Source: Lunularia cruciata (lineage: Eukaryota > Streptophyta > Marchantiopsida > Lunulariales > Lunulariaceae). From it: a stretch of DNA of 64,000 bases. The position numbers and the translations under genes were made by a program. The stretch covers positions 38,144,333-38,208,332 of the forward strand of contig OX419756.1 of assembly GCA_948567375.1 (NCBI GenBank), given 5' to 3'. Shown here piece by piece: positions 1-64,000 of the stretch (its first letter is position 1; every line of letters begins with the position of its first letter). Below the pieces are notes generated by a model. It was not told the DNA's origin and did no database searches. It saw only the letters and a list, made by a program, of their open reading frames with translations.

Positions 1-492
1 GGCTTTGAGGAAAGAATTTAGAACTTTTGGGCCCACAAGCCTTTTTGTTTTGGATGCTTTTATAGTCCAAGGATAGCTCATGTGAAGGAATCATTGACTT
101 AGTTGTTGGGTCAAGATAAGATTGTATGCTAAGTAGAATATGCCCATATTGATGGATATTCCTTTATACTTTTTGACTTGACTTGACTTTTAGCCTAGTA
201 ACTTGAGTTACTTTGGTAAATAGTAACTTTAGTGCATAATTATTTCATGATTATATAAACAGGAGATGAGGAAGTACTCATCATCCTTTCATTTGAAATC
301 ATCTCTCTCTCATTGAGTTCTCTAGTGAGCAATGGGTTTAGGGTGTGTTTAGGTTTAGGTTTAGCTTGAGTCTTGGAGTGTTAACCTTGGAGAAGTATGA
401 TAGAGTTTGGGTTCTTTGCCTTCTTAGTCCATGGTGCGCTACCGTAATATCCATTAGAAGTTCATCTTGAGTGAGAAATAGGTTGGCTCACA
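1..492 (+). repeat. Partial 5' LTR, family 1
   Basis: Reverse-complement match to 699-1160, 19631-20290 and 23318-24009. It ends in CA at 492, followed by the primer-binding region. A TATA-like TTATATAAACA near 252-262 lies about 235 bp before the LTR end and is a reasonable core promoter. The first part of the LTR lies left of the window. Confidence 0.8.
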
Positions 493-494
493 TT

Positions 495-520
495 TTTGGT
501 TCCATTTCCTAGACCTCTCT
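495..520 (+). promoter_or_regulatory. Primer-binding site region, family 1
   Basis: Directly after the LTR end comes TGGTTCCATTTCC. In the opposite-strand copy the same place (left of 23318) reads TGGGTTCCATTGTCGGGACC. Both resemble a primer-binding site for tRNA-Asp, as used by Athila-type elements, with CG positions decayed to TG or CA. The tRNA assignment is an inference. Confidence 0.45.
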
Positions 521-698
521 AGAAGGCAAGATAATGATCCGCATACAATTCTATATTAGACAAAAGGAGGCTATGAGAGCTCACTTGGAAAGAACTTTAG
601 AGAAGGAGAGTGTTGAACTTATGTTAGAGAACCTGGACCCATTTTTATACCTTGTAGTTCATTATGATGTCTTTGAGGTGATTTTGTACATCTTGTAT

Positions 699-1389
699 TG
701 TGAGCCGGCCTGTCTCTCACTCAGGATGAACCTCTAATGGCTATTTTGGTAGCGCACCATGGACTAAGAATGCAAAGAACCCCAACTCCATCATACTCCT
801 CCAAGGCTCACACTCCAAGACTCAAGACATTGCTCACTAGTGAACTCAATGAGAGAGAGATAGTTGCAAATGAAAGGATGATGAGTACCTCCTCACCCCT
901 TGTTTATATACTTGTGAAATGATTACGTACCAAAATTACTAATTACCGTAGTAACTCAAGTTACTAGACTAAAAGTCAAGTCAAGTCTAAAAGTAGAAAG
1001 GAATATCTATTCACATGGGCATATTCCACTAGCATGTGATCTTATCTTGATCCAACCATTAAGTCAAGGATTCCTTCACATGGGCTATCCTTGGACTATA
1101 GAAGAATCCAAAACAAAAAGGCTTGCGGACCCAAGAGTTCTCAACTCTTTCCTCAAAGCCAAACACCTAGGAATAATACCAAGTCAACACACTAGAATCC
1201 AAAATAGTGATACTCATCTTTTCCACCTCCTCTAAAGTAAGGTCCCCTCTATCTTAGCTATGACTAACTTTAGCTTATCATGACTAAAGTAGAACCATCT
1301 TTTATATCTATATAAAAAATATCTCTCAAGTACTTGTAATACCAAACTAAATATCACAATACCACTCACATGCACAAATGAGTGTTACA
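699..1389 (-). repeat. Solo LTR of family 1, inverted inside copy 1a
   Basis: A complete ~691 bp LTR read on the minus strand; on the plus strand it starts TGTGAGCCGGC and ends GTGTTACA. The leader of copy 1a is interrupted here: before 699 it reads ...CATCTTGTA, and after 1389 it resumes ...ACACATGAGAAGATTTGG, as in the uninterrupted copy (RC of about 23070-23150). No internal element sequence is attached, so this is a solo LTR left by LTR-LTR recombination. The target duplication is decayed (TGTAT versus ATTAC-like). Confidence 0.8.
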
Positions 1390-2019
1390 TTACACATGAG
1401 AAGATTTGGAGAGATTGTGTGAGGTGGATTGTAGATTTTGGAGATTAGGGTGATTTTGGGCAAAATCTCAAGTTTGAGATCTGGGCTTGAGATTTCTAAA
1501 CATGATGGCTAAGGTTATCTTTCAATTAGCACACTTGAAATTATTGTGAGAGCTACTATGCATACTAGGATAGAATTTTTGAAAGTTGATAGGCTAAATT
1601 GCTCCCACAACTTGACGCTCTCTGGAAAATTATACAAAGTCTGCCATTTCTTCAATTTTTAATAGATTTTCCTAAAAATTTACAAGAAAATTCAGTGCAT
1701 TGTATCCTACCTGCTGACTCAAACATTAGAGAGAGGTCATTCTTTTGCAAGGAGTTATGAGTTTTTAAAGTGAGGGAGGTGATTTTCAGACCAAATCTGA
1801 AATGTGTGTGTTGAATAGAAAGGTGCCTAGGCCAAATGGCTTGATGAAAAGATTTGTAATTTTTCAAGGAGTGATGCTGTAAAGTTTTGGTAAATTGTGA
1901 AAAAATTTAGAGGACTATGACATACCAGTTGAGAGATTTGAGTGACATTGTGAGGAAATGCATGAGGAGTGTGAGAGCAACAAAAAGCATATTTGAGTGT
2001 TTAGACTCGTCTTGGGAAC

Positions 2020-2493
2020 ATGGAGGGTCACCAAGAGTGGAAATTGAGGCTATGCAAGGTTCCTCAAGGGTTTGAGGTGATTTTAGGGGTGGTTATAAGG
2101 AAAAGAGAGTTTAGAATAGAATTTGAAGAGAGTGTTGAGAGGATCCAAAAACCTACACCACTTGGAGGAAAGGGTGAGTCTAAGTGCTTTCTATGTGGAG
2201 AGAATGGATATAAGGCAAGTTCATGTCCATTGACTTTTGAGAGCAAGAAATTGAGAGAAAGGATAGGCTTACTTGACTTGGGTTTGCATGTTGGACCTTG
2301 TTCACCAAAAGTGGGAGGGAGAAGATCTAAGATTAAGGAGTTGTGTGAGGTTTGTGGAGTGGAAGTACTTCCAAAAGGACATGAGTGTAGTGGAGTAAAA
2401 GCACTTTTGGAGACTTTGATGAGGGATCTTGGAGAGAGTCTTAGTACAACTATAGAAATCTTACCACCTTCATCAATTGATTCTCAAGATTAG
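2020..2493 (+). CDS. Zinc-finger ORF upstream of gag, family 1
   Basis: A 157-residue ORF starting MEGHQEWKL. It holds a retroviral-type zinc knuckle near residues 57-70 (CFLCGENGYKASSC, with the expected His replaced by Tyr) and a second cysteine cluster near residue 109 (CEVCGVEVLPKGHEC). The copy at 21984-22400 (minus) is clearly homologous and keeps the His (CFLCGEKEHKASSC). In that copy this ORF lies about 190 bp upstream of gag, so it is a separate 5' reading frame between the LTR and gag, as seen in some Ty3 lineages such as Ogre/Tat. Its function is not known; nucleic-acid binding is a guess from the knuckle. It starts at the first ATG; copy 1c has ATA there. Confidence 0.6.
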   Translation: MEGHQEWKLRLCKVPQGFEVILGVVIRKREFRIEFEESVERIQKPTPLGGKGESKCFLCGENGYKASSCPLTFESKKLRERIGLLDLGLHVGPCSPKVGGRRSKIKELCEVCGVEVLPKGHECSGVKALLETLMRDLGESLSTTIEILPPSSIDSQD

Positions 2494-2542
2494 TAATGAA
2501 GATAATCTTTAATTTTATGGATAAACTATCTATGAGAGTTAA

Positions 2543-2659
2543 CTACCTATAAATATCAAAGCCAAAGCTCATGCTAGGCATTTGGAGTTTTCTCACATTC
2601 AGGTGTCCTAATGTGAGTTTCCATTCTCTTATTTCTCTCCTTGGTCTCAATCTTTTACA
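2543..2659 (+). repeat. Truncated 5' LTR of copy A
   Basis: Only the last ~117 bp of the LTR is present. It matches the ends of 7369-7795 and 15668-16079, from CCTATAAATA (the TATA box) to TTTTACA. The upstream 300 bp were lost at the junction with copy 1a. Confidence 0.85.
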
Positions 2660-2660
2660 T

Positions 2661-2672
2661 TGGTTTCAGAGC
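2661..2672 (+). promoter_or_regulatory. Primer-binding site, copy A
   Basis: TGGTTTCAGAGC follows the LTR end at one base distance. It matches the initiator tRNA-Met site TGGTATCAGAGC except at one base. Confidence 0.75.
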
Positions 2673-3810
2673 ATGAATGGGATGGATGGAATTTATGGAC
2701 CATCAAATCCACTTCCACCAAACTATTTGGATTTTCATGTCCAAGTACTACCCAAGCATCATTTTACACAATTCATCACTTCACACATTGGATAAGATTT
2801 TCTACATATATCTTAGGGGTGGCATGATAGAGTAGCAACCATGGTGGCAATGCTTGGCGTTATCATTGATATGTAGCAACAAATTGAGCACCTTACTCAA
2901 TTTTTGGATGAATGAGATCTTTGATAACAAGAGCACATAGAGAGAGTACCAAATTCAAGAAGGAGAAGATCAAATCTGATTCCTTAAACCTAAGGTATTT
3001 GAAGGCAAGAATCTCTTGGATGCAATGAAGAATTTTGTGTTTGATTGTGAATGTTATTTTAAAGCCACCAATCTGCAATATGAGCAAAAATAGATTCTCT
3101 TGGCTTCTAGCCAATTGGATGGAGTAGCAAAGCTATGGTGGAGATTCCAAGTGGAACGAGCTCAACAAAAAATTGTTGCACCAATTTTGACGTGAGCAAA
3201 ATTCAAGAGTGCAATAATTAGTCGGTTCTAAGCTATAAATGCCACACAAGTTGCACAAGATAGGTTAGCAGAGTTGAAATAGATTGGTTTTGTAAGAAGT
3301 TATATCACCCAATTCCGGAACACCATTATGCAAATTACAAATATACTTGAAGGTGAAGCTTTGGATCAATTTGTGAGGGGCTTGAAGCCAAGAACCAAAT
3401 TAGAGGTAACCATGCAAGAGCCACAACACTTGAAGGAATCTATGGGGTTGGCCAAACATTTTGATTCCTTGGTTACAACAATTTGGCTTTGACCTCCACC
3501 TCCACAGAACCTACCAATACACTACACACAGGTGGAGGAGCCAGCACCAATGGAGATTGATGCTATTCAATGGAGACCACTTGGCATGGCAGATAGAGAG
3601 AAATTGCAACAAATGGTGGTTGTTTTTATTATCACCAATTGGAACATTGTATTGCTTAATGTCCACTCAAGAATGGGTGACCTCAACAAGTTGCACAGAT
3701 GGAGTTTGTGAGCGGAATAATAAGGGAAACAAGGAATCCTAGTAGGAGATATCAAGCCACCTATTGGGAGCTTGATTAGTTCCAACGGGATCAAAGGCTT
3801 GACCAATGCA
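2673..3810 (+). pseudogene. gag of copy A (broken)
   Basis: Starts MNGMDGIYGPSNPLPP at the first ATG after the primer-binding site. Recognisable gag helices lie around 2990-3480 (KLWWRFQVERAQ, YITQFRNTIMQI, LDQFVRGLKPRTKLEV), typical of the retrotransposon gag domain. The segment EEPAPMEIDAIQWRPLG near 3534-3585 recurs in copy D (minus, about 11080-11120) and just past 26348. Many in-frame stops and shifts are present, so no intact protein can be made. No clean zinc knuckle is visible. Confidence 0.7.
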
Positions 3811-3819
3811 AGTTTGCTT

Positions 3820-4515
3820 CACTTGCAAGGTCCGATATTTAATTGGGGTTGTAGAATTTTGGTTGATTCTAGAAGTTCATAAAATTGCATGGCTATGCAA
3901 GTAGCAAAGGAATTGTGTATTCTTATCAAACCAATAATTAGAAGTAGATTGATGATGGCAGATGGTAGAAAGTGTTTTGCATTCCATACCTTGCATCTTG
4001 TTACCCTCAAGATTGGGAAGGAGTATTTGGAGTGTATGAGGTTTGTAGTGGCACCTCTACACTATGATATCATTCTAGGACTACCTTGGCTTGAACGTCA
4101 TAAGGTTCAATTTGATTGGACCCAACAAAAAATTCAAGTACAACACCAAGGTAAGAATTTCCAATTAGGTTTTCTGACACTTCTGAGTAAGACACCTAAA
4201 AATAGTCAATCCCAGGATGGGAAGTTTGTCAAGAAGGTAGCCATAGAGCAAGCCTTGAAGGGAGATGAGTCCTAAGATGGGAAGTTTACCAAGAAAGCAT
4301 CCATGGAGCAAGCTTTGAAGAAACATGAGTCCCTAGATAGGAAGTTTGTTAGTGAAGCAACCATAGAGCAAGCTTTGGAGGAAGATAAGTCTATTTTTTT
4401 TATGTGGATCAAGCCAATTGCACAAGGACAATCTGAGGAGGGCCAAGAGCCTCATCAACAATGGTTGATCAAATAGTTCAGGAGTTTGCAAATGTGTTTT
4501 TGAATGATCTACCAA
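3820..4515 (+). pseudogene. Aspartic protease and linker of copy A (broken)
   Basis: The active-site region reads ILVDSRSS where DSG is expected, so the third catalytic-loop residue is lost. The downstream protease hallmark DIILGLPWLERH is intact near 4066-4098. It is followed by a linker with three imperfect repeats of about 60 bp (about 4210-4385), each encoding a version of DGKFVKKVAIEQALK. The best open stretch is 3889-4275. Confidence 0.65.
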
Positions 4516-5330
4516 AAGGATTACCCCCGATCGTGGTATGTCCTTTAAGATTGAGTTATTGCCAAGGAGTACTCCAATGAGTAGACCAATTTATTGACTC
4601 TCACCAAAGAAGTTGGAGGAGTTGCAAACAACATTAACTAAGTTGTTGGAGAAGAGCTTCATATGACATAGCACCTCTCCTTGGGGAGCACCAATACTAT
4701 TTGTTCCAAAGAAGGATGGAGGATTTCATTTTTGTATTGATTATCATGGGCTCAATAAGCAAATAGTGAAGAATGCATATTCCTTGCCTCGGATTGATGA
4801 CTTTCTTGATCAATTGAGTGGAGCAAGATACTTTTCCAAGTTTGATCTTTGCAACGGCTATTGGCAAATTCCCATTGATAGGAAGGATATGCAAAAGACT
4901 ACCTTTTGCACAAGGTATGGACATTTTGAGTGGAGAATTCTACCTTTTGGGCTCACTAATGCTCTAGTAGTCTTCATGGATCACATGCATTGGGTGTTGG
5001 ACGGACTATTGGATTGGTACATGATGGTGTTCTTGGATGATATCTTGATCTATAGCAAGACAAAGGCAAAACATGTGAATCATGTATGAGAAGTCCTAAG
5101 ATGACTATGACAATGGAAATTTTACTATAAGAAGTCTAAGTGTGCCTTTTGGCAAAAGGAAGTTACCTTCTTGGGTCACAAGATCTCACCAGAGGGGATC
5201 AAGATGGAAGTGGAGAAAATCAAGGCCATTATTGATTGGCCTACTCCAAAGTATGCTATAGAAGTATGGGCATTTAATAGATTGGCCTAATTTTTATCAA
5301 CAGTTCATCCATTATTATGCTCATGTGGCT
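4516..5330 (+). pseudogene. Reverse transcriptase of copy A (broken)
   Basis: Recognisable RT blocks in order: PKKLEELQTTLTKLL, APILFVPKKDGGFHFCIDYH, YSLPRIDDFLDQLSGARYFS, FDLCNGYWQIPI, ILPFGLTNA and the catalytic FLDDILIYS near 5031-5056, then TFLGHKISPEGIKM. The longest open stretch is 4766-5089. Stops occur before and after it. The block order is normal for Ty3/gypsy, and it belongs to the same family as copy D. Confidence 0.8.
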
Positions 5331-5880
5331 GCACCATTGACTGACCTCTTGGGGAAGAACTTGAGCTTCCAATGGACCACCAAGCACAAAGAAGCATTCC
5401 AGAAGTTGAAACATATGGTGTCTTCAAGGCTCATTCTTCAACCATATGATCCTTAGCTACACTGTGTGGTTCATTTTGATGCTTCTAACTTTGCAATTGG
5501 AGTTTTGTTGCAACAAGAATTCCCTAATGGACTACATCCCATTACCTTTGTGTCTTGCCAACTAAATACAGCTAAAATAAATTACTCTGCTTGAGATCAA
5601 GAACAACTTGCAGTGGTATATGCCACCAAGGTATGGAGACATTATCTCTTAGGGAAACAAGTGATTGTGCAAATCGATCACAAACCATTATTGCAGATCT
5701 TACACTTGGAACACATGAAGAGTCAACATCATCTTGATGGGAGGAACAACTCCAATTGTTTAACATCAAACTTGAGTACAAACCAGGTTGGTTATATGTC
5801 ATCCCTGATGCTCTATCACAATGACTTGATTAAAGTCTTTTCCTCTCATCACAACAGCAATTATGATGGTGTCAATTGAC
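5331..5880 (+). pseudogene. RNase H of copy A (broken)
   Basis: The fragments GVLLQQEF, DQEQLAVVYATKVWRHYLLG and IVQIDHKPLLQIL match the RNase H domain that follows RT in Ty3 elements. Stop codons interrupt it, for example at 5593. Confidence 0.75.
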
Positions 5881-5934
5881 TCTAATGTCCAAAATGAGTT
5901 TTGATTAGCTCTACAACAAGATCCCTTCTTCCGA

Positions 5935-6960
5935 ATGGTACATGGTTGTCTTACAGCATGCGATAAGGAGTACAACACCTTCTCCTTCAAGAAAGACCTT
6001 CTTTTCCATGAGGATCGGATCTATGTTCTAGCCATAGATGATCAACTTGTGCGCCTTCAAGAAGCCCATGATTTACCAGTAGTTGGTCACATGGGTGTGG
6101 ACAAGACCTTGGGTACTCTCCAATGCCAATGGTGGTGGCCCAACATGACACGAGATGTTCAAGAGTTTGTTCAATCATGTGAGAGTTGCCAACATAATAA
6201 GGTCAGCAACCAAAAGCCGAGTGGACCCCTTCAACCACTCCTCATTCCATCCTCTCGATGGGAACACATGAGCTTAGATCTCATCACATCTTTGCCCAAG
6301 ACAAAACAAAGACACACAGCAATCATGGTGTTTGTGGATAAGCTTAGTTAGCAAATCCACTTGGCACCAACCTTTGATACCGTGGATGCTCCAACCTTAG
6401 CACAAATCTACTTTGATAATGTCTTCAAGCATCATGGGATGCCATGTGTACTCATCTTCGACTGTGATCCTTGATTTACCGAGAAGTTTTGGCAAGCACT
6501 CTTCTAGATACTCGGCACCAAGTTTGCTTTGTCCATGGCCTATCATCCTCAAACTGATGGACAAACCAAATGTGAAAATCATACTTTGGAGGATATGCTA
6601 CGTGCCTTCGTCAATGTCCACCATACCAATTGGGATGAATGTTTTGCAATTGCAGAATTTGCCTACAATAGTTCCAAACAAGCAAGCAGCAGATTTTCTC
6701 CTTTCTTTCTCAATTTTGGCCAAGATCTGTTTGTTCTGGATTCTCTTCTTGCTCCTCTTCCCTCTCTGGTCCCTCATACTTCAACCTTCTTGACCACCAT
6801 ATCCCAATCTTTCCAACAAGCCAAATCTCACCTCCTTGTTGCTCAAAATCGTCAAAAACAATATGCAGATCACCATCGTCATGATCTCATCTTTGAAGTT
6901 GGTGATAAATTCATGTTATCCTCTAATAACCTACCCCTTTCACTTGATACCTAAGTTCAT
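5935..6960 (+). pseudogene. Integrase of copy A (broken)
   Basis: The zinc-binding HHCC region is intact (VVGHMGVDKTLGTL ... WWWPNMTRDVQEFVQSCESC) inside the open stretch 5935-6351. The catalytic core follows: SLDLITSLPKT (first Asp), a degraded second Asp block near 6455-6475 (VLIFDCDP then a stop), and YHPQTDGQTKCENHTLEDML with the third acidic residue in the open stretch 6529-6954. The C-terminal segment reads FEVGDKFMLSS. Stops at 6349, 6474 and 6507 break it. Confidence 0.8.
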
Positions 6961-7129
6961 AAACTCACCCCTAATTGGAAAGGACCCTTTGATGTCACCC
7001 AAATTATCTCTCTTGTTGCTTATCAACTTGCCTTACCTTGTCATATGCGCATTTACCGTGTCTTTCACATTTCCAAGTTGAAACCCTATGTTCTTAACCC
7101 ATCTTCTTTTCCCCATCATGTCCAACCTC

Positions 7130-7340
7130 TTCCTCCTCCCATCCCTATCAATGATCATGAGGAGTATGAAGTTGATTGTATCCTTGCACGTTGCCACATT
7201 CAACAAGGAAGTTGACAACATACGGAGTACAAGGTCCTTTAGAAAGGGTATCCCCTTCATGATGCCACGTGGGAACCTCTTTCTCACCTCCAAAATGCAC
7301 AAACAGCCATCTAGGAGTTTGAAGCTTCAATGGCAACAAG
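7130..7340 (+). pseudogene. Chromodomain of copy A (broken)
   Basis: After a GPF/Y-like segment (WKGPFDVTQII, YQLALPCHMRIYRVFHISKLKPY) the frame gives EEYEVDCILARC ... EYKVL, a stop, KGYPLHDATWEPLSHLQNA. This is the chromodomain pattern (EYLVKWKGY..ATWEP) that defines chromoviruses. In active relatives it binds methylated histone H3K9 and guides integration. Stop codons replace Trp and Asp/Glu positions here. Confidence 0.8.
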
Positions 7341-7368
7341 GACGTCACCAACTAGCGGTGGAGGAATA

Positions 7369-7795
7369 TGTAATAATATGGAGTTTAGCGACGTAGTTAG
7401 TAAGGCTAACAAAGTAGAGAATTAGCCAAATTAGCCCTGAATATTCTAGAGGCATCTAGGAAGTTTTTTGGAAAGCTTCTTGACTAGCTTAACTTGCACT
7501 CCAAGCAAGTAGCTTCTAGAAGGAAGCTTCTAGAAGCTTCTAACTAGCTTAGCTTGCATGCCAAGTAAGCGGCTTCTAGAAGGAAGCTTCTTGAGAGCTT
7601 CTTGCTTAACTTGGCTTACACTCTTAGAAAGTGGCTCAAGAAAACTTCTTGGGAAGCTTCTCAAGTGCCTTGAATGCTACCTGTAAATACCAAATCCAAA
7701 GCTCATGCTAGGCATTCAGAGTTTTCCCACATTCAAAGTTTTCCCAATGTGAGTTTCCATTCTCCTATTTCTCTCCTTGGTCTTGGTCTTTTACA
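7369..7795 (+). repeat. 3' LTR of copy A (family 3)
   Basis: A 427 bp LTR from TGTAATAATATGG to CTTTTACA, preceded by the purine run GGTGGAGGAA. It matches the solo LTR at 15668-16079. It contains short internal repeats of the type GAAGCTTCTTGAGAAGCTTC, and a TATA-like CTGTAAATACC near 7680. Confidence 0.9.
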
Positions 7796-8020
7796 CATTA
7801 TATCAAAGGTTGTTGCCAAATGGATTTGATGACTCAGCTTATCTACAAACACCAAAATTATTGTGTACTTTGTCTTGGGCAAGGAGGTGATGAGATCTAT
7901 GTTCACGTGTTCTCATCAAACAAATGGGATGGAAAGTGGTTGAAGGAGTCTACTTGGTTTTTGGCTGTTGGCCTTGTTGCATTGATAGCTCTCATAAGAT
8001 TGGACAAACTCTCAAACATC

Positions 8021-8250
8021 TTATGCCATGTTGGGCCACCACCATTGGCATTGTAGGGTACCCAAGGTCTTGTCTACACACATGTGACCAACGATTAGTA
8101 AGTCATGGGCTTCTTGAAGGCATTCAAGTTGTAAATCTCTCTTGGTTGGAACATATACCCCTTTCTCATAGAATAGAAGGCTTTCCTTGAAGGAGAAAGT
8201 GTTGTATTCCTTATCATGTGTTGCAAGACAACCTTGTACCATCTAAAAGA
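8021..8250 (-). pseudogene. Integrase N-terminal zinc finger of copy D (broken)
   Basis: The minus-strand stretch VQGCLATHDKEYNTFSF ... DLLIVGHMCVDKTLGTLQCQ parallels copy A at 5935-6150. The integrase core to its left (8020-7797) has frameshifts and stops. Confidence 0.75.
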
Positions 8251-8999
8251 AGGGTCTTCTTGTAAATTTGTCCTAACCTCAATTTGAAACTTTTGAGTTG
8301 ATTGACATTGTCTTAATTGCCATTGTGATGAGAGGAAGAGACTTCAAATCAAGTTGTTCTGATAGGGCATTAGGGATGAGATGGAATCTACTAGGTTTAT
8401 ACTCAAGTTTAAGGTCAAACAACTATTGTTGTTCTTCCTATCAATGATATGGACTCTTCATGTGCTCCAAATGTAGTGTTTGCAACAAGGGTTGTGATCG
8501 ATTTAGATGATCACTTGTTCTTCCAAGAGATAATGCCTCCATACCTTGGTGGCATAAACCATTGACAGTTGTTCTTGATCATAAACAAAGTAATTCCTTT
8601 CTTGGTGTTTAGTCGGTGAGACTCAAAGACGATGGGATGTAACCTATCTAAAACTTCCTATTGCAATGCAGCTCCAATGGCAAAGTTAGAAGCATCAAAA
8701 TCAACCACACAAGGTAGTTGAGGATCATATGGTTGAAGAATGGGTCTTGAAGACACCATATGTTTTAGCTTCTAAAAATTTTCTTTATGCTTGGTGGTCC
8801 ACTAAAATATTGAGGTCTTCTCCAAGAGGTTGGTCAATGGTGTAGCAACATAAGTATAATAATGGATGAATCATTGGTAAAAACTTGCCAATCCATTAAA
8901 TGCCTATACTTTTGTGGTATCCTTTAGAGTAGACCAATTAGTAATGCCCTTGATTTTCTCCTCTTCCATCTTTATTCCCTCTGATGAGATCTTATGACC

Positions 9000-9560
9000 C
9001 AAGAAGGTAACTTCCTTTTGCCAAAAGGCACAATTTGACTGCTTGTAATAAAACTTCCATTGATGTAGTTATCTTAGGACTTCTTACATAGGATTTTCAT
9101 GTTCTACTTCTATCTTGCTATAGATTAAAATATCATCCAAGAATACCACCATGTAGCAATCCAATAGCCCATCTAACACCCAATGCATATGATCTATGAA
9201 GACTATTGGAGCACTAGTGAGCACAAAAGGTAGAACTTTCCATTCAAAATGCCCATACCTTGTGCAAAAGGTAGTCTTTTGCACATCTTCTCTAACAATG
9301 GGAATCTTCCAATAGCCGCTCCAGATATCCAACTTGGAGAAATATTATGCTCCACTCCATTGATTGACAAAGTCATCAATTTGAGGCAGGGAATATGCAT
9401 TCTTCATTGTTTGATTGTTGAGGCCATGATAATCAATACAAAAATGAAATTCTCCATCCTTCTTTGGAACAAATAAACCAGTGCTCTCCAAGGAGATATA
9501 GTAGGCCATATGAAATCTTTCTCCAACAACTCTGTCAAAGATATTCAAAGCTCATCCAAC
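9000..9560 (-). pseudogene. Reverse transcriptase of copy D (broken)
   Basis: The minus-strand reading frames 9548-9345, 9400-9203 and 9332-9084 give FVPKKDGEFHFCIDYHGLN, YSLPQIDDFVNQWSGA, QKTTFCTRYGHFEWKVLPF and the catalytic FLDDILIYS. All are close to copy A. The domain is split over frames by indels. Confidence 0.8.
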
Positions 9561-9591
9561 TCCTTTAGTGAGAGCAAATAGATTGGTCTAT

Positions 9592-10191
9592 TTTAATACT
9601 ATTAGCTAGACATACTATCTAAAGGTGAAATTTGGCTTGGTAACATCTAGAAGGATATTATATATGATGGACTTAGTAGATCAGATAGGTGTGTCACCAA
9701 AAGAGTACTTTCACTAACATGGCAAGAGTCAAAAACACCTAAAAACATTAGAGTCAATTTTGGAGGCTTAAATGGATGAATTAGACCTTGAAAATAGAAA
9801 TTTTCCTCTCCCTTGAAATTAATAGCAATGCATTCTCTCCCCATTATTCACCTCATTGAGAGCTTTCTAATGGTACCTCATTCATGTAATTTTTAGCTTC
9901 TTACAAGAATATTCCCTAAAGATTCACTCTGGTCAAACTTGTTTGACCAACCAGATAGGAGAAGAACTAACATGTTACCCATCCATGCAATTAATCTAAG
10001 GGTGTAGCTTGTTGACATGTCACCAATCCATATATTTGATCCAAGGGTAGAGCTTCCTTTGAGGGAATCCTCTTTATTATATAATAAAAACAAGGTGCTC
10101 CTCTGGAGCATCAAAATATTGAATGTGAAGTTTTATGTTTCTTCTATTTTCTTTTCTTTTTTAAGGGTTCTCCTATCATTTGAATATTACA
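9592..10191 (+). repeat. Solo LTR of family 2 inside copy D
   Basis: A 600 bp stretch homologous to the family 2 LTRs (25593-26343), from TTTAATACTATTAGC (for TGTAATACCAATAGC) to GAATATTACA. It is flanked by TCTAT (9587-9591) and TCTAC (10192-10196), a near-perfect 5 bp target duplication. Removing it restores continuous RT/protease-linker sequence of copy D. It lacks the ~157 bp duplication found at the start of the other family 2 LTRs. Confidence 0.85.
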
Positions 10192-11120
10192 TCTACTCAC
10201 TGGACTACTTCTTAGCAATAATTCAATCTTGAAGGCCATACCACAATTGGAAGGTAATCCCTTTGGTAGATCATCCGTAAACACATCTCCAAACTCCTAA
10301 ACTATTTGATCAACCATTACTTGATGAGGCTTTTGGCCCTCATTATTCTCCATGCACAATCTGCTTGACTCACACTATGAAAATAGGCTTATCTTCCTCC
10401 AAAGCTTGCTTTATGTCTACTTTAATGACAAAATTCTCATCTTGAGATTGACTATTCTTAAGTGTCTTACTCAAAGGTGCCAAACAACCTAATCAAAAAT
10501 TCCTACTTAGTGTCATACTTGAATTTTTCATCAGGTCCAATCAAATTGAACTTTATGATTTTCAAGCCAAAGTAAACTTAGAATTATATCATAGGTAGAG
10601 GTGCAATAACAAACCCCTTACACTCCAAATACCTCTTCTTAATCTTGAATGTAACAAGATGTGAGGTACAAAATGAATAACACTTTTTACCATCTACCAT
10701 CATCAATCTATCTCTAGTTATTGGTTTGATAGGAATATCTAATTCCTTTGCTTATTGCATGGACATGCAATTCTCTAAACTTCTAAAATCAACCAAAATC
10801 CTACAACCACAATCAAATATCATACCTTGCAAATGAAGCAAACTTGCGTAGGTTGAGCCTTCAATCCCATTGGAACTAATCAAGTTCCCAATAGGTGGTT
10901 TGAGTTCTCTTATTGGGATTCCTTGCTTCCTTGACCATCACGCTCCACAAACTCCATTTGGACGATTAGTTAGGATCATCCATTGTTGAGCGGACATTCA
11001 GCAATACAATGCCTAAGTTGGCAATAATAAAAGCAACCACTTTTTGGCATAATCCTTCCTTATCTATAGGGCCAAGTGGTTTTTGTTGGACGGTATCAAA
11101 CTCCATTGGTGTTGGCTCCT
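10192..11120 (-). pseudogene. Protease and gag tail of copy D (broken)
   Basis: The minus-strand sequence matches copy A around 3530-4560. It includes the protease linker, the region of ILGLPWL (decayed) and the gag tail EPTPMEFDTVQQKPLG near 11095-11120. The best open stretch is 11175-10966. Gag continues beyond the insertion of element B at 26344-26386, where reverse-strand sequence again matches copy A gag near 3505-3540. Confidence 0.75.
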
Positions 11121-11608
11121 TGTCATACCAATAGCTAGACATATGATCTAGAGATGAAATTTGGTTTGGTAACATCTAGGAGGATGTTATACATGATGGA
11201 CTAAGTAGATCAGATGGAGGTATGTGGTACCCACATTTTTTGTTTTTTTTTTGAAATGTGGAAGAAGAAGTGTATAGAGAAGGCGAATTGCACCTGTATG
11301 GCCAAAGAAGGCAAAGAAAAGTGTCCTTGGGATGAAACCCAAGGTGACATGGCTTCGGGTCATAAGGCAAAGTACTTGGAATTACCCTTTTAGCATACAA
11401 CCCGAAGTAAGAAGTCTTTGTATTAAGGATGCTCCACTCGAGGCGAGGACAGTGTAACAACTTTCCTTCTGGGCAAGACATTCAAGAAGGGACCGTTCAA
11501 AAAAGGCAATCATACGCGTGAAGGACACTTGATAGTGACATGAGCATGCATGAGGTGTGATTTCTTGGTAGGAACTCAAATTGAAGAAAGATGAAGAAGG
11601 CACAACTC

Positions 11609-11615
11609 TATAAAA
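11609..11615 (+). promoter_or_regulatory. TATA box in the 3.8 kb insertion
   Basis: TATAAAA about 390 bp inside the insertion and upstream of the long reading frame, in the place expected for a promoter inside an LTR. This is inferred from position and sequence only. Confidence 0.4.
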
Positions 11616-11857
11616 ATTGGGCTAAAGACAAAGCAATGACAAGGAATTTTCCCTCGCCATTAAGAAGTCATCCTGTAGGAGATTGTGGGAAGGGAAGTAG
11701 AGTAAAAGACGCATTGGTGTGTAGAGAAGAATTCGAGAGAGCTAATCCGAGAATCAATAGGAAGAATAGTTCCGAGCCTAGAGTGGAAGAGAGAAAGATG
11801 GGAAGAGGGAAGAAGAACTCCAAATTCATACAAGAAATCATGCAATTTGGAGGTTAG

Positions 11858-14223
11858 ATGTGATTGCAAGAATTGAAGTCTTGAGCAGACTTTGGATCAC
11901 ATTCTTGGCGTGGAACTGGAATGTAAGTTTTCCAAGGTTCATGACTGAGATCATTGAGAGTAGATGTCTTGATGGCCCCAAGGAAGAGGGGGAGAGAGGT
12001 AATCCGGCTCGCTGGACAGAGTTGGATTGGAGGTTAGTACTCGGAAGAGAAGTAGGCATGGAGCATGGTGCCATGTTCTTGGGGAAGGGTGAAGTAGTAG
12101 AAGAAACCTAGGAGGTGAGAGATGCTTTCTCTTTAAAGCGCACAAAGAATGGTTACAAAGTAGAGAGTTACAAGGATCCTGTCAAGCAAGGGATCATGAG
12201 TGCTCTAATGGCAATCTTGAAGCTGGAAAGAACAACTTATGTGAAGAAGCACCAAGCGGTCTTCTTCCATAAGATGTTTGCAAGAGAGCCAATTAACTGG
12301 GCAAAGTGTTTTCATGGGAGAACAAGACAGATGGTGTGGAATTTGTGGGATAAATTGCCTCCACATTACATTGTGTCGTTTGCAGCTCATTTCTATATGG
12401 GGCTGAACTTGCTCAATGCAGCAGAGCGCAATAGGATGGTGTTGCATTTCCATCCCAACTTAAGAAAGGATGTTGACGCGGAGGAGCAGCAATACATTCT
12501 TCAGATCAAGAGCAGCGATGAGTACTACGCGTAGATAGGGAAGAGTGTGCAGTTGGACATGAGTACTCCAAAGTCAAAGAAGAGGAGTCGAAAAGGAGAA
12601 GGAGAAGATGTTGAGAAAGTAATACCTCGGAAGGCTAGAAGAGTAAACCCAAGGAAAGGTATGGTGGTAATCGCATTGTTGGAGGAAGAATCTGAAGGCA
12701 AAGCTGAGTGCAAGTCCAAAGACTCAAAAAGAGATGAAGAACCCAAGTTCACACTGCAAAGTGGAGACACAAGTAGTGATAGCGACAATGGAGGGGAGAT
12801 GACATCGGTACCCAAGGAAGAGAAAGCCATGATGGAGATGGAGGAGAAAGGTAACTTGAAGTTGGAAGACGAAGTGCTAGAGCAAGAAGAAAGGAAAGTT
12901 ACCATTCAACGAGGAGTTTGTTCTAGGCAAAAGGCAAAGTGTGAAGCGGGGCCAAGTAAGGTAAGAGAAGAGGAGGATGAAAGTTCGGGGAGTGAAGCAT
13001 CCATTCCTATACGGTGACTGCAGCTCAAAAGGCGAGTGTCGAGTGAAGAAGAGGTGAAGAAGGAGATCACTCCCAGAGTTGAGGTAACTTCAAGTGAAGG
13101 AGTAGAGTACTTGTGGGAGGTTGTGTGCCCATTATTAGTAAAGTTAGAGCACAAGAAGAAGGAGATCCAGTCAAAGTGTCCGGAGGTGAAGACTATGTTG
13201 CAGATGTTAGCATGATTAGAAGAAGAGAACTTGAATTGAAGAAGAGTATAATCCGAGGTGAGGAGGAAAGGGAAGTACTATAAGTATATGCAATAGTGCA
13301 GAATCAAGTGCTTGAGAATTTAAGGAGAGAAGCAAGGAATTGGGAGGAACTAATAGAGTAGAACGTCATAGCAAAGGAAAGACAAATTGTTGAATATGAA
13401 ATCTTGAAGCAGTAGTTTGTTGATTCAAGACTAGAAATTATCCATGCTATGGCGAGAGTAGCAGAGAAAGAACAAGAGATTGATAGAGTGATGGAGATTG
13501 TAGAGGAGAAGAAGCAGTTGTGGCAACAAGAGTTGATAGTGAGGTATAGAGAGGAAGGAAGGTTGAGAGAGTTACTTTGCAATCAGGAGGAAAAGATTTT
13601 GCAAACAGAGAAGGAGACTATGAAAGCAGAGTTCAAAGCAAAATTTGGCAATGTACAGAGAAGATTGGCTTGCAGATCAAGAACGGGAGAGGAAAATGAG
13701 ATTGGAGCCATTAAAAGAGATCATGAACAAGATGAATGCAATGCTAAGTACAGAGGCCAGTGTGCGCATCAAACAGACGAGGCTGCACAAGTTGAAGTTG
13801 TTGGTACAAGAGATGAGGAGGAGAAATATGAAGGACAAAGACTTGAATGCTTTATTGATTAGTCTAAGAACTCGTGTAGATAGAAAGATATTGGAAGTAG
13901 AAGACAATATCACAATCAGATTAGACTTAGTCAAATTAGAGATAGATAAACTTTGGAAGGATGTTAGAGCAAAACCTGAAGTAGATGAAGTAGGAGTACA
14001 GATGTCTTTGGAGTTAGCATTGGAGACATTAGATAAGAGTGGGTCAAGAGATAAGGAGTTAGATAGATTACCTGCTAGTGGAATTTAAGATCAAGAAAGA
14101 GAATTGTTAGATTTGGTAGAGGAATTAGGAGTTGTGAAACCCGAGGATAGAGTAGTAGTGGGTGAAGTTACTTCGGGTTCAAGTTTGAAAGCCAAGGAAG
14201 AAGCAGACATTGGATCGGATTAG
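11858..14223 (+). pseudogene. Long charged coiled-coil ORF in the 3.8 kb insertion (broken)
   Basis: One reading frame runs from about 11858 to 13150 through single stops (12109, 12532, 13015) and resumes from about 13650 to 14223 after a section (13449-13680) in a neighbouring frame. The N-terminal part (to about 12534) is a mixed globular domain with segments such as KVESYKDPVKQGIMSALMAI and NWAKCFHGRTRQMVWNLWD. The middle (12547-13017) is acidic and Ser-rich with basic clusters. The C-terminal third is a Lys/Glu/Arg-rich coiled coil. I do not recognise the family. The architecture recalls plant retroelement accessory proteins, but no function can be assigned. Confidence 0.5.
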
Positions 14224-15018
14224 AAACAAAATTGAGATTTGAAGAGGTAGATATGAAGATGTGCGTTGTCATTTTGGATCTACAGATTTGTAGAGTTGTT
14301 AGGAAACGGTATTTTTGTTAGAACTATCAATTGCTTCACTATTTAAGAGTGGCATTCAAAGGAAATTGTTGTTCAGTGCTCATAATTTCTAAGAATAGAT
14401 AAAGCAAAGTGCTATGAAGTAGTGCTTGTTGTTTGAGCTTGATTCCAAGTATCAACTCTGTGTTTGTACTTGTGAGTGTGTGGAGAAATTTGAAGTGCAA
14501 GTTAGTGTGCTTGTTGGATGTTGGATTCCGCAACCTTGATCTTCATTCTATGTGTTTGATCCTGAGTGAAGTGCAATTGGACCAATGTCTTGACAGGTCT
14601 GAGAGGAATTGTAGTGTTGGTAGTATTCTGCATTTGTGAGTGCAGCGTGAAGTTGATGTGAAGCAATTTTGGTCGATGAAGTTGTGCCTTCAGTGGAGGG
14701 GTAGAACACAATTCTGAAGTGAAGTTGTTTTGCAGTAAAGTGTCATTTTTGGGAGAGCCTGAATCATCATAATCAAGATTATTTGGAAAGATTTGATGGA
14801 GTTGTGATTAAGGAGTTTGAATTCATGACAAGACTGTGAGTTAGTGCTTGCTACTCTCTTCTGGGTGTGGTTTCTATATGAGAGACTAAAGGCGCAACCA
14901 AGAAGAACTACATTGTTACTATTTGACTTTGTATTTGACCAATTCTGACTTGTATCTCTATGGGAACGAACTTTACTTACCCGATTATCACAAAAGTGAT
15001 ATTTTCCTAGTTGTCACA
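14224..15018 (+). other. Non-coding 3' part of the 3.8 kb insertion
   Basis: Nothing coding is visible here. The stretch is G+T rich and ends TTGTCACA at the AGGTA duplication. No repeat of the first few hundred bases of the insertion was found here by eye. Confidence 0.4.
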
Positions 15019-15667
15019 AGGTACCACCAAAATTATTACTTCTACTAATAGGCCAAAAACCAAAACATGCTTGAAGACCTTAGAATCAATAGCTAGACAT
15101 ATGATCTAAAGGTAGAATTTGGGTTGGTATCATTTTGAATGATGGTATACATAATGGATGAAGTAGATCAGGTAGAGGTATCACCAAAAGAGCATTTCTA
15201 CTAATAGTGTAGAAACTAAAATAGGCCTAAAAACTTCAAAGGCAATTTTGGATGCCTAAGCGGATCAATTAGACCTCAAAAATATGTACATCCCTCCCTC
15301 CATATAGAGGAAAGGTTGGCTTTCCTTGTCCCTTGGTTTGTCTCACCAAGAGCTTTCCAAAAGTACCTCACTCACAAGATTTTGAGATTCCTATAGGAAG
15401 ATTCTCTAAAAGATTTCCTCCGGTCAAAGCCTATTTGACCAACCAGATGGGACCAGGATTTACATGTCACTCATCCAAGCAAGTAATCTAAGGGTAGAGC
15501 TCATTGATAGGTCACCTATCCATGTACCTAATCTTATGGTGGAGCATCCTTGGAAGAGATCCTCTTTGGCTATATAATAAAGAAGGTGCTCCCTTCGTGC
15601 ACCAAAGTTTGGAGTGTGAAACCTATGTTTCCTCTTGTGTGTTTCTCTACTATCCTTGGAACATTAC

Positions 15668-16079
15668 TATAACAATATGGAATTTAGCAACAAAGTTAGC
15701 CGGGCTTACAAAGTAGCACATAAGACAAATTAGCCTAGAATATTCTAGAAGTATCTAGGAAGCTTCTTGGGAAGCTTCTTGGCTAGCTTAGTTTGCACCT
15801 CAAGTAAATAGCTTCTAGGAGCTTCCAACTAGCTTGGCTTGCACGCCAAGTAGATGGCTTCTAGAAGGAAGCTTCTTGAGAAGCTTCCTAGTTAACTTGA
15901 CTTGCACTCTAAGAAAGTGGCTTGAGGAAACTTCTTGAGAAGCTTCTCAAGGGCCTTGTATGGTACCTATAAATACCAAAGCCAAAGCTCATGCTAGGCA
16001 TTTGGAGTTTTCTCACATTCAAGTGTCCTAATGTGAGTTTCCATTCTCCTATTTCTCTCCTTGGTCTTGGTCTCTTACA
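15668..16079 (+). repeat. Solo LTR of family 3 inside the 5' LTR of copy B
   Basis: A 412 bp LTR homologous to 7369-7795, from TATAACAATATGG (TG mutated to TA) to TCTCTTACA. It is flanked by a perfect 5 bp duplication ATTAC (15663-15667 and 16080-16084). Removing it restores the family 2 LTR end (ATTACA) followed by the primer-binding site. TATA-like CTATAAATACC lies near 15967. Confidence 0.95.
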
Positions 16080-16086
16080 ATTACAA

Positions 16087-16098
16087 TGGTATTAGAGC
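16087..16098 (+). promoter_or_regulatory. Primer-binding site, copy B
   Basis: TGGTATTAGAGC differs at one base (C to T) from the initiator tRNA-Met site TGGTATCAGAGC. Copy C has TGGTATCAAAGC at the matching place. Confidence 0.85.
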
Positions 16099-16224
16099 AA
16101 ATGTTTCAATCCAAGAGAGTGAATCACCACTCTTGGAAGAACATAGGCTACTAAGACTAGTAATTTTAGGGAGAAAAATTGTGGAGCAATTGATAGGTTA
16201 GGAGAGTTTTAGAGAGAGGGTGGG

Positions 16225-16619
16225 ATGGAGGGTCCTAGAGCACAATTTTCTACACCTCAATTTCCATTCTTGAATCCATTGCACATCAAGATCATGTACA
16301 TCCAACAAGAACAAGTGAGAGTTTATCTCATTTACTATTTCGGAGTAGAGTTCATGGACATAGTGATGAACTCACCAAACCTGGTGATTCTACCTGTAGT
16401 GATCTACAATAGAGAGTGGGATTTGACAATCTACATTTTGTTATGATGGATCTGAATGTCTCAAATCCTCTCCCTTTCAACACTCAAGTAGAAATTTATT
16501 ACGTAGTCAGACTGAAAGTGATGTTTAGGGATTTCATAATCAAAAATTTTAGTGAGGAATATTGTCAAAGAGTGATATCTTCCGAAGTCCCAATCATAGT
16601 CCCAATAGTTTGTAATTAA
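16225..16619 (+). pseudogene. ORF upstream of gag in copy B
   Basis: A reading frame starts MEGPRAQFSTPQFPFLNPLH and runs to 16446, then continues in a shifted frame (16416-16619) as NPLPFNTQVEIYYVVRLKVMF and beyond. Copy C (minus, 30627-30240) carries the same protein (MDGMDAPRGQFPAPSFPFSN), and copy E keeps its end (34978-34740). It sits between the primer-binding site and gag. It is rich in aromatic and aliphatic residues. I do not recognise the family. Conservation in three copies argues that it was once a real gene. Confidence 0.55.
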
Positions 16620-16673
16620 TTATTTTAATTCTCTATTGACATAGGAAGGAGCAAGTAAGCGTTTGCAAGAACC

Positions 16674-17765
16674 ATGGATCCGTAGATGCAAGAATTGATG
16701 TAAGGAATGCAAGGGATGTTGAATGAGTTTTGGGAGATCAAGATGACCATGAAGGCATTACAAAATCAAGTACAAAGCCTTAGGAATGATCAAACAATAT
16801 AGGAAGGGGAACCATCTCAAAGCCTTGTACTTATGAGTGAAGTACTTGGAGAGGCATCCGTGCTTATGATATCAAACCCCGCCAATGATGAAGTCACATT
16901 GTTACTATGGATGAAGAAGACCTGCAATATTGAGCCTTACAAGGAGCAGTGTGCTATAAGAGTAGTGGAGAATTGGATTTTGAGAATGAATCAATACTTC
17001 CAATTGTTCTCAATGGAGATCATTAAGCATGTTGTATGCATGTTTTCATGTGGGTACTTAACCAATAAAGCACTCACATGGTCCAATGCTTGGGAACAAT
17101 CAATGTTGGCAGAAAGAAGGGAGGTCACGTGGACAGAAATGCAAGAAGGACTTTTGAAGAATTTCCAACTTGTGGATTCCTTGTAGATGGCCCAAATCCG
17201 ACTATGGGTATTGAATCAAAAGAAGATATATATAACAATACATGGAAGTATTTCTGGATCTATAAGTTGCATTAACCGACCAAGTCTAGCAAAGGCTCTA
17301 GACAATTTCAAATGAGGGTTGCAGGACTGGATTTGCCAAGAAGTCATGGTCCAAAATCTTCACACTATTTTTGAAGCCATTGCTTGTGCTTAGAGAATAG
17401 CAGAGGCACTTGGAGGATGTGACAGAGTAGTTCCATCTCAACATTATTGGGCATAAATGCCATATGTAGGTGGACCAACACCTATGGAATTAGGTGACCT
17501 TTGGTTTCAAGATAGAGGAGCACGGCCGCTTCAAGGAGAGTGGAAATGGGTGGAAGAACGGAGAGATGTGGATTCCTACAAAGAGAAGGAACTTGAGGAG
17601 AACAACGTTGTTGCTACAATTATGGTTGCATTGGGCATATCTCTATCAATTGTCGTGCTCATCTCTCTAGAGGCCCTCAGCCACCATACATGCAATCTTT
17701 GAACAACATGGAGCAGTGCACAGAGGAAGAAGATGCAAAAATCTTGGAAAATCACCTTGGAAAAT
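16674..17765 (+). pseudogene. gag of copy B (broken)
   Basis: Starts at the ATG of MDP (16674). Gag motifs include MKKTCNIEPYKEQ, VVENWILRMNQYF, CGYLTNKALTW, RREVTWTEMQEGLLKNFQ (open stretch 16833-17186) and FEAIACA. A decayed zinc knuckle (CYNYGCIGHISINC) is readable near 17610-17655. Stops and shifts are present throughout. Copy C has the same order and is better preserved. Confidence 0.75.
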
Positions 17766-17869
17766 GAAGATTGCGATTAAAGGTACCTTGCAGCCTTACT
17801 AGCTCAATAGGGAAGTGGATAAGCAATGGGAGGAAGAAGATGAGTGCGCAAAGATCTAGAAAGGCAAAC

Positions 17870-18360
17870 TCACAATTGATTATTGTCAATGGAGTCCTAG
17901 AAGGCAATCAAGTGATAGTATTGATAGATCCTAAAGCAACATAGAATTTCTTATCTCACTCTATTGCAATAAAATTGGAGATGGATCTAAAGAAAGATGA
18001 GAGCAAAGAAATAGAGTTAATGAAATAGAGAAGATTGAGTCATTATCTAAAAGAGTAACACTCTCTGTAGGAGAATATCAAGAAGCAATTGAGTGGTAGG
18101 TGATACAATTAGCTCATTATGATGTAATCCTAGGCATGCCTTGGATGGAGCAATACAACCCTATGGTAGATTGGAGGAAGAAAGTAGTGAGCACCCGCCA
18201 ATGGACAATCATTGGGGTTAAAGAAAAAGCACATAAGCAGAAATTGCCTCTTTATGTCATAGGAACAATAGCTATTTGTAAGACAAATAGATGTTTCATG
18301 GGTTTAGAAAGAGAAGTCCAAAGTGCACAACTTGATGGAAAAATTTTGAGAAATTGAAGG
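17870..18360 (+). pseudogene. Aspartic protease of copy B (broken)
   Basis: The active-site segment reads VLIDPKAT, where copy C has VLIDPGAT; both have Pro where most aspartic proteases have Thr or Ser. Further on, AHYDVILGMPWMEQYNPMVDW is intact in the open stretch 18100-18357. Frameshifts lie between the two parts. Confidence 0.75.
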
Positions 18361-18379
18361 ATGTGGTAAATGAGTTTCA

Positions 18380-19200
18380 AGATGTCTTCCCAAATGATCA
18401 AGATTACCAACAAAAAGGAAAGTAGATCATAAAATTGAGATACTTCTTGGGTAAGACACCTCCTTGTAAGGCTCCATATCATCTACCACCTCAAGAGTTG
18501 GAGGAGTGTAAGGCTCAGATTGAGGATATGCTACAAAAGGGGTTTATCCAACCCAGCATATCATCATATGGGGCTCTTGTCTTGTTTGTGAAGAAGAAGG
18601 ATAGTATAATGCGCATGTGCATTGACTATTGGGGCCTCAATCAACAAACAATGAAGAAAAATACCTTTTACCCCACATGGATGACATGTTAGATCAACTC
18701 AATGGAGCAAGACACTTCACCAAACTAGACTTGCGGAGCGGTTAAAATCAAATCTAGATTGCAGAGAAAGATGTATACAAAACTACCTTTTGAACTAAGT
18801 ATGGCCACTTCGAGTACCTTGTGATACCATTTTGCCTCACCAATGCACTTGCCACTTTCATGAGTCTAATGAATGATATATTTTGGCCATATTTGGATAA
18901 TTCTATTATCATTTTCCTAGATGACATCTTAGTATATATTAAGACAATGGCAGAACAGAAACAACATCTACAAGAAGTCCTCCAAATTCTAAGACAAAAT
19001 CACTTGTATGCCAAAATATCAAAGTGCAAGTTTGGCAAGTCTGAAGTAGACTACTTGGGGCATAGAGTACATGCAAAGGGTATCCAAGTATTAACAAATA
19101 AAATAGAGGTCATTCAAACTCAAAAAATAAAGCACTCCAGAAGATCAAACTCAACTCAAGAGCTTCTTGGGGTTGATGGGGTTTTATTGTTAGTGTGTCA
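18380..19200 (+). pseudogene. Reverse transcriptase of copy B (broken)
   Basis: RT blocks in order: GKTPPCKAPYHLPPQELEEC, MLQKGFIQPSISSYGALVLF, CIDYWGLNQQTMKK, then after shifts [18 protein letters not shown], the catalytic [11 protein letters not shown] near 18917-18946, and YLGHRVHAKGIQV. Open stretches are 18435-18692 and 18821-19339. Confidence 0.8.
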
Positions 19201-19630
19201 AGGACTTCTCCAAAGTGGTACAACCTTTAATAGCACTACTTGGCTAGGAGAAGAAGTGGATATGGGGAGCCGCACAAGAGTTGGTCTTTCAAGAATTGAA
19301 AGATGCCTTGATACATGCACAAATCTTGAAATAGTATGACCCAAAATGTCTACTCAAATTGGCTATCGATGCATCAAGCATAGCAACAAGGGCAGTCCTA
19401 CAACAAGAGTGGCATGATGGGTGGCATCCAATTGCATACTTCTCTTGAAAGCTATTACTGGCAAAATGCAATTATCACACCATAGAGCGAGAAGAGTTGG
19501 CCATTGTCCTTGCAACCAAGCATGGGAAGCACTATCTTGGCAAGAAGGCATTTTCAGTGGAGATAGACCATAAACCTCTACTCTACCTCAAGACACAAAA
19601 AAATCTATCTCATCACCAGATTTGATGGGC

Positions 19631-20290
19631 TATGAGCCGGCCTGTCTCTCACTCAAGCTGAAACTTTCATGGCTATTATGGTAGCACACCATGGACTAAG
19701 AAGGCAAGGAACCCCAACTCCATCATACTCTTCCAAGGCTAACATTCCAAGACTCAAGACATTACTCACTAGACAACTCAATGAGAGAGAGATAATTGCA
19801 AATGAGAGGATGATGAGTACTTCCTCACCCCTTGTTTGTATACTTGTGAAATAGTTACGCACCAAAGTTACTAATTATTAGAGTAACTCAAGTTACTAGG
19901 CTAAAATTCAAATAAATTCAAAAATTATAAAAGAATATCTATCCGCATGGGCATATTTCACTAAGCATGTGATCTTATCTTGACCCAACCACTAAGTCAA
20001 GGATTCCTTTACATGGGCTATCCTTGGACTATAGAAGAATCCAAGACAAAAAGGTTTGCAAGCCCAAGAGTTCTCAACTCTTTCTTCAAAGCCAAACACC
20101 TAGGAATAATACCAATTCAACACACTAGAATCCAAAATAGTGGTGCTCATCTTTTCCACTTCCTCTAAAGTAAGATCTCCTTTATCTTAGCTATGACTTA
20201 CTTTAGCTAATCATGACTAATGTAGAACTATCCTTTATCTCTATATAAATAATATCTATCAAGCACTTGTAATACCAAGCTAAATGTCAC
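19631..20290 (-). repeat. 3' LTR of copy 1c
   Basis: Matches 23318-23970 nearly base for base, but lacks the last ~40 bp on its right side. It begins TATGAGCCGG, with TG changed to TA. Confidence 0.85.
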
Positions 20291-20358
20291 TTGAAAATCC
20301 TTCTCCAATGGTAACTTGCATCTAGAATCATCAAAGCAATCACCTTTCTTGCAAAGTG

Positions 20359-21792
20359 TCATCCATATATTAAACCTTCATGAAAATCCTTTATAAGAAG
20401 GATAGACTCTTCCTTACCTACTGCTCTTTGAAGAAGACCATCTACTCCTTGGTGAAAAATAATATCCTCCACCATTGTGTAAGGTCTAGATCTTGCTGCA
20501 AGGGCCTTCCTCTCCTTAGCATGCATCCCTTCTAGATAGTCACCTCTTGTAACAAAGTCCACAATCTCCTTGTACTCCATTGGAACCTCTTGAGTGATTG
20601 AGATTATCATGAGCTCCTCATCCAAGAAGGAATCATCCATTGGCTCATCTCCATCATGATCATAGGCCCTAGATAACAAGTCAGCATTTGCATGTTTCTT
20701 TCCTGGCCTATTCTCAATGGTGTAGTCATACTCAGGCAAGAGTATCATCCATCTTGCCAATCTCTCTTCAACATTAGGCTTGTTGAAGATATACTTCAAG
20801 GCCTTGTGATCCGTGAAAATGGTGGTTTTCCCTCCAATCAAGTAGTGTCTAAACTTCTTGAGACCAAAGATCACTGCAAACCCTTCTCTCTCTGTGACAA
20901 AGTAGTAGTTTTTTGTTGAAACCATCTGCCTACTAGCATAAGCTATTAGATGATCATGCTCATCTTGGTCTAATTGACTAAGTGTGCATCCTATAGCAAC
21001 ATTGGAAGCCCTAGGCCCTCTCCCCACATTCTGATCTACCTCTCTCTTCTCCCATAGTTGCACCACATTGATCTTGAGATCTGCAAGTTGTTCTGTGATG
21101 GTTTGAAGTGGATCCTTTGGTGGAGGTGCAAGAATTGGAGCAACTACTACTTGTGGTGCAACCCTTACCACCAAACTATCAAAATTTCCACCATACTTGT
21201 AACCTTGAGGAGGATGCACAACCTTCTTCACCACCAGATCACTCTCATCCTCTTCCAAACTCTCCTCCATACGAATTGCGATCTTGATAGCTTCAACCTT
21301 GGAAGAAGGTTTCTCATATCTCATCTTGCTTCTAATTTATGGTCTCAATCCTCCCACAAAATTCTTGGTGAGCATGGACCCTATGCCAATCATAGTAGTC
21401 TCCATATCATCCCCACACTTCCTCAACACTATGTGAAATCTGGACTTTAACTTTTCCACTCTTTCCACATAGACTCTCACTTTCTCTCCATCTCCTTGTT
21501 TAAGAAAGGTAACCTCACTCATCAATCTCTCATAACTCTCATCTGGAAGAAAGTTCTCAATGAGTGATGAAGTCAAACTCTCCCAAGACTCTTCTTCCCT
21601 ATCTCTCTTTTCTCTCTTTTGGTATTTTGACTCATACCATGTAAGTGCTACATCCTCAAAGAAATTTGGTAATAATGAGGCCCACTCATTCTTAATCCTC
21701 TCATTTTTTCCTATGCAAGCTCTCTTGAAGTCTCTTACAAAGGCCTCCACATCTTCTCCATCTTTGCCAAACAAAACCGGAAGCTTCCACAT
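20359..21792 (-). pseudogene. gag fused to RNase H in copy 1c
   Basis: Gag starts MWKLPVLFGKDGEDVEAFVR at 21792 and shows normal gag helices (ALTWYESKYQ, LIENFLPDESYERLMSEV, VRVYVERVEKLKSRF). A single TAA at 21337 interrupts the frame, which then continues RSKMRYEKPSSKVEAIKIAI. Near 21010 the gag sequence passes in frame into RNase H (ASNVAIGCTLSQLDQDEHDH, YFVTEREGFAVIFGLKKFRHY, IFTDHKALKYIFNKPN, ENRPGKKHANADLLSRA), leaving a 321-residue open frame (20359-21324). Zinc knuckle, protease and RT were removed by an in-frame deletion. The segment after RNase H ends before the integrase core. Confidence 0.85.
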
Positions 21793-21983
21793 CTTAACCC
21801 CTCACTATCTTTCTTTTCTCAAGTTGCTCCAAGATTTTTCTCCTCCTCCATGCTTATGTCCACAACTGAAGCTCCAAGTGCTCCAAGAGCTCCAAGATTT
21901 TATAGCAACATCAAATCCTAGAGTGCATCTTAATCAAACTCTCATGGATAGTTTATCCATAAGTTGAAAGATTATCTCCATCA

Positions 21984-22440
21984 CTAATCTTGAGAACTAG
22001 TTGATGAAGGTGGTAGTATTTTTGTAGTTGTACTAAGACTCTCTCCAAGATCCCTCACCAAAGTCTCCAAAGGTGCTTTAACTCCACTACACTCATGTCC
22101 TTTTGGAAGTCCTTCTACTCCACAAACCTCACACAACTCCTTGGTCTTAGATCTTCTCCCTCCCAATCTTAGTGAAGAAGGTCCAACATACAAACCCAAC
22201 TCAAGTAACCCTCTCATTTCCCTCAATATCTTGCTATTAAAGGTCAAAAGACATGAACTTGCCTTATGTTCCTTCTCTCCACATAGAAAGCACTTAGACT
22301 CACTCTTTCCTCCAAGTGGTGTAGGTTTTTGGATCCTCTCAACACTCTCTTCAAATTCTATTCTACACTCTCTTTTCCTCAAATCCACCCGTAAAATCAC
22401 CTCATACCCCTAGGGAACCTTGCATAGCCTCAATTTCCAC
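21984..22440 (-). pseudogene. Zinc-finger ORF upstream of gag in copy 1c
   Basis: Homologous to 2020-2493. The knuckle CFLCGEKEHKASSC keeps its CCHC spacing (C-x2-C-x4-H-x4-C). The start corresponding to the ATG at 2020 reads ATA here and a TAG falls 16 codons later, so the open part begins at about 22400. The ORF ends about 190 bp before gag. Confidence 0.65.
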
Positions 22441-23317
22441 TCTTGGTGACCCTCTATGTTCCAAAGATGAGTCTAAACACTCAAATATGCTCTTTGTTCC
22501 TCTCACACTCCTCATGCATGAAATCTAAACTCTACAGAATTAATCCTTCCTCACAATGTCAGTCAAATCTCATAATTGGTATATCACAATCCTCTAAAAC
22601 TTTTTTACACTTGATCAAAACTCTAGGGTGTCCCTCCCTGAAAAATTTCAGATCTTTCCATTGAGCCATTTGGCCTAGGCACATTTCTATTCAGCACACA
22701 TATTTTAGATTTGGTCTGAAAACTACCCCCCTCACTTTAAAAACAAGTAACTCTTTGCTCAAGAATGATCTATATCTAATTTTTGTGTCAACAAGTAGGA
22801 TACAATGTACTAAATTGTCTTGGAAAGTTTCACTAAAATACACTGAAAATTGAAGAAATGGCAGACTCTATACAATTTTCTAGAGAGCATGTAATTGTGG
22901 GAGCAGTTTACCCTATCAACTTTCAAAAATTCTAGCTCAGTGCACATAGTAGCTCTCACAATAATTTCAAGTGTGAGAAATGGAAGATAACCCAAGCTTT
23001 CATTTTTAGAAATCTCAATTCCAGATCCCAAACTTGGGATTTTGCCCAAAATCACCTTAATCCCCAAAATCTGCAATCCATCTCACACAATCTCCCCAAA
23101 TCCTCTCAAGTGTACAAGATGTACAAAATCATCTCAAAGACATCATAATGAACTACAAGATATAAAAATGGATCCAAATTCTCTAGCATAAGTTCAGCCC
23201 TCTCCTCCCCTAAAGTTCTTCCCAAGTGAGCTCTCATAGCCTCCTTCTATCTAATATAGAATTATACGTGGAACATTATCTTGCCTTCTAAAGAGGTCCC
23301 GACAATGGAACCCAAAA

Positions 23318-24009
23318 TGTGAGCCGGCTTGTCTTTCACTCAAGATGAAACTTTCATGGCTATTATGGTAGCACACCATGGACTAAGAAGGCAAGGAACC
23401 CCAACTCCATCATACTCCTCCAAGGCTAACACTCCAAGACTCAAGACATTACTCACTAAACAACTCAATGAGAGAGAGATAGTTGCAAATGAGAGGATGA
23501 TGAGTACTTCCTCACCCCTTGTTTGTATATTTGTGAAATAGTTACGCACCAAAGTTACTAATTATTAGAGTAACTCAAGTTACTAGGCTAAAAGTCAAAT
23601 AAAGTCAAAAATTATAAAAGAATATCTATCTGCATAGGTTTATTCCACTAAGCATGTGATCTTATCTTGACCCAACCACTAAGTCAAGGATTCCATTACA
23701 TGGGCTATCCTTGGACTATAGAAGAATCCAAGACAAAAAGGTTTGCAGGCTCAAGATTTCTCAACTCTTTCCTCAAAGCCAAACACCTAAGAATAATACC
23801 AATTCAACACACTAGAATCCAAAATAGTGGTGCTCATCTTTTCCACTTCCTCTAAAGTAAGATCTCCTTTATCTTAGCTATGACTTACTTTAGCTAATCA
23901 TGACTAATGTAAAACTATCCTTTATCTTTGTATAAATTATATCTCTCAAGTACTTGTAATACAAAACTAAATATCACAGTACCACACACATGCACAAATG
24001 GGTGTTATA
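23318..24009 (-). repeat. 5' LTR of copy 1c
   Basis: A full 692 bp LTR: plus-strand start TGTGAGCCGG, end GTGTTATA. Immediately left of it (23296-23316) lies the reverse complement of the tRNA-Asp-like primer-binding region. Confidence 0.9.
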
Positions 24010-24199
24010 GGGCAGAGTGGCGACAACAATTCAATATGACAAGCACTTATGTGGAAGGCAAGAAGCAACTTGCAAATGCATTCATCAAAATGCCAATGGC
24101 AAACCATTTGGTTGTGAAGGTCAAGATGAACTCAAGTTCTAGCCAAAGATTCTAATTGCTACAAAAATAGATCCACAAATGGTAGGAGCTCAATCATCC

Positions 24200-25370
24200 A
24201 AAGGCATCACCAACAACCAAGGACTCACTTTTTGTGATGGTAAAATTATGGATCGTAAATGCCCCAAAATTATGCACCACTATCTTAGATGAATGTCATG
24301 ATTCTGCCATTGCAAGTCATGTCAGAGTAGACAAGACCTTGGATACAATCCAACGCCATTACTATTGGCCCAAGATGAGCAACAATGTGATGGAATATGT
24401 TTGGAGTTGCCTACTTTTTCAATAGAACAAAGCCTCTAATCAAGCTCTTGTAGGACTACTACAACCTCTCCCTACTCCTACACAACCTTGGCAATAGGTG
24501 AGTATAGATCTAGTCTGTGAATTGCCCAAGACCACCTCAGGCTTTGACTCCATCATAGTATTTTTGACCGACTTAGCAAAATGATTTATGTACGTTCTAC
24601 CACCAAGGATGAGACGGTTCCACAACTAGCTCAATTGTACTTAGATACAGTCTTCTCTCACCATGGCTTGTCTCAAGTGCTCATCACCAATAGAGGCACT
24701 CAATTTACTAGTCTATTTTGGAGAACACTCTTTGGTTTCTTCAAAACCAAATTAACCATGTCCACAACTAACCATCCATAGACCAGTGGCCAAACAAAGT
24801 GGGCTAATTGCACTATTGAAGATATGCTTTGGAGCTTCACCTTAGATGAGCAAGAAAGGTGAGACACTTTACTTCCATTGGTGGAATTTGCTTATAACAA
24901 TTTAGTAAATGCTTCCACCCAACTCACACCATTCTTCCTCATGTATGGTGAGCATCCTTTCACACCTTTGAGCTTGATAAAGATTTGTCTGGTGACTACC
25001 AAGGTTGATGTGGTCAACTCTTTTGTTTCAAGAATCTAACAAGGCATGGAGAATGCCAAAAATAGGTTGCAGATTGCCAAAAATTGACAAAAGCAATATG
25101 CCAATGCACATCATAGGCACATGGAGTTTGAGGTGTGAGATCAGGTTTGGCTGTCAACAACCAAGCTCACATTAGTTGGTCCTTGCAAGCTCAGATCTTG
25201 CTTTCTTGGGCCATTTCTCATTCTTTGTCAAATCGGTGATATGGCCCATCACCTCAAGCTACCACTACACATGAAAATCCATCTAGTGTTCCATATCTCC
25301 CTCCTATGCAGATATGCAACCTGACTAGGCCACTGTCCCTCCATACAAGACATTTGACCTTGCCTAACAC
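24200..25370 (+). pseudogene. Integrase of copy B (broken)
   Basis: Zinc finger: ECHDSAIASHVRVDKTLDTIQRHYYWPKM (the first His lies in CHDS), then VWSCLLF. Core: SIDLVCELPKTTSGFDS (first Asp), LITNRGTQFTSLFW (second Asp changed to Asn), NHP, stop, TSGQTKWANCTIEDML (third acid changed to Ala). The C-terminal GPF/Y-like part is LRSCFLGPFLILCQIGD. Two of the three catalytic acids are lost, in addition to stop codons. Confidence 0.8.
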
Positions 25371-25570
25371 TCATTGATGGCATGGAAGAATACAAAGTTG
25401 AATGCATTCTCCAAAAATGCATCCATGGGACTTGTCACCTACATGTGGAATATCTCATACAATGGAAAGGTTACCCACTATATGAGGCAACATAGGAGCC
25501 AGCAGCCAACTTGACCCACGCACCAATGTTAGTAAAATCTTTTGAGCAGTAGCTTCACAACAAGGACGTT
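25371..25570 (+). pseudogene. Chromodomain of copy B (broken)
   Basis: MEEYKVECILQKC ... VEYLIQWKGYPLYEAT, stop, EPAANLTHAP matches the chromodomain consensus. The Trp of the ATWEP motif is a stop (TGG to TAG). Confidence 0.85.
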
Positions 25571-25577
25571 GTGTCTT

Positions 25578-25590
25578 AAAAGGAGGGAGG
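25578..25590 (+). promoter_or_regulatory. Polypurine tract, copy B
   Basis: AAAAGGAGGGAGG, two bases before the 3' LTR start. This is the expected primer site for plus-strand DNA synthesis. Confidence 0.85.
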
Positions 25591-25592
25591 TT

Positions 25593-26343
25593 TGTAATAC
25601 CAATAACTAGACACATGATCTAGAGATGAAATTTGGTTTGGTAGCATATAGGATGATTTTATACATGATGGACTAAGTAGATCAAGTGGAGGTATAACCA
25701 AACTAGTACTTCTACTAATAGGCCAAAAACTAGAACATGCTTGAAGACTTTAGAATCAATAGCTAAACATATTATATAAAGATAGAGTTTGGATTGGTGA
25801 CATTTGGAAGGATGGTACACATAATGGATGAAGTAGATTAGGTAGAGGTATCACCAAAGAGCACTTCTACAAATATGGTAGAAACCAAAATAGGCTTGAA
25901 AACTTCCGAGGCAATTTTGGAGGCCTAAACAGATGAATTAGATCTCAAGAATGTGCAAAATTCCTCCTTCCATAAATAGGGGAAAGGTTGGCCTCTCCCT
26001 CTCCCTTGGTTTGTCTCACCAAGAGCTTTCCAATGGTACCTCACCCATGTGATTTTGAGATTCTTATGGGAAGATTCCCTAAAAGATTCCCTCTAGTCAA
26101 AGCCTATTTGACCAACCAGATGGGACCAGGATCAACATGTCACCCATCCAAGCAAGTAATCTAAGGGTGGAGCTCATTCATAGCTCACCTATCCATGTAC
26201 CTAATCCTATGGTGGAGCATCCTTGGAGGAGATCCTCTTTGGCTATATCATAAAGAGAAGGTGCTCCCTTGGGGCACCAAAGTTTGGAGTATGAAACCTA
26301 TGTTTTCTCTTGTGTGTTTCTTTGCTATCCTTGGAACATTACA
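25593..26343 (+). repeat. 3' LTR of copy B (family 2)
   Basis: A 751 bp LTR, TGTAATACC...GGAACATTACA. The first ~315 bp is an imperfect tandem duplication of a ~157 bp unit (25601-25757 and 25758-25915). A TATA-like CTATATCATAAAG lies near 26243. Confidence 0.9.
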
Positions 26344-26386
26344 CTCCTCCACCTATGTGTAGTGTATGAGTAGATTCTATGAAGTT

Positions 26387-27414
26387 TTTCACGCCATTTG
26401 TAGTGTCGCATCTAGATTGCTCGGACATTAGAGTTGTAGTGATAATAGTTAGAACTTTTTCAGCAGTTTCTTAGAGATTACTTTCCAACAGCCAGATTTT
26501 TTGTTCAATGTACTGACTTCACGGTGGGGCTCACCATCACTTTGCACTCTTTGCACCATTGAGTGTGTTGTCAGCAAGACCGTTAGGGTTTCAGACCTAG
26601 CTCAAGTCCATGGGTATACTTTTGAAGTGCAGCTCTAGAGAGCTCACTTCTTTGATGTTGAGCCTTTGAGTTCTTGGCTATGGTGGACAAAGGCTTGCAA
26701 GCATGACCTGGATTCTCTTAGCTAGAGTGGGTGTGGCTTGACTGTAATTAGTGCCCAATTGTTGGCAGTTTATAGAGTGATAGATTGATTACTGATCTGA
26801 GTTGAGTGTATTTGAGAGTTGTAAACAATCTAATTACATCAAAGAAGTGAAATCAAGCAGAAATTGAATGCAAGAACTTTGAGTGTTGGTGGTAGTTCCA
26901 AGTTTGGTGGATCATTGGTAGCTCAATTGAAGTTCAATTTTTCCTTGGCGTGCAGAAGCTTGTTGCTTGATGCAGATTTGGAAGTAAGGCAGTGTGCGGA
27001 AGTGCTTGCCAATTTTTGAGCAAAGAAGAAGCAATTTTTGAGTAGTGGTTTTGATTTTGAGCTCAAGAAGTGAAGGTAGGACCAATCTGTTGTGGCTTTG
27101 AGGCTACAAAGGCCTAGAAGAGCTAGCAAGCCAGCTTGCTAGTGTGAGGCTAGCTAGTTTAGAGTAGATCTTGGTCATTGGTTGGCAAAATCTGCCCATA
27201 CTGCTAGATTGTACGCAACAAGGTTTGACCCTTAGATCTCTTGTTTATAGACTGGTGCCCTAGCCAATTGGTCTACCCTCACTTGTTGTCCTAGTGATTG
27301 TGCCATTGCTATCTATACACTTTTAGCTTTGGCTAGGAGAGGTAGTTTGATCCCATTCTTGGTGATCTTGGTAGCTTAGGACTTAGATACAAACTTCTCT
27401 TATGTCAAATGCCA
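26387..27414 (+). repeat. LTR of the older DNMT-element copy
   Basis: Starts at TTTCACGCC, where the younger copy has TGTCACGCC, and ends ATGCCA before the putative primer-binding site TGGTGGAAGAGTC at 27417. The boundary is tentative because no second LTR is present. Confidence 0.55.
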
Positions 27415-27863
27415 AATGGTGGAAGAGTCAATCCCATGTTGTTTTATGAGATGGAGGTTTTTGTTTAGATTTCTTGTGATTGGACCCCCTCCATTCTTTG
27501 CTTCTTGTTTGTGCACCATGTTTTTGTAAGGTGCCCTGAATTTTGAGCATTGGTGCTCTGGTGTGCTCTTGATAGTGAAGCTGGAGTAATGACCAGTCAA
27601 ACTAACTTTGTTTCTCTTCAGGGAGGCAAGAAGTGATGACCTGCAGATTGTGAGAGTGCGTGTTGTGATGGCAGGTTACAGGTTGCACTTTCCCCTAGTG
27701 TAGTTATCTTCATTAGAGTTACATTAGTGGGTGGTGTTCCGAGGGTATTGGCACTTGGTGGTGCTTAGTTGGTGTTGGCACTTGATGGTGTACTTGCAAT
27801 TGTGACTTACGGTTGTAGTTTGTGGTTCTGGTTTGCGGTTGCAATTGCGGTTACTTTGTCACA

Positions 27864-28240
27864 ATGGAGTTCATTGGGGATTCTAGAGGAGTTATCCTTG
27901 CAATACGCAATGGGTTAACTTGGAGTGGCACTCAGTATCAGCTTGTATCTCAGGTCCCAATGAGTGAAGAGATTGACTTTGAGTTGGAGTTTGACACAAA
28001 AGCTGATTCAATTGAGAGTGCACTGGTGTGTCTGCACAGTTGTTGTGGGACATGGACAAGATTTATGGGGCCTCCAAAGACCCTAGGCGTTACTATGGTC
28101 CAATGGGTACCATTTAGTTGGATAACTTCATCCAAGAGTTTGATAGTTGGTGTGATCTGCAAAAAATACGGAACCCTACTTTGTTTACACCCTTCATGGC
28201 ATGGAAAGAGTTGTTTCAGCATTTGGAGAATCCGCCAATA
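27864..28240 (+). pseudogene. gag start of the older DNMT-element copy (truncated)
   Basis: MEFIGDSRGVILAIRNGLTW and on to DTKADSIESAL parallels the younger copy at 56884-57045. A one-base loss near 28025 shifts the frame afterwards. The ATG at 27864 corresponds to ACG at 56881, so it is unclear whether it is the ancestral start or a product of CG decay. Confidence 0.65.
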
Positions 28241-28281
28241 ATCACAAACAAGACAGGGGCCCCATATGGTGATATGCTAGG

Positions 28282-29076
28282 TTAGATGAACCCTTTCTGC
28301 AGCATCTCCTCAATTTGAGTCTTACACTCCTCCAACTCATGAGGTGATAGGCAATATGAGGCCTTACAAGGAGGCGTCTTCCCCGGAAGTGTCTCAATTT
28401 TGTGATTTACTCGCCGCTTTGGTGGTAATCCTGAGGGTAGATCATCAGGAAAGACATCTTGAAACTCATCCACCACATCCTTCAATTTCTCAAGAATTTG
28501 TCCATTGAGTTGTGCATTCTGGACTTCTCTTATTAGACCCATAAAACATCTATCGGTCTTACAGACAGTTGCCGTCCCTACAACATATAGAGGCAGTTTC
28601 TGCCTGTGTGATTTTTCTTTAACCCCAATGATTGACCATTGGTGGGTTCTCACTACTTTCTTCCTCCAATCTACCATAGGGTTGTATTGCTCCATCCATG
28701 GCATGCCTAAAATTGTGTCATAACAAGCTAACTATATCACTCGCCACTCAATTGCTTCCTGATATTCTCCTACACAAGGTGTTACCCATCTAGGTAATGA
28801 TTCAATCCTCTCAGTTTGCCCATTTGGTAACTCTACTTCTTCACTTCCATCTCTCTCTAGATCCATTCCTAATCTTATTGCAACAAAGTGAGACAAGAAA
28901 TTCTCTGTTGCTCCCGGATCTATTAATACTCTTACTTGATTACCTTCTAGCATTCCATTCACGACAATCAATTGTGAGGTTGCCTTTCGAGATCTTTGTG
29001 CATTATTCTTCTTCCTTCCCTCACTTCTTTGCTTCCTTATTGAGCCAGTAAGGCCACAAGGTACCTTTACTGGCAA
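28282..29076 (-). pseudogene. Protease and RT start of copy C
   Basis: Two open stretches in one region: 29076-28732 with VLIDPGATENFLSHFVAIRL (protease active site DPG), and 28704-28282 with MPWMEQYNPMVDWRKKVV, FQDVFPDDLPSGLPPKRRVN, GKTPPCKASYCLSPHELEEC and MLQKGFI, the start of RT. A single stop near 28730 separates them. RT is cut within the APVLFVKKK block. Confidence 0.8.
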
Positions 29077-29084
29077 TCTTCGTT

Positions 29085-30160
29085 TTCCAAAGTGATTTCC
29101 ACCTCCTCCTCTTCAATGTGCCTCTCCATGTTGTTCAAAGGTCACCTCAACGAAGGCTGAGGGCCTCTAGGGAAACAAGTGCGATAGTTGGTAGATATGT
29201 GCCCAATACGGCCACAATTGTAACAACGGTGTTGTTCTCCTCAAGTCCCTTCTCCTCGTGGGACTCCATCTCTTTGTTCTTCTACCCGTCCCTGCTCCCC
29301 TTGAAGCGGTTGTGCTCCTCGATCCTGAAATCAAAGGTTGCCCAATTCCATCGGTACTAGTCCCCCCATGTGTGGCATTTCTGCCCAATAATGTTGAGGT
29401 GGAGCTACTCCTTCACCTCCACCTAATGCTCCTGCTATTCTCTACGCACAAGCAATGGCTTCAAATACCATGCGAGGATTTTGCACCTTGACTTCTTGGC
29501 AAATCCGCTCTTTCAACCCTCGTTTGAAATTTTTGAGAGCCTCTGCTGGACTCATGTCGGTAATTGCAACTTGTAGATCCAGAAATGCCTCCACATACCC
29601 TTGTATGCTATTCTTTTGTCTCAATCCCCATAGTCGAGTTCAAGCCATTTGCACAGAATCCACCGATTGGAAATTCTTGAGCAGTCCTTCTTGCATTGCT
29701 GTCCATGTGACCTCCCTTCTCTCTGCCAGCATGGATAGTTCCCAAGCATCATACCATGTGAGGGCTTTATTGGTCAAGTACCCACATGCAAACATGCCTG
29801 CAACATGCTCTGTGATCTCTGTTGAGAACAATCAAAAATATCGATTCATTCTTGAGATCCAATTTTCCACTACTCCCATCATATGTTGCCCCTTGTAAGG
29901 CTCAATGTTGCAGGTCTTCTTCATCCGGAGTAGCAATGTGGCTTCATCGTTGATAGGGTTTGTAGGCACGGGTGCCTCTCCAAGAACTTCAGTCGCAGAT
30001 ACCGAGGTTTGAGACGGCTCTTCTCCTTGTATGGCTTGATCGTTCTTGAGGATCTGCACTTGACTTTGTAATGTCTCCATGGTCATCTTAATCTCTCAAA
30101 ATTCATTCAACATGCATTGCATTCCTTGCACCAACTCTTGCAATTGCGGATCCATGGTTC
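29085..30160 (-). pseudogene. gag of copy C (broken)
   Basis: Reading frames 30086-29832, 29831-29640 and 29624-29442 join through single stops. They give VQILKNDQAIQGEEPSQTSV, MKKTCNIEPYKGQHMMGVVE, FACGYLTNKALTWYDAWELS, RREVTWTAMQEGLLKNFQSV, SIQGYVEAFLDLQVAITDMS and NFKRGLKERICQEV. A zinc knuckle CYNCGRIGHISTNYRTC follows near 29180-29235. Confidence 0.8.
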
Positions 30161-30239
30161 CTGCAACACTCAACTACTAATATGTACTTCAATACATAGT
30201 CAATATGATCACTCTAGAAGGTGCACGAACTATCGGAAC

Positions 30240-30627
30240 TACCATTGGGACCTCCAACGCTATCACTCATTGATAATACTCCTCACTAAAATTCCTAACC
30301 ACAAAATCTCGAAACATCACTTTTGGTCTCACTACATAACGGATTTCTACTTGAGTATTGAAAGGGAGCGGATTTGGAGTATTCATATCCATTACATCAT
30401 AATAGAATGTAGATTGTCAAATCCCACTCTCTGTCATATATCACCACAGGTAGAATCACCGGGTTTGGTGAGTTCATCACTTTGTCCATGAATTCTACAC
30501 CAAAATGATAAACTAGCAATACCCTCATCTTCTCATGCTGGATGTACATAACCTTGATGTGGAATGGATTTGAGAATGGAAAGCTAGGTGCGGGAAATTG
30601 TCCTCTCGGTGCATCCATCCCATCCAC
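30240..30627 (-). pseudogene. ORF upstream of gag in copy C
   Basis: MDGMDAPRGQFPAPSFPFSN to REWDLTIYILL (30627-30397), then a stop and a continuation matching copy B 16450-16610. Same unrecognised family as in copies B and E. Confidence 0.55.
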
Positions 30628-30745
30628 TCTCTAAAGTCCTTCCTAAGTCTTGCAATTTCTCTATGTTCTCCACCTCAAATTACTCAGTTTCAGTAGTTTA
30701 TGCTATTCCAAGAGGGGTGGTCCACTCTCTTGGACTAAAACACTT

Positions 30746-30757
30746 GCTTTGATACCA
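30746..30757 (-). promoter_or_regulatory. Primer-binding site, copy C
   Basis: TGGTATCAAAGC on the minus strand, one base from the initiator tRNA-Met site, directly inside the 5' LTR. Confidence 0.8.
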
Positions 30758-30758
30758 T

Positions 30759-31483
30759 TGTAATACTCCGAGGACAAGAGGAGAGAGAAAACACAGATTG
30801 CACACTCAAACAATCGATGCCCCAAGGGAGCACCTTCTCTTTATTTTATAGACAAAGAGGATCTCCTCCAAGGAAGCTCCACCATAGGATTAGGGACATA
30901 GATAGGTGACATTTCAGCAAGCTCCACCCTTGGATTACTTACTTGGATGGGTGACATGTCTGGTCTAGGTCCTATCTGGTTGGTCAAACAAGCTTTGATC
31001 GGAGGGAATCTTCCTATAGGAATCTCAGAATCACATGAGTAAGGTACCGTTGGAAAGCTCTCGACGAGACAAAGCAAGTGGGAGGGAAGGCTAGCCTTTC
31101 CTCCATTGGGGGGGAATCTACACATTTTTGAGGCCTAATTCATCCATTTAGGCCTTGAAATTGCCTTCCAAGATTTCAGGCATATTTCGGTTCCTACTCT
31201 ATTAGTAGAAGTCCCCTTTTGGTGATACCTCTTTCTGATCTGTTTAGTCCATCATGTGTAAAATCCTTCCAGATGTTACCAAACCAATTCTCACCTTTAA
31301 ATCATATGTCTAGCTATTGGTTCTAAGATTCTCAAGTCTATTTTGGTTTCTGCCCTATTAGTAGAAGTACTCTTTTGGTGATACTTCTATCTGATCTATT
31401 TTGACCATCATGTATAACATCATTCTAGATGTTACCAAACCAAATTTCACATCTAGATCATATGGCTAGCTCTTGGTATTACA
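30759..31483 (-). repeat. 5' LTR of copy C (family 2)
   Basis: A 725 bp LTR ending TTGGTATTACA at 31483 on the plus strand. It has the same internal ~157 bp tandem duplication as the copy B LTRs (31165-31320 and 31321-31483). Confidence 0.85.
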
Positions 31484-34400
31484 GGCATCCAAGATTCATA
31501 ACTTACCATCATAGAAAGTGAGTCCTTGGGTAGTGTTTATGCTTTTAGATGATTGAGCTCCTCCAATATATGGGTCATTTTTGTATTAGTAAGCATCCTT
31601 GGCCAGAATTAAGGTTATCTTAACCTTTACCACCAAATTGTTTGCCATAGGCATTTGGGTGAATGCATTTGTAAGTTGCTTCTTGCCTTCCACATATGTG
31701 ATTGTCATTTTGAACCATTGTCTCCACTTTGGCCATCAAATCTATCAACACGATAGATCTTTATGTCTCAAGGTAGACTAGAGGTTTGTGGTTTCTCTCC
31801 ACTACAAATGCCTTCTCACCAAGATAGTGATTCTAATGTTGGTTGTAAGGACAAAGGCCAACTCTTCTCATTTGGTGGTGTGATAGTTGCATTTTGCCAA
31901 TAATAACTTTCAAGAGAAATATTCAATTGGGTGCTATCTGTCACTCCATTTTTGTTGTAGGTCTATTCCTATTGCAATGCTTGATGCATCTATAGCCAAC
32001 TTGATTGGATGTTTTGGGTCATACCATCTCAAGATTGGTGCATGTAGTAATGTGTGTTTCAATTCTAAAAAGTCCAATTATTGTGCAATTCTTCACATCA
32101 CTTCTTTCCTTTGCCAAGTAGTGTCATTAGAGGTTGTTTGACCTTGGAGAAGTCCCTGACAAATCAATGATAGAACCTCATCAATCCCAAGAAACTCTTG
32201 AGTTGGAGTTTGATCTTTTGGAGCACATTATTTTTGAATGATCTCTATTTTATCTGTTAACACTTGGATACCTTGTACACTTACTCCATGCACCAAGTAG
32301 ACTACTTTTGACTTGCCAAACTCACACTTTGAGATTTTAACAAACAACTAATTCTATTACAAAACCTAGAGGACTTCTTGTAGATGTTGCTTGTGTTCCA
32401 TCATTGTCTTGTTGTAGACTAAGATGTCATCAAGGAAAATGATAACAATTTATCCAAGTATGGATAAAATATGTCATTCATCAAACTCATGAAAGTGGTT
32501 GGTATGTTGGTGAGGCCAAACGGCATCACCAGGTACTCAAAGTGACCATACCTTGTTCAAAAGGTAATTTTATGAACGTCTTCTTATGTAATCTTGATTT
32601 GGTTGTAATTGCTTTATAGATCAAGTTTGGTGAAGGGCTTTGTCCCATTGAGTTAATCAAACAGGTCATCCATACAAGATAATGGGTATTTTTTCTTCAT
32701 TTTTTGTTGATTTAGTCCTTGGTAGTCAATGTACATGCATATTGTTTCATCCTTCTTCTTCATAAACAAGACAAGAGCCCATAAGGTGGTATGTTGGGTT
32801 AGATAAACTCTTTCTATAACATATCCTTTATTTAAGCCTTACATTCCTCCAACTCATGAGGTGATAGTCAATATGGGGCCTTACAACAAGGTGTCTTCCT
32901 AAAATATCTCAATTTTATGATCTACTCTCCTTTTTGGTGGTAATCTTGAGGGTAAATCATTCAAAAAGACATCTTGAAACTCATTGATCACATCTTTCAA
33001 TTTCTTAGGAAATTTTCCATTGAGTTATGCACTCTAGATTTCTCTTGTTAGACCCATAAACATCTATTTTTCTCACTAATAGATGTTGTTCTTATGACAT
33101 AAAAAGGCAATCAATGCCTTTGTGATCTTTCTTTGACCAAAGATCTTCCATTGGCTAGTTCTCACTACTTTCTTTCTCTAATTGACCATGGGGTTATAAT
33201 GCTCCATCCACTACATTACTTACGATTATATCATAATGACTTAACCATATCACTTGCTACTCAATTGCTTCTTGATACTCTCTTATAAAGAGTACTACCT
33301 TTTTAAGTAACAACTCAATCCTTTCTGTTTGACTATTATGTAACTCTACTTTGTCATTCTCATCCTTTTCTAGTTCTGTCTCCAACCTTATTGCAATAGA
33401 GTGAGACAAAAAGTTCTTTATTGCTCCAAGGTCTATCAATACTCTCACTTGATTGCCTTCTATGACTCCATTTATAATAATTATTTATGTGTTTATCTCT
33501 CTCCACCTTTGCACACTTTTTCTCTTCCTCCCCCTACTTTTACTCTTCTCCATTGAGCCAATAAGACCATGAGGTACATTTATTGGCAATCTTCATTTTT
33601 CAATGTCATTTCAACATCCTCCTCTTCAATTTGTCTCTCCATGTTGTTCAAAGGTCATTTGTCTGGAGGCCAAGGGCCTCTAAGAAGATGAGCACTATAA
33701 TTGACGACTATGTACCCAACTCAACAATTGTAATAGCATTGTTGTTCTGCTCAAGCCCCTTCTCCTTGTGGGACTACATCTCTCCTTTCTTTGACCCATT
33801 CCCGTTCTCCTTGAAGTGTTCATGCTCCTCAAACCCAAATGTTGCCCAATTCCATAGGAATTGGTCCACCAAAGTGTGGTGTTTTAGCCCGATGGTGTTG
33901 GGTCAAGACTTTCCCTTCACCTCCTCCAAGCACCCCTACTAGGGCTTAGGCAATTGTAGGTAATGGCTTAAAAAACAATGCAAGGATTTTATATCATTAT
34001 CTCTTGGTGAATTCACTTCTTTAACCCCCATTTGAAATTTTCAATAGCTTCTATTGGACTCATATTGGTTATCACAATCTACAAATCAAGAAATACATCC
34101 ATATACTCTTGTATGTTGTTCTTTTACTTCAATTCTTATAGTTGAGTTTGGACCATCTACACAGAATCCATGGATGGGAAATTCTTCAATAACTCTTCTT
34201 GCATTGCCATCCAAGTGATCTTTCTTCTTTTTACCAACATTGATCATTTCCAAGCATCATACTATGTGAGAGTTTTATTGATCAAGTACCCACATGAAAA
34301 CATGCATGTGGAATAATCGGTGATCTTAGTTGTGAATAATTGAAAGTATCAATTCATTCTTAAAATCTAGTTTTCCATTGCTCTTATAGAATGCTATCCC

Positions 34401-34978
34401 TTGTAAGGCTTAATATTGCACATCTTTTTCATCTGTAGTAACAATGTGGCATCATTGTTGATCGAGGTTGATGTTATTTGCATGTATGACTCTCCAAGAA
34501 CCTTTGGTCATTGGTATTGGGTTTTGTGATGGTTCTATTTCTTGCATTGTTTGATGATACCTAAAGGTACATACTTGACTTTGCAATGCTTTCATTGTCA
34601 TCTTGATCTCCCAAAATTCATTTAACATTCCCTACATTCCTTGCATCAGATCTTGCAACTATGGATCCATGATTCTTCCACATGGCAAACGCACAATCAC
34701 TACTTTTTAATTCAATAGAAGATTAATATGATCACTCAAGAGGGAGCATAGACTATTGGAACTACCATTGGGACCTCAAAGGCTATTGCTCATTGATAAT
34801 ATTCCTCACTAAAATTGCGGACTACAAAATTCCTCAACATCACTTTTGGTTTAACCATATAATGGATTTTTACATGAGTGTTGAAAGGGAGAAGATTTGG
34901 TATATTCAAATTCAGTGCATCATAACAAAATATAGATTGTCAAATCCTACACTCTATTGCATATCACCATAGTAGAAT
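31484..34978 (-). mobile_element. Chromovirus copy E (family 2, minus strand), internal part
   Basis: Inverted remnant matching the internal region of copy B: upstream ORF (34978-34740), gag (about 34640-33990), decayed knuckle region, protease (33448-33257, VLIDLGAIKNFLSHSIAIRL), RT (about 33000-32280), RNase H (about 32200-31740) and the RNase H/integrase joint (31740-31484). It is the most decayed of the family 2 copies; the longest open frame is about 120 residues. No LTR of its own remains. Confidence 0.8.
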
Positions 34979-35024
34979 ACATGTGCATATGTTCATAATA
35001 GCAATAGTTTATAAGGATTGAGAG

Positions 35025-36230
35025 AAGATTCATTTCATTAATGTAGAATTCTAAATAGGTCTCTCTCATTATGACAATGAAGACGAGTGGGAAGTTGAGG
35101 GTGTACATTAATTTCAAGAAATCTAATATGTTGACTATTGATTATTATGCTCAACCATTCATCCATAAGATCTTAGATGAGATTGTAGAACATGAATAGA
35201 GTAGTTTTGGAGATGGTTGTAGCGGCTATAACCAAATCAGCATTTCAAAACAAATCATACCAACATTTGACAACCTTCACTACACTTGAAGGTATATTTT
35301 CTTTTTGAGTACTGCTCTTTGGTCTTTGTAATGCTTTAGCAACTTTTCAAAGGTCCATAAACAAGACTTATAAATCATTTTTTGGAAATTTGGTGAGATA
35401 ATTCATTGATCATTTGTATATGGGAGCAAGGATAAATACTTTGATTACCTTGTCAAGGTATTAAGATAATTAGATGGCTAATGTTTCATTAAACCCGTAG
35501 TTGTGAATTTTTGGATACACATAAGGTCTTTTATTGAGACACACAATGTCTAAAGGTGTAGCTATTGATCCAAAGGAGATGAAGAAGATATTAAAGCTAT
35601 AATTTTTTATTAAGTTATCACAATAAAGATGATTTCTATGAGTATTAACTTATTATTGGAGGTGTATCTTCTCCCTCTTGCATAAATTTATACTTCAAAA
35701 TGTTACATGAGAAAATGAGTAGATCATGCACTTGTCTTTGGAGATAAGGTAGGTTTTATTAGCCTTTGAGGAGTTGAAAAATGCTCTTATTACTACACCT
35801 AACTAAAATTGATTGGAAGAAACAATTTATCAATTATAGAGATGTATCCAACATATGGGTACTCTTAGCCAAATAAATGATGAAGAGGATGATCATCCCA
35901 TTGCTTATGCTAAGAGATAGATGGTCCTTACAAAGTATAACTACTCCATAATAAAGAAAAGGATATAAATATATTTAATTAGAATATTATATGTAATTAG
36001 AAATTTTTTATTTAGATTTAATTTGTTCTTTTATAATTGGGTTGCTCTTCTTCTTTAGGAGTGAACTTGAATTTCAAGAAGTTTAGTGTATTATTTGGTG
36101 GGTATACAAGTTTAACATTGTCACCGACTAAAAGATTTTCAAATTATATCTTCAACAAGTCAGGTGCAAAAAGAAGAAGATATTAGGTGCTTGCTTAAAG
36201 TAGGACTACATATTCCTTTACTTTTAATTA
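35025..36230 (+). pseudogene. Ty3/gypsy RT/RNase H fragment, different family
   Basis: Plus-strand RT/RNase H pieces across several frames: KTSGKLRVYINFKKSN, IHKILDEIVEHE, GCSGYNQISISKQI, FIDHLYMG (the catalytic FIDDLCVYG position, second Asp changed to His), DDHPIAYAKR, and later RNase H traces to about 36150. These resemble non-chromovirus lineages (Athila/Tat type) more than families 2 and 3. No LTR is seen. Confidence 0.65.
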
Positions 36231-37340
36231 ATTAAATATAAAATTTAATATAAAATTTTATTAACTTACCACTTTGTAGTTTCCTTTGAGATCACTTTAG
36301 GTAGTGCTTGTTATTTGAAATTATATGATGAATATTAATTATTCTAAGGATAACATTAAGCACTAGGGTTATAATTTAAATAATAAAAAACACTAGTGAA
36401 ACTGAGATGCTCATAACACAAAGAAATTCAAGTTCCTTCAGTATTTATTTGATCAAGATATGCACTAAAAGTAGATTTTTAAAATTCTTCAAACTTATTC
36501 AATATCCATAATTTTTCTTTTGAATATGTAATTTTGATTGAATTAAATATTCTCATTTAAGAGAAATTCTAGTATTAAATTCATACAATAATGTATTATG
36601 TCATTTGTTTTAAATTTTATTTATTTATAAATCTAAAATTTTAATATATGAATGTATAAAGTAGAAATATCAAATAGAATTATTATTTAGATGAATACAA
36701 GAAACAACCAATAAGTTAATTTTATTTTTAATTTATTATTACATATGCATATAAGAGTATTAGATACTTATCATATTTGTTTTGAAGTTTATGAGGGAAA
36801 AATTGCTTTAAATATGGAAAATATTTTAAATTTAATGTGTACACATTCTAAAATTTCACATTATAATTTTTCCACAAGAATAAGACTGCAATATTTCATT
36901 TTTGTTTGATTAAGTTTTACTATAGATATTTCAGAGTTAAATTATTAAATAGATAAATAAATAATACTCTCAACAACAACATGGATGATATAATAAATTT
37001 TCAATTTAAATGATTTAAAAGTGTGTCTACTTATTCATTCTTATATAATAAGGAGTGAGTTAAGTGTATTTTTATTTGTCTATTTTACTCTAGAGTTAAA
37101 AAAATAAATGAATAATATACATTTAAAGTTTGAAAGATGTTGAATTATTTAAAAAATAGTGGTTGGTATCTATAATGATTACAAATCTTTCATACTTCAG
37201 AAAAAAATTATTTATTTCTCATTTTGTCAATCTAATATGGATCTTTATCTCATACACCATTTCAGACCAGGTTTTAAGATAATTAAGCTTAATAGGTACA
37301 CTTCCTCACTCACTCTTCCAATATCTCTTTGTAGGAAGAG
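36231..37340. other. AT-rich intergenic sequence
   Basis: Strongly AT-rich with no reading frame over about 65 codons that looks real, and no repeat I could place. Confidence 0.5.
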
Positions 37341-37351
37341 AAAACAATTGC

Positions 37352-38094
37352 ATTGAATTTTTGGATACTTAATAGGATACATTAGTGAATTTTAAATTAG
37401 ATTATACTAAAATGAAATTTCTTAAGAGAATTTTAAGAGAGTTTAAGACCGATTTTTGGCGGTTAATGTGGTGTTAAGGGATCACCGGATATACATTGGA
37501 AGGCACATCCATCGATATCATAGCTAAACCGACATCGCTTGATGGGGTCTTCCCATCCTTCATTCTTCCTACGCGGTCGCCTTTTTCCATCGTCTGCACC
37601 TGCGAAGCTAAAGTCGTTATATGCTGTGGCACGGTGAGCAGCCTGCATAAACTACATTAACATTGGTTTTTCATGCGCGATGAATTATTATGTCACATGT
37701 AAATAAAACTTACCTGAAACTAGTTTTATTCAATTTGCGAGCAATGATGCGTTAGAAAGCAAATCGAAGAACGAATGGATCCATACCCACGATGGATCCA
37801 CGGATTACTACGAGAATCCAACCCGAGCTAAGAAACATACAAAGTACTATAATTTCATATTGTCGCATTCTAGAGAAAACAATTGCCGTTAGAATTTATA
37901 CATCTCTTAGGTACCAAGTCAATTTAAAGTCCTTTATTCAACATACTAAATCCAAGGTGAAGATCCAATATAATCTAATTTAAAATTCTCCTACAATGTC
38001 CACTCTAATATAAAATTCTCTTTAGAAATTTCATTTTAGTATAATCTAATTTAAAATTCACTAATGTATCCTATTAAGTATCCAAAAATTCAAT
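37352..38094. mobile_element. Terminal-inverted-repeat element carrying a GC-richer passenger
   Basis: Left arm 37352-37435 and right arm 38011-38094 are inverted repeats about 84 bp long with one mismatch seen. The arms may extend a little further outward with a small gap. Between them (about 37445-37800) lies a distinctly more GC-rich stretch. No convincing target duplication was found at these edges, so the superfamily is open (MITE or Pack-type non-autonomous DNA transposon). No transposase is present. Confidence 0.7.
37463..37712 (-). pseudogene. Possible captured gene fragment inside the TIR element
   Basis: On the minus strand an open stretch of about 60 codons (AAHRATAYNDFSFAGADDGK and on to GDPLTPH, stop) is preceded by an acceptor-like TTTATGCAG (near 37646) and, about 65 bp upstream, a donor-like CAGGTAAGT (near 37711). 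A second frame is also open over much of the stretch. The fragment is unlike its AT-rich surroundings. Its source is not recognised. Confidence 0.35.
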
Positions 38095-38244
38095 ATTGTA
38101 TCATTCTCTTTATTTAGCTATTTATATATATATAAAACTAATTGTAACTAACTCAAACCACCAAAATATAACTAGCAACTTATTTGCATTCTTATATATT
38201 CTTATGTATTTAATGTGGAGATTATATTTCTATCAAAGAGGTTG

Positions 38245-38560
38245 TCTTGATAAGATCCACTAAGATCCACCTTGTGTTTTGGTTCAGATTTAGCACATAA
38301 AATGCAATAAGTCAATGCTAGGAAGGCATGTTAACAAACAATGAAGAAGTATAGGTGAAAGATCTTGGACAGATATATAAAATCCACTAAAATTTGTTCT
38401 TTCAAGATCCACTTACAAGGTGTATTCTTTGTGTTTTGATTCAAATTTAGCACATATAATGCAAAAATTTGGCTATAGCAAGGTATAGTAACGTAAAATC
38501 AAGATGTATAAGAAAAAAATCTTGGACATATAAGATACATTAAATTTGTGTTTTCAATTG
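38245..38560. repeat. Two-unit imperfect tandem repeat
   Basis: Units of roughly 150-160 bp (about 38245-38395 and 38396-38560) share AAGATCCACT, TTTGTGTTTTG, TTAGCACATA and ATCTTGGACA blocks in the same order. The units differ by many substitutions. Confidence 0.65.
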
Positions 38561-41500
38561 AATTTCTTGAATTTTTGATATGGGAGATTTTTTTTTATTA
38601 GAAATCAAATTGGAATGAAGGAGGCTAAGGATTATCTGTCTTTTTTACCCATCAATAATCTTTACATTAAAAATTGTCAATTGAAATTAAATCTCATTGG
38701 AAGTAGACACCATCAAAAGTGCACTTAGACAAGTCCTCTTACAATTACTTCAATCCTTTTGTTTCAGCATGAGTATCAAAGTGAGTCACATTTCTTGTGT
38801 AAAGACTAGATATGTATTTGTTTATGGGTGGTTTGGAGTGTGTCAATTCCTAAGTTCTTGTTCCGTTGATTAACTTCAGTTTGGTATTGGGTTTAGATAT
38901 ATTTCTGAATACGCCTTAATCCAAGATGTATATTTCTTGAGGCATTTGTTTATGGTTATGACTTTGATGTCCGGGGAATGAAGTAGATTGAGCATTTTAG
39001 CTATAGATCTCCATTTCAAGCAACTTATAGATTTGTAGTATACGTAGAATCCTAGATCCTCAAGGTCAACCACACCACCTTAAATGAGGGAGCCAATGAT
39101 TTTTGAAGCATACACTATAGATCACAACTTATGCATCTTTACCAACAAAGAGATTGCTAAAACTAAAAACTTCTAGCTTGAACTTGTTGACTGGCCACAA
39201 TGAGCTTTCCGTCTTTCTTCTTGGTAATGTTCACCTTCGGTATATCTCTTGTCAATATATACATATTCTTCATTTCTGGAAATTTGCTGTTTGCTTTTGA
39301 GTGATTGAGTTTTTGTGATCTTTGGCTTCTCAAACTACTTATTGGGCTCTAAGAAGTGTTAAGGGAGATTCTGGAACAATCACCGAACAGGGATCCTTGT
39401 GCTAGTCTAGTACAATGTCCTTATCAACCTTCATTTTCATTGCTTCGACCCGTGTATTGTTGCACTTCATTGCACCCTTACCCCTTTGACGAGGTTTGTT
39501 AGACACCGAGCCTTAACCTTAAAACCTTACTGAATCTTGAAAGGCTTGCCTAACAAGCATCCCCAGGACTCGTTGAAGTTGTACGGGACTGATAACTTTA
39601 ACAAAATTCAATTCAAGTTTAACAAAGCTCGCCAACCTTATTGCTATGCTGACATAGTCTTGACAATGATCGTTTATTTAATTTCATAGGGGTTTTGCAA
39701 TAATGAAAACCAATATATAAGATTCCACTTAGGATTTAATAAGGTTGGGTGAGACAATTGAAAGGGCAAAGTAGATTTACTAAATAGCCTCTAGCAAGAC
39801 TTGTTGAGGTTATTGGGGGTGCAAATCTTTTAGCAAGATACCAATGAAGTTTGGCAAGGCTCTCTGGGCATTCCACCGTGAGGTGTAATAAATAGAAAAC
39901 CGTGGGTGGTTAGCAGCCTCACTTCACTAACTATCATCGGACAGATAGTATACCATACAAGTTGCCCATCAAGTCTCTTGTACGAGGCTCGTGTAAGATG
40001 AGCCAGTGTATCAAACCAAAAACTTGGCTTATGGCCCGACTACCTTGTTCAAGTGAACTTTATGTTGATAATCAATTCTGCCTGTGACAGTCAATAAACT
40101 TATCTATGGCTAGCCAGTTAAAAACCCTAAATTACATCTGCAAGGCTTGTTGAACCTCGCATTGCCGATCCGAGCGAGCTCATTGAGTAACCCTAGTTCT
40201 TAATACTTAACACTAAACTTTAATCAAGCACGTCTACTGTGAACATACCTAGAACTGTGCAACAAACCTAGAACTCTGCTTATCGTATCCTCCCGCTGAA
40301 AAGAATCCTACAATTTTTGTCTGTTCCTTGCTGTTGTCGGCAACCCCGCTAGCTATTCCTATTAGCTAACAAGTGTCACAAAGTCAAAAGCCTTTGGTTA
40401 GCATTTTAATGTCTTGACTCGTATATTTTACAAGAATGATCAAGATAACTTCAAGTATGTTTGTCACGCAATCGTAATCTATTTTCATGGATTTCTTAAA
40501 TATAAGATCTATGTAAATGTAATAAATTACAGTGTGAAGATAATCTGATTCTTTTTTACAGGTAAAACACATATATAAATATAATTCAGATACCAAAAGG
40601 AATCTACTAAAACAATCTTTGATTTAGAGTTATTTTGAGGATAGAGGAAAAATCTATACAACTTTGTTATGTTTGGATAGAGAACCTATAAAATGGTTTT
40701 TAAAACGTAGATATTGTAAAGATTTAATGTAGATGTAGTAACACGATAACTCTCATTCAACAAAACGAAACGTGATTTATAAAAGCTCTTTTAAAATATT
40801 GATGTGAATTTGGTTAATTGATGAATTAACGATTATAACATTTTTCATTCATTGTAATAATTATTATATCAATGGAGATTTAAATATAGAAATAAAGAAC
40901 GTCTATTCACCTTACCTTTTGCAAAATTAATCTTCAAAAGTAAATTCAGTTAAGTTATTTCTGCCCATTGCTAATCAACCTCAGTTATTACAATTTATTG
41001 CAATTTTCCGAGAAGGGATACTGCCTCAGTTATTGCAATTTATTTAATTCAGCTCATTGCTAACCAATACTTATCTTTTACTTTATCTTCTTTATGCTTA
41101 TCTTTTACTTTATGGCATGGTATTTAAGCTCTTAATATCTTCTTACTTAACCAAGCGGTGTTCTTGTTTTCTCCAAGTTTTAATATTATCCTTTTTATGC
41201 GCGAAATGTTGACGTGTTTAGACGACACCTGCGTATAATTGGAAAACTGTATCCTCTACCTGCGGAAGTAGTCGCTCTATTACCCATAGTAATTCAGAAA
41301 GGTGAATATTATAATGGAACTCGAAAGTTAGTCCGTTTCATTGTTGAGTTACGAAGACGAAGAGTCAGTTACCCGACTAAAATGATCCTTGCAAGAAGAT
41401 GCACACTGGTGGCGACGTGTGTAAAACTGAAAGACAAATCCACCGTCGAAGGCCCTAGGACTCGGGCGAGATTGATGGCAAGGGATGGGCTTAGGTTGAT

Positions 41501-44090
41501 ATGACCCAGAGGGAAGAAGCACGGCCCTCGTCACCACTCGTAGGAGGCGGTGTGGAATAGGTGAAAAGAATACAGGTGCAATGAAAATTTGAGGGGGAAA
41601 AAGCTGTGGGAGTGAGCATACGGGGTTTGTTCAACCATTACTACGTTCGTCTTGTTAATTAGCTTGGGACGAAGAGAGGAAGGGAAGATAGATAGAACGC
41701 GACACACATAGGATAACAAGAAGGATATGAAGGTGGATAGACAGTAGAGTTCATCCCTTCGCAGCCATCCACTGAATCCTCTCACACGCGCGGGCTTGGT
41801 GGATGGAAGATTGTGGATGGATGGAATATTCATGAGGCGTTGGACTGAATACAAACATTGTGAGACCAGGTGGTGGAAAATTGTGTGAAGGTTTGCGGCC
41901 GACCTGACCTACAGGATCTCAAGGAGGGTGGATTTCCTGTTGCATGTTCGATCGTTCTCTGACTATCCTGGTTCTGGTACCTTGCCCACAGCATGGGAAT
42001 GGTGTTCGAGGGTTGGAGATCATTCGAAATTCCTAGTATCAATTTGAAAATGCTCACTGCTTTCATCTGTCGGCCGCTCAGCTAAGACGCCCGGCCAGTG
42101 CTGTAAGGTACCTTACACAAGTGTTGACTACTGGAGAGTCGGCACCACCGTAGGAGGGAGACAGACGAGAAGGGAAATGCGTGGTTGTGTGAGAACCTTG
42201 ACCTAAGGAACGAGAATCGTGAATGGTTTCTGCCATTTTTCAAGTGGGGCCTCCATGAGCGCGATCGGTGCATTTACATCGGGAGTAGGCTTTCATCTGC
42301 TGATCATGACTTCAAGCGAGGGTTTGAATTAGCCACCGGGAAGGCTGGACAATTATTCAAGCTTAGCGAAAACCAGGATAATTAATTAATTCGGAGTAGC
42401 CTGCAGCAATTCCCTGGCAGCGATTGGAACGGTTGCTTCAGCTTGTACCAAAGCTTTTGTTGGAGGGGTACACGCGCTCCATCACGTCTTACGCAAGTGA
42501 TTAGGAGGAGGGTTTGTTCCACCGTGTTCGCCCTTCATCATTTTCCAGGTTTCAGGCTTCGGGGCTTTGTGGTATGTGATGATTATATGACTTGTGATGA
42601 TGTTTTTTGAAATTTTTTTTTGTTTGGATATCAAGGTTCTATATTGTCATATTATTCGTAATGGCAGTACTGCATACCGCATTTTCGAGCACTGCCTGGA
42701 TTTGAGTTAGAAGATGGAAGGGTCTGGCAGGAAAGTTAAGCATGATCTCAATCTCTTTTCAGAAGGGTTCGGCACCCGCTGAATTTTAGACGAGTGATTC
42801 CGTGGTGCAAACCTCATTGATATGGAACTCCAGAACCTCGCAATGTTCTCTTTGCTTTGAACTGCTTTTAGTTTTCTTCTCATGCCTGTCATCAACCTTC
42901 CCAATCTTCTTCCTTGAATTTTTCACCCTCTCGTTTATCAGGGCAAGCTGTGGTGACTTCAACCCTTTCAATAGCAATCTTTGAGTGTACCTGATATTAC
43001 TGAGGTTTTCATGGATACACCGGCGTGAATATCCTGATACTGCTGTGGACCTTCACAATTCATAGCAAAACTTTTCTGCAACTTTAGCTTCGCGTCCTCC
43101 ACACTGCATACTATTTCCAAAACCTAGCAATTTGGAAAGCTACATTATTGTCTCTTTTGAGAACTTAGGGAATGGATCCTTGCTCCGCTTCTTTCCTCAT
43201 CAATCTGCTGAAACAGCTTGTATGCTCTATAAACCCCATCGCCCCCACCCCGCCCCAATGTGTCACGGCAACAAAAGCGGACGAAAAACTCGTGCATGCC
43301 CTCCAGCGAGTTGGAAGGCAGCAGTTTCTCCGCTTTTGCAATCTATGTGCCTTCCGTTTAAGTTGTGCATGTTAGATTTTAGGCGGCAATAGTGTCAGTA
43401 CATGAAAGTATTATACATACATACATCTTGTGCATACTACTCCTAAGTGCTTAAGTACTCGATGATGGATCGTTATGCCTTTTCCTTTCAAGCCATGTGA
43501 AGCAATCAGCTTTATAGTCTTTGAATTTTTGTGCGGGTTCTAAGTGGGTCATTCATAATTTGTAAGGTTTCCTAGCGCCACTTCAGTTCTGGTCTTGCCG
43601 CTTGCTTATATGAATGTATCTCGTACTCGCAGGCGTATCAGCATCGTCCGTGGACCGGCTGTGGAGACGGACTATCTGATCAAACACTCCCTTCAAATTC
43701 TATCGCACGACACGCGAGTCCTCTTATTTCAGCCAAGACACTCCCAAACCTTTTAGTTGCCCGTCTAACCTCTGTGTGAACTTCCGAGGTTCCTGTCTAT
43801 GCCAGTCTCTTCTTTGAGCACGCCAATTAGGAACCTTATATCACCCAGATTCCTTCTAGACTTTTCTGCTTTGGTGCCTTCTGCCTTCTGCTTGGGTTCA
43901 AAAATCTATTTTTCTCCTTGTTACGCCACTGCAGTATAGTTAGTCTCTGAGTCACTCCTATATGCCTGCAAAAGCTCAGAGCATTAATCGTGACAAAAGG
44001 TTCCGACTTTCTAGGCTGGCTTTGCTAGCTGTAGGTGCGCTTCAGTCTAGCGGATACCACCCTTGGTTTTGAAACTGCACCTTTTGTTTC
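38561..44090. other. Intergenic region upstream of the SKIP14-like gene
   Basis: No gene or element is recognised between 38561 and about 41100. From about 41150 the base composition rises and the sequence looks like promoter or 5' UTR territory, but no start site can be fixed. An acceptor-like pyrimidine tract with TCGTCCACAG ends at 44100, just before the start codon, so a 5' UTR intron probably lies in this region. Confidence 0.4.
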
Positions 44091-44111
44091 TCGTCCACAG
44101 AGCTTGGAGTT

Positions 44112-47100
44112 ATGGCGTCCCTGTACGCCAACTCTGCTTCTGAATACCACATTGGGTTTGGTTACGGTTGGGGAAATGGTAGATTTGGTGGAGGAATGAG
44201 GAGAGGTTTCGTAATTGACGGAGGGCAGTGGAGAAGTGGATGGTCTACTTTACAAGAAGATGATAAATCAAAGTTTGGCCTCAACCCGGGGGCATATTCA
44301 GAATTTCGTGGCGATTTCCTCATAGGCACTCTTTTGGATGAACAAATTGAGGTAGATGGTACTGAGACACCTGAACCTTGGGGTAAAGGAAGATGCTATA
44401 GGGAAGAATGGTTTGGTGGGGGATATGCCAATGTGACGAGGGAGCAAAGAGATAGGATGACGAGGGGGCAGTTCTTCAAGGATGCAGGTGTTTCCGTGGG
44501 AGGCTTGGGAACACTGGGTAAGAGAGAACATGATGACAAGTTCGAACTAGTCGGTGAGAAACGGAGGCAAGCTGAGACACGCGCAACCAACTATCTCGGT
44601 CAAGGTCAATTGCTCTGTTCTTCGAAGGATAATCGAGAAGACGGGATTGGCACACTCGGAGATTTCAGAAGCTGTGCGGGGGTTCTCAATATGGACCTCA
44701 TGTTCGAAGGGTTCAAGGATGAAGCCATCGTGTTGGAGAAATTTGGCCGCTGTGGTGGCGATCTTGCAAATGATCGAGCGGTCTTGGACTGGGGGGGAAG
44801 TAAGTCATTGTGGGAGGAGGCACTTATTGCGTGTTTGGAGCCTGCCGAGGAGGTTGTTCCGAATACCGGCTTGGATCATACTAATCCAAATCATGATTCT
44901 CTTATACACTCCTGCAGAGAACATTCGAGTCCCGTATGTACCCCATGTAGCGACTTAATCGTCAGCCAGGGAGCGGGAAGGACGGTAGGCTCTTACATGA
45001 ATGCTGTTCTTGGTGGATGCAATATGAGAGGAGTATGGTCGGGCGACCATTTTGTACAAGCAGGATCATCTTCGAAAGAAGATGTTCTGGGAGAAGTTAG
45101 TAACCGACAACTTTGGGAAGAGAACGCCGTGCAGGTCAATGGTTTGAATGTCTTTACAAACCAAATTGAGTATTTACAAGGCGAAGGGCATTTTATCAGT
45201 GGAGAGGCTGAGTCAGGAAAGCACGAGGGTCCTCCAGAAGGTTTCGTTTTTGCCCTTTCTCACCTTGATCTTCAGTCCCTTCTTAGACTGGAGAGAGTGA
45301 GCAAGTCCCTAAGAGATGCGGTGAAGGGAGATGTGCTCATATGGCAGCACATACACGTGGAGCAACCTCTAAGCAGCAGGATCACTGATGACATCCTCAT
45401 TCATCTCGCTAAAAGATCAGAGGGACGTCTGAAGAGTTTGAAGCTCATGGAGTGCGTAAAAATAACTGCTGCAGGACTCGAACAAGTGCTCCTGTCGAAT
45501 CTAGAGGTCGAAAAGGTTAGTTCAATTCAAAAATCTGCTTCAGGGCTAGGTAGTTTGATGTTTAATTGGAACTCGAATGAACTGTGGTTCCATGTGTTCT
45601 CTTGTATAATTGGTTCTGCTCTCTTCTCTAATTGTTGCCACTTCTGTTCTATGGTAGTTGTTCTCTATGTTATGCGTTTTCTTTTGAGAAGCAACGAGCA
45701 GAAAGTCTGGAAGTCCTTCCGATGTAGTCCACAAAGTTCTTGGTCCGGCAGAAGGATTATGGTATTATTTGGATTAACTATCTTTTACATAAAGATGGGA
45801 AGCATCCTTTCTATATATGCATTTGTATACGTATTTGCCCACTCGCACAGTTCTCGCTTTTCACAACTTGCATGGTACTTCCATTCTGTTAGATTCTCTG
45901 ATGGTACTGTGTACGGTTTTTTACTATTCTGTTAATTTTCTTCACTCTTTGCCTTCCAATGCATCTTCCTACTTGCTCGATGGTTTCCTCTGCTTTCACT
46001 TCCAGAAGCTTCCTTTCTGACATGGATGCTACTCATGGAATGTATCAAGTTTTGCTTCTGCCTTGTAACGCTTTCGTTTATTTTCCACTCTGTATTTACT
46101 TGCTTGGATCAGCTTCCCTTCATTTTGCTTCCCTTTCTTGTTTGTATTTTGTGCTTCCATATGCATCTTTCCGGTTCCGTCCTGAGTAGGTTCTGGGTTC
46201 CCCCTCGACTCACCGAACTGCTTCTGCACCATTACTCGAATATTATTTACGCTTTGCATTTTTCTCTGACATGTACTTTCTGCACTTATGCTCTGGCTTT
46301 TCCTACATGCAGCTTCAATACATACTGCATGCTCCACTAACTTTGAGGTTGGTGTTTTCGTTCATCTTTGGGTTTTCGATGGCAGATTAATACTAATTAA
46401 CTGTAGGTGGTTGAGAATCTTACTCTTAGTTTACTTTATTCCTCTCGGGATACACTGATGGCTGGCTACGCAAGAAACGTTGTCAACTTTCGCACTTTAG
46501 CCTTTTTGAACTCGGAGTTACACGTACGATTGGGGCACTGCCTATGAATTCTATGCGTAGGAAATTTATGAGTCATTCTTAGGGAAGTTCTCTTCCTTGG
46601 CTCAACTTCGAATGGAATCTGGAGAGTACTACTCTTTTCCTCTTTCCGGAAAAGCTGGGGAGCTGCTGGTCAATCCCGCCTCTAGGGTTAGGTAGCACTA
46701 GAATGGATCGTTGCCACACCCTGTACTGCCTACCCACGTTATATGTACGGATTAAGTTGTTATAACATTCTCCCCATACGCCCACTAACAGTCCTTGAGT
46801 CTGACTTTTTTGCTATGTAAAGAATGGCTCGCTTTCACTGACATCATTCGTTTACAATGCTTCCTCTGCTACCTGGATTGCTACTCTATACTGTCAGTGT
46901 TTGTGCTTCTATGCTCTCCATTTATCGCATATACTTAGTATGCTAGAACAACAGCTTTTGCTTTCTCATAGCACCTTCAATACTACTCAGGGGCTCCGCA
47001 ACTCCACCGATACCTGACAGGCTCCCATCCGTTTGCTCTGCTTGGAATTTCATTCGTCTCCCGACGCCCCTAGGTTTACTGTTACTGGACACTCTGCGTC

Positions 47101-48671
47101 CCTCTCCGAACTGTTTCCATGGCTTAGCTCATTCTTCAAAGCCTTATTACCAACAGCTCACACTCACTGGAGGGATGAGTTCCTACGAGTAGGACTTGTC
47201 GTCAACACCTGCTGGATCTAGGACAATTCTTCTGGAGTTCCCATTCTACTAACGAAGGTGCAAGGACTGCGCAAACCACTGTCCACTACTCCTTGGAAGA
47301 AATCCGAGTGCGACTTTGCTGGGGATTAGAAATTCAACATCATCCCATTTCTCAAATATGCAAGTGTTTTGGCTTGGCACCCATAAGCAGTACAGAAACT
47401 CAGGACGAGGGGTACTGGCAATTGCATCCAGCTACCGCGGCACCACGCGGGAAGTGATGAAGTCGTTGATGTTACAGTGCAGACTTACTACAAAAGCCTG
47501 CTACTTCCGTTTTGTGTATTTATTGTTGAGGGGCTCATGCTGACTTAAAAGATTCAGGCGTTAATCCTTATCCTCGGATGCTCATTCTTGGGCGTCTATA
47601 TGTTCTCCATTGGGAGTGTTATGTAGTTTCTGTCCTAACAGTTTCTGTCCATCATCAGAGTGTTACACTCACACGCTACTGGTGCAAGACGCTTCTGTTC
47701 TTAAAGTAATGCCCGCTCGCACTAAACCTTGCCTGCAGGTACCTATTGGTTACACCACTCTAGGCTTAGATTAGCATCAAGGTTACCATGTTACCAATCA
47801 TTGTCTGCAGGCAAATGCTTGCTTACCCGTTTATGTGACTAACAGTTATGAAGATTTTCTATGGCATTGTCAAATGTCAGAGTCAAGCCCGGTCAAACCG
47901 GGGTTTGGAACTGGGTTGCTTACAACGGATTCTGTATTCCATTACTCAATGTGTTATGTGTTATATGTTAAGCCATTTTATCTATCTTGACTGATTTCAA
48001 GTATTCTCATCTTTTGTCTGTTAATTTCGTGGCAGCTTTGGATACCGAGGTGCAGTGGAGTCAAGGCGGAAGCCATTGTGAGAATTGTGGAATCACATGC
48101 TTTGAAGAGTCGGGCCAAAGGATTTCCTGGTATCAAGCAGCTCAGAATCAAAGGCGTGTATAATATAACGCGCCAGCAGGTTGAAGTTCTCCTAGGCGTG
48201 TTACAACATGGTCGTGATCTTCAAGATGCACATAAACCTTACAGGCCTCATTATTACCGGAATGGTAATCATGGTGTCACCAGAGACCATGCATCTGATG
48301 ATGAGCGTCCAATAGATTTGGAGCCTTGCCCGAAGTGTGGAAATGCAAGAATGGTTTATGATTGCACTCGAGAGAGATGCCAACAAGAAAAGGCACACCC
48401 CGGTCTCACATGCAGGGGATGCACTTTCTGCATTGCTCGATGTGAGGAATGTGGGACCTGCATCAATGATCTCTCGTACGAAGAAACCTTCTGTTTGGAT
48501 CTACTGTGTTCAGCCTGTTGGTACCGGTTGCCAAAGTGCTCAGAGTGCAACAAGCCAGGATGTGGTCGACAGGCCGAAGACTTTGTAAGAAGTCCAGACA
48601 CGACTTTCACATGTGAGGATTGTCGAGCTGGCGCAGCGGGCCCTGAGTTTCATGTACCAGGAGAAATGTGA
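44112..48671 (+). CDS. SKIP14: SKIP14-like F-box/LRR protein, two coding exons
   Basis: Coding exons 44112-45515 and 48036-48671 join in phase 0 to give about 679 residues. Residues ~373-415 form an F-box (PPEGFVFALSHLDLQSLLRL ... KSLRDAV), which in this family binds the ASK/SKP1 adaptor of SCF ubiquitin ligases. Leucine-rich repeats follow (ITDDILIHLAKRS, LKSLKLMECVKITAAGLEQV, then LWIPRCSGVKAEAIVRIVES and GIKQLRIKGVYNIT). The C-terminus (~566-660) is Cys-rich and probably zinc-binding (CPKCGNARMVYDC, CRGCTFCIARCEECGTC, ETFCLDLLCSACW), as in plant SKIP14. The match to SKIP14 from memory is strong from the F-box on. The N-terminal ~370 residues are much longer than in Arabidopsis SKIP14 (about 450 residues in total) and begin with a Gly/aromatic stretch (YHIGFGYGWGNGRFGGG). 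The start is the first ATG after a likely splice acceptor. The substrate is unknown. Confidence 0.9.
45516..48035 (+). other. Intron of the SKIP14-like gene
   Basis: The donor AAG|GTTAGT and acceptor TTCGTGGCAG|CTT join codons in phase 0, giving the LRR sequence NLEVEK-LWIPRCSG. Without splicing the frame would run 140 codons into hydrophobic nonsense before a stop at 45935. The intron is T-rich and 2520 bp long. No element is recognised inside it. Confidence 0.9.
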
Positions 48672-49860
48672 AGCCAGACAACTGTGTACAATATGAGTCC
48701 TCTACTCCAAACTACGATGTAGGTGAGTTTCTAATAACAGCACGCACCTAGCAGTTCAATATGGCAAGTACAATGTGATTGTCTTGTTTGTACAATTTTG
48801 ATTAAAGCCCTTTACAGTAGCACTTAGAATGGCATGAAACTGATGCTTGCACTGCGAAGGAATTCTTATTACTGTGGGAATGGTTCTGACCACCTAAGAA
48901 CTTGCGTAAAGGTTGCAGTGACTGCTCCTTCTAGTTGTTGCATGATCAAATTGGCTGCCTCAGTAGTAAGTAGAAATGATTTCCTCTAATCTATTCACTT
49001 TTGTGCCACGAACAGGGGGCGCGAGCACATGGGCCGATTCAGCAAAATTTTAGGAGGGATTTTTTTACAAGACCTTGTAGTGCTGTCTACAAACCATGTA
49101 CTTAGTTGTAAGTTAAGATACTGTGAATACACGTAGTCTCTGGAAATACGGGAACCGATCACAGAAAAGCTGTGCTCAGATAACGTCCAACAGAGAAGGT
49201 TTAGTGTCACGAAAGTGATTGGCCCTCATAAAACGTAGAGAATTATGAGTTAAGGAGGCCAAATGAAATGGTAGAGCAGTTGCGTATAGTTCCTAGGGCT
49301 TTTGATGGAATTAGACACATATACACATAGAAAATGAAGCATCGATATGTGAGGAGGTGCTATCCCTGTGGAAGGCTATGCCATTAGTCGTACGGCACAT
49401 ATACGAAAGAGAGAGAGAGAGGTTGTACTTGGTAGAGCATGGCCGGGCAAGTTTTGTGGCCAGGAGAGATCCAGATAACTTGGTGCGGAGACATCACGAC
49501 TGAGAGAGATTGCTTTCGCAGATAAGTACCTGACAACAATGCTTCTGTGCTCAGGGAGATTGTGGTGATACGACAATGGCAATCATGTCCTCATAGAGAG
49601 ATGCTTATCACCTGGATGGATCGTCGAGTAAATATGGAAGGTTTCACGAAGTATTTCCAGTGAGAGACAGGGCCTATCAGCGAGTGTGACGATGGGGACC
49701 TGGCGAGACAAGGGTTGCATCCCTAAACCTCTACAGCCTCTCGATTATGGGTCTGGGGGCCTGCTTATAAGAGTTTTTCAGACCCCCAACCTCCGCTTGA
49801 TTTCGTTTTCTTTTTTTTCTTGAGAGGGAGAAACTGCACTACAGTGGTGCTCAGCACGGG
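48672..49860 (+). other. 3' UTR and downstream region of the SKIP14-like gene
   Basis: Presumed 3' UTR follows the TGA at 48669-48671. I see no clear polyadenylation signal and no coding sequence in this stretch. Confidence 0.4.
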
Positions 49861-49870
49861 GCGTGCACAC

Positions 49871-50222
<352 letters not shown>

Positions 50223-53196
50223 AGTGCTTCCTGGTGCTGAAGGAGGACTGTTCTTTTACCCTACCTCGACGTGCTTCTGTTTTTCAGAACTGCGTTGCCA
50301 TTTTGCTCTGCCTGGCATCTTCCTTATCCTTTTTATATGGGAAGATGATGTGGAGCTGAAGCTAATAACCTTTTGAAGAGAAAAGGTTGTTGTCCGAGCC
50401 TGAACTGGACAAGCTAGTCACTGGGGAGAAATACCGTTAGCGACTATCAAATATTTTCGCCATTACGCGGTCGAAGTTTCTGAAAGTAATCTGTGTTGTA
50501 GCTTGAGTGATATGTGGTCGGTGGACCTGAGATTCTCTACACCTCCAAGGAAGGTTTAGCCGGTGTCGCTCACCAGTCTTTGAGGACCGAACCAATCACC
50601 TTGTCTTCTGTTTGTCCAGGAGTATTCTGGATCTGAAGATCCAGATTGAAATCTTCTGTTCGTCCAGATCTGGATCGGAGATTGCCAATGCGAGTGCTGC
50701 GCAGGTTTGATATGACCACATGCCTTGATGATGGGCTGAATATTTTCGCACTCATGGGTGTCAGGTGTAAGCATCCGGGGAGATCTTTTCTTGGTACCCT
50801 CTGGATGATTTGAATGCAGTCTGTAGCGGACCTATCGGTGGCTATGTCAATTGTGTTCATGAATATGCTGACCTACGGTTTCCGCCTGCATTTACTGGTT
50901 TTGATATTCAGAATCCGGTCATCATAAGGGACCCGTCATTCGCATGGGAATGATAGATCTGGTGAGGTGGGTACTCTGCTCGCAAGTTAGATGTAGATCT
51001 CTTGGAGACCTTGAATCAGGTCCTTTTGAGGAACGAGGGTACCGAGATGAAATGAGCATACTGCCCTCACATCTCACTTATCCCATTCTCGATATTAATA
51101 GTCACTGATGATTTCGAGCTAGAGACCAGCAGAGAGGGGAGCTGATTGTGAGTGACGTCGACTGGAGATCTTACCTGAGGCAAGACATCGACGAGAATTT
51201 CCATAATAGATACAACAGTACAACGGTATCCTCATGAAGAGGGTGAGTATCTTCTACTCTTTCAATTAGGTGCCTTCCACATATAGGACAATGCACAAAG
51301 TCTGTTGCTGTGTACTTCTAGAGCCGTAAGGAGATGGCAAGACATCGTATCACCCTGAACATGCTTCCAAATACTATATAGAACGGTTCTGACGGGTTCG
51401 CACCCTTTGTTTTGCAGGACCTGAGGTCCGTGGATCTCCGTCGCACTTAACGATTCAGACGGCTTGGGGGATGGTCCGTTATTCGTGAGTCGGCACGGAC
51501 GTTACATTTGGACGACTGTACGAGGTGAGTTTCATGAAAATTCCCACCTTCTCTACGTACTCAGCAAGATAAGAACAAAGTAAAGGAAAATCAAGGGTTG
51601 ATCGTCTTAGCGCCTTCAGAGGGGTTCAGGTGCTTTGTATCCGATATATGCTGTGTTCCTGGCTGCCCCATCATATTTGATGGGTGTCGTTACGATGATC
51701 GTACTGGCTTGCTTCTGCTCTGAACCAGCGGAAATTTGTTGCTGTACTGAGTACCAGAAGCGGTGAAGCAGTAGTAGTGCCATGCGGCTCAAGGTAAAAT
51801 AGTTCCGGACAGTTCAGATGCTGGAGTGAACCGAGTGATCGCCTGGACCTGCTTATCCGAGAATGTGACGACTCGATCCAGGATCATCGTGAGGAAGGAT
51901 GGAAAGATGTTCATGAATTTGCCTGTGGTGGCTACACGTGGACCATCGCCTAACAAAGGTGTTTGGGGAAAGGTATTTTGGTGAATATTCAATCGTTAAG
52001 GCGCCAGTTAGGAGGTATTGGGATATTTCCAGAAGCAGGAGCTGTGAGCGGAGACCTTGCATTTCACCTCAGGACCTGGAAAATCCTTTTAAACCACACG
52101 AGTGTCTAGCATTTCCATATGACCTCTTCTCTCTTCAAAGTATTCTTATAGTGATAGTGAAACGTAGCCACGGCTTTTAACAATGCTCATGAACTCTCAT
52201 AAACTAAGAACGTGGGGTTGAAGCTAGCCTTCCATCGGGAAGGGGCGCAGTCACTTTTGGAAGTTGCTGTACACGCCAGCCTATAGTGAGGAGAATGAGC
52301 GACATTTATATTTGAGTAGTAGTGGCACGTAGAAGAGGATTGCACAGTTGTACAACCGTCAAACCGTGCAGCTTAAGCCTGCCGTTATGTACTCTCGTTG
52401 TACTTCCCATTTCGGCCATTTTGCTTAGTAGAATGTAGATCACAATTCTTCCTCAAATCTGCATTTTACGATGTGTACAACCTCCTCAGTTGAATTTTAC
52501 TATTTCGCCGAAGTATCAACTTACTTGCGTGATTGCTTTTGAGTTGTTTATATGTGGCCCAAAACTTTCAGCTTGAGGTATTCATTGTATAATTTTCATT
52601 TTCATTTGGAGAAAGAAGTTTTACTGTAGAGTTGTGAGGATGCCATATAATTTTTCGATGAGGGAAAGCAATTGTGTAGCTTCCGACCTCATGAGTCGGG
52701 AAGGAAAGAGTAATGGCTTATAGAGTACAGCTTATAGATCTACAAATGCTGATAATATGAGAGAAGAAGTAGGCGACCGCGTAGGAAAACCGAAGGATGG
52801 GAAGACAATAAGATAATATTGGGATGTTAGTGAAAAGTTGTAGAGACATCATTGAACGAAATCCTTATTAGGTAGTTGTCTCAATAGCCAATGTTCTGAA
52901 TGGGGTAACAAGTTTGGCATCAGATGCGGAGTTTTAAGAAATTGAAATTGAAGATTTCACTTTATCCATCCGAAATATGAAATATGAAATATGAATGTGA
53001 TTTTCTATCTCCAATATTTATTCCAATTCCATCCCCATATTCAAAGTTATTTTCCGACGCTTATCATATATTCATTATGAATCCTTCTCAAAGAAAACTC
53101 TCAAAGATAACTACTTTTCTTTATAATTGTCCATCCAAGCAGCTCTCAGACAGATGATTGGTTATGGAAAGTTCTTTTTACCTCTGCGAATCTTAG
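50223..53196. other. Intergenic sequence without recognised genes
   Basis: Moderate GC content to about 52200, then AT-rich. Several 60-95 codon frames occur on both strands, but none shows a recognisable motif or a convincing splice context. A short run of ATATGAA units lies near 52975-52995. Confidence 0.4.
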
Positions 53197-53667
53197 AACG
53201 TTTTAAAATGTTTTAAAATATTTTAAATTGTTTACAAAACGTTTTCTTTTCTTTTCTTGGTGCACGCAATCTTTGTTCTTGGTGGGCGAGAGTACCTGTG
53301 TAATCCCATTCATTTGAGCAGTCTCGAATTGCATTTTTATGCTCGGGTGACCGGTGTTGTCAAGAATGGCCAGCTGAACTGAGCCAAACAATTGAACTCT
53401 AAGAAAACATCGCAATGCTTGGAGGTGACCAAATCGAGGTGGATGCGGATGCCATCAGCCTCCTACTCAATACGGGAGAAGTTGAGGAGCAGAAGTTCTC
53501 CAACTATGTCTCCTGTTGCAAATATTGTTGAAAACATCTCAGATAGAATTCTTTTTGCCCCCATGAAACATGACATTCTTCATACAATAAAGATGTGACA
53601 TTCTTACACAATAAAAAAGAATGTTTAAAAAAAATTGTAGTATTTTAAAATGCATTTTAAAACGTTT
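53197..53667. mobile_element. Possible MITE with TTTTAAAA-rich inverted ends
   Basis: AACGTTTTAAAATG...TTTTAAAATA at 53197-53220 is inverted at 53641-53667, about 25 bp matching apart from a CA gap. The 470 bp interior is less AT-rich than its flanks and holds short open frames on both strands (minus 53415-53203; plus around 53412-53530). The ends are low-complexity, so chance inversion is possible. Confidence 0.4.
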
Positions 53668-55107
53668 GAAAATGACCTATTTTAAAACGAGAAACATACA
53701 AACATTTCCCTATGACTGATGCAATCTGAAGAATATCTATTGCTATGAAGTAAGAAATTCATCGTTCCAACAAGAGTGTATAAAATGTGCATGCATTAGT
53801 ACACATCTATGGGCAAGACCTTATCCTTCAATATTATCCAGAAATAATCTTTATTTATATCTCCTAGATAACTTAATATATTTATGTCTTCCTCCTCTTA
53901 TTTGCGAGAATTTATCCTTCAATAAATCCTAAAAAAATATTTATTTAATATCTCCTAGAAATATAATATATTCTTGTCCTCCTCTTTTTACTCTTAGAGT
54001 ACATGTGTCTCAAATAAAATTGGTAGAACCAAAGATCATCTCAACCACCTTGGCATGGGTACTTCTACATCCATTATGACTAAATTTGGAGATGGTACCA
54101 TAGTATGCATTTTGGTACTCAAGACTAATCCATTGTAGCATTTTGAAGTCACCTTGGCTACAATAGTTAATAGATTACTTTTTATTTTATTTTATTTTAT
54201 CAATAAATGTTGCAAATTATAGCTACTAGATTGCATATCCAACTTTACAACTCCTTTGTCTTTGGCGAGAGTTTGGATGGAAAATAACACATTGATACTA
54301 ATTATCAATACCACACTAGTTTATGCACAAGTACCCATCCTTGGCTCTAGAGAGAAGTATATCAAGTAGTACATCCAAACTTGAGGATTATTAACACATC
54401 AAGTATAGGAAGAAAATCACTTGGATGCTTCACTTCTATTTGGTAGTTTGAAATTGCATAACTTATTTGAGTACTTTTTGAATATTTTTGGATTATAACT
54501 TAGATGCTTCAACTTCCATTTGGTAGATTGAAAGTGCATGGTTTATTGAATATCTTGTAGATTGTTATTAGAGTATACTATACAGTTGCTCATAGATTAA
54601 GTGGCTTCCTTCATCTAGTACTCAATCATGATATACTTGTACAAATGGTTACAAGATCTATTGAAATGCCATGCATATATCCAATCCTTATAATAAAAGA
54701 TAGGTTAGAAAATATTATGATCAAAATATTAAAATCTTGTAAATAAAATAGGCAAAATCAACTAAATAATTGTATATTCCAATGCATTAATCTTGTAGCA
54801 CCTCTTCAGTAATGATGAAATTGTACTTTGCATGGAATATCATAATACCACAATCAGCCTACAAGGTGATGCACTAGAAATTAGACATTATGTCCACTCA
54901 GTCCTCGTTGGACAAAAGCTTGGTGTTATGATACTTGTATTTTTTTATAGTGCATTTAAAAATAATATGCATAAATGTAAGGATGTGCACTAGTCCGTGA
55001 GCTCTCATTAGTTCTGGATATAAATTATGAAGTATTTAATTTGTTTGGTACTTGCTTAAAAGAGGTTTATGAGGTACTTATGGTTTCATTTGGAATCCAA
55101 TCTACTT
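53668..55107. other. AT-rich intergenic sequence
   Basis: No coding potential or placed repeat. It is the flank into which the DNMT-bearing element begins at 55108. Confidence 0.5.
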
Positions 55108-56464
55108 TGTCACGCCATTTGTAGTTCCGCATCTAGATGCTCGGACACTGGAGTTCCAGTGATGGTAGTTAGAGTTATTCTAGCTGTTTCTCAGGGACTA
55201 CTTTCCGACGGTTAGATTTCGTGTTCGGGGTACTGACTTCACGGTGGGGCCCACCGTCACTTTGCACCGTTTGCACCGTCGAGTGTGCCGTCAGCGGGAC
55301 CATTAGGGTTTCAGGGCTAGCTCGAGTCCAAGGGGTATAGTTTCGAAGTGAGCTCCAGAGAGCTCACTTCTCTGATGTTGAGCCTTCGAGTTCCTGGCTA
55401 TGGTGGACAGAGGCCGGCGAGCGTCACCTGGATTCTCTATGCTTGAGTGGGTGTGGCTTGACTGTAATCAGTGCCCAGTTGTTGGCAGTTTATAGAGTGA
55501 TAGATCAAGTACTGATCTGAGTTGAGTTGAGTTGAAAGTGTTAAGCAATCTGATTACATCAGAGAAGTGAAGTCAGGGGGAAATCGGGTGCAGGAACGTT
55601 GAGTGTTGGTGGTATCTCCAAGCTCGGTGGATCGTGGTAGCTCGATTCAGGTTCTGTGTTTCCCTAGTGTGCAGAAGCTCGTGTAGTTGATGCAAATTTG
55701 GCAGTTAGGCGGACGGTGTGCGGAAGCGCTGGCCAAATTTCGAGCAAAGAAGGAGCAATTTTCGAGCAGTGTTGTGATTTTGAGCTCAGGAGGTGAAGGC
55801 AGGACCAATTTGCTATGAGTTGGGCTCAGAAAGTGAAATTGAAGGTGGAGTTGGAAAGCTCTTCTCATGAAATTGTGATTTGGAAAAACCCGTTTTGTCA
55901 ATTTGGCTCGAGTGGAAAGTTAGCGGGGGATTTGGCGGACATCCATCTTTAGGGTTTACGTCAGATTTACGTCAGATTTTTGGGCCAGAATTGGAGGAGT
56001 TTCGCTGTTTGGCCAGATTTGGAGAAGTTTCGCTAGTTTGGAGGAGTTTTGCAGATTTGGAGAAGTTTCGCCAATTTTGGAGGAGGTTCGAAGTGGCAAC
56101 AAGAAAGGCCTCATTTGGCGTTTAGAGGCTTCAAGGCATAGGGCTATGAGAGGCTACGAAGGCCTAGAAGGGCCAGCAAGCCAGCTTGCTGGCGTGAGGC
56201 TAGCTAGTTTAGTGTAGATCTTGGTCATTGGTTGGCAAAATCTGCCTTTCTTGCTAGATTGTGCGCAACAGGGTTTGACCCCTAGATCTCTTGTTCCTAG
56301 ACTGGTGCCCTAGCCAACTGGTCCACCCTCACTTGTTGTCATAGTGACTGTGCCACTGTTATCTATACACATGTAGCTTTGGCTAGGAGAGGCAGTTTGA
56401 TCCCATTCTTGGTGATCCTGGTAGCTTAGGACTTAGATACGAACTACTCTTATGTCAAATGCCA
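55108..56464 (+). repeat. 5' LTR of the DNMT-bearing element (tentative ends)
   Basis: Starts TGTCACGCCATTTG, a common start for Ty3 LTRs, at the point where similarity to the copy at 26387 begins. It is ended tentatively at ATGCCA just before the putative primer-binding site. It contains a ~325 bp segment absent from the older copy (55820-56145) with a short tandem array. No clear TATA box was found. Confidence 0.6.
55985..56090 (+). repeat. Minisatellite in the DNMT-element LTR
   Basis: Four or five imperfect copies of a ~20-27 bp unit of the type TTTGGAGAAGTTTCGCC, alternating GGAGGAG and GGAGAAG versions. Absent from the older copy. Confidence 0.75.
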
Positions 56465-56466
56465 AA

Positions 56467-56479
56467 TGGTGGCAGAGTC
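56467..56479 (+). promoter_or_regulatory. Putative primer-binding site, DNMT-bearing element
   Basis: TGGTGGCAGAGTC matches 10 of 13 bases of the initiator tRNA-Met site TGGTATCAGAGCC and is conserved in the older copy (TGGTGGAAGAGTC at 27417). A different tRNA primer is possible. Confidence 0.45.
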
Positions 56480-56880
56480 AGTCCCGTGTTGTGTTATGAG
56501 ATGGAGGGTTTTTGTTTAGATTTCTTGTGATTGGATCCCCTCCATTCTCTGCTTCCTGTTTGTGCACCACGTTTGTGTGAGGTGCCTTGACTTTTGAGCG
56601 TTGGTGCTCAGGTGTGCTCTCGGTGGTGAGGCTGGAGTGATGACCAGTCAGACTACCTTTGTTTCTCTCCGGTGAGGCAGGAAGTGATGACCTGCAGACC
56701 GTGAGAGTGCGTGTTATGATGGCAGGTTACAGGTTGCCCTTCCCCTAGTGTAGTTATCTCGGTTAGAGTTACATTAGTGGGTGGTGTCTAGTTGGTGTTG
56801 GCACTTGGTGGGGCACTTGGAGTTGCGACTTGCGGTTGCAGTTGGTGGTTCGGGTTTGCTGTTGCAATTACGTGGTCACG

Positions 56881-58200
56881 ACGGAGTTCTTTGGAGATTC
56901 CAGAGGAGTTAGCCCTGCAGTACGCAGTGGGTTTACTCGGAGTGGTACTCGGTATCAGCCTGTATCTCAGGTCCCAGTGAGGGAGGAGATTGACTCTGAG
57001 TTGGAGTTCGACACAGGAGCTGATTCAGTTGAGAGTGCACTTGGTGTGTCCGCATCGTTGTTGTGGGACATGGACGAGATTTATGGGGCCTCCAAAGGCC
57101 CTAGGCATTACTCTGGTATAGTGGGTACCATTGAGTTGGATGACTTCATCCAGGAGTTCGATAGTTGGTGTGATCTGCAGCAGATGCGGAACCCGACTTT
57201 GTTCACACCCTTCATGGCATGGAAGGGGTTATTTCAGCACTTGGAGGGTCCACCAATGGATGATTACCATGAGTTCAGGAGAGCTCATTTGGAGGAGATT
57301 GAGTTATGGAGACAGTATTGGTCTCCACACTATGTCTCCATCACTTCAGGCTCGGTGGCCAAGAGTAGATCGGCTGTACCTACGAGTTCTAGCTCGAGTA
57401 GTGTGGGTGGAGCTAGTGGAGGTGCACTAGCTGGAGATAGTGCTACTACGAGTGGAGGTACCGCTGCAGGAGGTGGTGTGGTACCGGGGTTTAACCCCAT
57501 GGTTGAGTTCTTCCTATGTTTGAGGCAGAACTACCAGGGAGTCCGGACTGACAAGCTGAGGAGCTTGCAGGAGTTCCAGCGGAAGGCTGGAGAGAGCCTA
57601 CGCGAGGCATACACTCGCATGAGGCGGCTGATCAGTTTCACTCAGGGAGTTACTGAGGCCCAGGCAGTCCAGTTTTGGTATGGGATACTGGACAGGGAGT
57701 TGCGACGTAGAGTTCGTGATGCTACGTTGTTGCAGGCTACTTCGCCCACTTTGGCAGTAGTCTTTGGTTTGGCTGAGCGTATTGAGCTCAACATGGTGGA
57801 GGAGAGAGTGGTGACAGCTGGATTTGGTAGAGAGACCTCATCCACGGTTGTGACTTCTTCTAGAGTGCAGCAGAGTGCACCACGCCCAGTTGGTTTTCAA
57901 GGATAGGGTGGACAGCCCAGATCCTATGGAGCGAGTGGAGGGCCTAGTGGAGTTAGACCCTTACCCTCATTTTTGGGTCAGCAGCAGCCAGTGAGTGGTG
58001 GTGTTGCTTGTTGGACTTGTGGTGGACCTCACCATAGGAGAGAGTGTACTCAGGGCAGCGGACCTGATACCTCTGGTGCATCATAGCCAGCACAGAGGCA
58101 GTGTGAGCACTGCCATAGATTTGGTCATACTAGTGACCGGTGTTTTGACCTACACTCGGAGTTACGGAGTGGTAGGGCTGCTATGACAGGTAGTAGAGGA
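56881..58200 (+). pseudogene. gag of the DNMT-bearing element (two stops)
   Basis: The open frame begins upstream; the position matching the ATG of the older copy is ACG (56881), and the first in-frame ATG is at 57070 (MDEIYGAS). Gag motifs: TIELDDFIQEFDSWCDLQQM, FTPFMAWKGLFQHLEG, a Ser/Gly/Ala-rich linker, then RSLQEFQRKAGESLREAYTR, AVQFWYGILDRELRRRVRDA and VFGLAERIELNMVEE. Two zinc knuckles follow: CWTCGGPHHRREC (58009-58047, C-x2-C-x3-H-x4-C) and CEHCHRFGHTSDRC (58102-58143, C-x2-C-x4-H-x4-C). TAG stops at 57904 and 58084 stand where CAG is likely. Confidence 0.85.
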
Positions 58201-59700
58201 GCTCTAGTTCATGGAGGACGAGGTGGTAGAGGTGGTGGTAGAGGATCTACACCTAGTAGGGGTGCAGTACCTGCCCTTACTTCTGACACAGCTATGGCTA
58301 CTCGGATTGAGCAGTTGGAGCAGAGATTGGCTAGTATGGCTATTGCTCATAGGAGATCAGATTCAGGTGCTGAGGCTTCCACCTCATATGCTGGTGATAG
58401 AGATGCTTTGGACTTCATGTGCGGAGCAGCACAGGTGGATGCATCTGCAGCAGTGACTAGGAGTGCAGTACGTGCTCCAGAGCCTAGAGGAGCATCAGTG
58501 GAGTTGGACCCACAGAGAGGAGAGGTTGGGAGACAGGTCAGACTTCCCCAATCTTTCATGCTATCTGAGGCATTGCAGACGACATCCATGGTTCCTAGAC
58601 GTCCCAGTGCAGGTGTGGTAGGTGGTGATGGAGTACATGATGGACTACCTGCTAGTCAGCCACCTGCTACTACACAGACTGAGTCTAGCATGATGTTGGG
58701 GGCGGCTCAGCTGATTATGCGGCATCCTTTATTTTCAGCCAGTGACATGTTTACATTGGGAGTTGACCCAGCCCCAGTGTTCCGGTTGGCTGCCACGTTG
58801 TGTGAGAGTAGGGATGGGGCAGTTTCTACTACTAGAGCAGAGGTGGTTGGTAGTGGAGCTGACTTGGTTGAGGAGCATGGGATCCGTTCAGCGACCAGTG
58901 GTTTATGGCAGGCATCAGCGGCTAGACTGGAGGAGTTGCCAGCTAGACCGGCCTTTGAGAGAGCGCGGTTTACACCTGGTCTTGTCCTATTGGATAACCA
59001 GAGGGGGATCTTTCATTTAGTGGGACCTTCAGGGAAGGTCTATACACCACAGAGAGTCTTGTTAGACTCTGGTGCGCAGCCCCTTATGTTGGGGAAGGCT
59101 GCAGTTGTTGGTCTGGAGTTACGGAAGACCGATGTGGAGAGGTGTCCATTTCAGATCCAGACATCTCTAGGTGGTGGTTCGACACAGTACATCACACGTG
59201 GGGAGCTTGTTGTCCAGGTTCAGCCTGGTCATCCGATTGATAGCTCAGTGGTGAGAGCTCAGGCTATTGCGACGATAGCTGAGTCCTATGATGTGCTAGT
59301 TGGGGGAGCAGTGTTATACCCTATGGGTTTCAGTATTGACTATTGGGAGGAGACAGCCTCTTATAGACCTGGTTGGCAGTCTGGTGAGGGACGGGTATGT
59401 CGCCTACTAGTACGTTTCAGTAGTGGCAGTCTTGGCTCACTACAGTCCGGGACCATGGCAGCATCAGTTTTGGCTTTCAGCGGTGCAGTTACTTGGCCTG
59501 GTGACTTGTTGGAGGGGAACACCCATGCAGAGGATACTCCAGTACCAGAGGAGATCACTCGGCTATGGAGTACGAGTGGGATTGTTCCATCCACCTTGGA
59601 TGTTCCATTGTGGAGTTCAAAGGAGGCATTGCAGCAGCATGCAGATCAGTTGGTGCAGCAGGCTTGGAGTGGAGCCTTCGTACCATCAAGGATGAGTGTG
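58201..59700 (+). pseudogene. Aspartic protease region of the DNMT-bearing element
   Basis: An uninterrupted frame (58183-59730) first encodes an Arg/Gly-rich segment (GGRGGRGGGRGSTPSRG) and a coiled segment (ATRIEQLEQRLASMAIAHRR). A retropepsin-like domain follows at about 58980-59390, with the active-site loop RVLLDSGAQPLML (Asp codon 59065-59067, DSG intact) and a C-terminal SYDVLVGGAVLYPMGF block. The matching polyprotein frame leaves this one near 59680; the frame itself stops at 59730. In active elements this protease releases gag, methyltransferase and RT parts from the polyprotein. Confidence 0.8.
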
Positions 59701-60780
59701 AGGATGAGCCTCCAGAGGCGATTGCTTTGACACCTCTGGATACCACACTCATTGCTTGGCAGTATCCAGTAGAGGGGATATGCCTATTGGAGTTGTTTGG
59801 TGGGATCAGCACCGGACTAGCTGCGGTGTTACAGGCGGGTATCCGAGTATAGAGGTACTTGTATGTAGAGAGAGATGAGACTGCTAGGCGAGTCTCTCTA
59901 CATCATGTGGCACACTTGGCCTATCGGTATCCGGAGTTATTACCGATGTCAGCAGTCAGAGGTTACCAGAAGGCCTTACCAGGAGACATTTCCTTATTGG
60001 GGGCGCATGACCTAGAGAGACATGGGCCTGTTCACTTGGTGATTTCTGGATGGCCATGTCAGGGACATACACGTGCGGGCCGCGGTTTGGGTCTTCAGGA
60101 TCCTCGTTCTGGTGTGTTTTGGGAGATGTTACGGATACTACGACATCTCCAGGTTCATCAGTCTGTTTCTCCAGCTTACCTTTTGGAGAACGTTCCATTG
60201 ATGGGTGATTCTCGCACTAGAGTGGTGGCGAGTACACATCAGGTCCATTCTTGGATGGGACCTGCTGTATTGTTAGATGCAGCCAGAGTGGGATCACGGG
60301 CTCATCGTCTTCGTCTTTGGTGGACGAACCTTTTACCCAGAGAGGTTCTACAGCGTAGTTATGATGGGATTCAGCGACTAGACCACATTCTTGTTGATGA
60401 TATCTTGGATGCTGGACGTCAATCTCAGACAGTGGTAGTGGCTGATAGGTCACCTATGGCAGTGGTGAACCTAGTTGGACAGCCTAGAGCTGCATTTCCC
60501 ACACTCATGAGTTTCCCAGGCTCTCATGCTTTTCGAGAGGGAGGACCTGGACTTGTTTGGGACTCACAGTTACAGCAGTTGGTGGAGCCCAATGCTGATG
60601 AGAGAGAGCGGGCGATGGGTTTTCGCACCGGTATTACCGCTGTTCCAGCAGTGTCAGAGGCATCCAAGCGTCAGGTTTTAGGTCAGGCTATGGACCTGAA
60701 CTGTTTGACCTGGATTGTGAGCCTTGGTTTGGCAGAGCAGCGTAGGATGCGCTTGATAGGCATCACCACCCGGACACTTG
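59680..60780 (+). pseudogene. Cytosine-5 DNA methyltransferase domain in the retrotransposon polyprotein
   Basis: About 330-360 residues between protease and RT, in frame with RT. Motifs in standard order: I (LLELFGGISTGLAAVLQAG, from about 59781, S-adenosylmethionine binding); IV (SGWPCQGHTRAGRG, catalytic Cys codon 60057-60059) followed by LQDPRSGVFWEMLRIL; VI (LLENVP, Glu codon 60186-60188); VIII (VGSRAHRLRLWWTNL, about 60288-60330); a short target-recognition region (FPTLMSFPGSHAFREG); IX-like (ERERAMGF); X (RQVLGQAMDLNCLTWIV). By eye the motif VIII block and the LDAARV stretch before it look most like DNMT3 (animal form AHRARYFWGN). No regulatory domain (PWWP, ADD, BAH, UBA) is attached. 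One TAG (59850) lies just after motif I. The enzyme would methylate cytosine in DNA; the target context is not predictable here. Confidence 0.9.
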
Positions 60781-61200
60781 TGAGCCCTGTGCCTATCGAG
60801 ACGATTCAGGCACATGCTGGGGGTGATGGACCGAGTGGACATGGTATTCTTGGGACACATCCAATAGCTACTAGGGAGAGTGGTCTACTTGGAGTCCATC
60901 CAGGTGAGCGTGGGCTACTTGGATTACACCCTTGGTCCACATGGGATGCAGCCAGAGGACGTATGGAGCTTGCAGCCAGAGTGGAGGGAGTTTTTCACAC
61001 AGAGGTTGGGACCTTTAGTGGTCGGGAGCATGACACCATTGCTCCCAAGGGCCCAGTGTAGCAGCCAGTCAATACGTCTTCCACTCCTACTACAGTTACA
61101 GAGGATACTTGGGAGCCAGATCTTGGACCCAAGCTTACTGGAGAGGAAAGACGGAGGGTTTGGAGGTTCTTGAGGAGTCACACGAGTTGTTTTGCCTTCA
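60781..61200 (+). pseudogene. Linker between methyltransferase and RT
   Basis: The same frame continues through a repeated motif (GILGTHPIATRESGLLGVHP, then GLLGLHPWS) and a TAG at 61059 into RRVWRFLRSHTSCFAFSMKD, the usual entry to RT in Ty3 elements. The three-fold LG(T/V/L)HP repeat is unusual. Confidence 0.6.
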
Positions 61201-61960
61201 GTATGAAGGATTTGGGTGCTCTGAAGGGACCTGGTATACGGATTGAGCTGACTAGCGACACACCTGTATTCCGACGTCCTTATCGATATAGTGAGATGGA
61301 GAGGACATTGATTCAGAGCCGGAGTAGTGACCTTTTTGAGGCTGGTTTGGTGGAGATTTCACATGGAGAGTATGCATCAGCGACAGTGATGCCAGCCAAG
61401 AAGGATATGCATGGCAACTATACAGATAGGCGGATGTGTGGAGATTACCGTCCTATCAACCGACAGACCAGGGCTGATCGGTATGCCATGCCTACACCGG
61501 AGGAGATTTTTGATGCGATTGGGCATGCAAAGGTCTTCAGTACTTTGGATCTTCGAGCGGGATATCATCAGTTGCCGATCAGGGAGGAGGATAAGTCCAA
61601 GATAGCATTTTGGGCTATTGATCCTCACGGCAAGGATGTGTTATATTAGTGGAGGTTCTTACCATTTGGGTTAAAGAACGCTCCCGCTGAGTTCCAGAGG
61701 GTCATGGATAGGATCCTAGCTGGACTGGATTTTGCTCGGTGCTATATTGATGACATTTTGGTGTATAGCACTACTGTGGAGGAGCATGAGCGACAGTTGT
61801 TGGAGGTGTTTGAGAGGTTGAGATCTCATGGACTCAAACTACATCCTGGGAAGTGTAGGTTCTTCCACGAGCAGGTTGAGTATTTGGGTCACACTATCTA
61901 CCCCGGAGGACTTGGTGTTCAGCAGACCAAGGTGGAGGCTATTGCACGTATTCCTCGGCC
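61201..61960 (+). pseudogene. Reverse transcriptase of the DNMT-bearing element (one stop)
   Basis: Complete block order: GIRIELTSDTPVFRRPYRYS, SATVMPAKKDMHGNYTDRRM, CGDYRPINRQTRADRYAMPT, STLDLRAGYHQLPIREEDKS, then TAG (61647) in place of Gln, WRFLPFGLKNAPAEFQRVMD, the catalytic CYIDDILVYSTT near 61742-61777, and KCRFFHEQVEYLGHTIYPGG. Only the single stop breaks it. Confidence 0.93.
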
Positions 61961-62560
61961 TACGGATGTGAGTAGAGTGCGAGCATTCCTTGGGTTGGCG
62001 AACTTCTATCACCGCTATGTTAGAGGATTTAGTGCCATTGCCAAGGCCTTGACGAAGCTGACCAAGCTTACACAAGAGTGGTGTTGGGGAGATGAGCAGG
62101 AGAGAGCTTTTGTAGAGCTCAAGGAGAGGTTGACATCTGCTCCTATTTTGAGGAGACCAATCAGGGGACGAGCATTTCAGGTTCACACTGATTGGAGTAT
62201 GTTGGGGCTTGGAGCGGTGCTCACCCAACATGATGATGAGGAGAAGGAGTTTGTGGTGGCCTATGCTAGTCGCTCCAACAATTCAGCGGAGGCGAAGTAT
62301 AGTTCATATGAGGGAGAGTGCTTGGCAGCAGTTTGAGCAGTAGCACATTTCCGATGTTACCTATTTGGTAACCCCTTCACTCTCATCATTGATCATCAGC
62401 CGCTGAAGTGGTTGATGGAGTCCGAAAAGCTTTCAGGGAAGCTTGCACGATGGGCTCTAATTTTACAGGAGTATGATTTCACGGTTGTTCACAGACCTGG
62501 AGTGGTGAACCGTGATGCAGATGGGTTGAGTAGAAACCCATGTCCCAGCCAGCAGGATCA
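61961..62560 (+). pseudogene. RNase H of the DNMT-bearing element (one stop)
   Basis: After the connection segment (VSRVRAFLGLANFYHRYVRG) come FQVHTDWSMLGLGAVLTQHD, YSSYEGECLAAV, then TGA (62334) in place of Trp, AVAHFRCYLFGNPFTLIIDH, LARWALILQEYDFTVVHRPG and RDADGLSRNPC. The catalytic acids appear present (first Asp in HTDWS, Glu in YEGE, Asp in IIDH, Asp in DADG). Confidence 0.9.
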
Positions 62561-62699
62561 GACCGGAGCACGTTGGCATGGTGAGACAGATGAGGAGATG
62601 GTGCCAGGTTGGCATGCATCGGCCTTTCTGTGTATATTTGCAGAGACTTTGGTGGTATCTCTCTCAACACATACAGGAGGAGTTATTGAGGTCACAGAT

Positions 62700-64000
62700 C
62701 CAGAGAGTGAAGATATTGGTACAGTTCAGCGAGACATTCATGATGATGTCTTAGTGATGGACTATCTTCGCACTGGTGTTGTGGGTGGCACAGTTGGGGC
62801 CAAGGAGAGAGACCGTGTTCTTCAGCGAGCCAGACGGTTCAGATTGGAGGGTAGACACCTTTTGCGTGTATGGGAGGATGGTAGAGTGCGAGTAGTACCA
62901 CTTCCATCACAGAGACCACAGTTGGTCCGTCATGCTCATGAGGAGCTAGGACATTTTGGAGTAAAGCGTACATATAGCTTACTCCAGAGTCATTATTGGT
63001 GGCGCGGTATGCAGACCGAGGTATAGCAGTTTGTTGCCAGATGTGTGGTTTGTGACCGAGTTAGAGCATCATTCAATGCTCCTACGCCACAGTTATACCC
63101 ATTACCTATCATGGGATTGGGTTACCGTTGGAGTTTGGACTTCGCCGGACCTTTACCGCTGACTGTGAGACATCATTGGTATGTTTTGGTGATGGTGGAG
63201 CACTTCTCCAAGTGGATTGAGTTGGTGGCACTTCCTGACAAGTCTAGTGAAGGGACAACTTACTCGTTCCTGGATCGAGTTCTTAGTCATTTTGGTGCAC
63301 CAGCTGAGGTTTTGACTGATCAGGGTACAGAGTTCTTGGGAGAGTTTCAGGTCTTGTGTGACAAGGCTTTGATTGATCATCGTACTACATCCCGAGATCA
63401 CCCTGAGGCAGATGGCTTAGCAGAGAGAGTGGTTCAGACGGTGAAGAGAGGATTGCGAAAGTATGGTTTGCAGAGAGGCCACTTGGGAGATTGGGATCTC
63501 CAGTTACCTTGGTTGGCCATGGGCTATCGGTTCAGCCGGCAAGCCTCCTTAGCATCCTTCTCTCCATACTTTCTACTCTATGGACGAGATCCAGATTTAC
63601 CTGCAGCCATTCGTCGAGATGCTACTGTAGTTTTGGACTTGGATGACCCTGATGTATGGATGAGCGCATGTTCTCAGCGGGCAGAGATCTTTCGGAGAGT
63701 GATGCCAATGGCCTTCGAGAACTTGGCAATTGCTCAGCATAGAGATACTTTACGCTGTGCTACCATTCGAGGAGGAGGTTATAGACCCTCGATCCGTCAA
63801 TTTCATCCAGGCGACTATGTATATCTACAGCAGACAGCACCAACGACACTTGATGTTTCTACAGGCCGCACTATCTTGAGAGTGCGCGAGGTTTTGCCAT
63901 CTGGAGTCCTTGTGTTAGAAGGACGTGATGGTGTTGTTTGGAAGGATCATGTGCGCAATTGTGCACCATGCCACCTCCCAAACATTGATGGTACTATGGA
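62700..64000 (+). pseudogene. Integrase of the DNMT-bearing element (one stop, runs off the window)
   Basis: HHCC zinc finger: VRHAHEELGHFGVKRTYSLL ... YWWRGM, TAG (63024), QFVARCVVCD. Catalytic core: SLDFAGPLPLTV (first Asp), VLTDQGTEFLGEF (second Asp), DHPEADGLAERVVQTVKRGL (Glu), with all three acids intact. The C-terminal part (FHPGDYVYLQQTAP ... VLPSGVLVLEGRDGVVWKDH) looks like the GPF/Y-type tail. No chromodomain is seen before the window ends. The frame is open from 63027 to 64000. Confidence 0.92.

What the first reader, a model, noticed from the sequence alone, without database searches (positions are those of the whole stretch)
59680..60780. A Ty3/gypsy retrotransposon with its own DNA methyltransferase
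Seen: in one continuous frame with RT, RNase H and integrase, a complete set of cytosine-5 methyltransferase motifs (FGG, PCQ, ENV, RxR, X) sits between protease and RT. Known: retrotransposons that captured DNMTs are reported from dinoflagellates and charophyte algae (de Mendoza and colleagues, 2018); I know of none in land plants. Inference: the element may methylate its own DNA copies or nearby chromatin, perhaps to hide from or tune host silencing, or to shape where it integrates.
Basis: partly seen in the sequence, partly recalled or inferred. Interest (0 to 1): 0.97.

Follow-up and report, generated by a model that had tools for sequence, protein, structure and literature searches.

The report
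Bryophyte retrotransposon carrying DNA methyltransferase
A jumping gene present in hundreds of copies in what is probably a liverwort genome carries the gene for a DNA-methylating enzyme and a likely histone-reading domain, and relatives sit in other bryophytes and in green algae, so the very mark that plants use to silence such elements may be written by the element itself.

Summary
The domain is real. From window 55108 to past the window's end lies a decayed Ty3/gypsy copy with a cytosine-5 methyltransferase between protease and reverse transcriptase; a model of a close relative has the DNMT3 catalytic fold. It is no one-off: all 130 scored genomic copies (window included) are at least 97% identical. 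The frame is not continuous with RT: one UAG separates Gag-protease-DNMT from RT-RNase H-integrase in 28 of 28 copies read and 771 of 789 junctions counted, in the type I readthrough context UAG-CAG-CCA in 26 of 28. So the DNMT lies on the Gag side. The integrase ORF ends in a PHD finger. Repeats are split (A...B-A-B), with TG...CA ends in 6 of 6 and 4-bp target duplications in 5 of 6 copies. Relatives occur in Marchantia, Riccia, Calypogeia, Sphagnum and chlorophyte algae. The known kind is KnitGypsy-Dnmt3 of Klebsormidium (2018); the paper listings I saw showed none from land plants. Most likely role: methylating the element's own cDNA or insertion chromatin (inferred). No activity, transcript or readthrough was shown; a host origin of the DNMT is unresolved.

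The parts
55108..55556 (+). 5' terminal repeat A1 (starts TGTCACGCC), preceded by the 4-bp target duplication ACTT
   Evidence: the matching A2 lies past the window at C2:38208784-38209231 (window numbering 64452-64899)
55557..56766 (+). leader up to the start of the Gag frame; a possible hairpin TCTGAT-TAC-ATCAGA spans the A1/leader boundary
   Evidence: hairpin by eye
56767..57906 (+). Gag frame (decayed copy); Retrotrans_gag 16.6 bits, below its cut-off of 24.1
58009..58128 (+). two CCHC-like zinc knuckles (CWTCGG..., CEHCHR...)
   Evidence: motif by eye, positions; a stop lies between the two
59059..59313 (+). retropepsin-like protease region, LLDSGAQPL ... SYDVLVGGAV
   Evidence: motif only; no Pfam hit
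59775..60746 (+). DNMT3-like cytosine-5 methyltransferase domain, motifs I-X in canonical order, broken once in this copy between motifs I and IV
   Evidence: fold of a relative
61059..61061 (+). shared UAG between DNMT and RT, followed by CAG CCA (UAG-CAR-YYA)
   Evidence: 28 of 28 copies; 771 of 789 junctions; motif definition
61062..62084 (+). start of ORF2 with reverse transcriptase (RVT_1 at about 61422-61898); decayed in this copy
   Evidence: limits mapped from L013
62085..62474 (+). RNase H (RT_RNaseH, RT_RNaseH_2); decayed in this copy
   Evidence: limits mapped from L013
62907..63404 (+). integrase: H2C2 zinc-binding part and rve core; decayed in this copy
   Evidence: limits mapped from L013
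63405..64000 (+). rest of the integrase; the element runs off the window: PHD finger at C2:38208367-38208501 (window numbering 64035-64169), then B1-A2-B2 to about 65002

Best explanation
A Ty3/gypsy retrotransposon family that stably carries a DNMT3-like cytosine methyltransferase. Shown by sequence: Gag, zinc knuckles, protease and DNMT form ORF1; RT, RNase H, integrase and a PHD finger form ORF2; one in-frame UAG in a type I readthrough context separates them; the element is bounded by TG...CA, has split repeats A1...B1-A2-B2 and makes 4-bp target duplications. Inferred: most ribosomes stop at the UAG, so the DNMT is made as part of, or cut from, the abundant Gag polyprotein and enters the particle, while occasional readthrough supplies RT and integrase. 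The enzyme then methylates the newly made cDNA, or the insertion site, where the PHD finger may hold the integrase on histone H3 tails. Inferred from the repeats: reverse transcription yields a linear B-A...B-A DNA, its ends are joined (the A2-B2 junction), and the integrase cuts at the palindromic B/A junction GACAGCTGTC, giving A...B-A-B. Of the possible purposes of the methylation I put protection or marking of its own cDNA first, at about 45%.
For: DNMT identity: Pfam; best solved relatives DNMT3A, then 3B; Foldseek DNMT3A first, E 1.8e-18, TM 0.80 of the target and 0.50 of the whole model, on a model of relative P0001 with mean pLDDT 80.9. Family: 771 exact junction matches; 130 scored copies at 97-100%. 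UAG: 28 of 28, 771 of 789; the longest open frame among the 130 is 1448 aa; predicted ORF1 proteins of Sphagnum, Calypogeia and five unnamed clusters end 92 residues after motif X (7 of 65 rows). PHD: 40.9 bits, E 2.2e-10 in L013, 41.3 bits in the window's own copy. Ends and duplications. Constraint: DNMT dN/dS 0.41; nonsynonymous-to-synonymous ratio 0.74 of that expected from mutation context, against 0.73 Gag, 0.80 protease, 0.65 RT. Long retention: catalytic cysteine in 39 of 39 element rows that cover it and the glutamate of motif VI in 40 of 40, bryophytes to chlorophytes. DNMT and integrase trees both separate the two layouts.
Against: No enzyme activity, transcript of this family, readthrough product or methylome was seen. 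DNMT dN/dS is the highest of the four domains, and stops are not depleted (observed over expected 1.2 in the DNMT, 0.9-1.3 in the others), so the copies now in the genome decay freely; 8 of 28 have no stop in the DNMT. None of the seven stretches first fetched has both ORFs at full length. The 28 copies were found mostly through a match around motifs IV-VI, so their motif retention is biased. Copies are 95.7-100% alike at the junction, so the UAG could come from one founder. The cross-species endings rest on predicted proteins, not DNA; many of the 65 rows end elsewhere, and two bryophyte gene models (P0040, P0119) and the fused proteins P0096 and P0113 run on into RT. C-to-T change is high at CG and CHG (7.0%, 5.3%) against CHH (1.4%), so the copies have been methylated, which host enzymes alone can explain. 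No RNA structure stands out 3' of the UAG (z +1.25), though type I does not need one. In 11 of 39 rows, mainly of algal type, the proline before the cysteine is glutamate. The K. nitens DNMT gave no activity in yeast, called inconclusive by the authors.
Confidence: 0.72

Rival explanations
1. The DNMT limits or marks the element itself: self-methylation helps the host to silence new copies, which lowers harm and lets a high copy number persist.
For: Several hundred copies exist and they decay as methylated DNA does. Self-limitation is one of the ideas discussed in PMC5890265 (discussion read).
Against: Host DNMT3, DRM and a CMT-like gene are present and could do the same; some copies are young (repeat divergence 0.005-0.016 in four copies).
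Confidence: 0.2
2. The domain acts on RNA, or as a nucleic-acid-binding part of Gag, and DNA methylation is not its job.
For: It lies on the Gag side of the stop, downstream of the zinc knuckles; RNA methylation was considered for the LINE elements in PMC5890265.
Against: The catalytic cysteine is kept in 39 of 39 rows that cover it, and the fold search ranks DNMT3 structures first.
Confidence: 0.12
3. The UAG is not programmed: a founder of the family had a nonsense change, and ORF2 is translated by reinitiation or from another RNA.
For: Copies are very alike; relatives P0167-P0169 start ORF2 with M close to the boundary, which fits reinitiation in those lineages.
Against: Similar boundary in predicted proteins of Sphagnum and Calypogeia; type I context in 26 of 28; ORF2 stays open for 1037 aa in two of the seven stretches; 771 of 789 TAG.
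Confidence: 0.3
4. One-off chimera or host DNMT pseudogene inserted by chance.
For: The window copy is decayed.
Against: Hundreds of copies of the junction and 130 scored DNMT copies; the host DNMT3 genes are elsewhere, are split into exons and fall in another clade.
Confidence: 0.01

Closest known systems
KnitGypsy-Dnmt3 of Klebsormidium nitens (de Mendoza et al. 2018, PMC5890265; abstract, section 9, discussion and passages read; supplement not seen)
   Same: Gypsy domains, a non-rearranged Dnmt3-related DNMT, repeats arranged as in DIRS elements, purifying selection on the DNMT.
   Different: Host here is probably a liverwort; the DNMT is upstream of a UAG on the Gag side, whereas that paper places it in the Pol ORF. 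The words PHD and 'target site' do not occur in that paper's main text. No K. nitens sequence was available to compare.
SymbioDIRS-Dnmt3 and SymbioLINE-Dnmt of dinoflagellates (same paper)
   Same: Retrotransposon-borne cytosine methyltransferase; DIRS-like repeat layout in the first.
   Different: Tyrosine recombinase or LINE machinery; described there as unrelated to the gypsy element.
Host DNMT3 and DRM of plants
   Same: Catalytic fold and motifs.
   Different: Element DNMTs form a separate clade (100/99); motif order is not the rearranged one of DRM.
Chromoviruses (Ty3/gypsy with a chromodomain; recalled)
   Same: A chromatin-reader domain at the C-terminus of the integrase ORF.
   Different: PHD finger; no chromodomain hit.
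Tobamovirus replicase readthrough (type I UAG-CAR-YYA, PMC3542737, passages read)
   Same: UAG followed by CAG CCA.
   Different: Joins Gag-DNMT to Pol of a retroelement; readthrough itself not shown.

Membership tests
Ty3/gypsy LTR retrotransposons | order protease-RT-RNase H-integrase with the RNase H type and rve integrase of pol | tested here: met
   protease by motif only
Ty3/gypsy LTR retrotransposons | two whole identical LTRs at the ends | tested here: not met
   A only at the 5' end and B-A-B at the 3' end in 6 of 6 copies; in L010 A1 is cut to 74 bp
Ty3/gypsy LTR retrotransposons | TG...CA ends and short target duplication | tested here: met
   ends in 6 of 6, 4-bp duplication in 5 of 6
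KnitGypsy-Dnmt3 kind | gypsy element with in-element DNMT3-like DNMT | tested here: met
KnitGypsy-Dnmt3 kind | A-coding-B-A-B repeats | tested here: met
   compared with the legend and text read
KnitGypsy-Dnmt3 kind | DNMT in the Pol ORF | tested here: not met
   a UAG separates DNMT from RT
KnitGypsy-Dnmt3 kind | common descent with the K. nitens sequences | not testable with these tools
   no protein named from K. nitens in the lists (best 120 of 161, 44, best 120 of 357)
DNMT3 family | catalytic fold and motif order of DNMT3 | tested here: met
DNMT3 family | nesting inside eukaryotic DNMT3 | tested here: inconclusive
   the element clade lies outside DRM+DNMT3+phage enzymes; few reference rows; DNMT1, CMT and DNMT2 not in the tree
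DIRS elements | tyrosine recombinase | tested here: not met
   rve integrase; no recombinase hit in ORF1 or ORF2
Programmed type I readthrough | UAG-CAR-YYA | tested here: met
   26 of 28 copies
Programmed type I readthrough | readthrough product | not tested
   needs an experiment

The most novel reading that the evidence does not exclude
An ancient green-lineage clade of Ty3/gypsy elements packages a writer (DNMT, made at Gag level before a leaky UAG) and a reader (PHD on the integrase) of chromatin, and integrates not from the linear LTR ends but from a joined-end circle that its DDE integrase opens at a palindromic junction inside the LTR, which would be a new integration route for LTR elements.
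Probability: 0.33. Interest if true: 0.9.

Novelty: new variant of a known kind. Interest (0 to 1): 0.72.

Why it matters
DNA methylation is a main mark by which plants silence retrotransposons. Elements that keep a methyltransferase with its catalytic cysteine in both green algae and bryophytes suggest that writing this mark pays for the element. Marchantia polymorpha, a laboratory plant, has gene models of the family, so the question left open in 2018 (what does a retrotransposon gain from a DNMT?) may become testable in a land plant. The split repeats together with an ordinary integrase and target duplications also ask how such elements close and insert their DNA.

Tried and rejected
Led nowhere: Rfam on the window, no match; repeats inside window 50000-64000, none of 80 bp or more, because the 3' repeat lies beyond the window; viral contigs with P0001, no relative. 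One search used a pattern that I had mis-spaced and found 0; corrected. Counts of the repeat junctions did not complete. RNA structure after the UAG: none beyond shuffles.

Considered and rejected: chimera or single pseudogene; DRM-type enzyme (motifs not rearranged); DNMT1/CMT type (no such chain in the PDB list up to E 1; not in the trees); a DIRS element (integrase is rve); the 61059 stop as mere decay. A simple capture of a host DNMT3 is not proven: with the own DNMT as BLAST query, three phage enzymes score 77-83 bits, mouse DNMT3C 54 and the host DNMT3 44; with a profile of element DNMTs, DNMT3C scores 80.6, the phage enzymes 70-75 and the host DNMT3 67.

Not done: naming the organism from a marker gene; comparison with K. 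nitens DNA; counting RT copies that lack the DNMT.

Full report
The observation. Window 59680-60780 holds a cytosine-5 methyltransferase. Pfam gives DNA_methylase at E 9.2e-8, 32.3 bits, cut-off 22. Motifs I, IV, VI, VIII, IX and X stand in canonical order at 59784, 60048, 60180, 60294, 60600 and 60675 (motif names recalled). A protease motif lies upstream at 59059 (by motif only), and RT, RNase H, H2C2 and rve follow from 61062. Among solved structures DNMT3A ranks first (E 1.7e-7), then DNMT3B; HaeIII, HhaI, DNMT2 and, weakly, DRM2 follow. A model of relative P0001 (mean pLDDT 80.9) matches DNMT3A with E 1.8e-18, TM 0.80 of the target and 0.50 of the whole model.

The frame. The window copy is decayed: there are premature stops in the Gag/zinc-knuckle, DNMT, RT, RNase H and integrase stretches, and a frame change near 59690. 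Other copies show what is decay and what is not. ORF1 (Gag to DNMT) is 1428 aa in L010 and L011, ORF2 (RT to the C-terminus) 1037 aa in L013 and L014, both from stop to stop, with one TAG between them; none of the seven stretches has both at full length. The TAG is in 28 of 28 distinct copies read, followed by CAG CCA in 26. Genome-wide, 789 exact matches of the junction with any codon at that place include 771 with TAG (reversed-pattern control 0). Among 130 scored copies, 13 with no stop in the match have open frames of 1428-1448 aa and none is longer (counted by eye). UAG-CAR-YYA is the type I readthrough consensus of tobamoviruses (PMC3542737, passages read). The copies are close relatives, so conservation inside the family is weak evidence by itself. 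Better: of 65 predicted proteins with a motif X and 61-329 residues behind it, seven end exactly 92 residues after it, from Sphagnum jensenii (P0098), Calypogeia fissa (P0016) and five unnamed clusters (P0003, P0004, P0018, P0041, P0046); eight more end at 134-141 residues with GIQ or SIQ. The others end at many places, some perhaps at contig ends, and the gene models P0040 (Riccia) and P0119 (Marchantia) and the fused P0096 and P0113 run into RT. I saw no DNA for any of these. In the own genome the DNMT lies on the Gag side of the stop.

Family size, selection and age. The own genome (566 Mb, 74 contigs) gave 130 scored DNMT copies, window included, among 13,115 candidates, all at 97-100% identity. 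Pooled dN/dS is 0.26 Gag (24 copies), 0.32 protease (24), 0.41 DNMT (28) and 0.28 RT (28). Relative to an expectation that keeps sequence context, the ratio of nonsynonymous to synonymous changes is 0.73, 0.80, 0.74 and 0.65; stops are not depleted (0.89, 1.31, 1.20, 1.16). I read this as past constraint on the DNMT much like that on the other domains, diluted by free decay after insertion. PCQ and ENV are in 28 of 28 copies, but the copies were mostly found by a match there. Against one natural copy, C-to-T change is 7.0% at CG, 5.3% at CHG and 1.4% at CHH, as expected of methylated cytosine. Four copies have repeat divergence of 0.005-0.016, roughly 0.4-1.2 million years at an assumed 7e-9 per site and year (recalled); L014 has 0.103 and looks chimeric; L010 was not dated.

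Repeats. Six of six copies examined share A1, leader, ORFs, a G-rich tract, B1, A2, B2; in L010 A1 is cut to 74 bp and part of the leader is missing. Ends are TGTC...GACA in six, and 4-bp target duplications flank five (ACTT, CATA, GAGG, TAGC, ACTC); L014 lacks one, and its element lies inside the DNMT of an older copy. The A2-B2 junction CTGATTATTGTGGC is in 6 of 6; the B1-A2 junction GACAGCTGTC, a palindrome, in five of six. The G-rich tract directly before B1 suggests that plus-strand priming makes B-A the LTR. Then A2-B2 is an LTR-LTR joint, and the integrated ends come from the B/A junction inside an LTR. This circle-opening model is my inference from six copies; a genome-wide count of the junctions was asked for and not answered. 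The A-B-A-B layout itself is described for K. nitens as 'the same as that of a DIRS retrotransposon'.

PHD finger. ORF2 ends in a PHD finger, 40.9 bits in L013 and 41.3 in the window's own copy, where it lies just past the window. Its nearest solved relatives include CHD4, KMT2C/D, KDM5B, DPF3, PHF21A, ATXR5 and UHRF1. Several of these read H3 unmodified at K4 (recalled), so targeting of such chromatin is a guess.

Relatives. The DNMT search returned 161 proteins, 120 listed, with named members from Marchantia polymorpha, Riccia sorocarpa, Calypogeia fissa and three Sphagnum species. The integrase-PHD search returned 357, 120 listed, among them Haematococcus and Volvox. Of the 280 fetched proteins, 17 have the order RNase H-DNMT-integrase, Haematococcus P0243 among them, and seven have the DNMT before RT. 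In a tree of 44 rows the 40 element DNMTs form one clade against host DNMT3, mouse DNMT3C and two DRMs, 100/99; the own, bryophyte, protease-DNMT and DNMT-RT rows group within it (17 rows, 93/93). The integrase tree (57 rows) has two clades: 16 rows with DNMT before integrase plus five with none in that frame; and the own element, three fused DNMT-RT rows and 32 with none in that frame (100/99). Rows without a DNMT in the frame may have it in another ORF or lack it; this was not resolved. Simplest reading: one capture, carried along with the element, and one move within it. With three phage and two cyanobacterial plasmid enzymes added, the element clade (96/93) lies beside a group of DRM, DNMT3 and phage enzymes (95/96, midpoint root), so the donor is open.

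The host. The genome has DNMT3 genes in exons (L001, L004), a rearranged DRM (L002) and a CMT-like exon (L003) (L001 and L002 confirmed, the others by eye), so it is a streptophyte. Eight contigs of 60-85 Mb hold 558 of its 566 Mb. The integrase pairs with that of Riccia (100/91). This suggests a liverwort; Lunularia cruciata fits in its Ty3/gypsy bursts (PMC9985172, passages read), but this is not proven.

Literature. De Mendoza et al. 2018 report DNMT retrotransposons from dinoflagellates and K. nitens (abstract, section 9, discussion and passages). A 2025 survey mentions DNMT3 in retrotransposons of streptophytes and dinoflagellates, naming Copia and DIRS and citing the 2018 paper (PMC12344493, passages). 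Yaari et al. 2019 treat host DNMT3 (PMC6453930, passages). Blasia (PMC13182070, passages) was only checked as a possible host. My ten searches showed no report from land plants in the titles and abstract starts listed; lists were capped and only openly licensed papers are held.

Verdict. A genuine, large, widely shared family; a new variant of a known kind. Identity is near certain, the role of the methylation is inferred, and readthrough and the integration route are testable proposals.

Noticed in passing
window 26389-28240: A second, older relative of the same element: repeat A at 83%, leader at 87% DNA identity, Gag start at 68-81% protein identity, then no further match.
   Followed up: partly
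window 4499-6726, 8664-9446, 18656-19634, 20302-21006, 24243-25078, 31952-32751: Distant pol relics with 24-35% identity to ORF2.
   Followed up: no
P0036: A protein labelled as from a Candidatus Obscuribacterales MAG falls in this retrotransposon clade: perhaps a misbinned contig.
   Followed up: partly
P0130, P0138, P0141, P0156, P0223, P0229, P0242, P0243, P0246, P0248, P0254: Element DNMTs with E in place of P before the catalytic cysteine, 11 of 39 rows.
   Followed up: no
P0243 and P0253 (Haematococcus lacustris): Two close integrases, one with and one without a DNMT between RNase H and integrase: domain loss or a gene-model effect.
   Followed up: no
P0165: An ORF2-like protein (RT-RNase H-integrase-PHD) whose name is that of a transcriptome assembly, 71% identical over the integrase-PHD part: a sign of transcription in some unnamed species.
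   Followed up: no
L046, L047, L048: Phage cytosine methyltransferases that group with DNMT3 (92/79) rather than with two cyanobacterial plasmid enzymes.
   Followed up: partly
window 49866-49992: A (CA)n-(AG)n microsatellite of 127 bases.
   Followed up: no
P0167-P0169: Related ORF2 proteins begin MP.. close to the DNMT/RT boundary, which hints at reinitiation instead of readthrough in those lineages.
   Followed up: no
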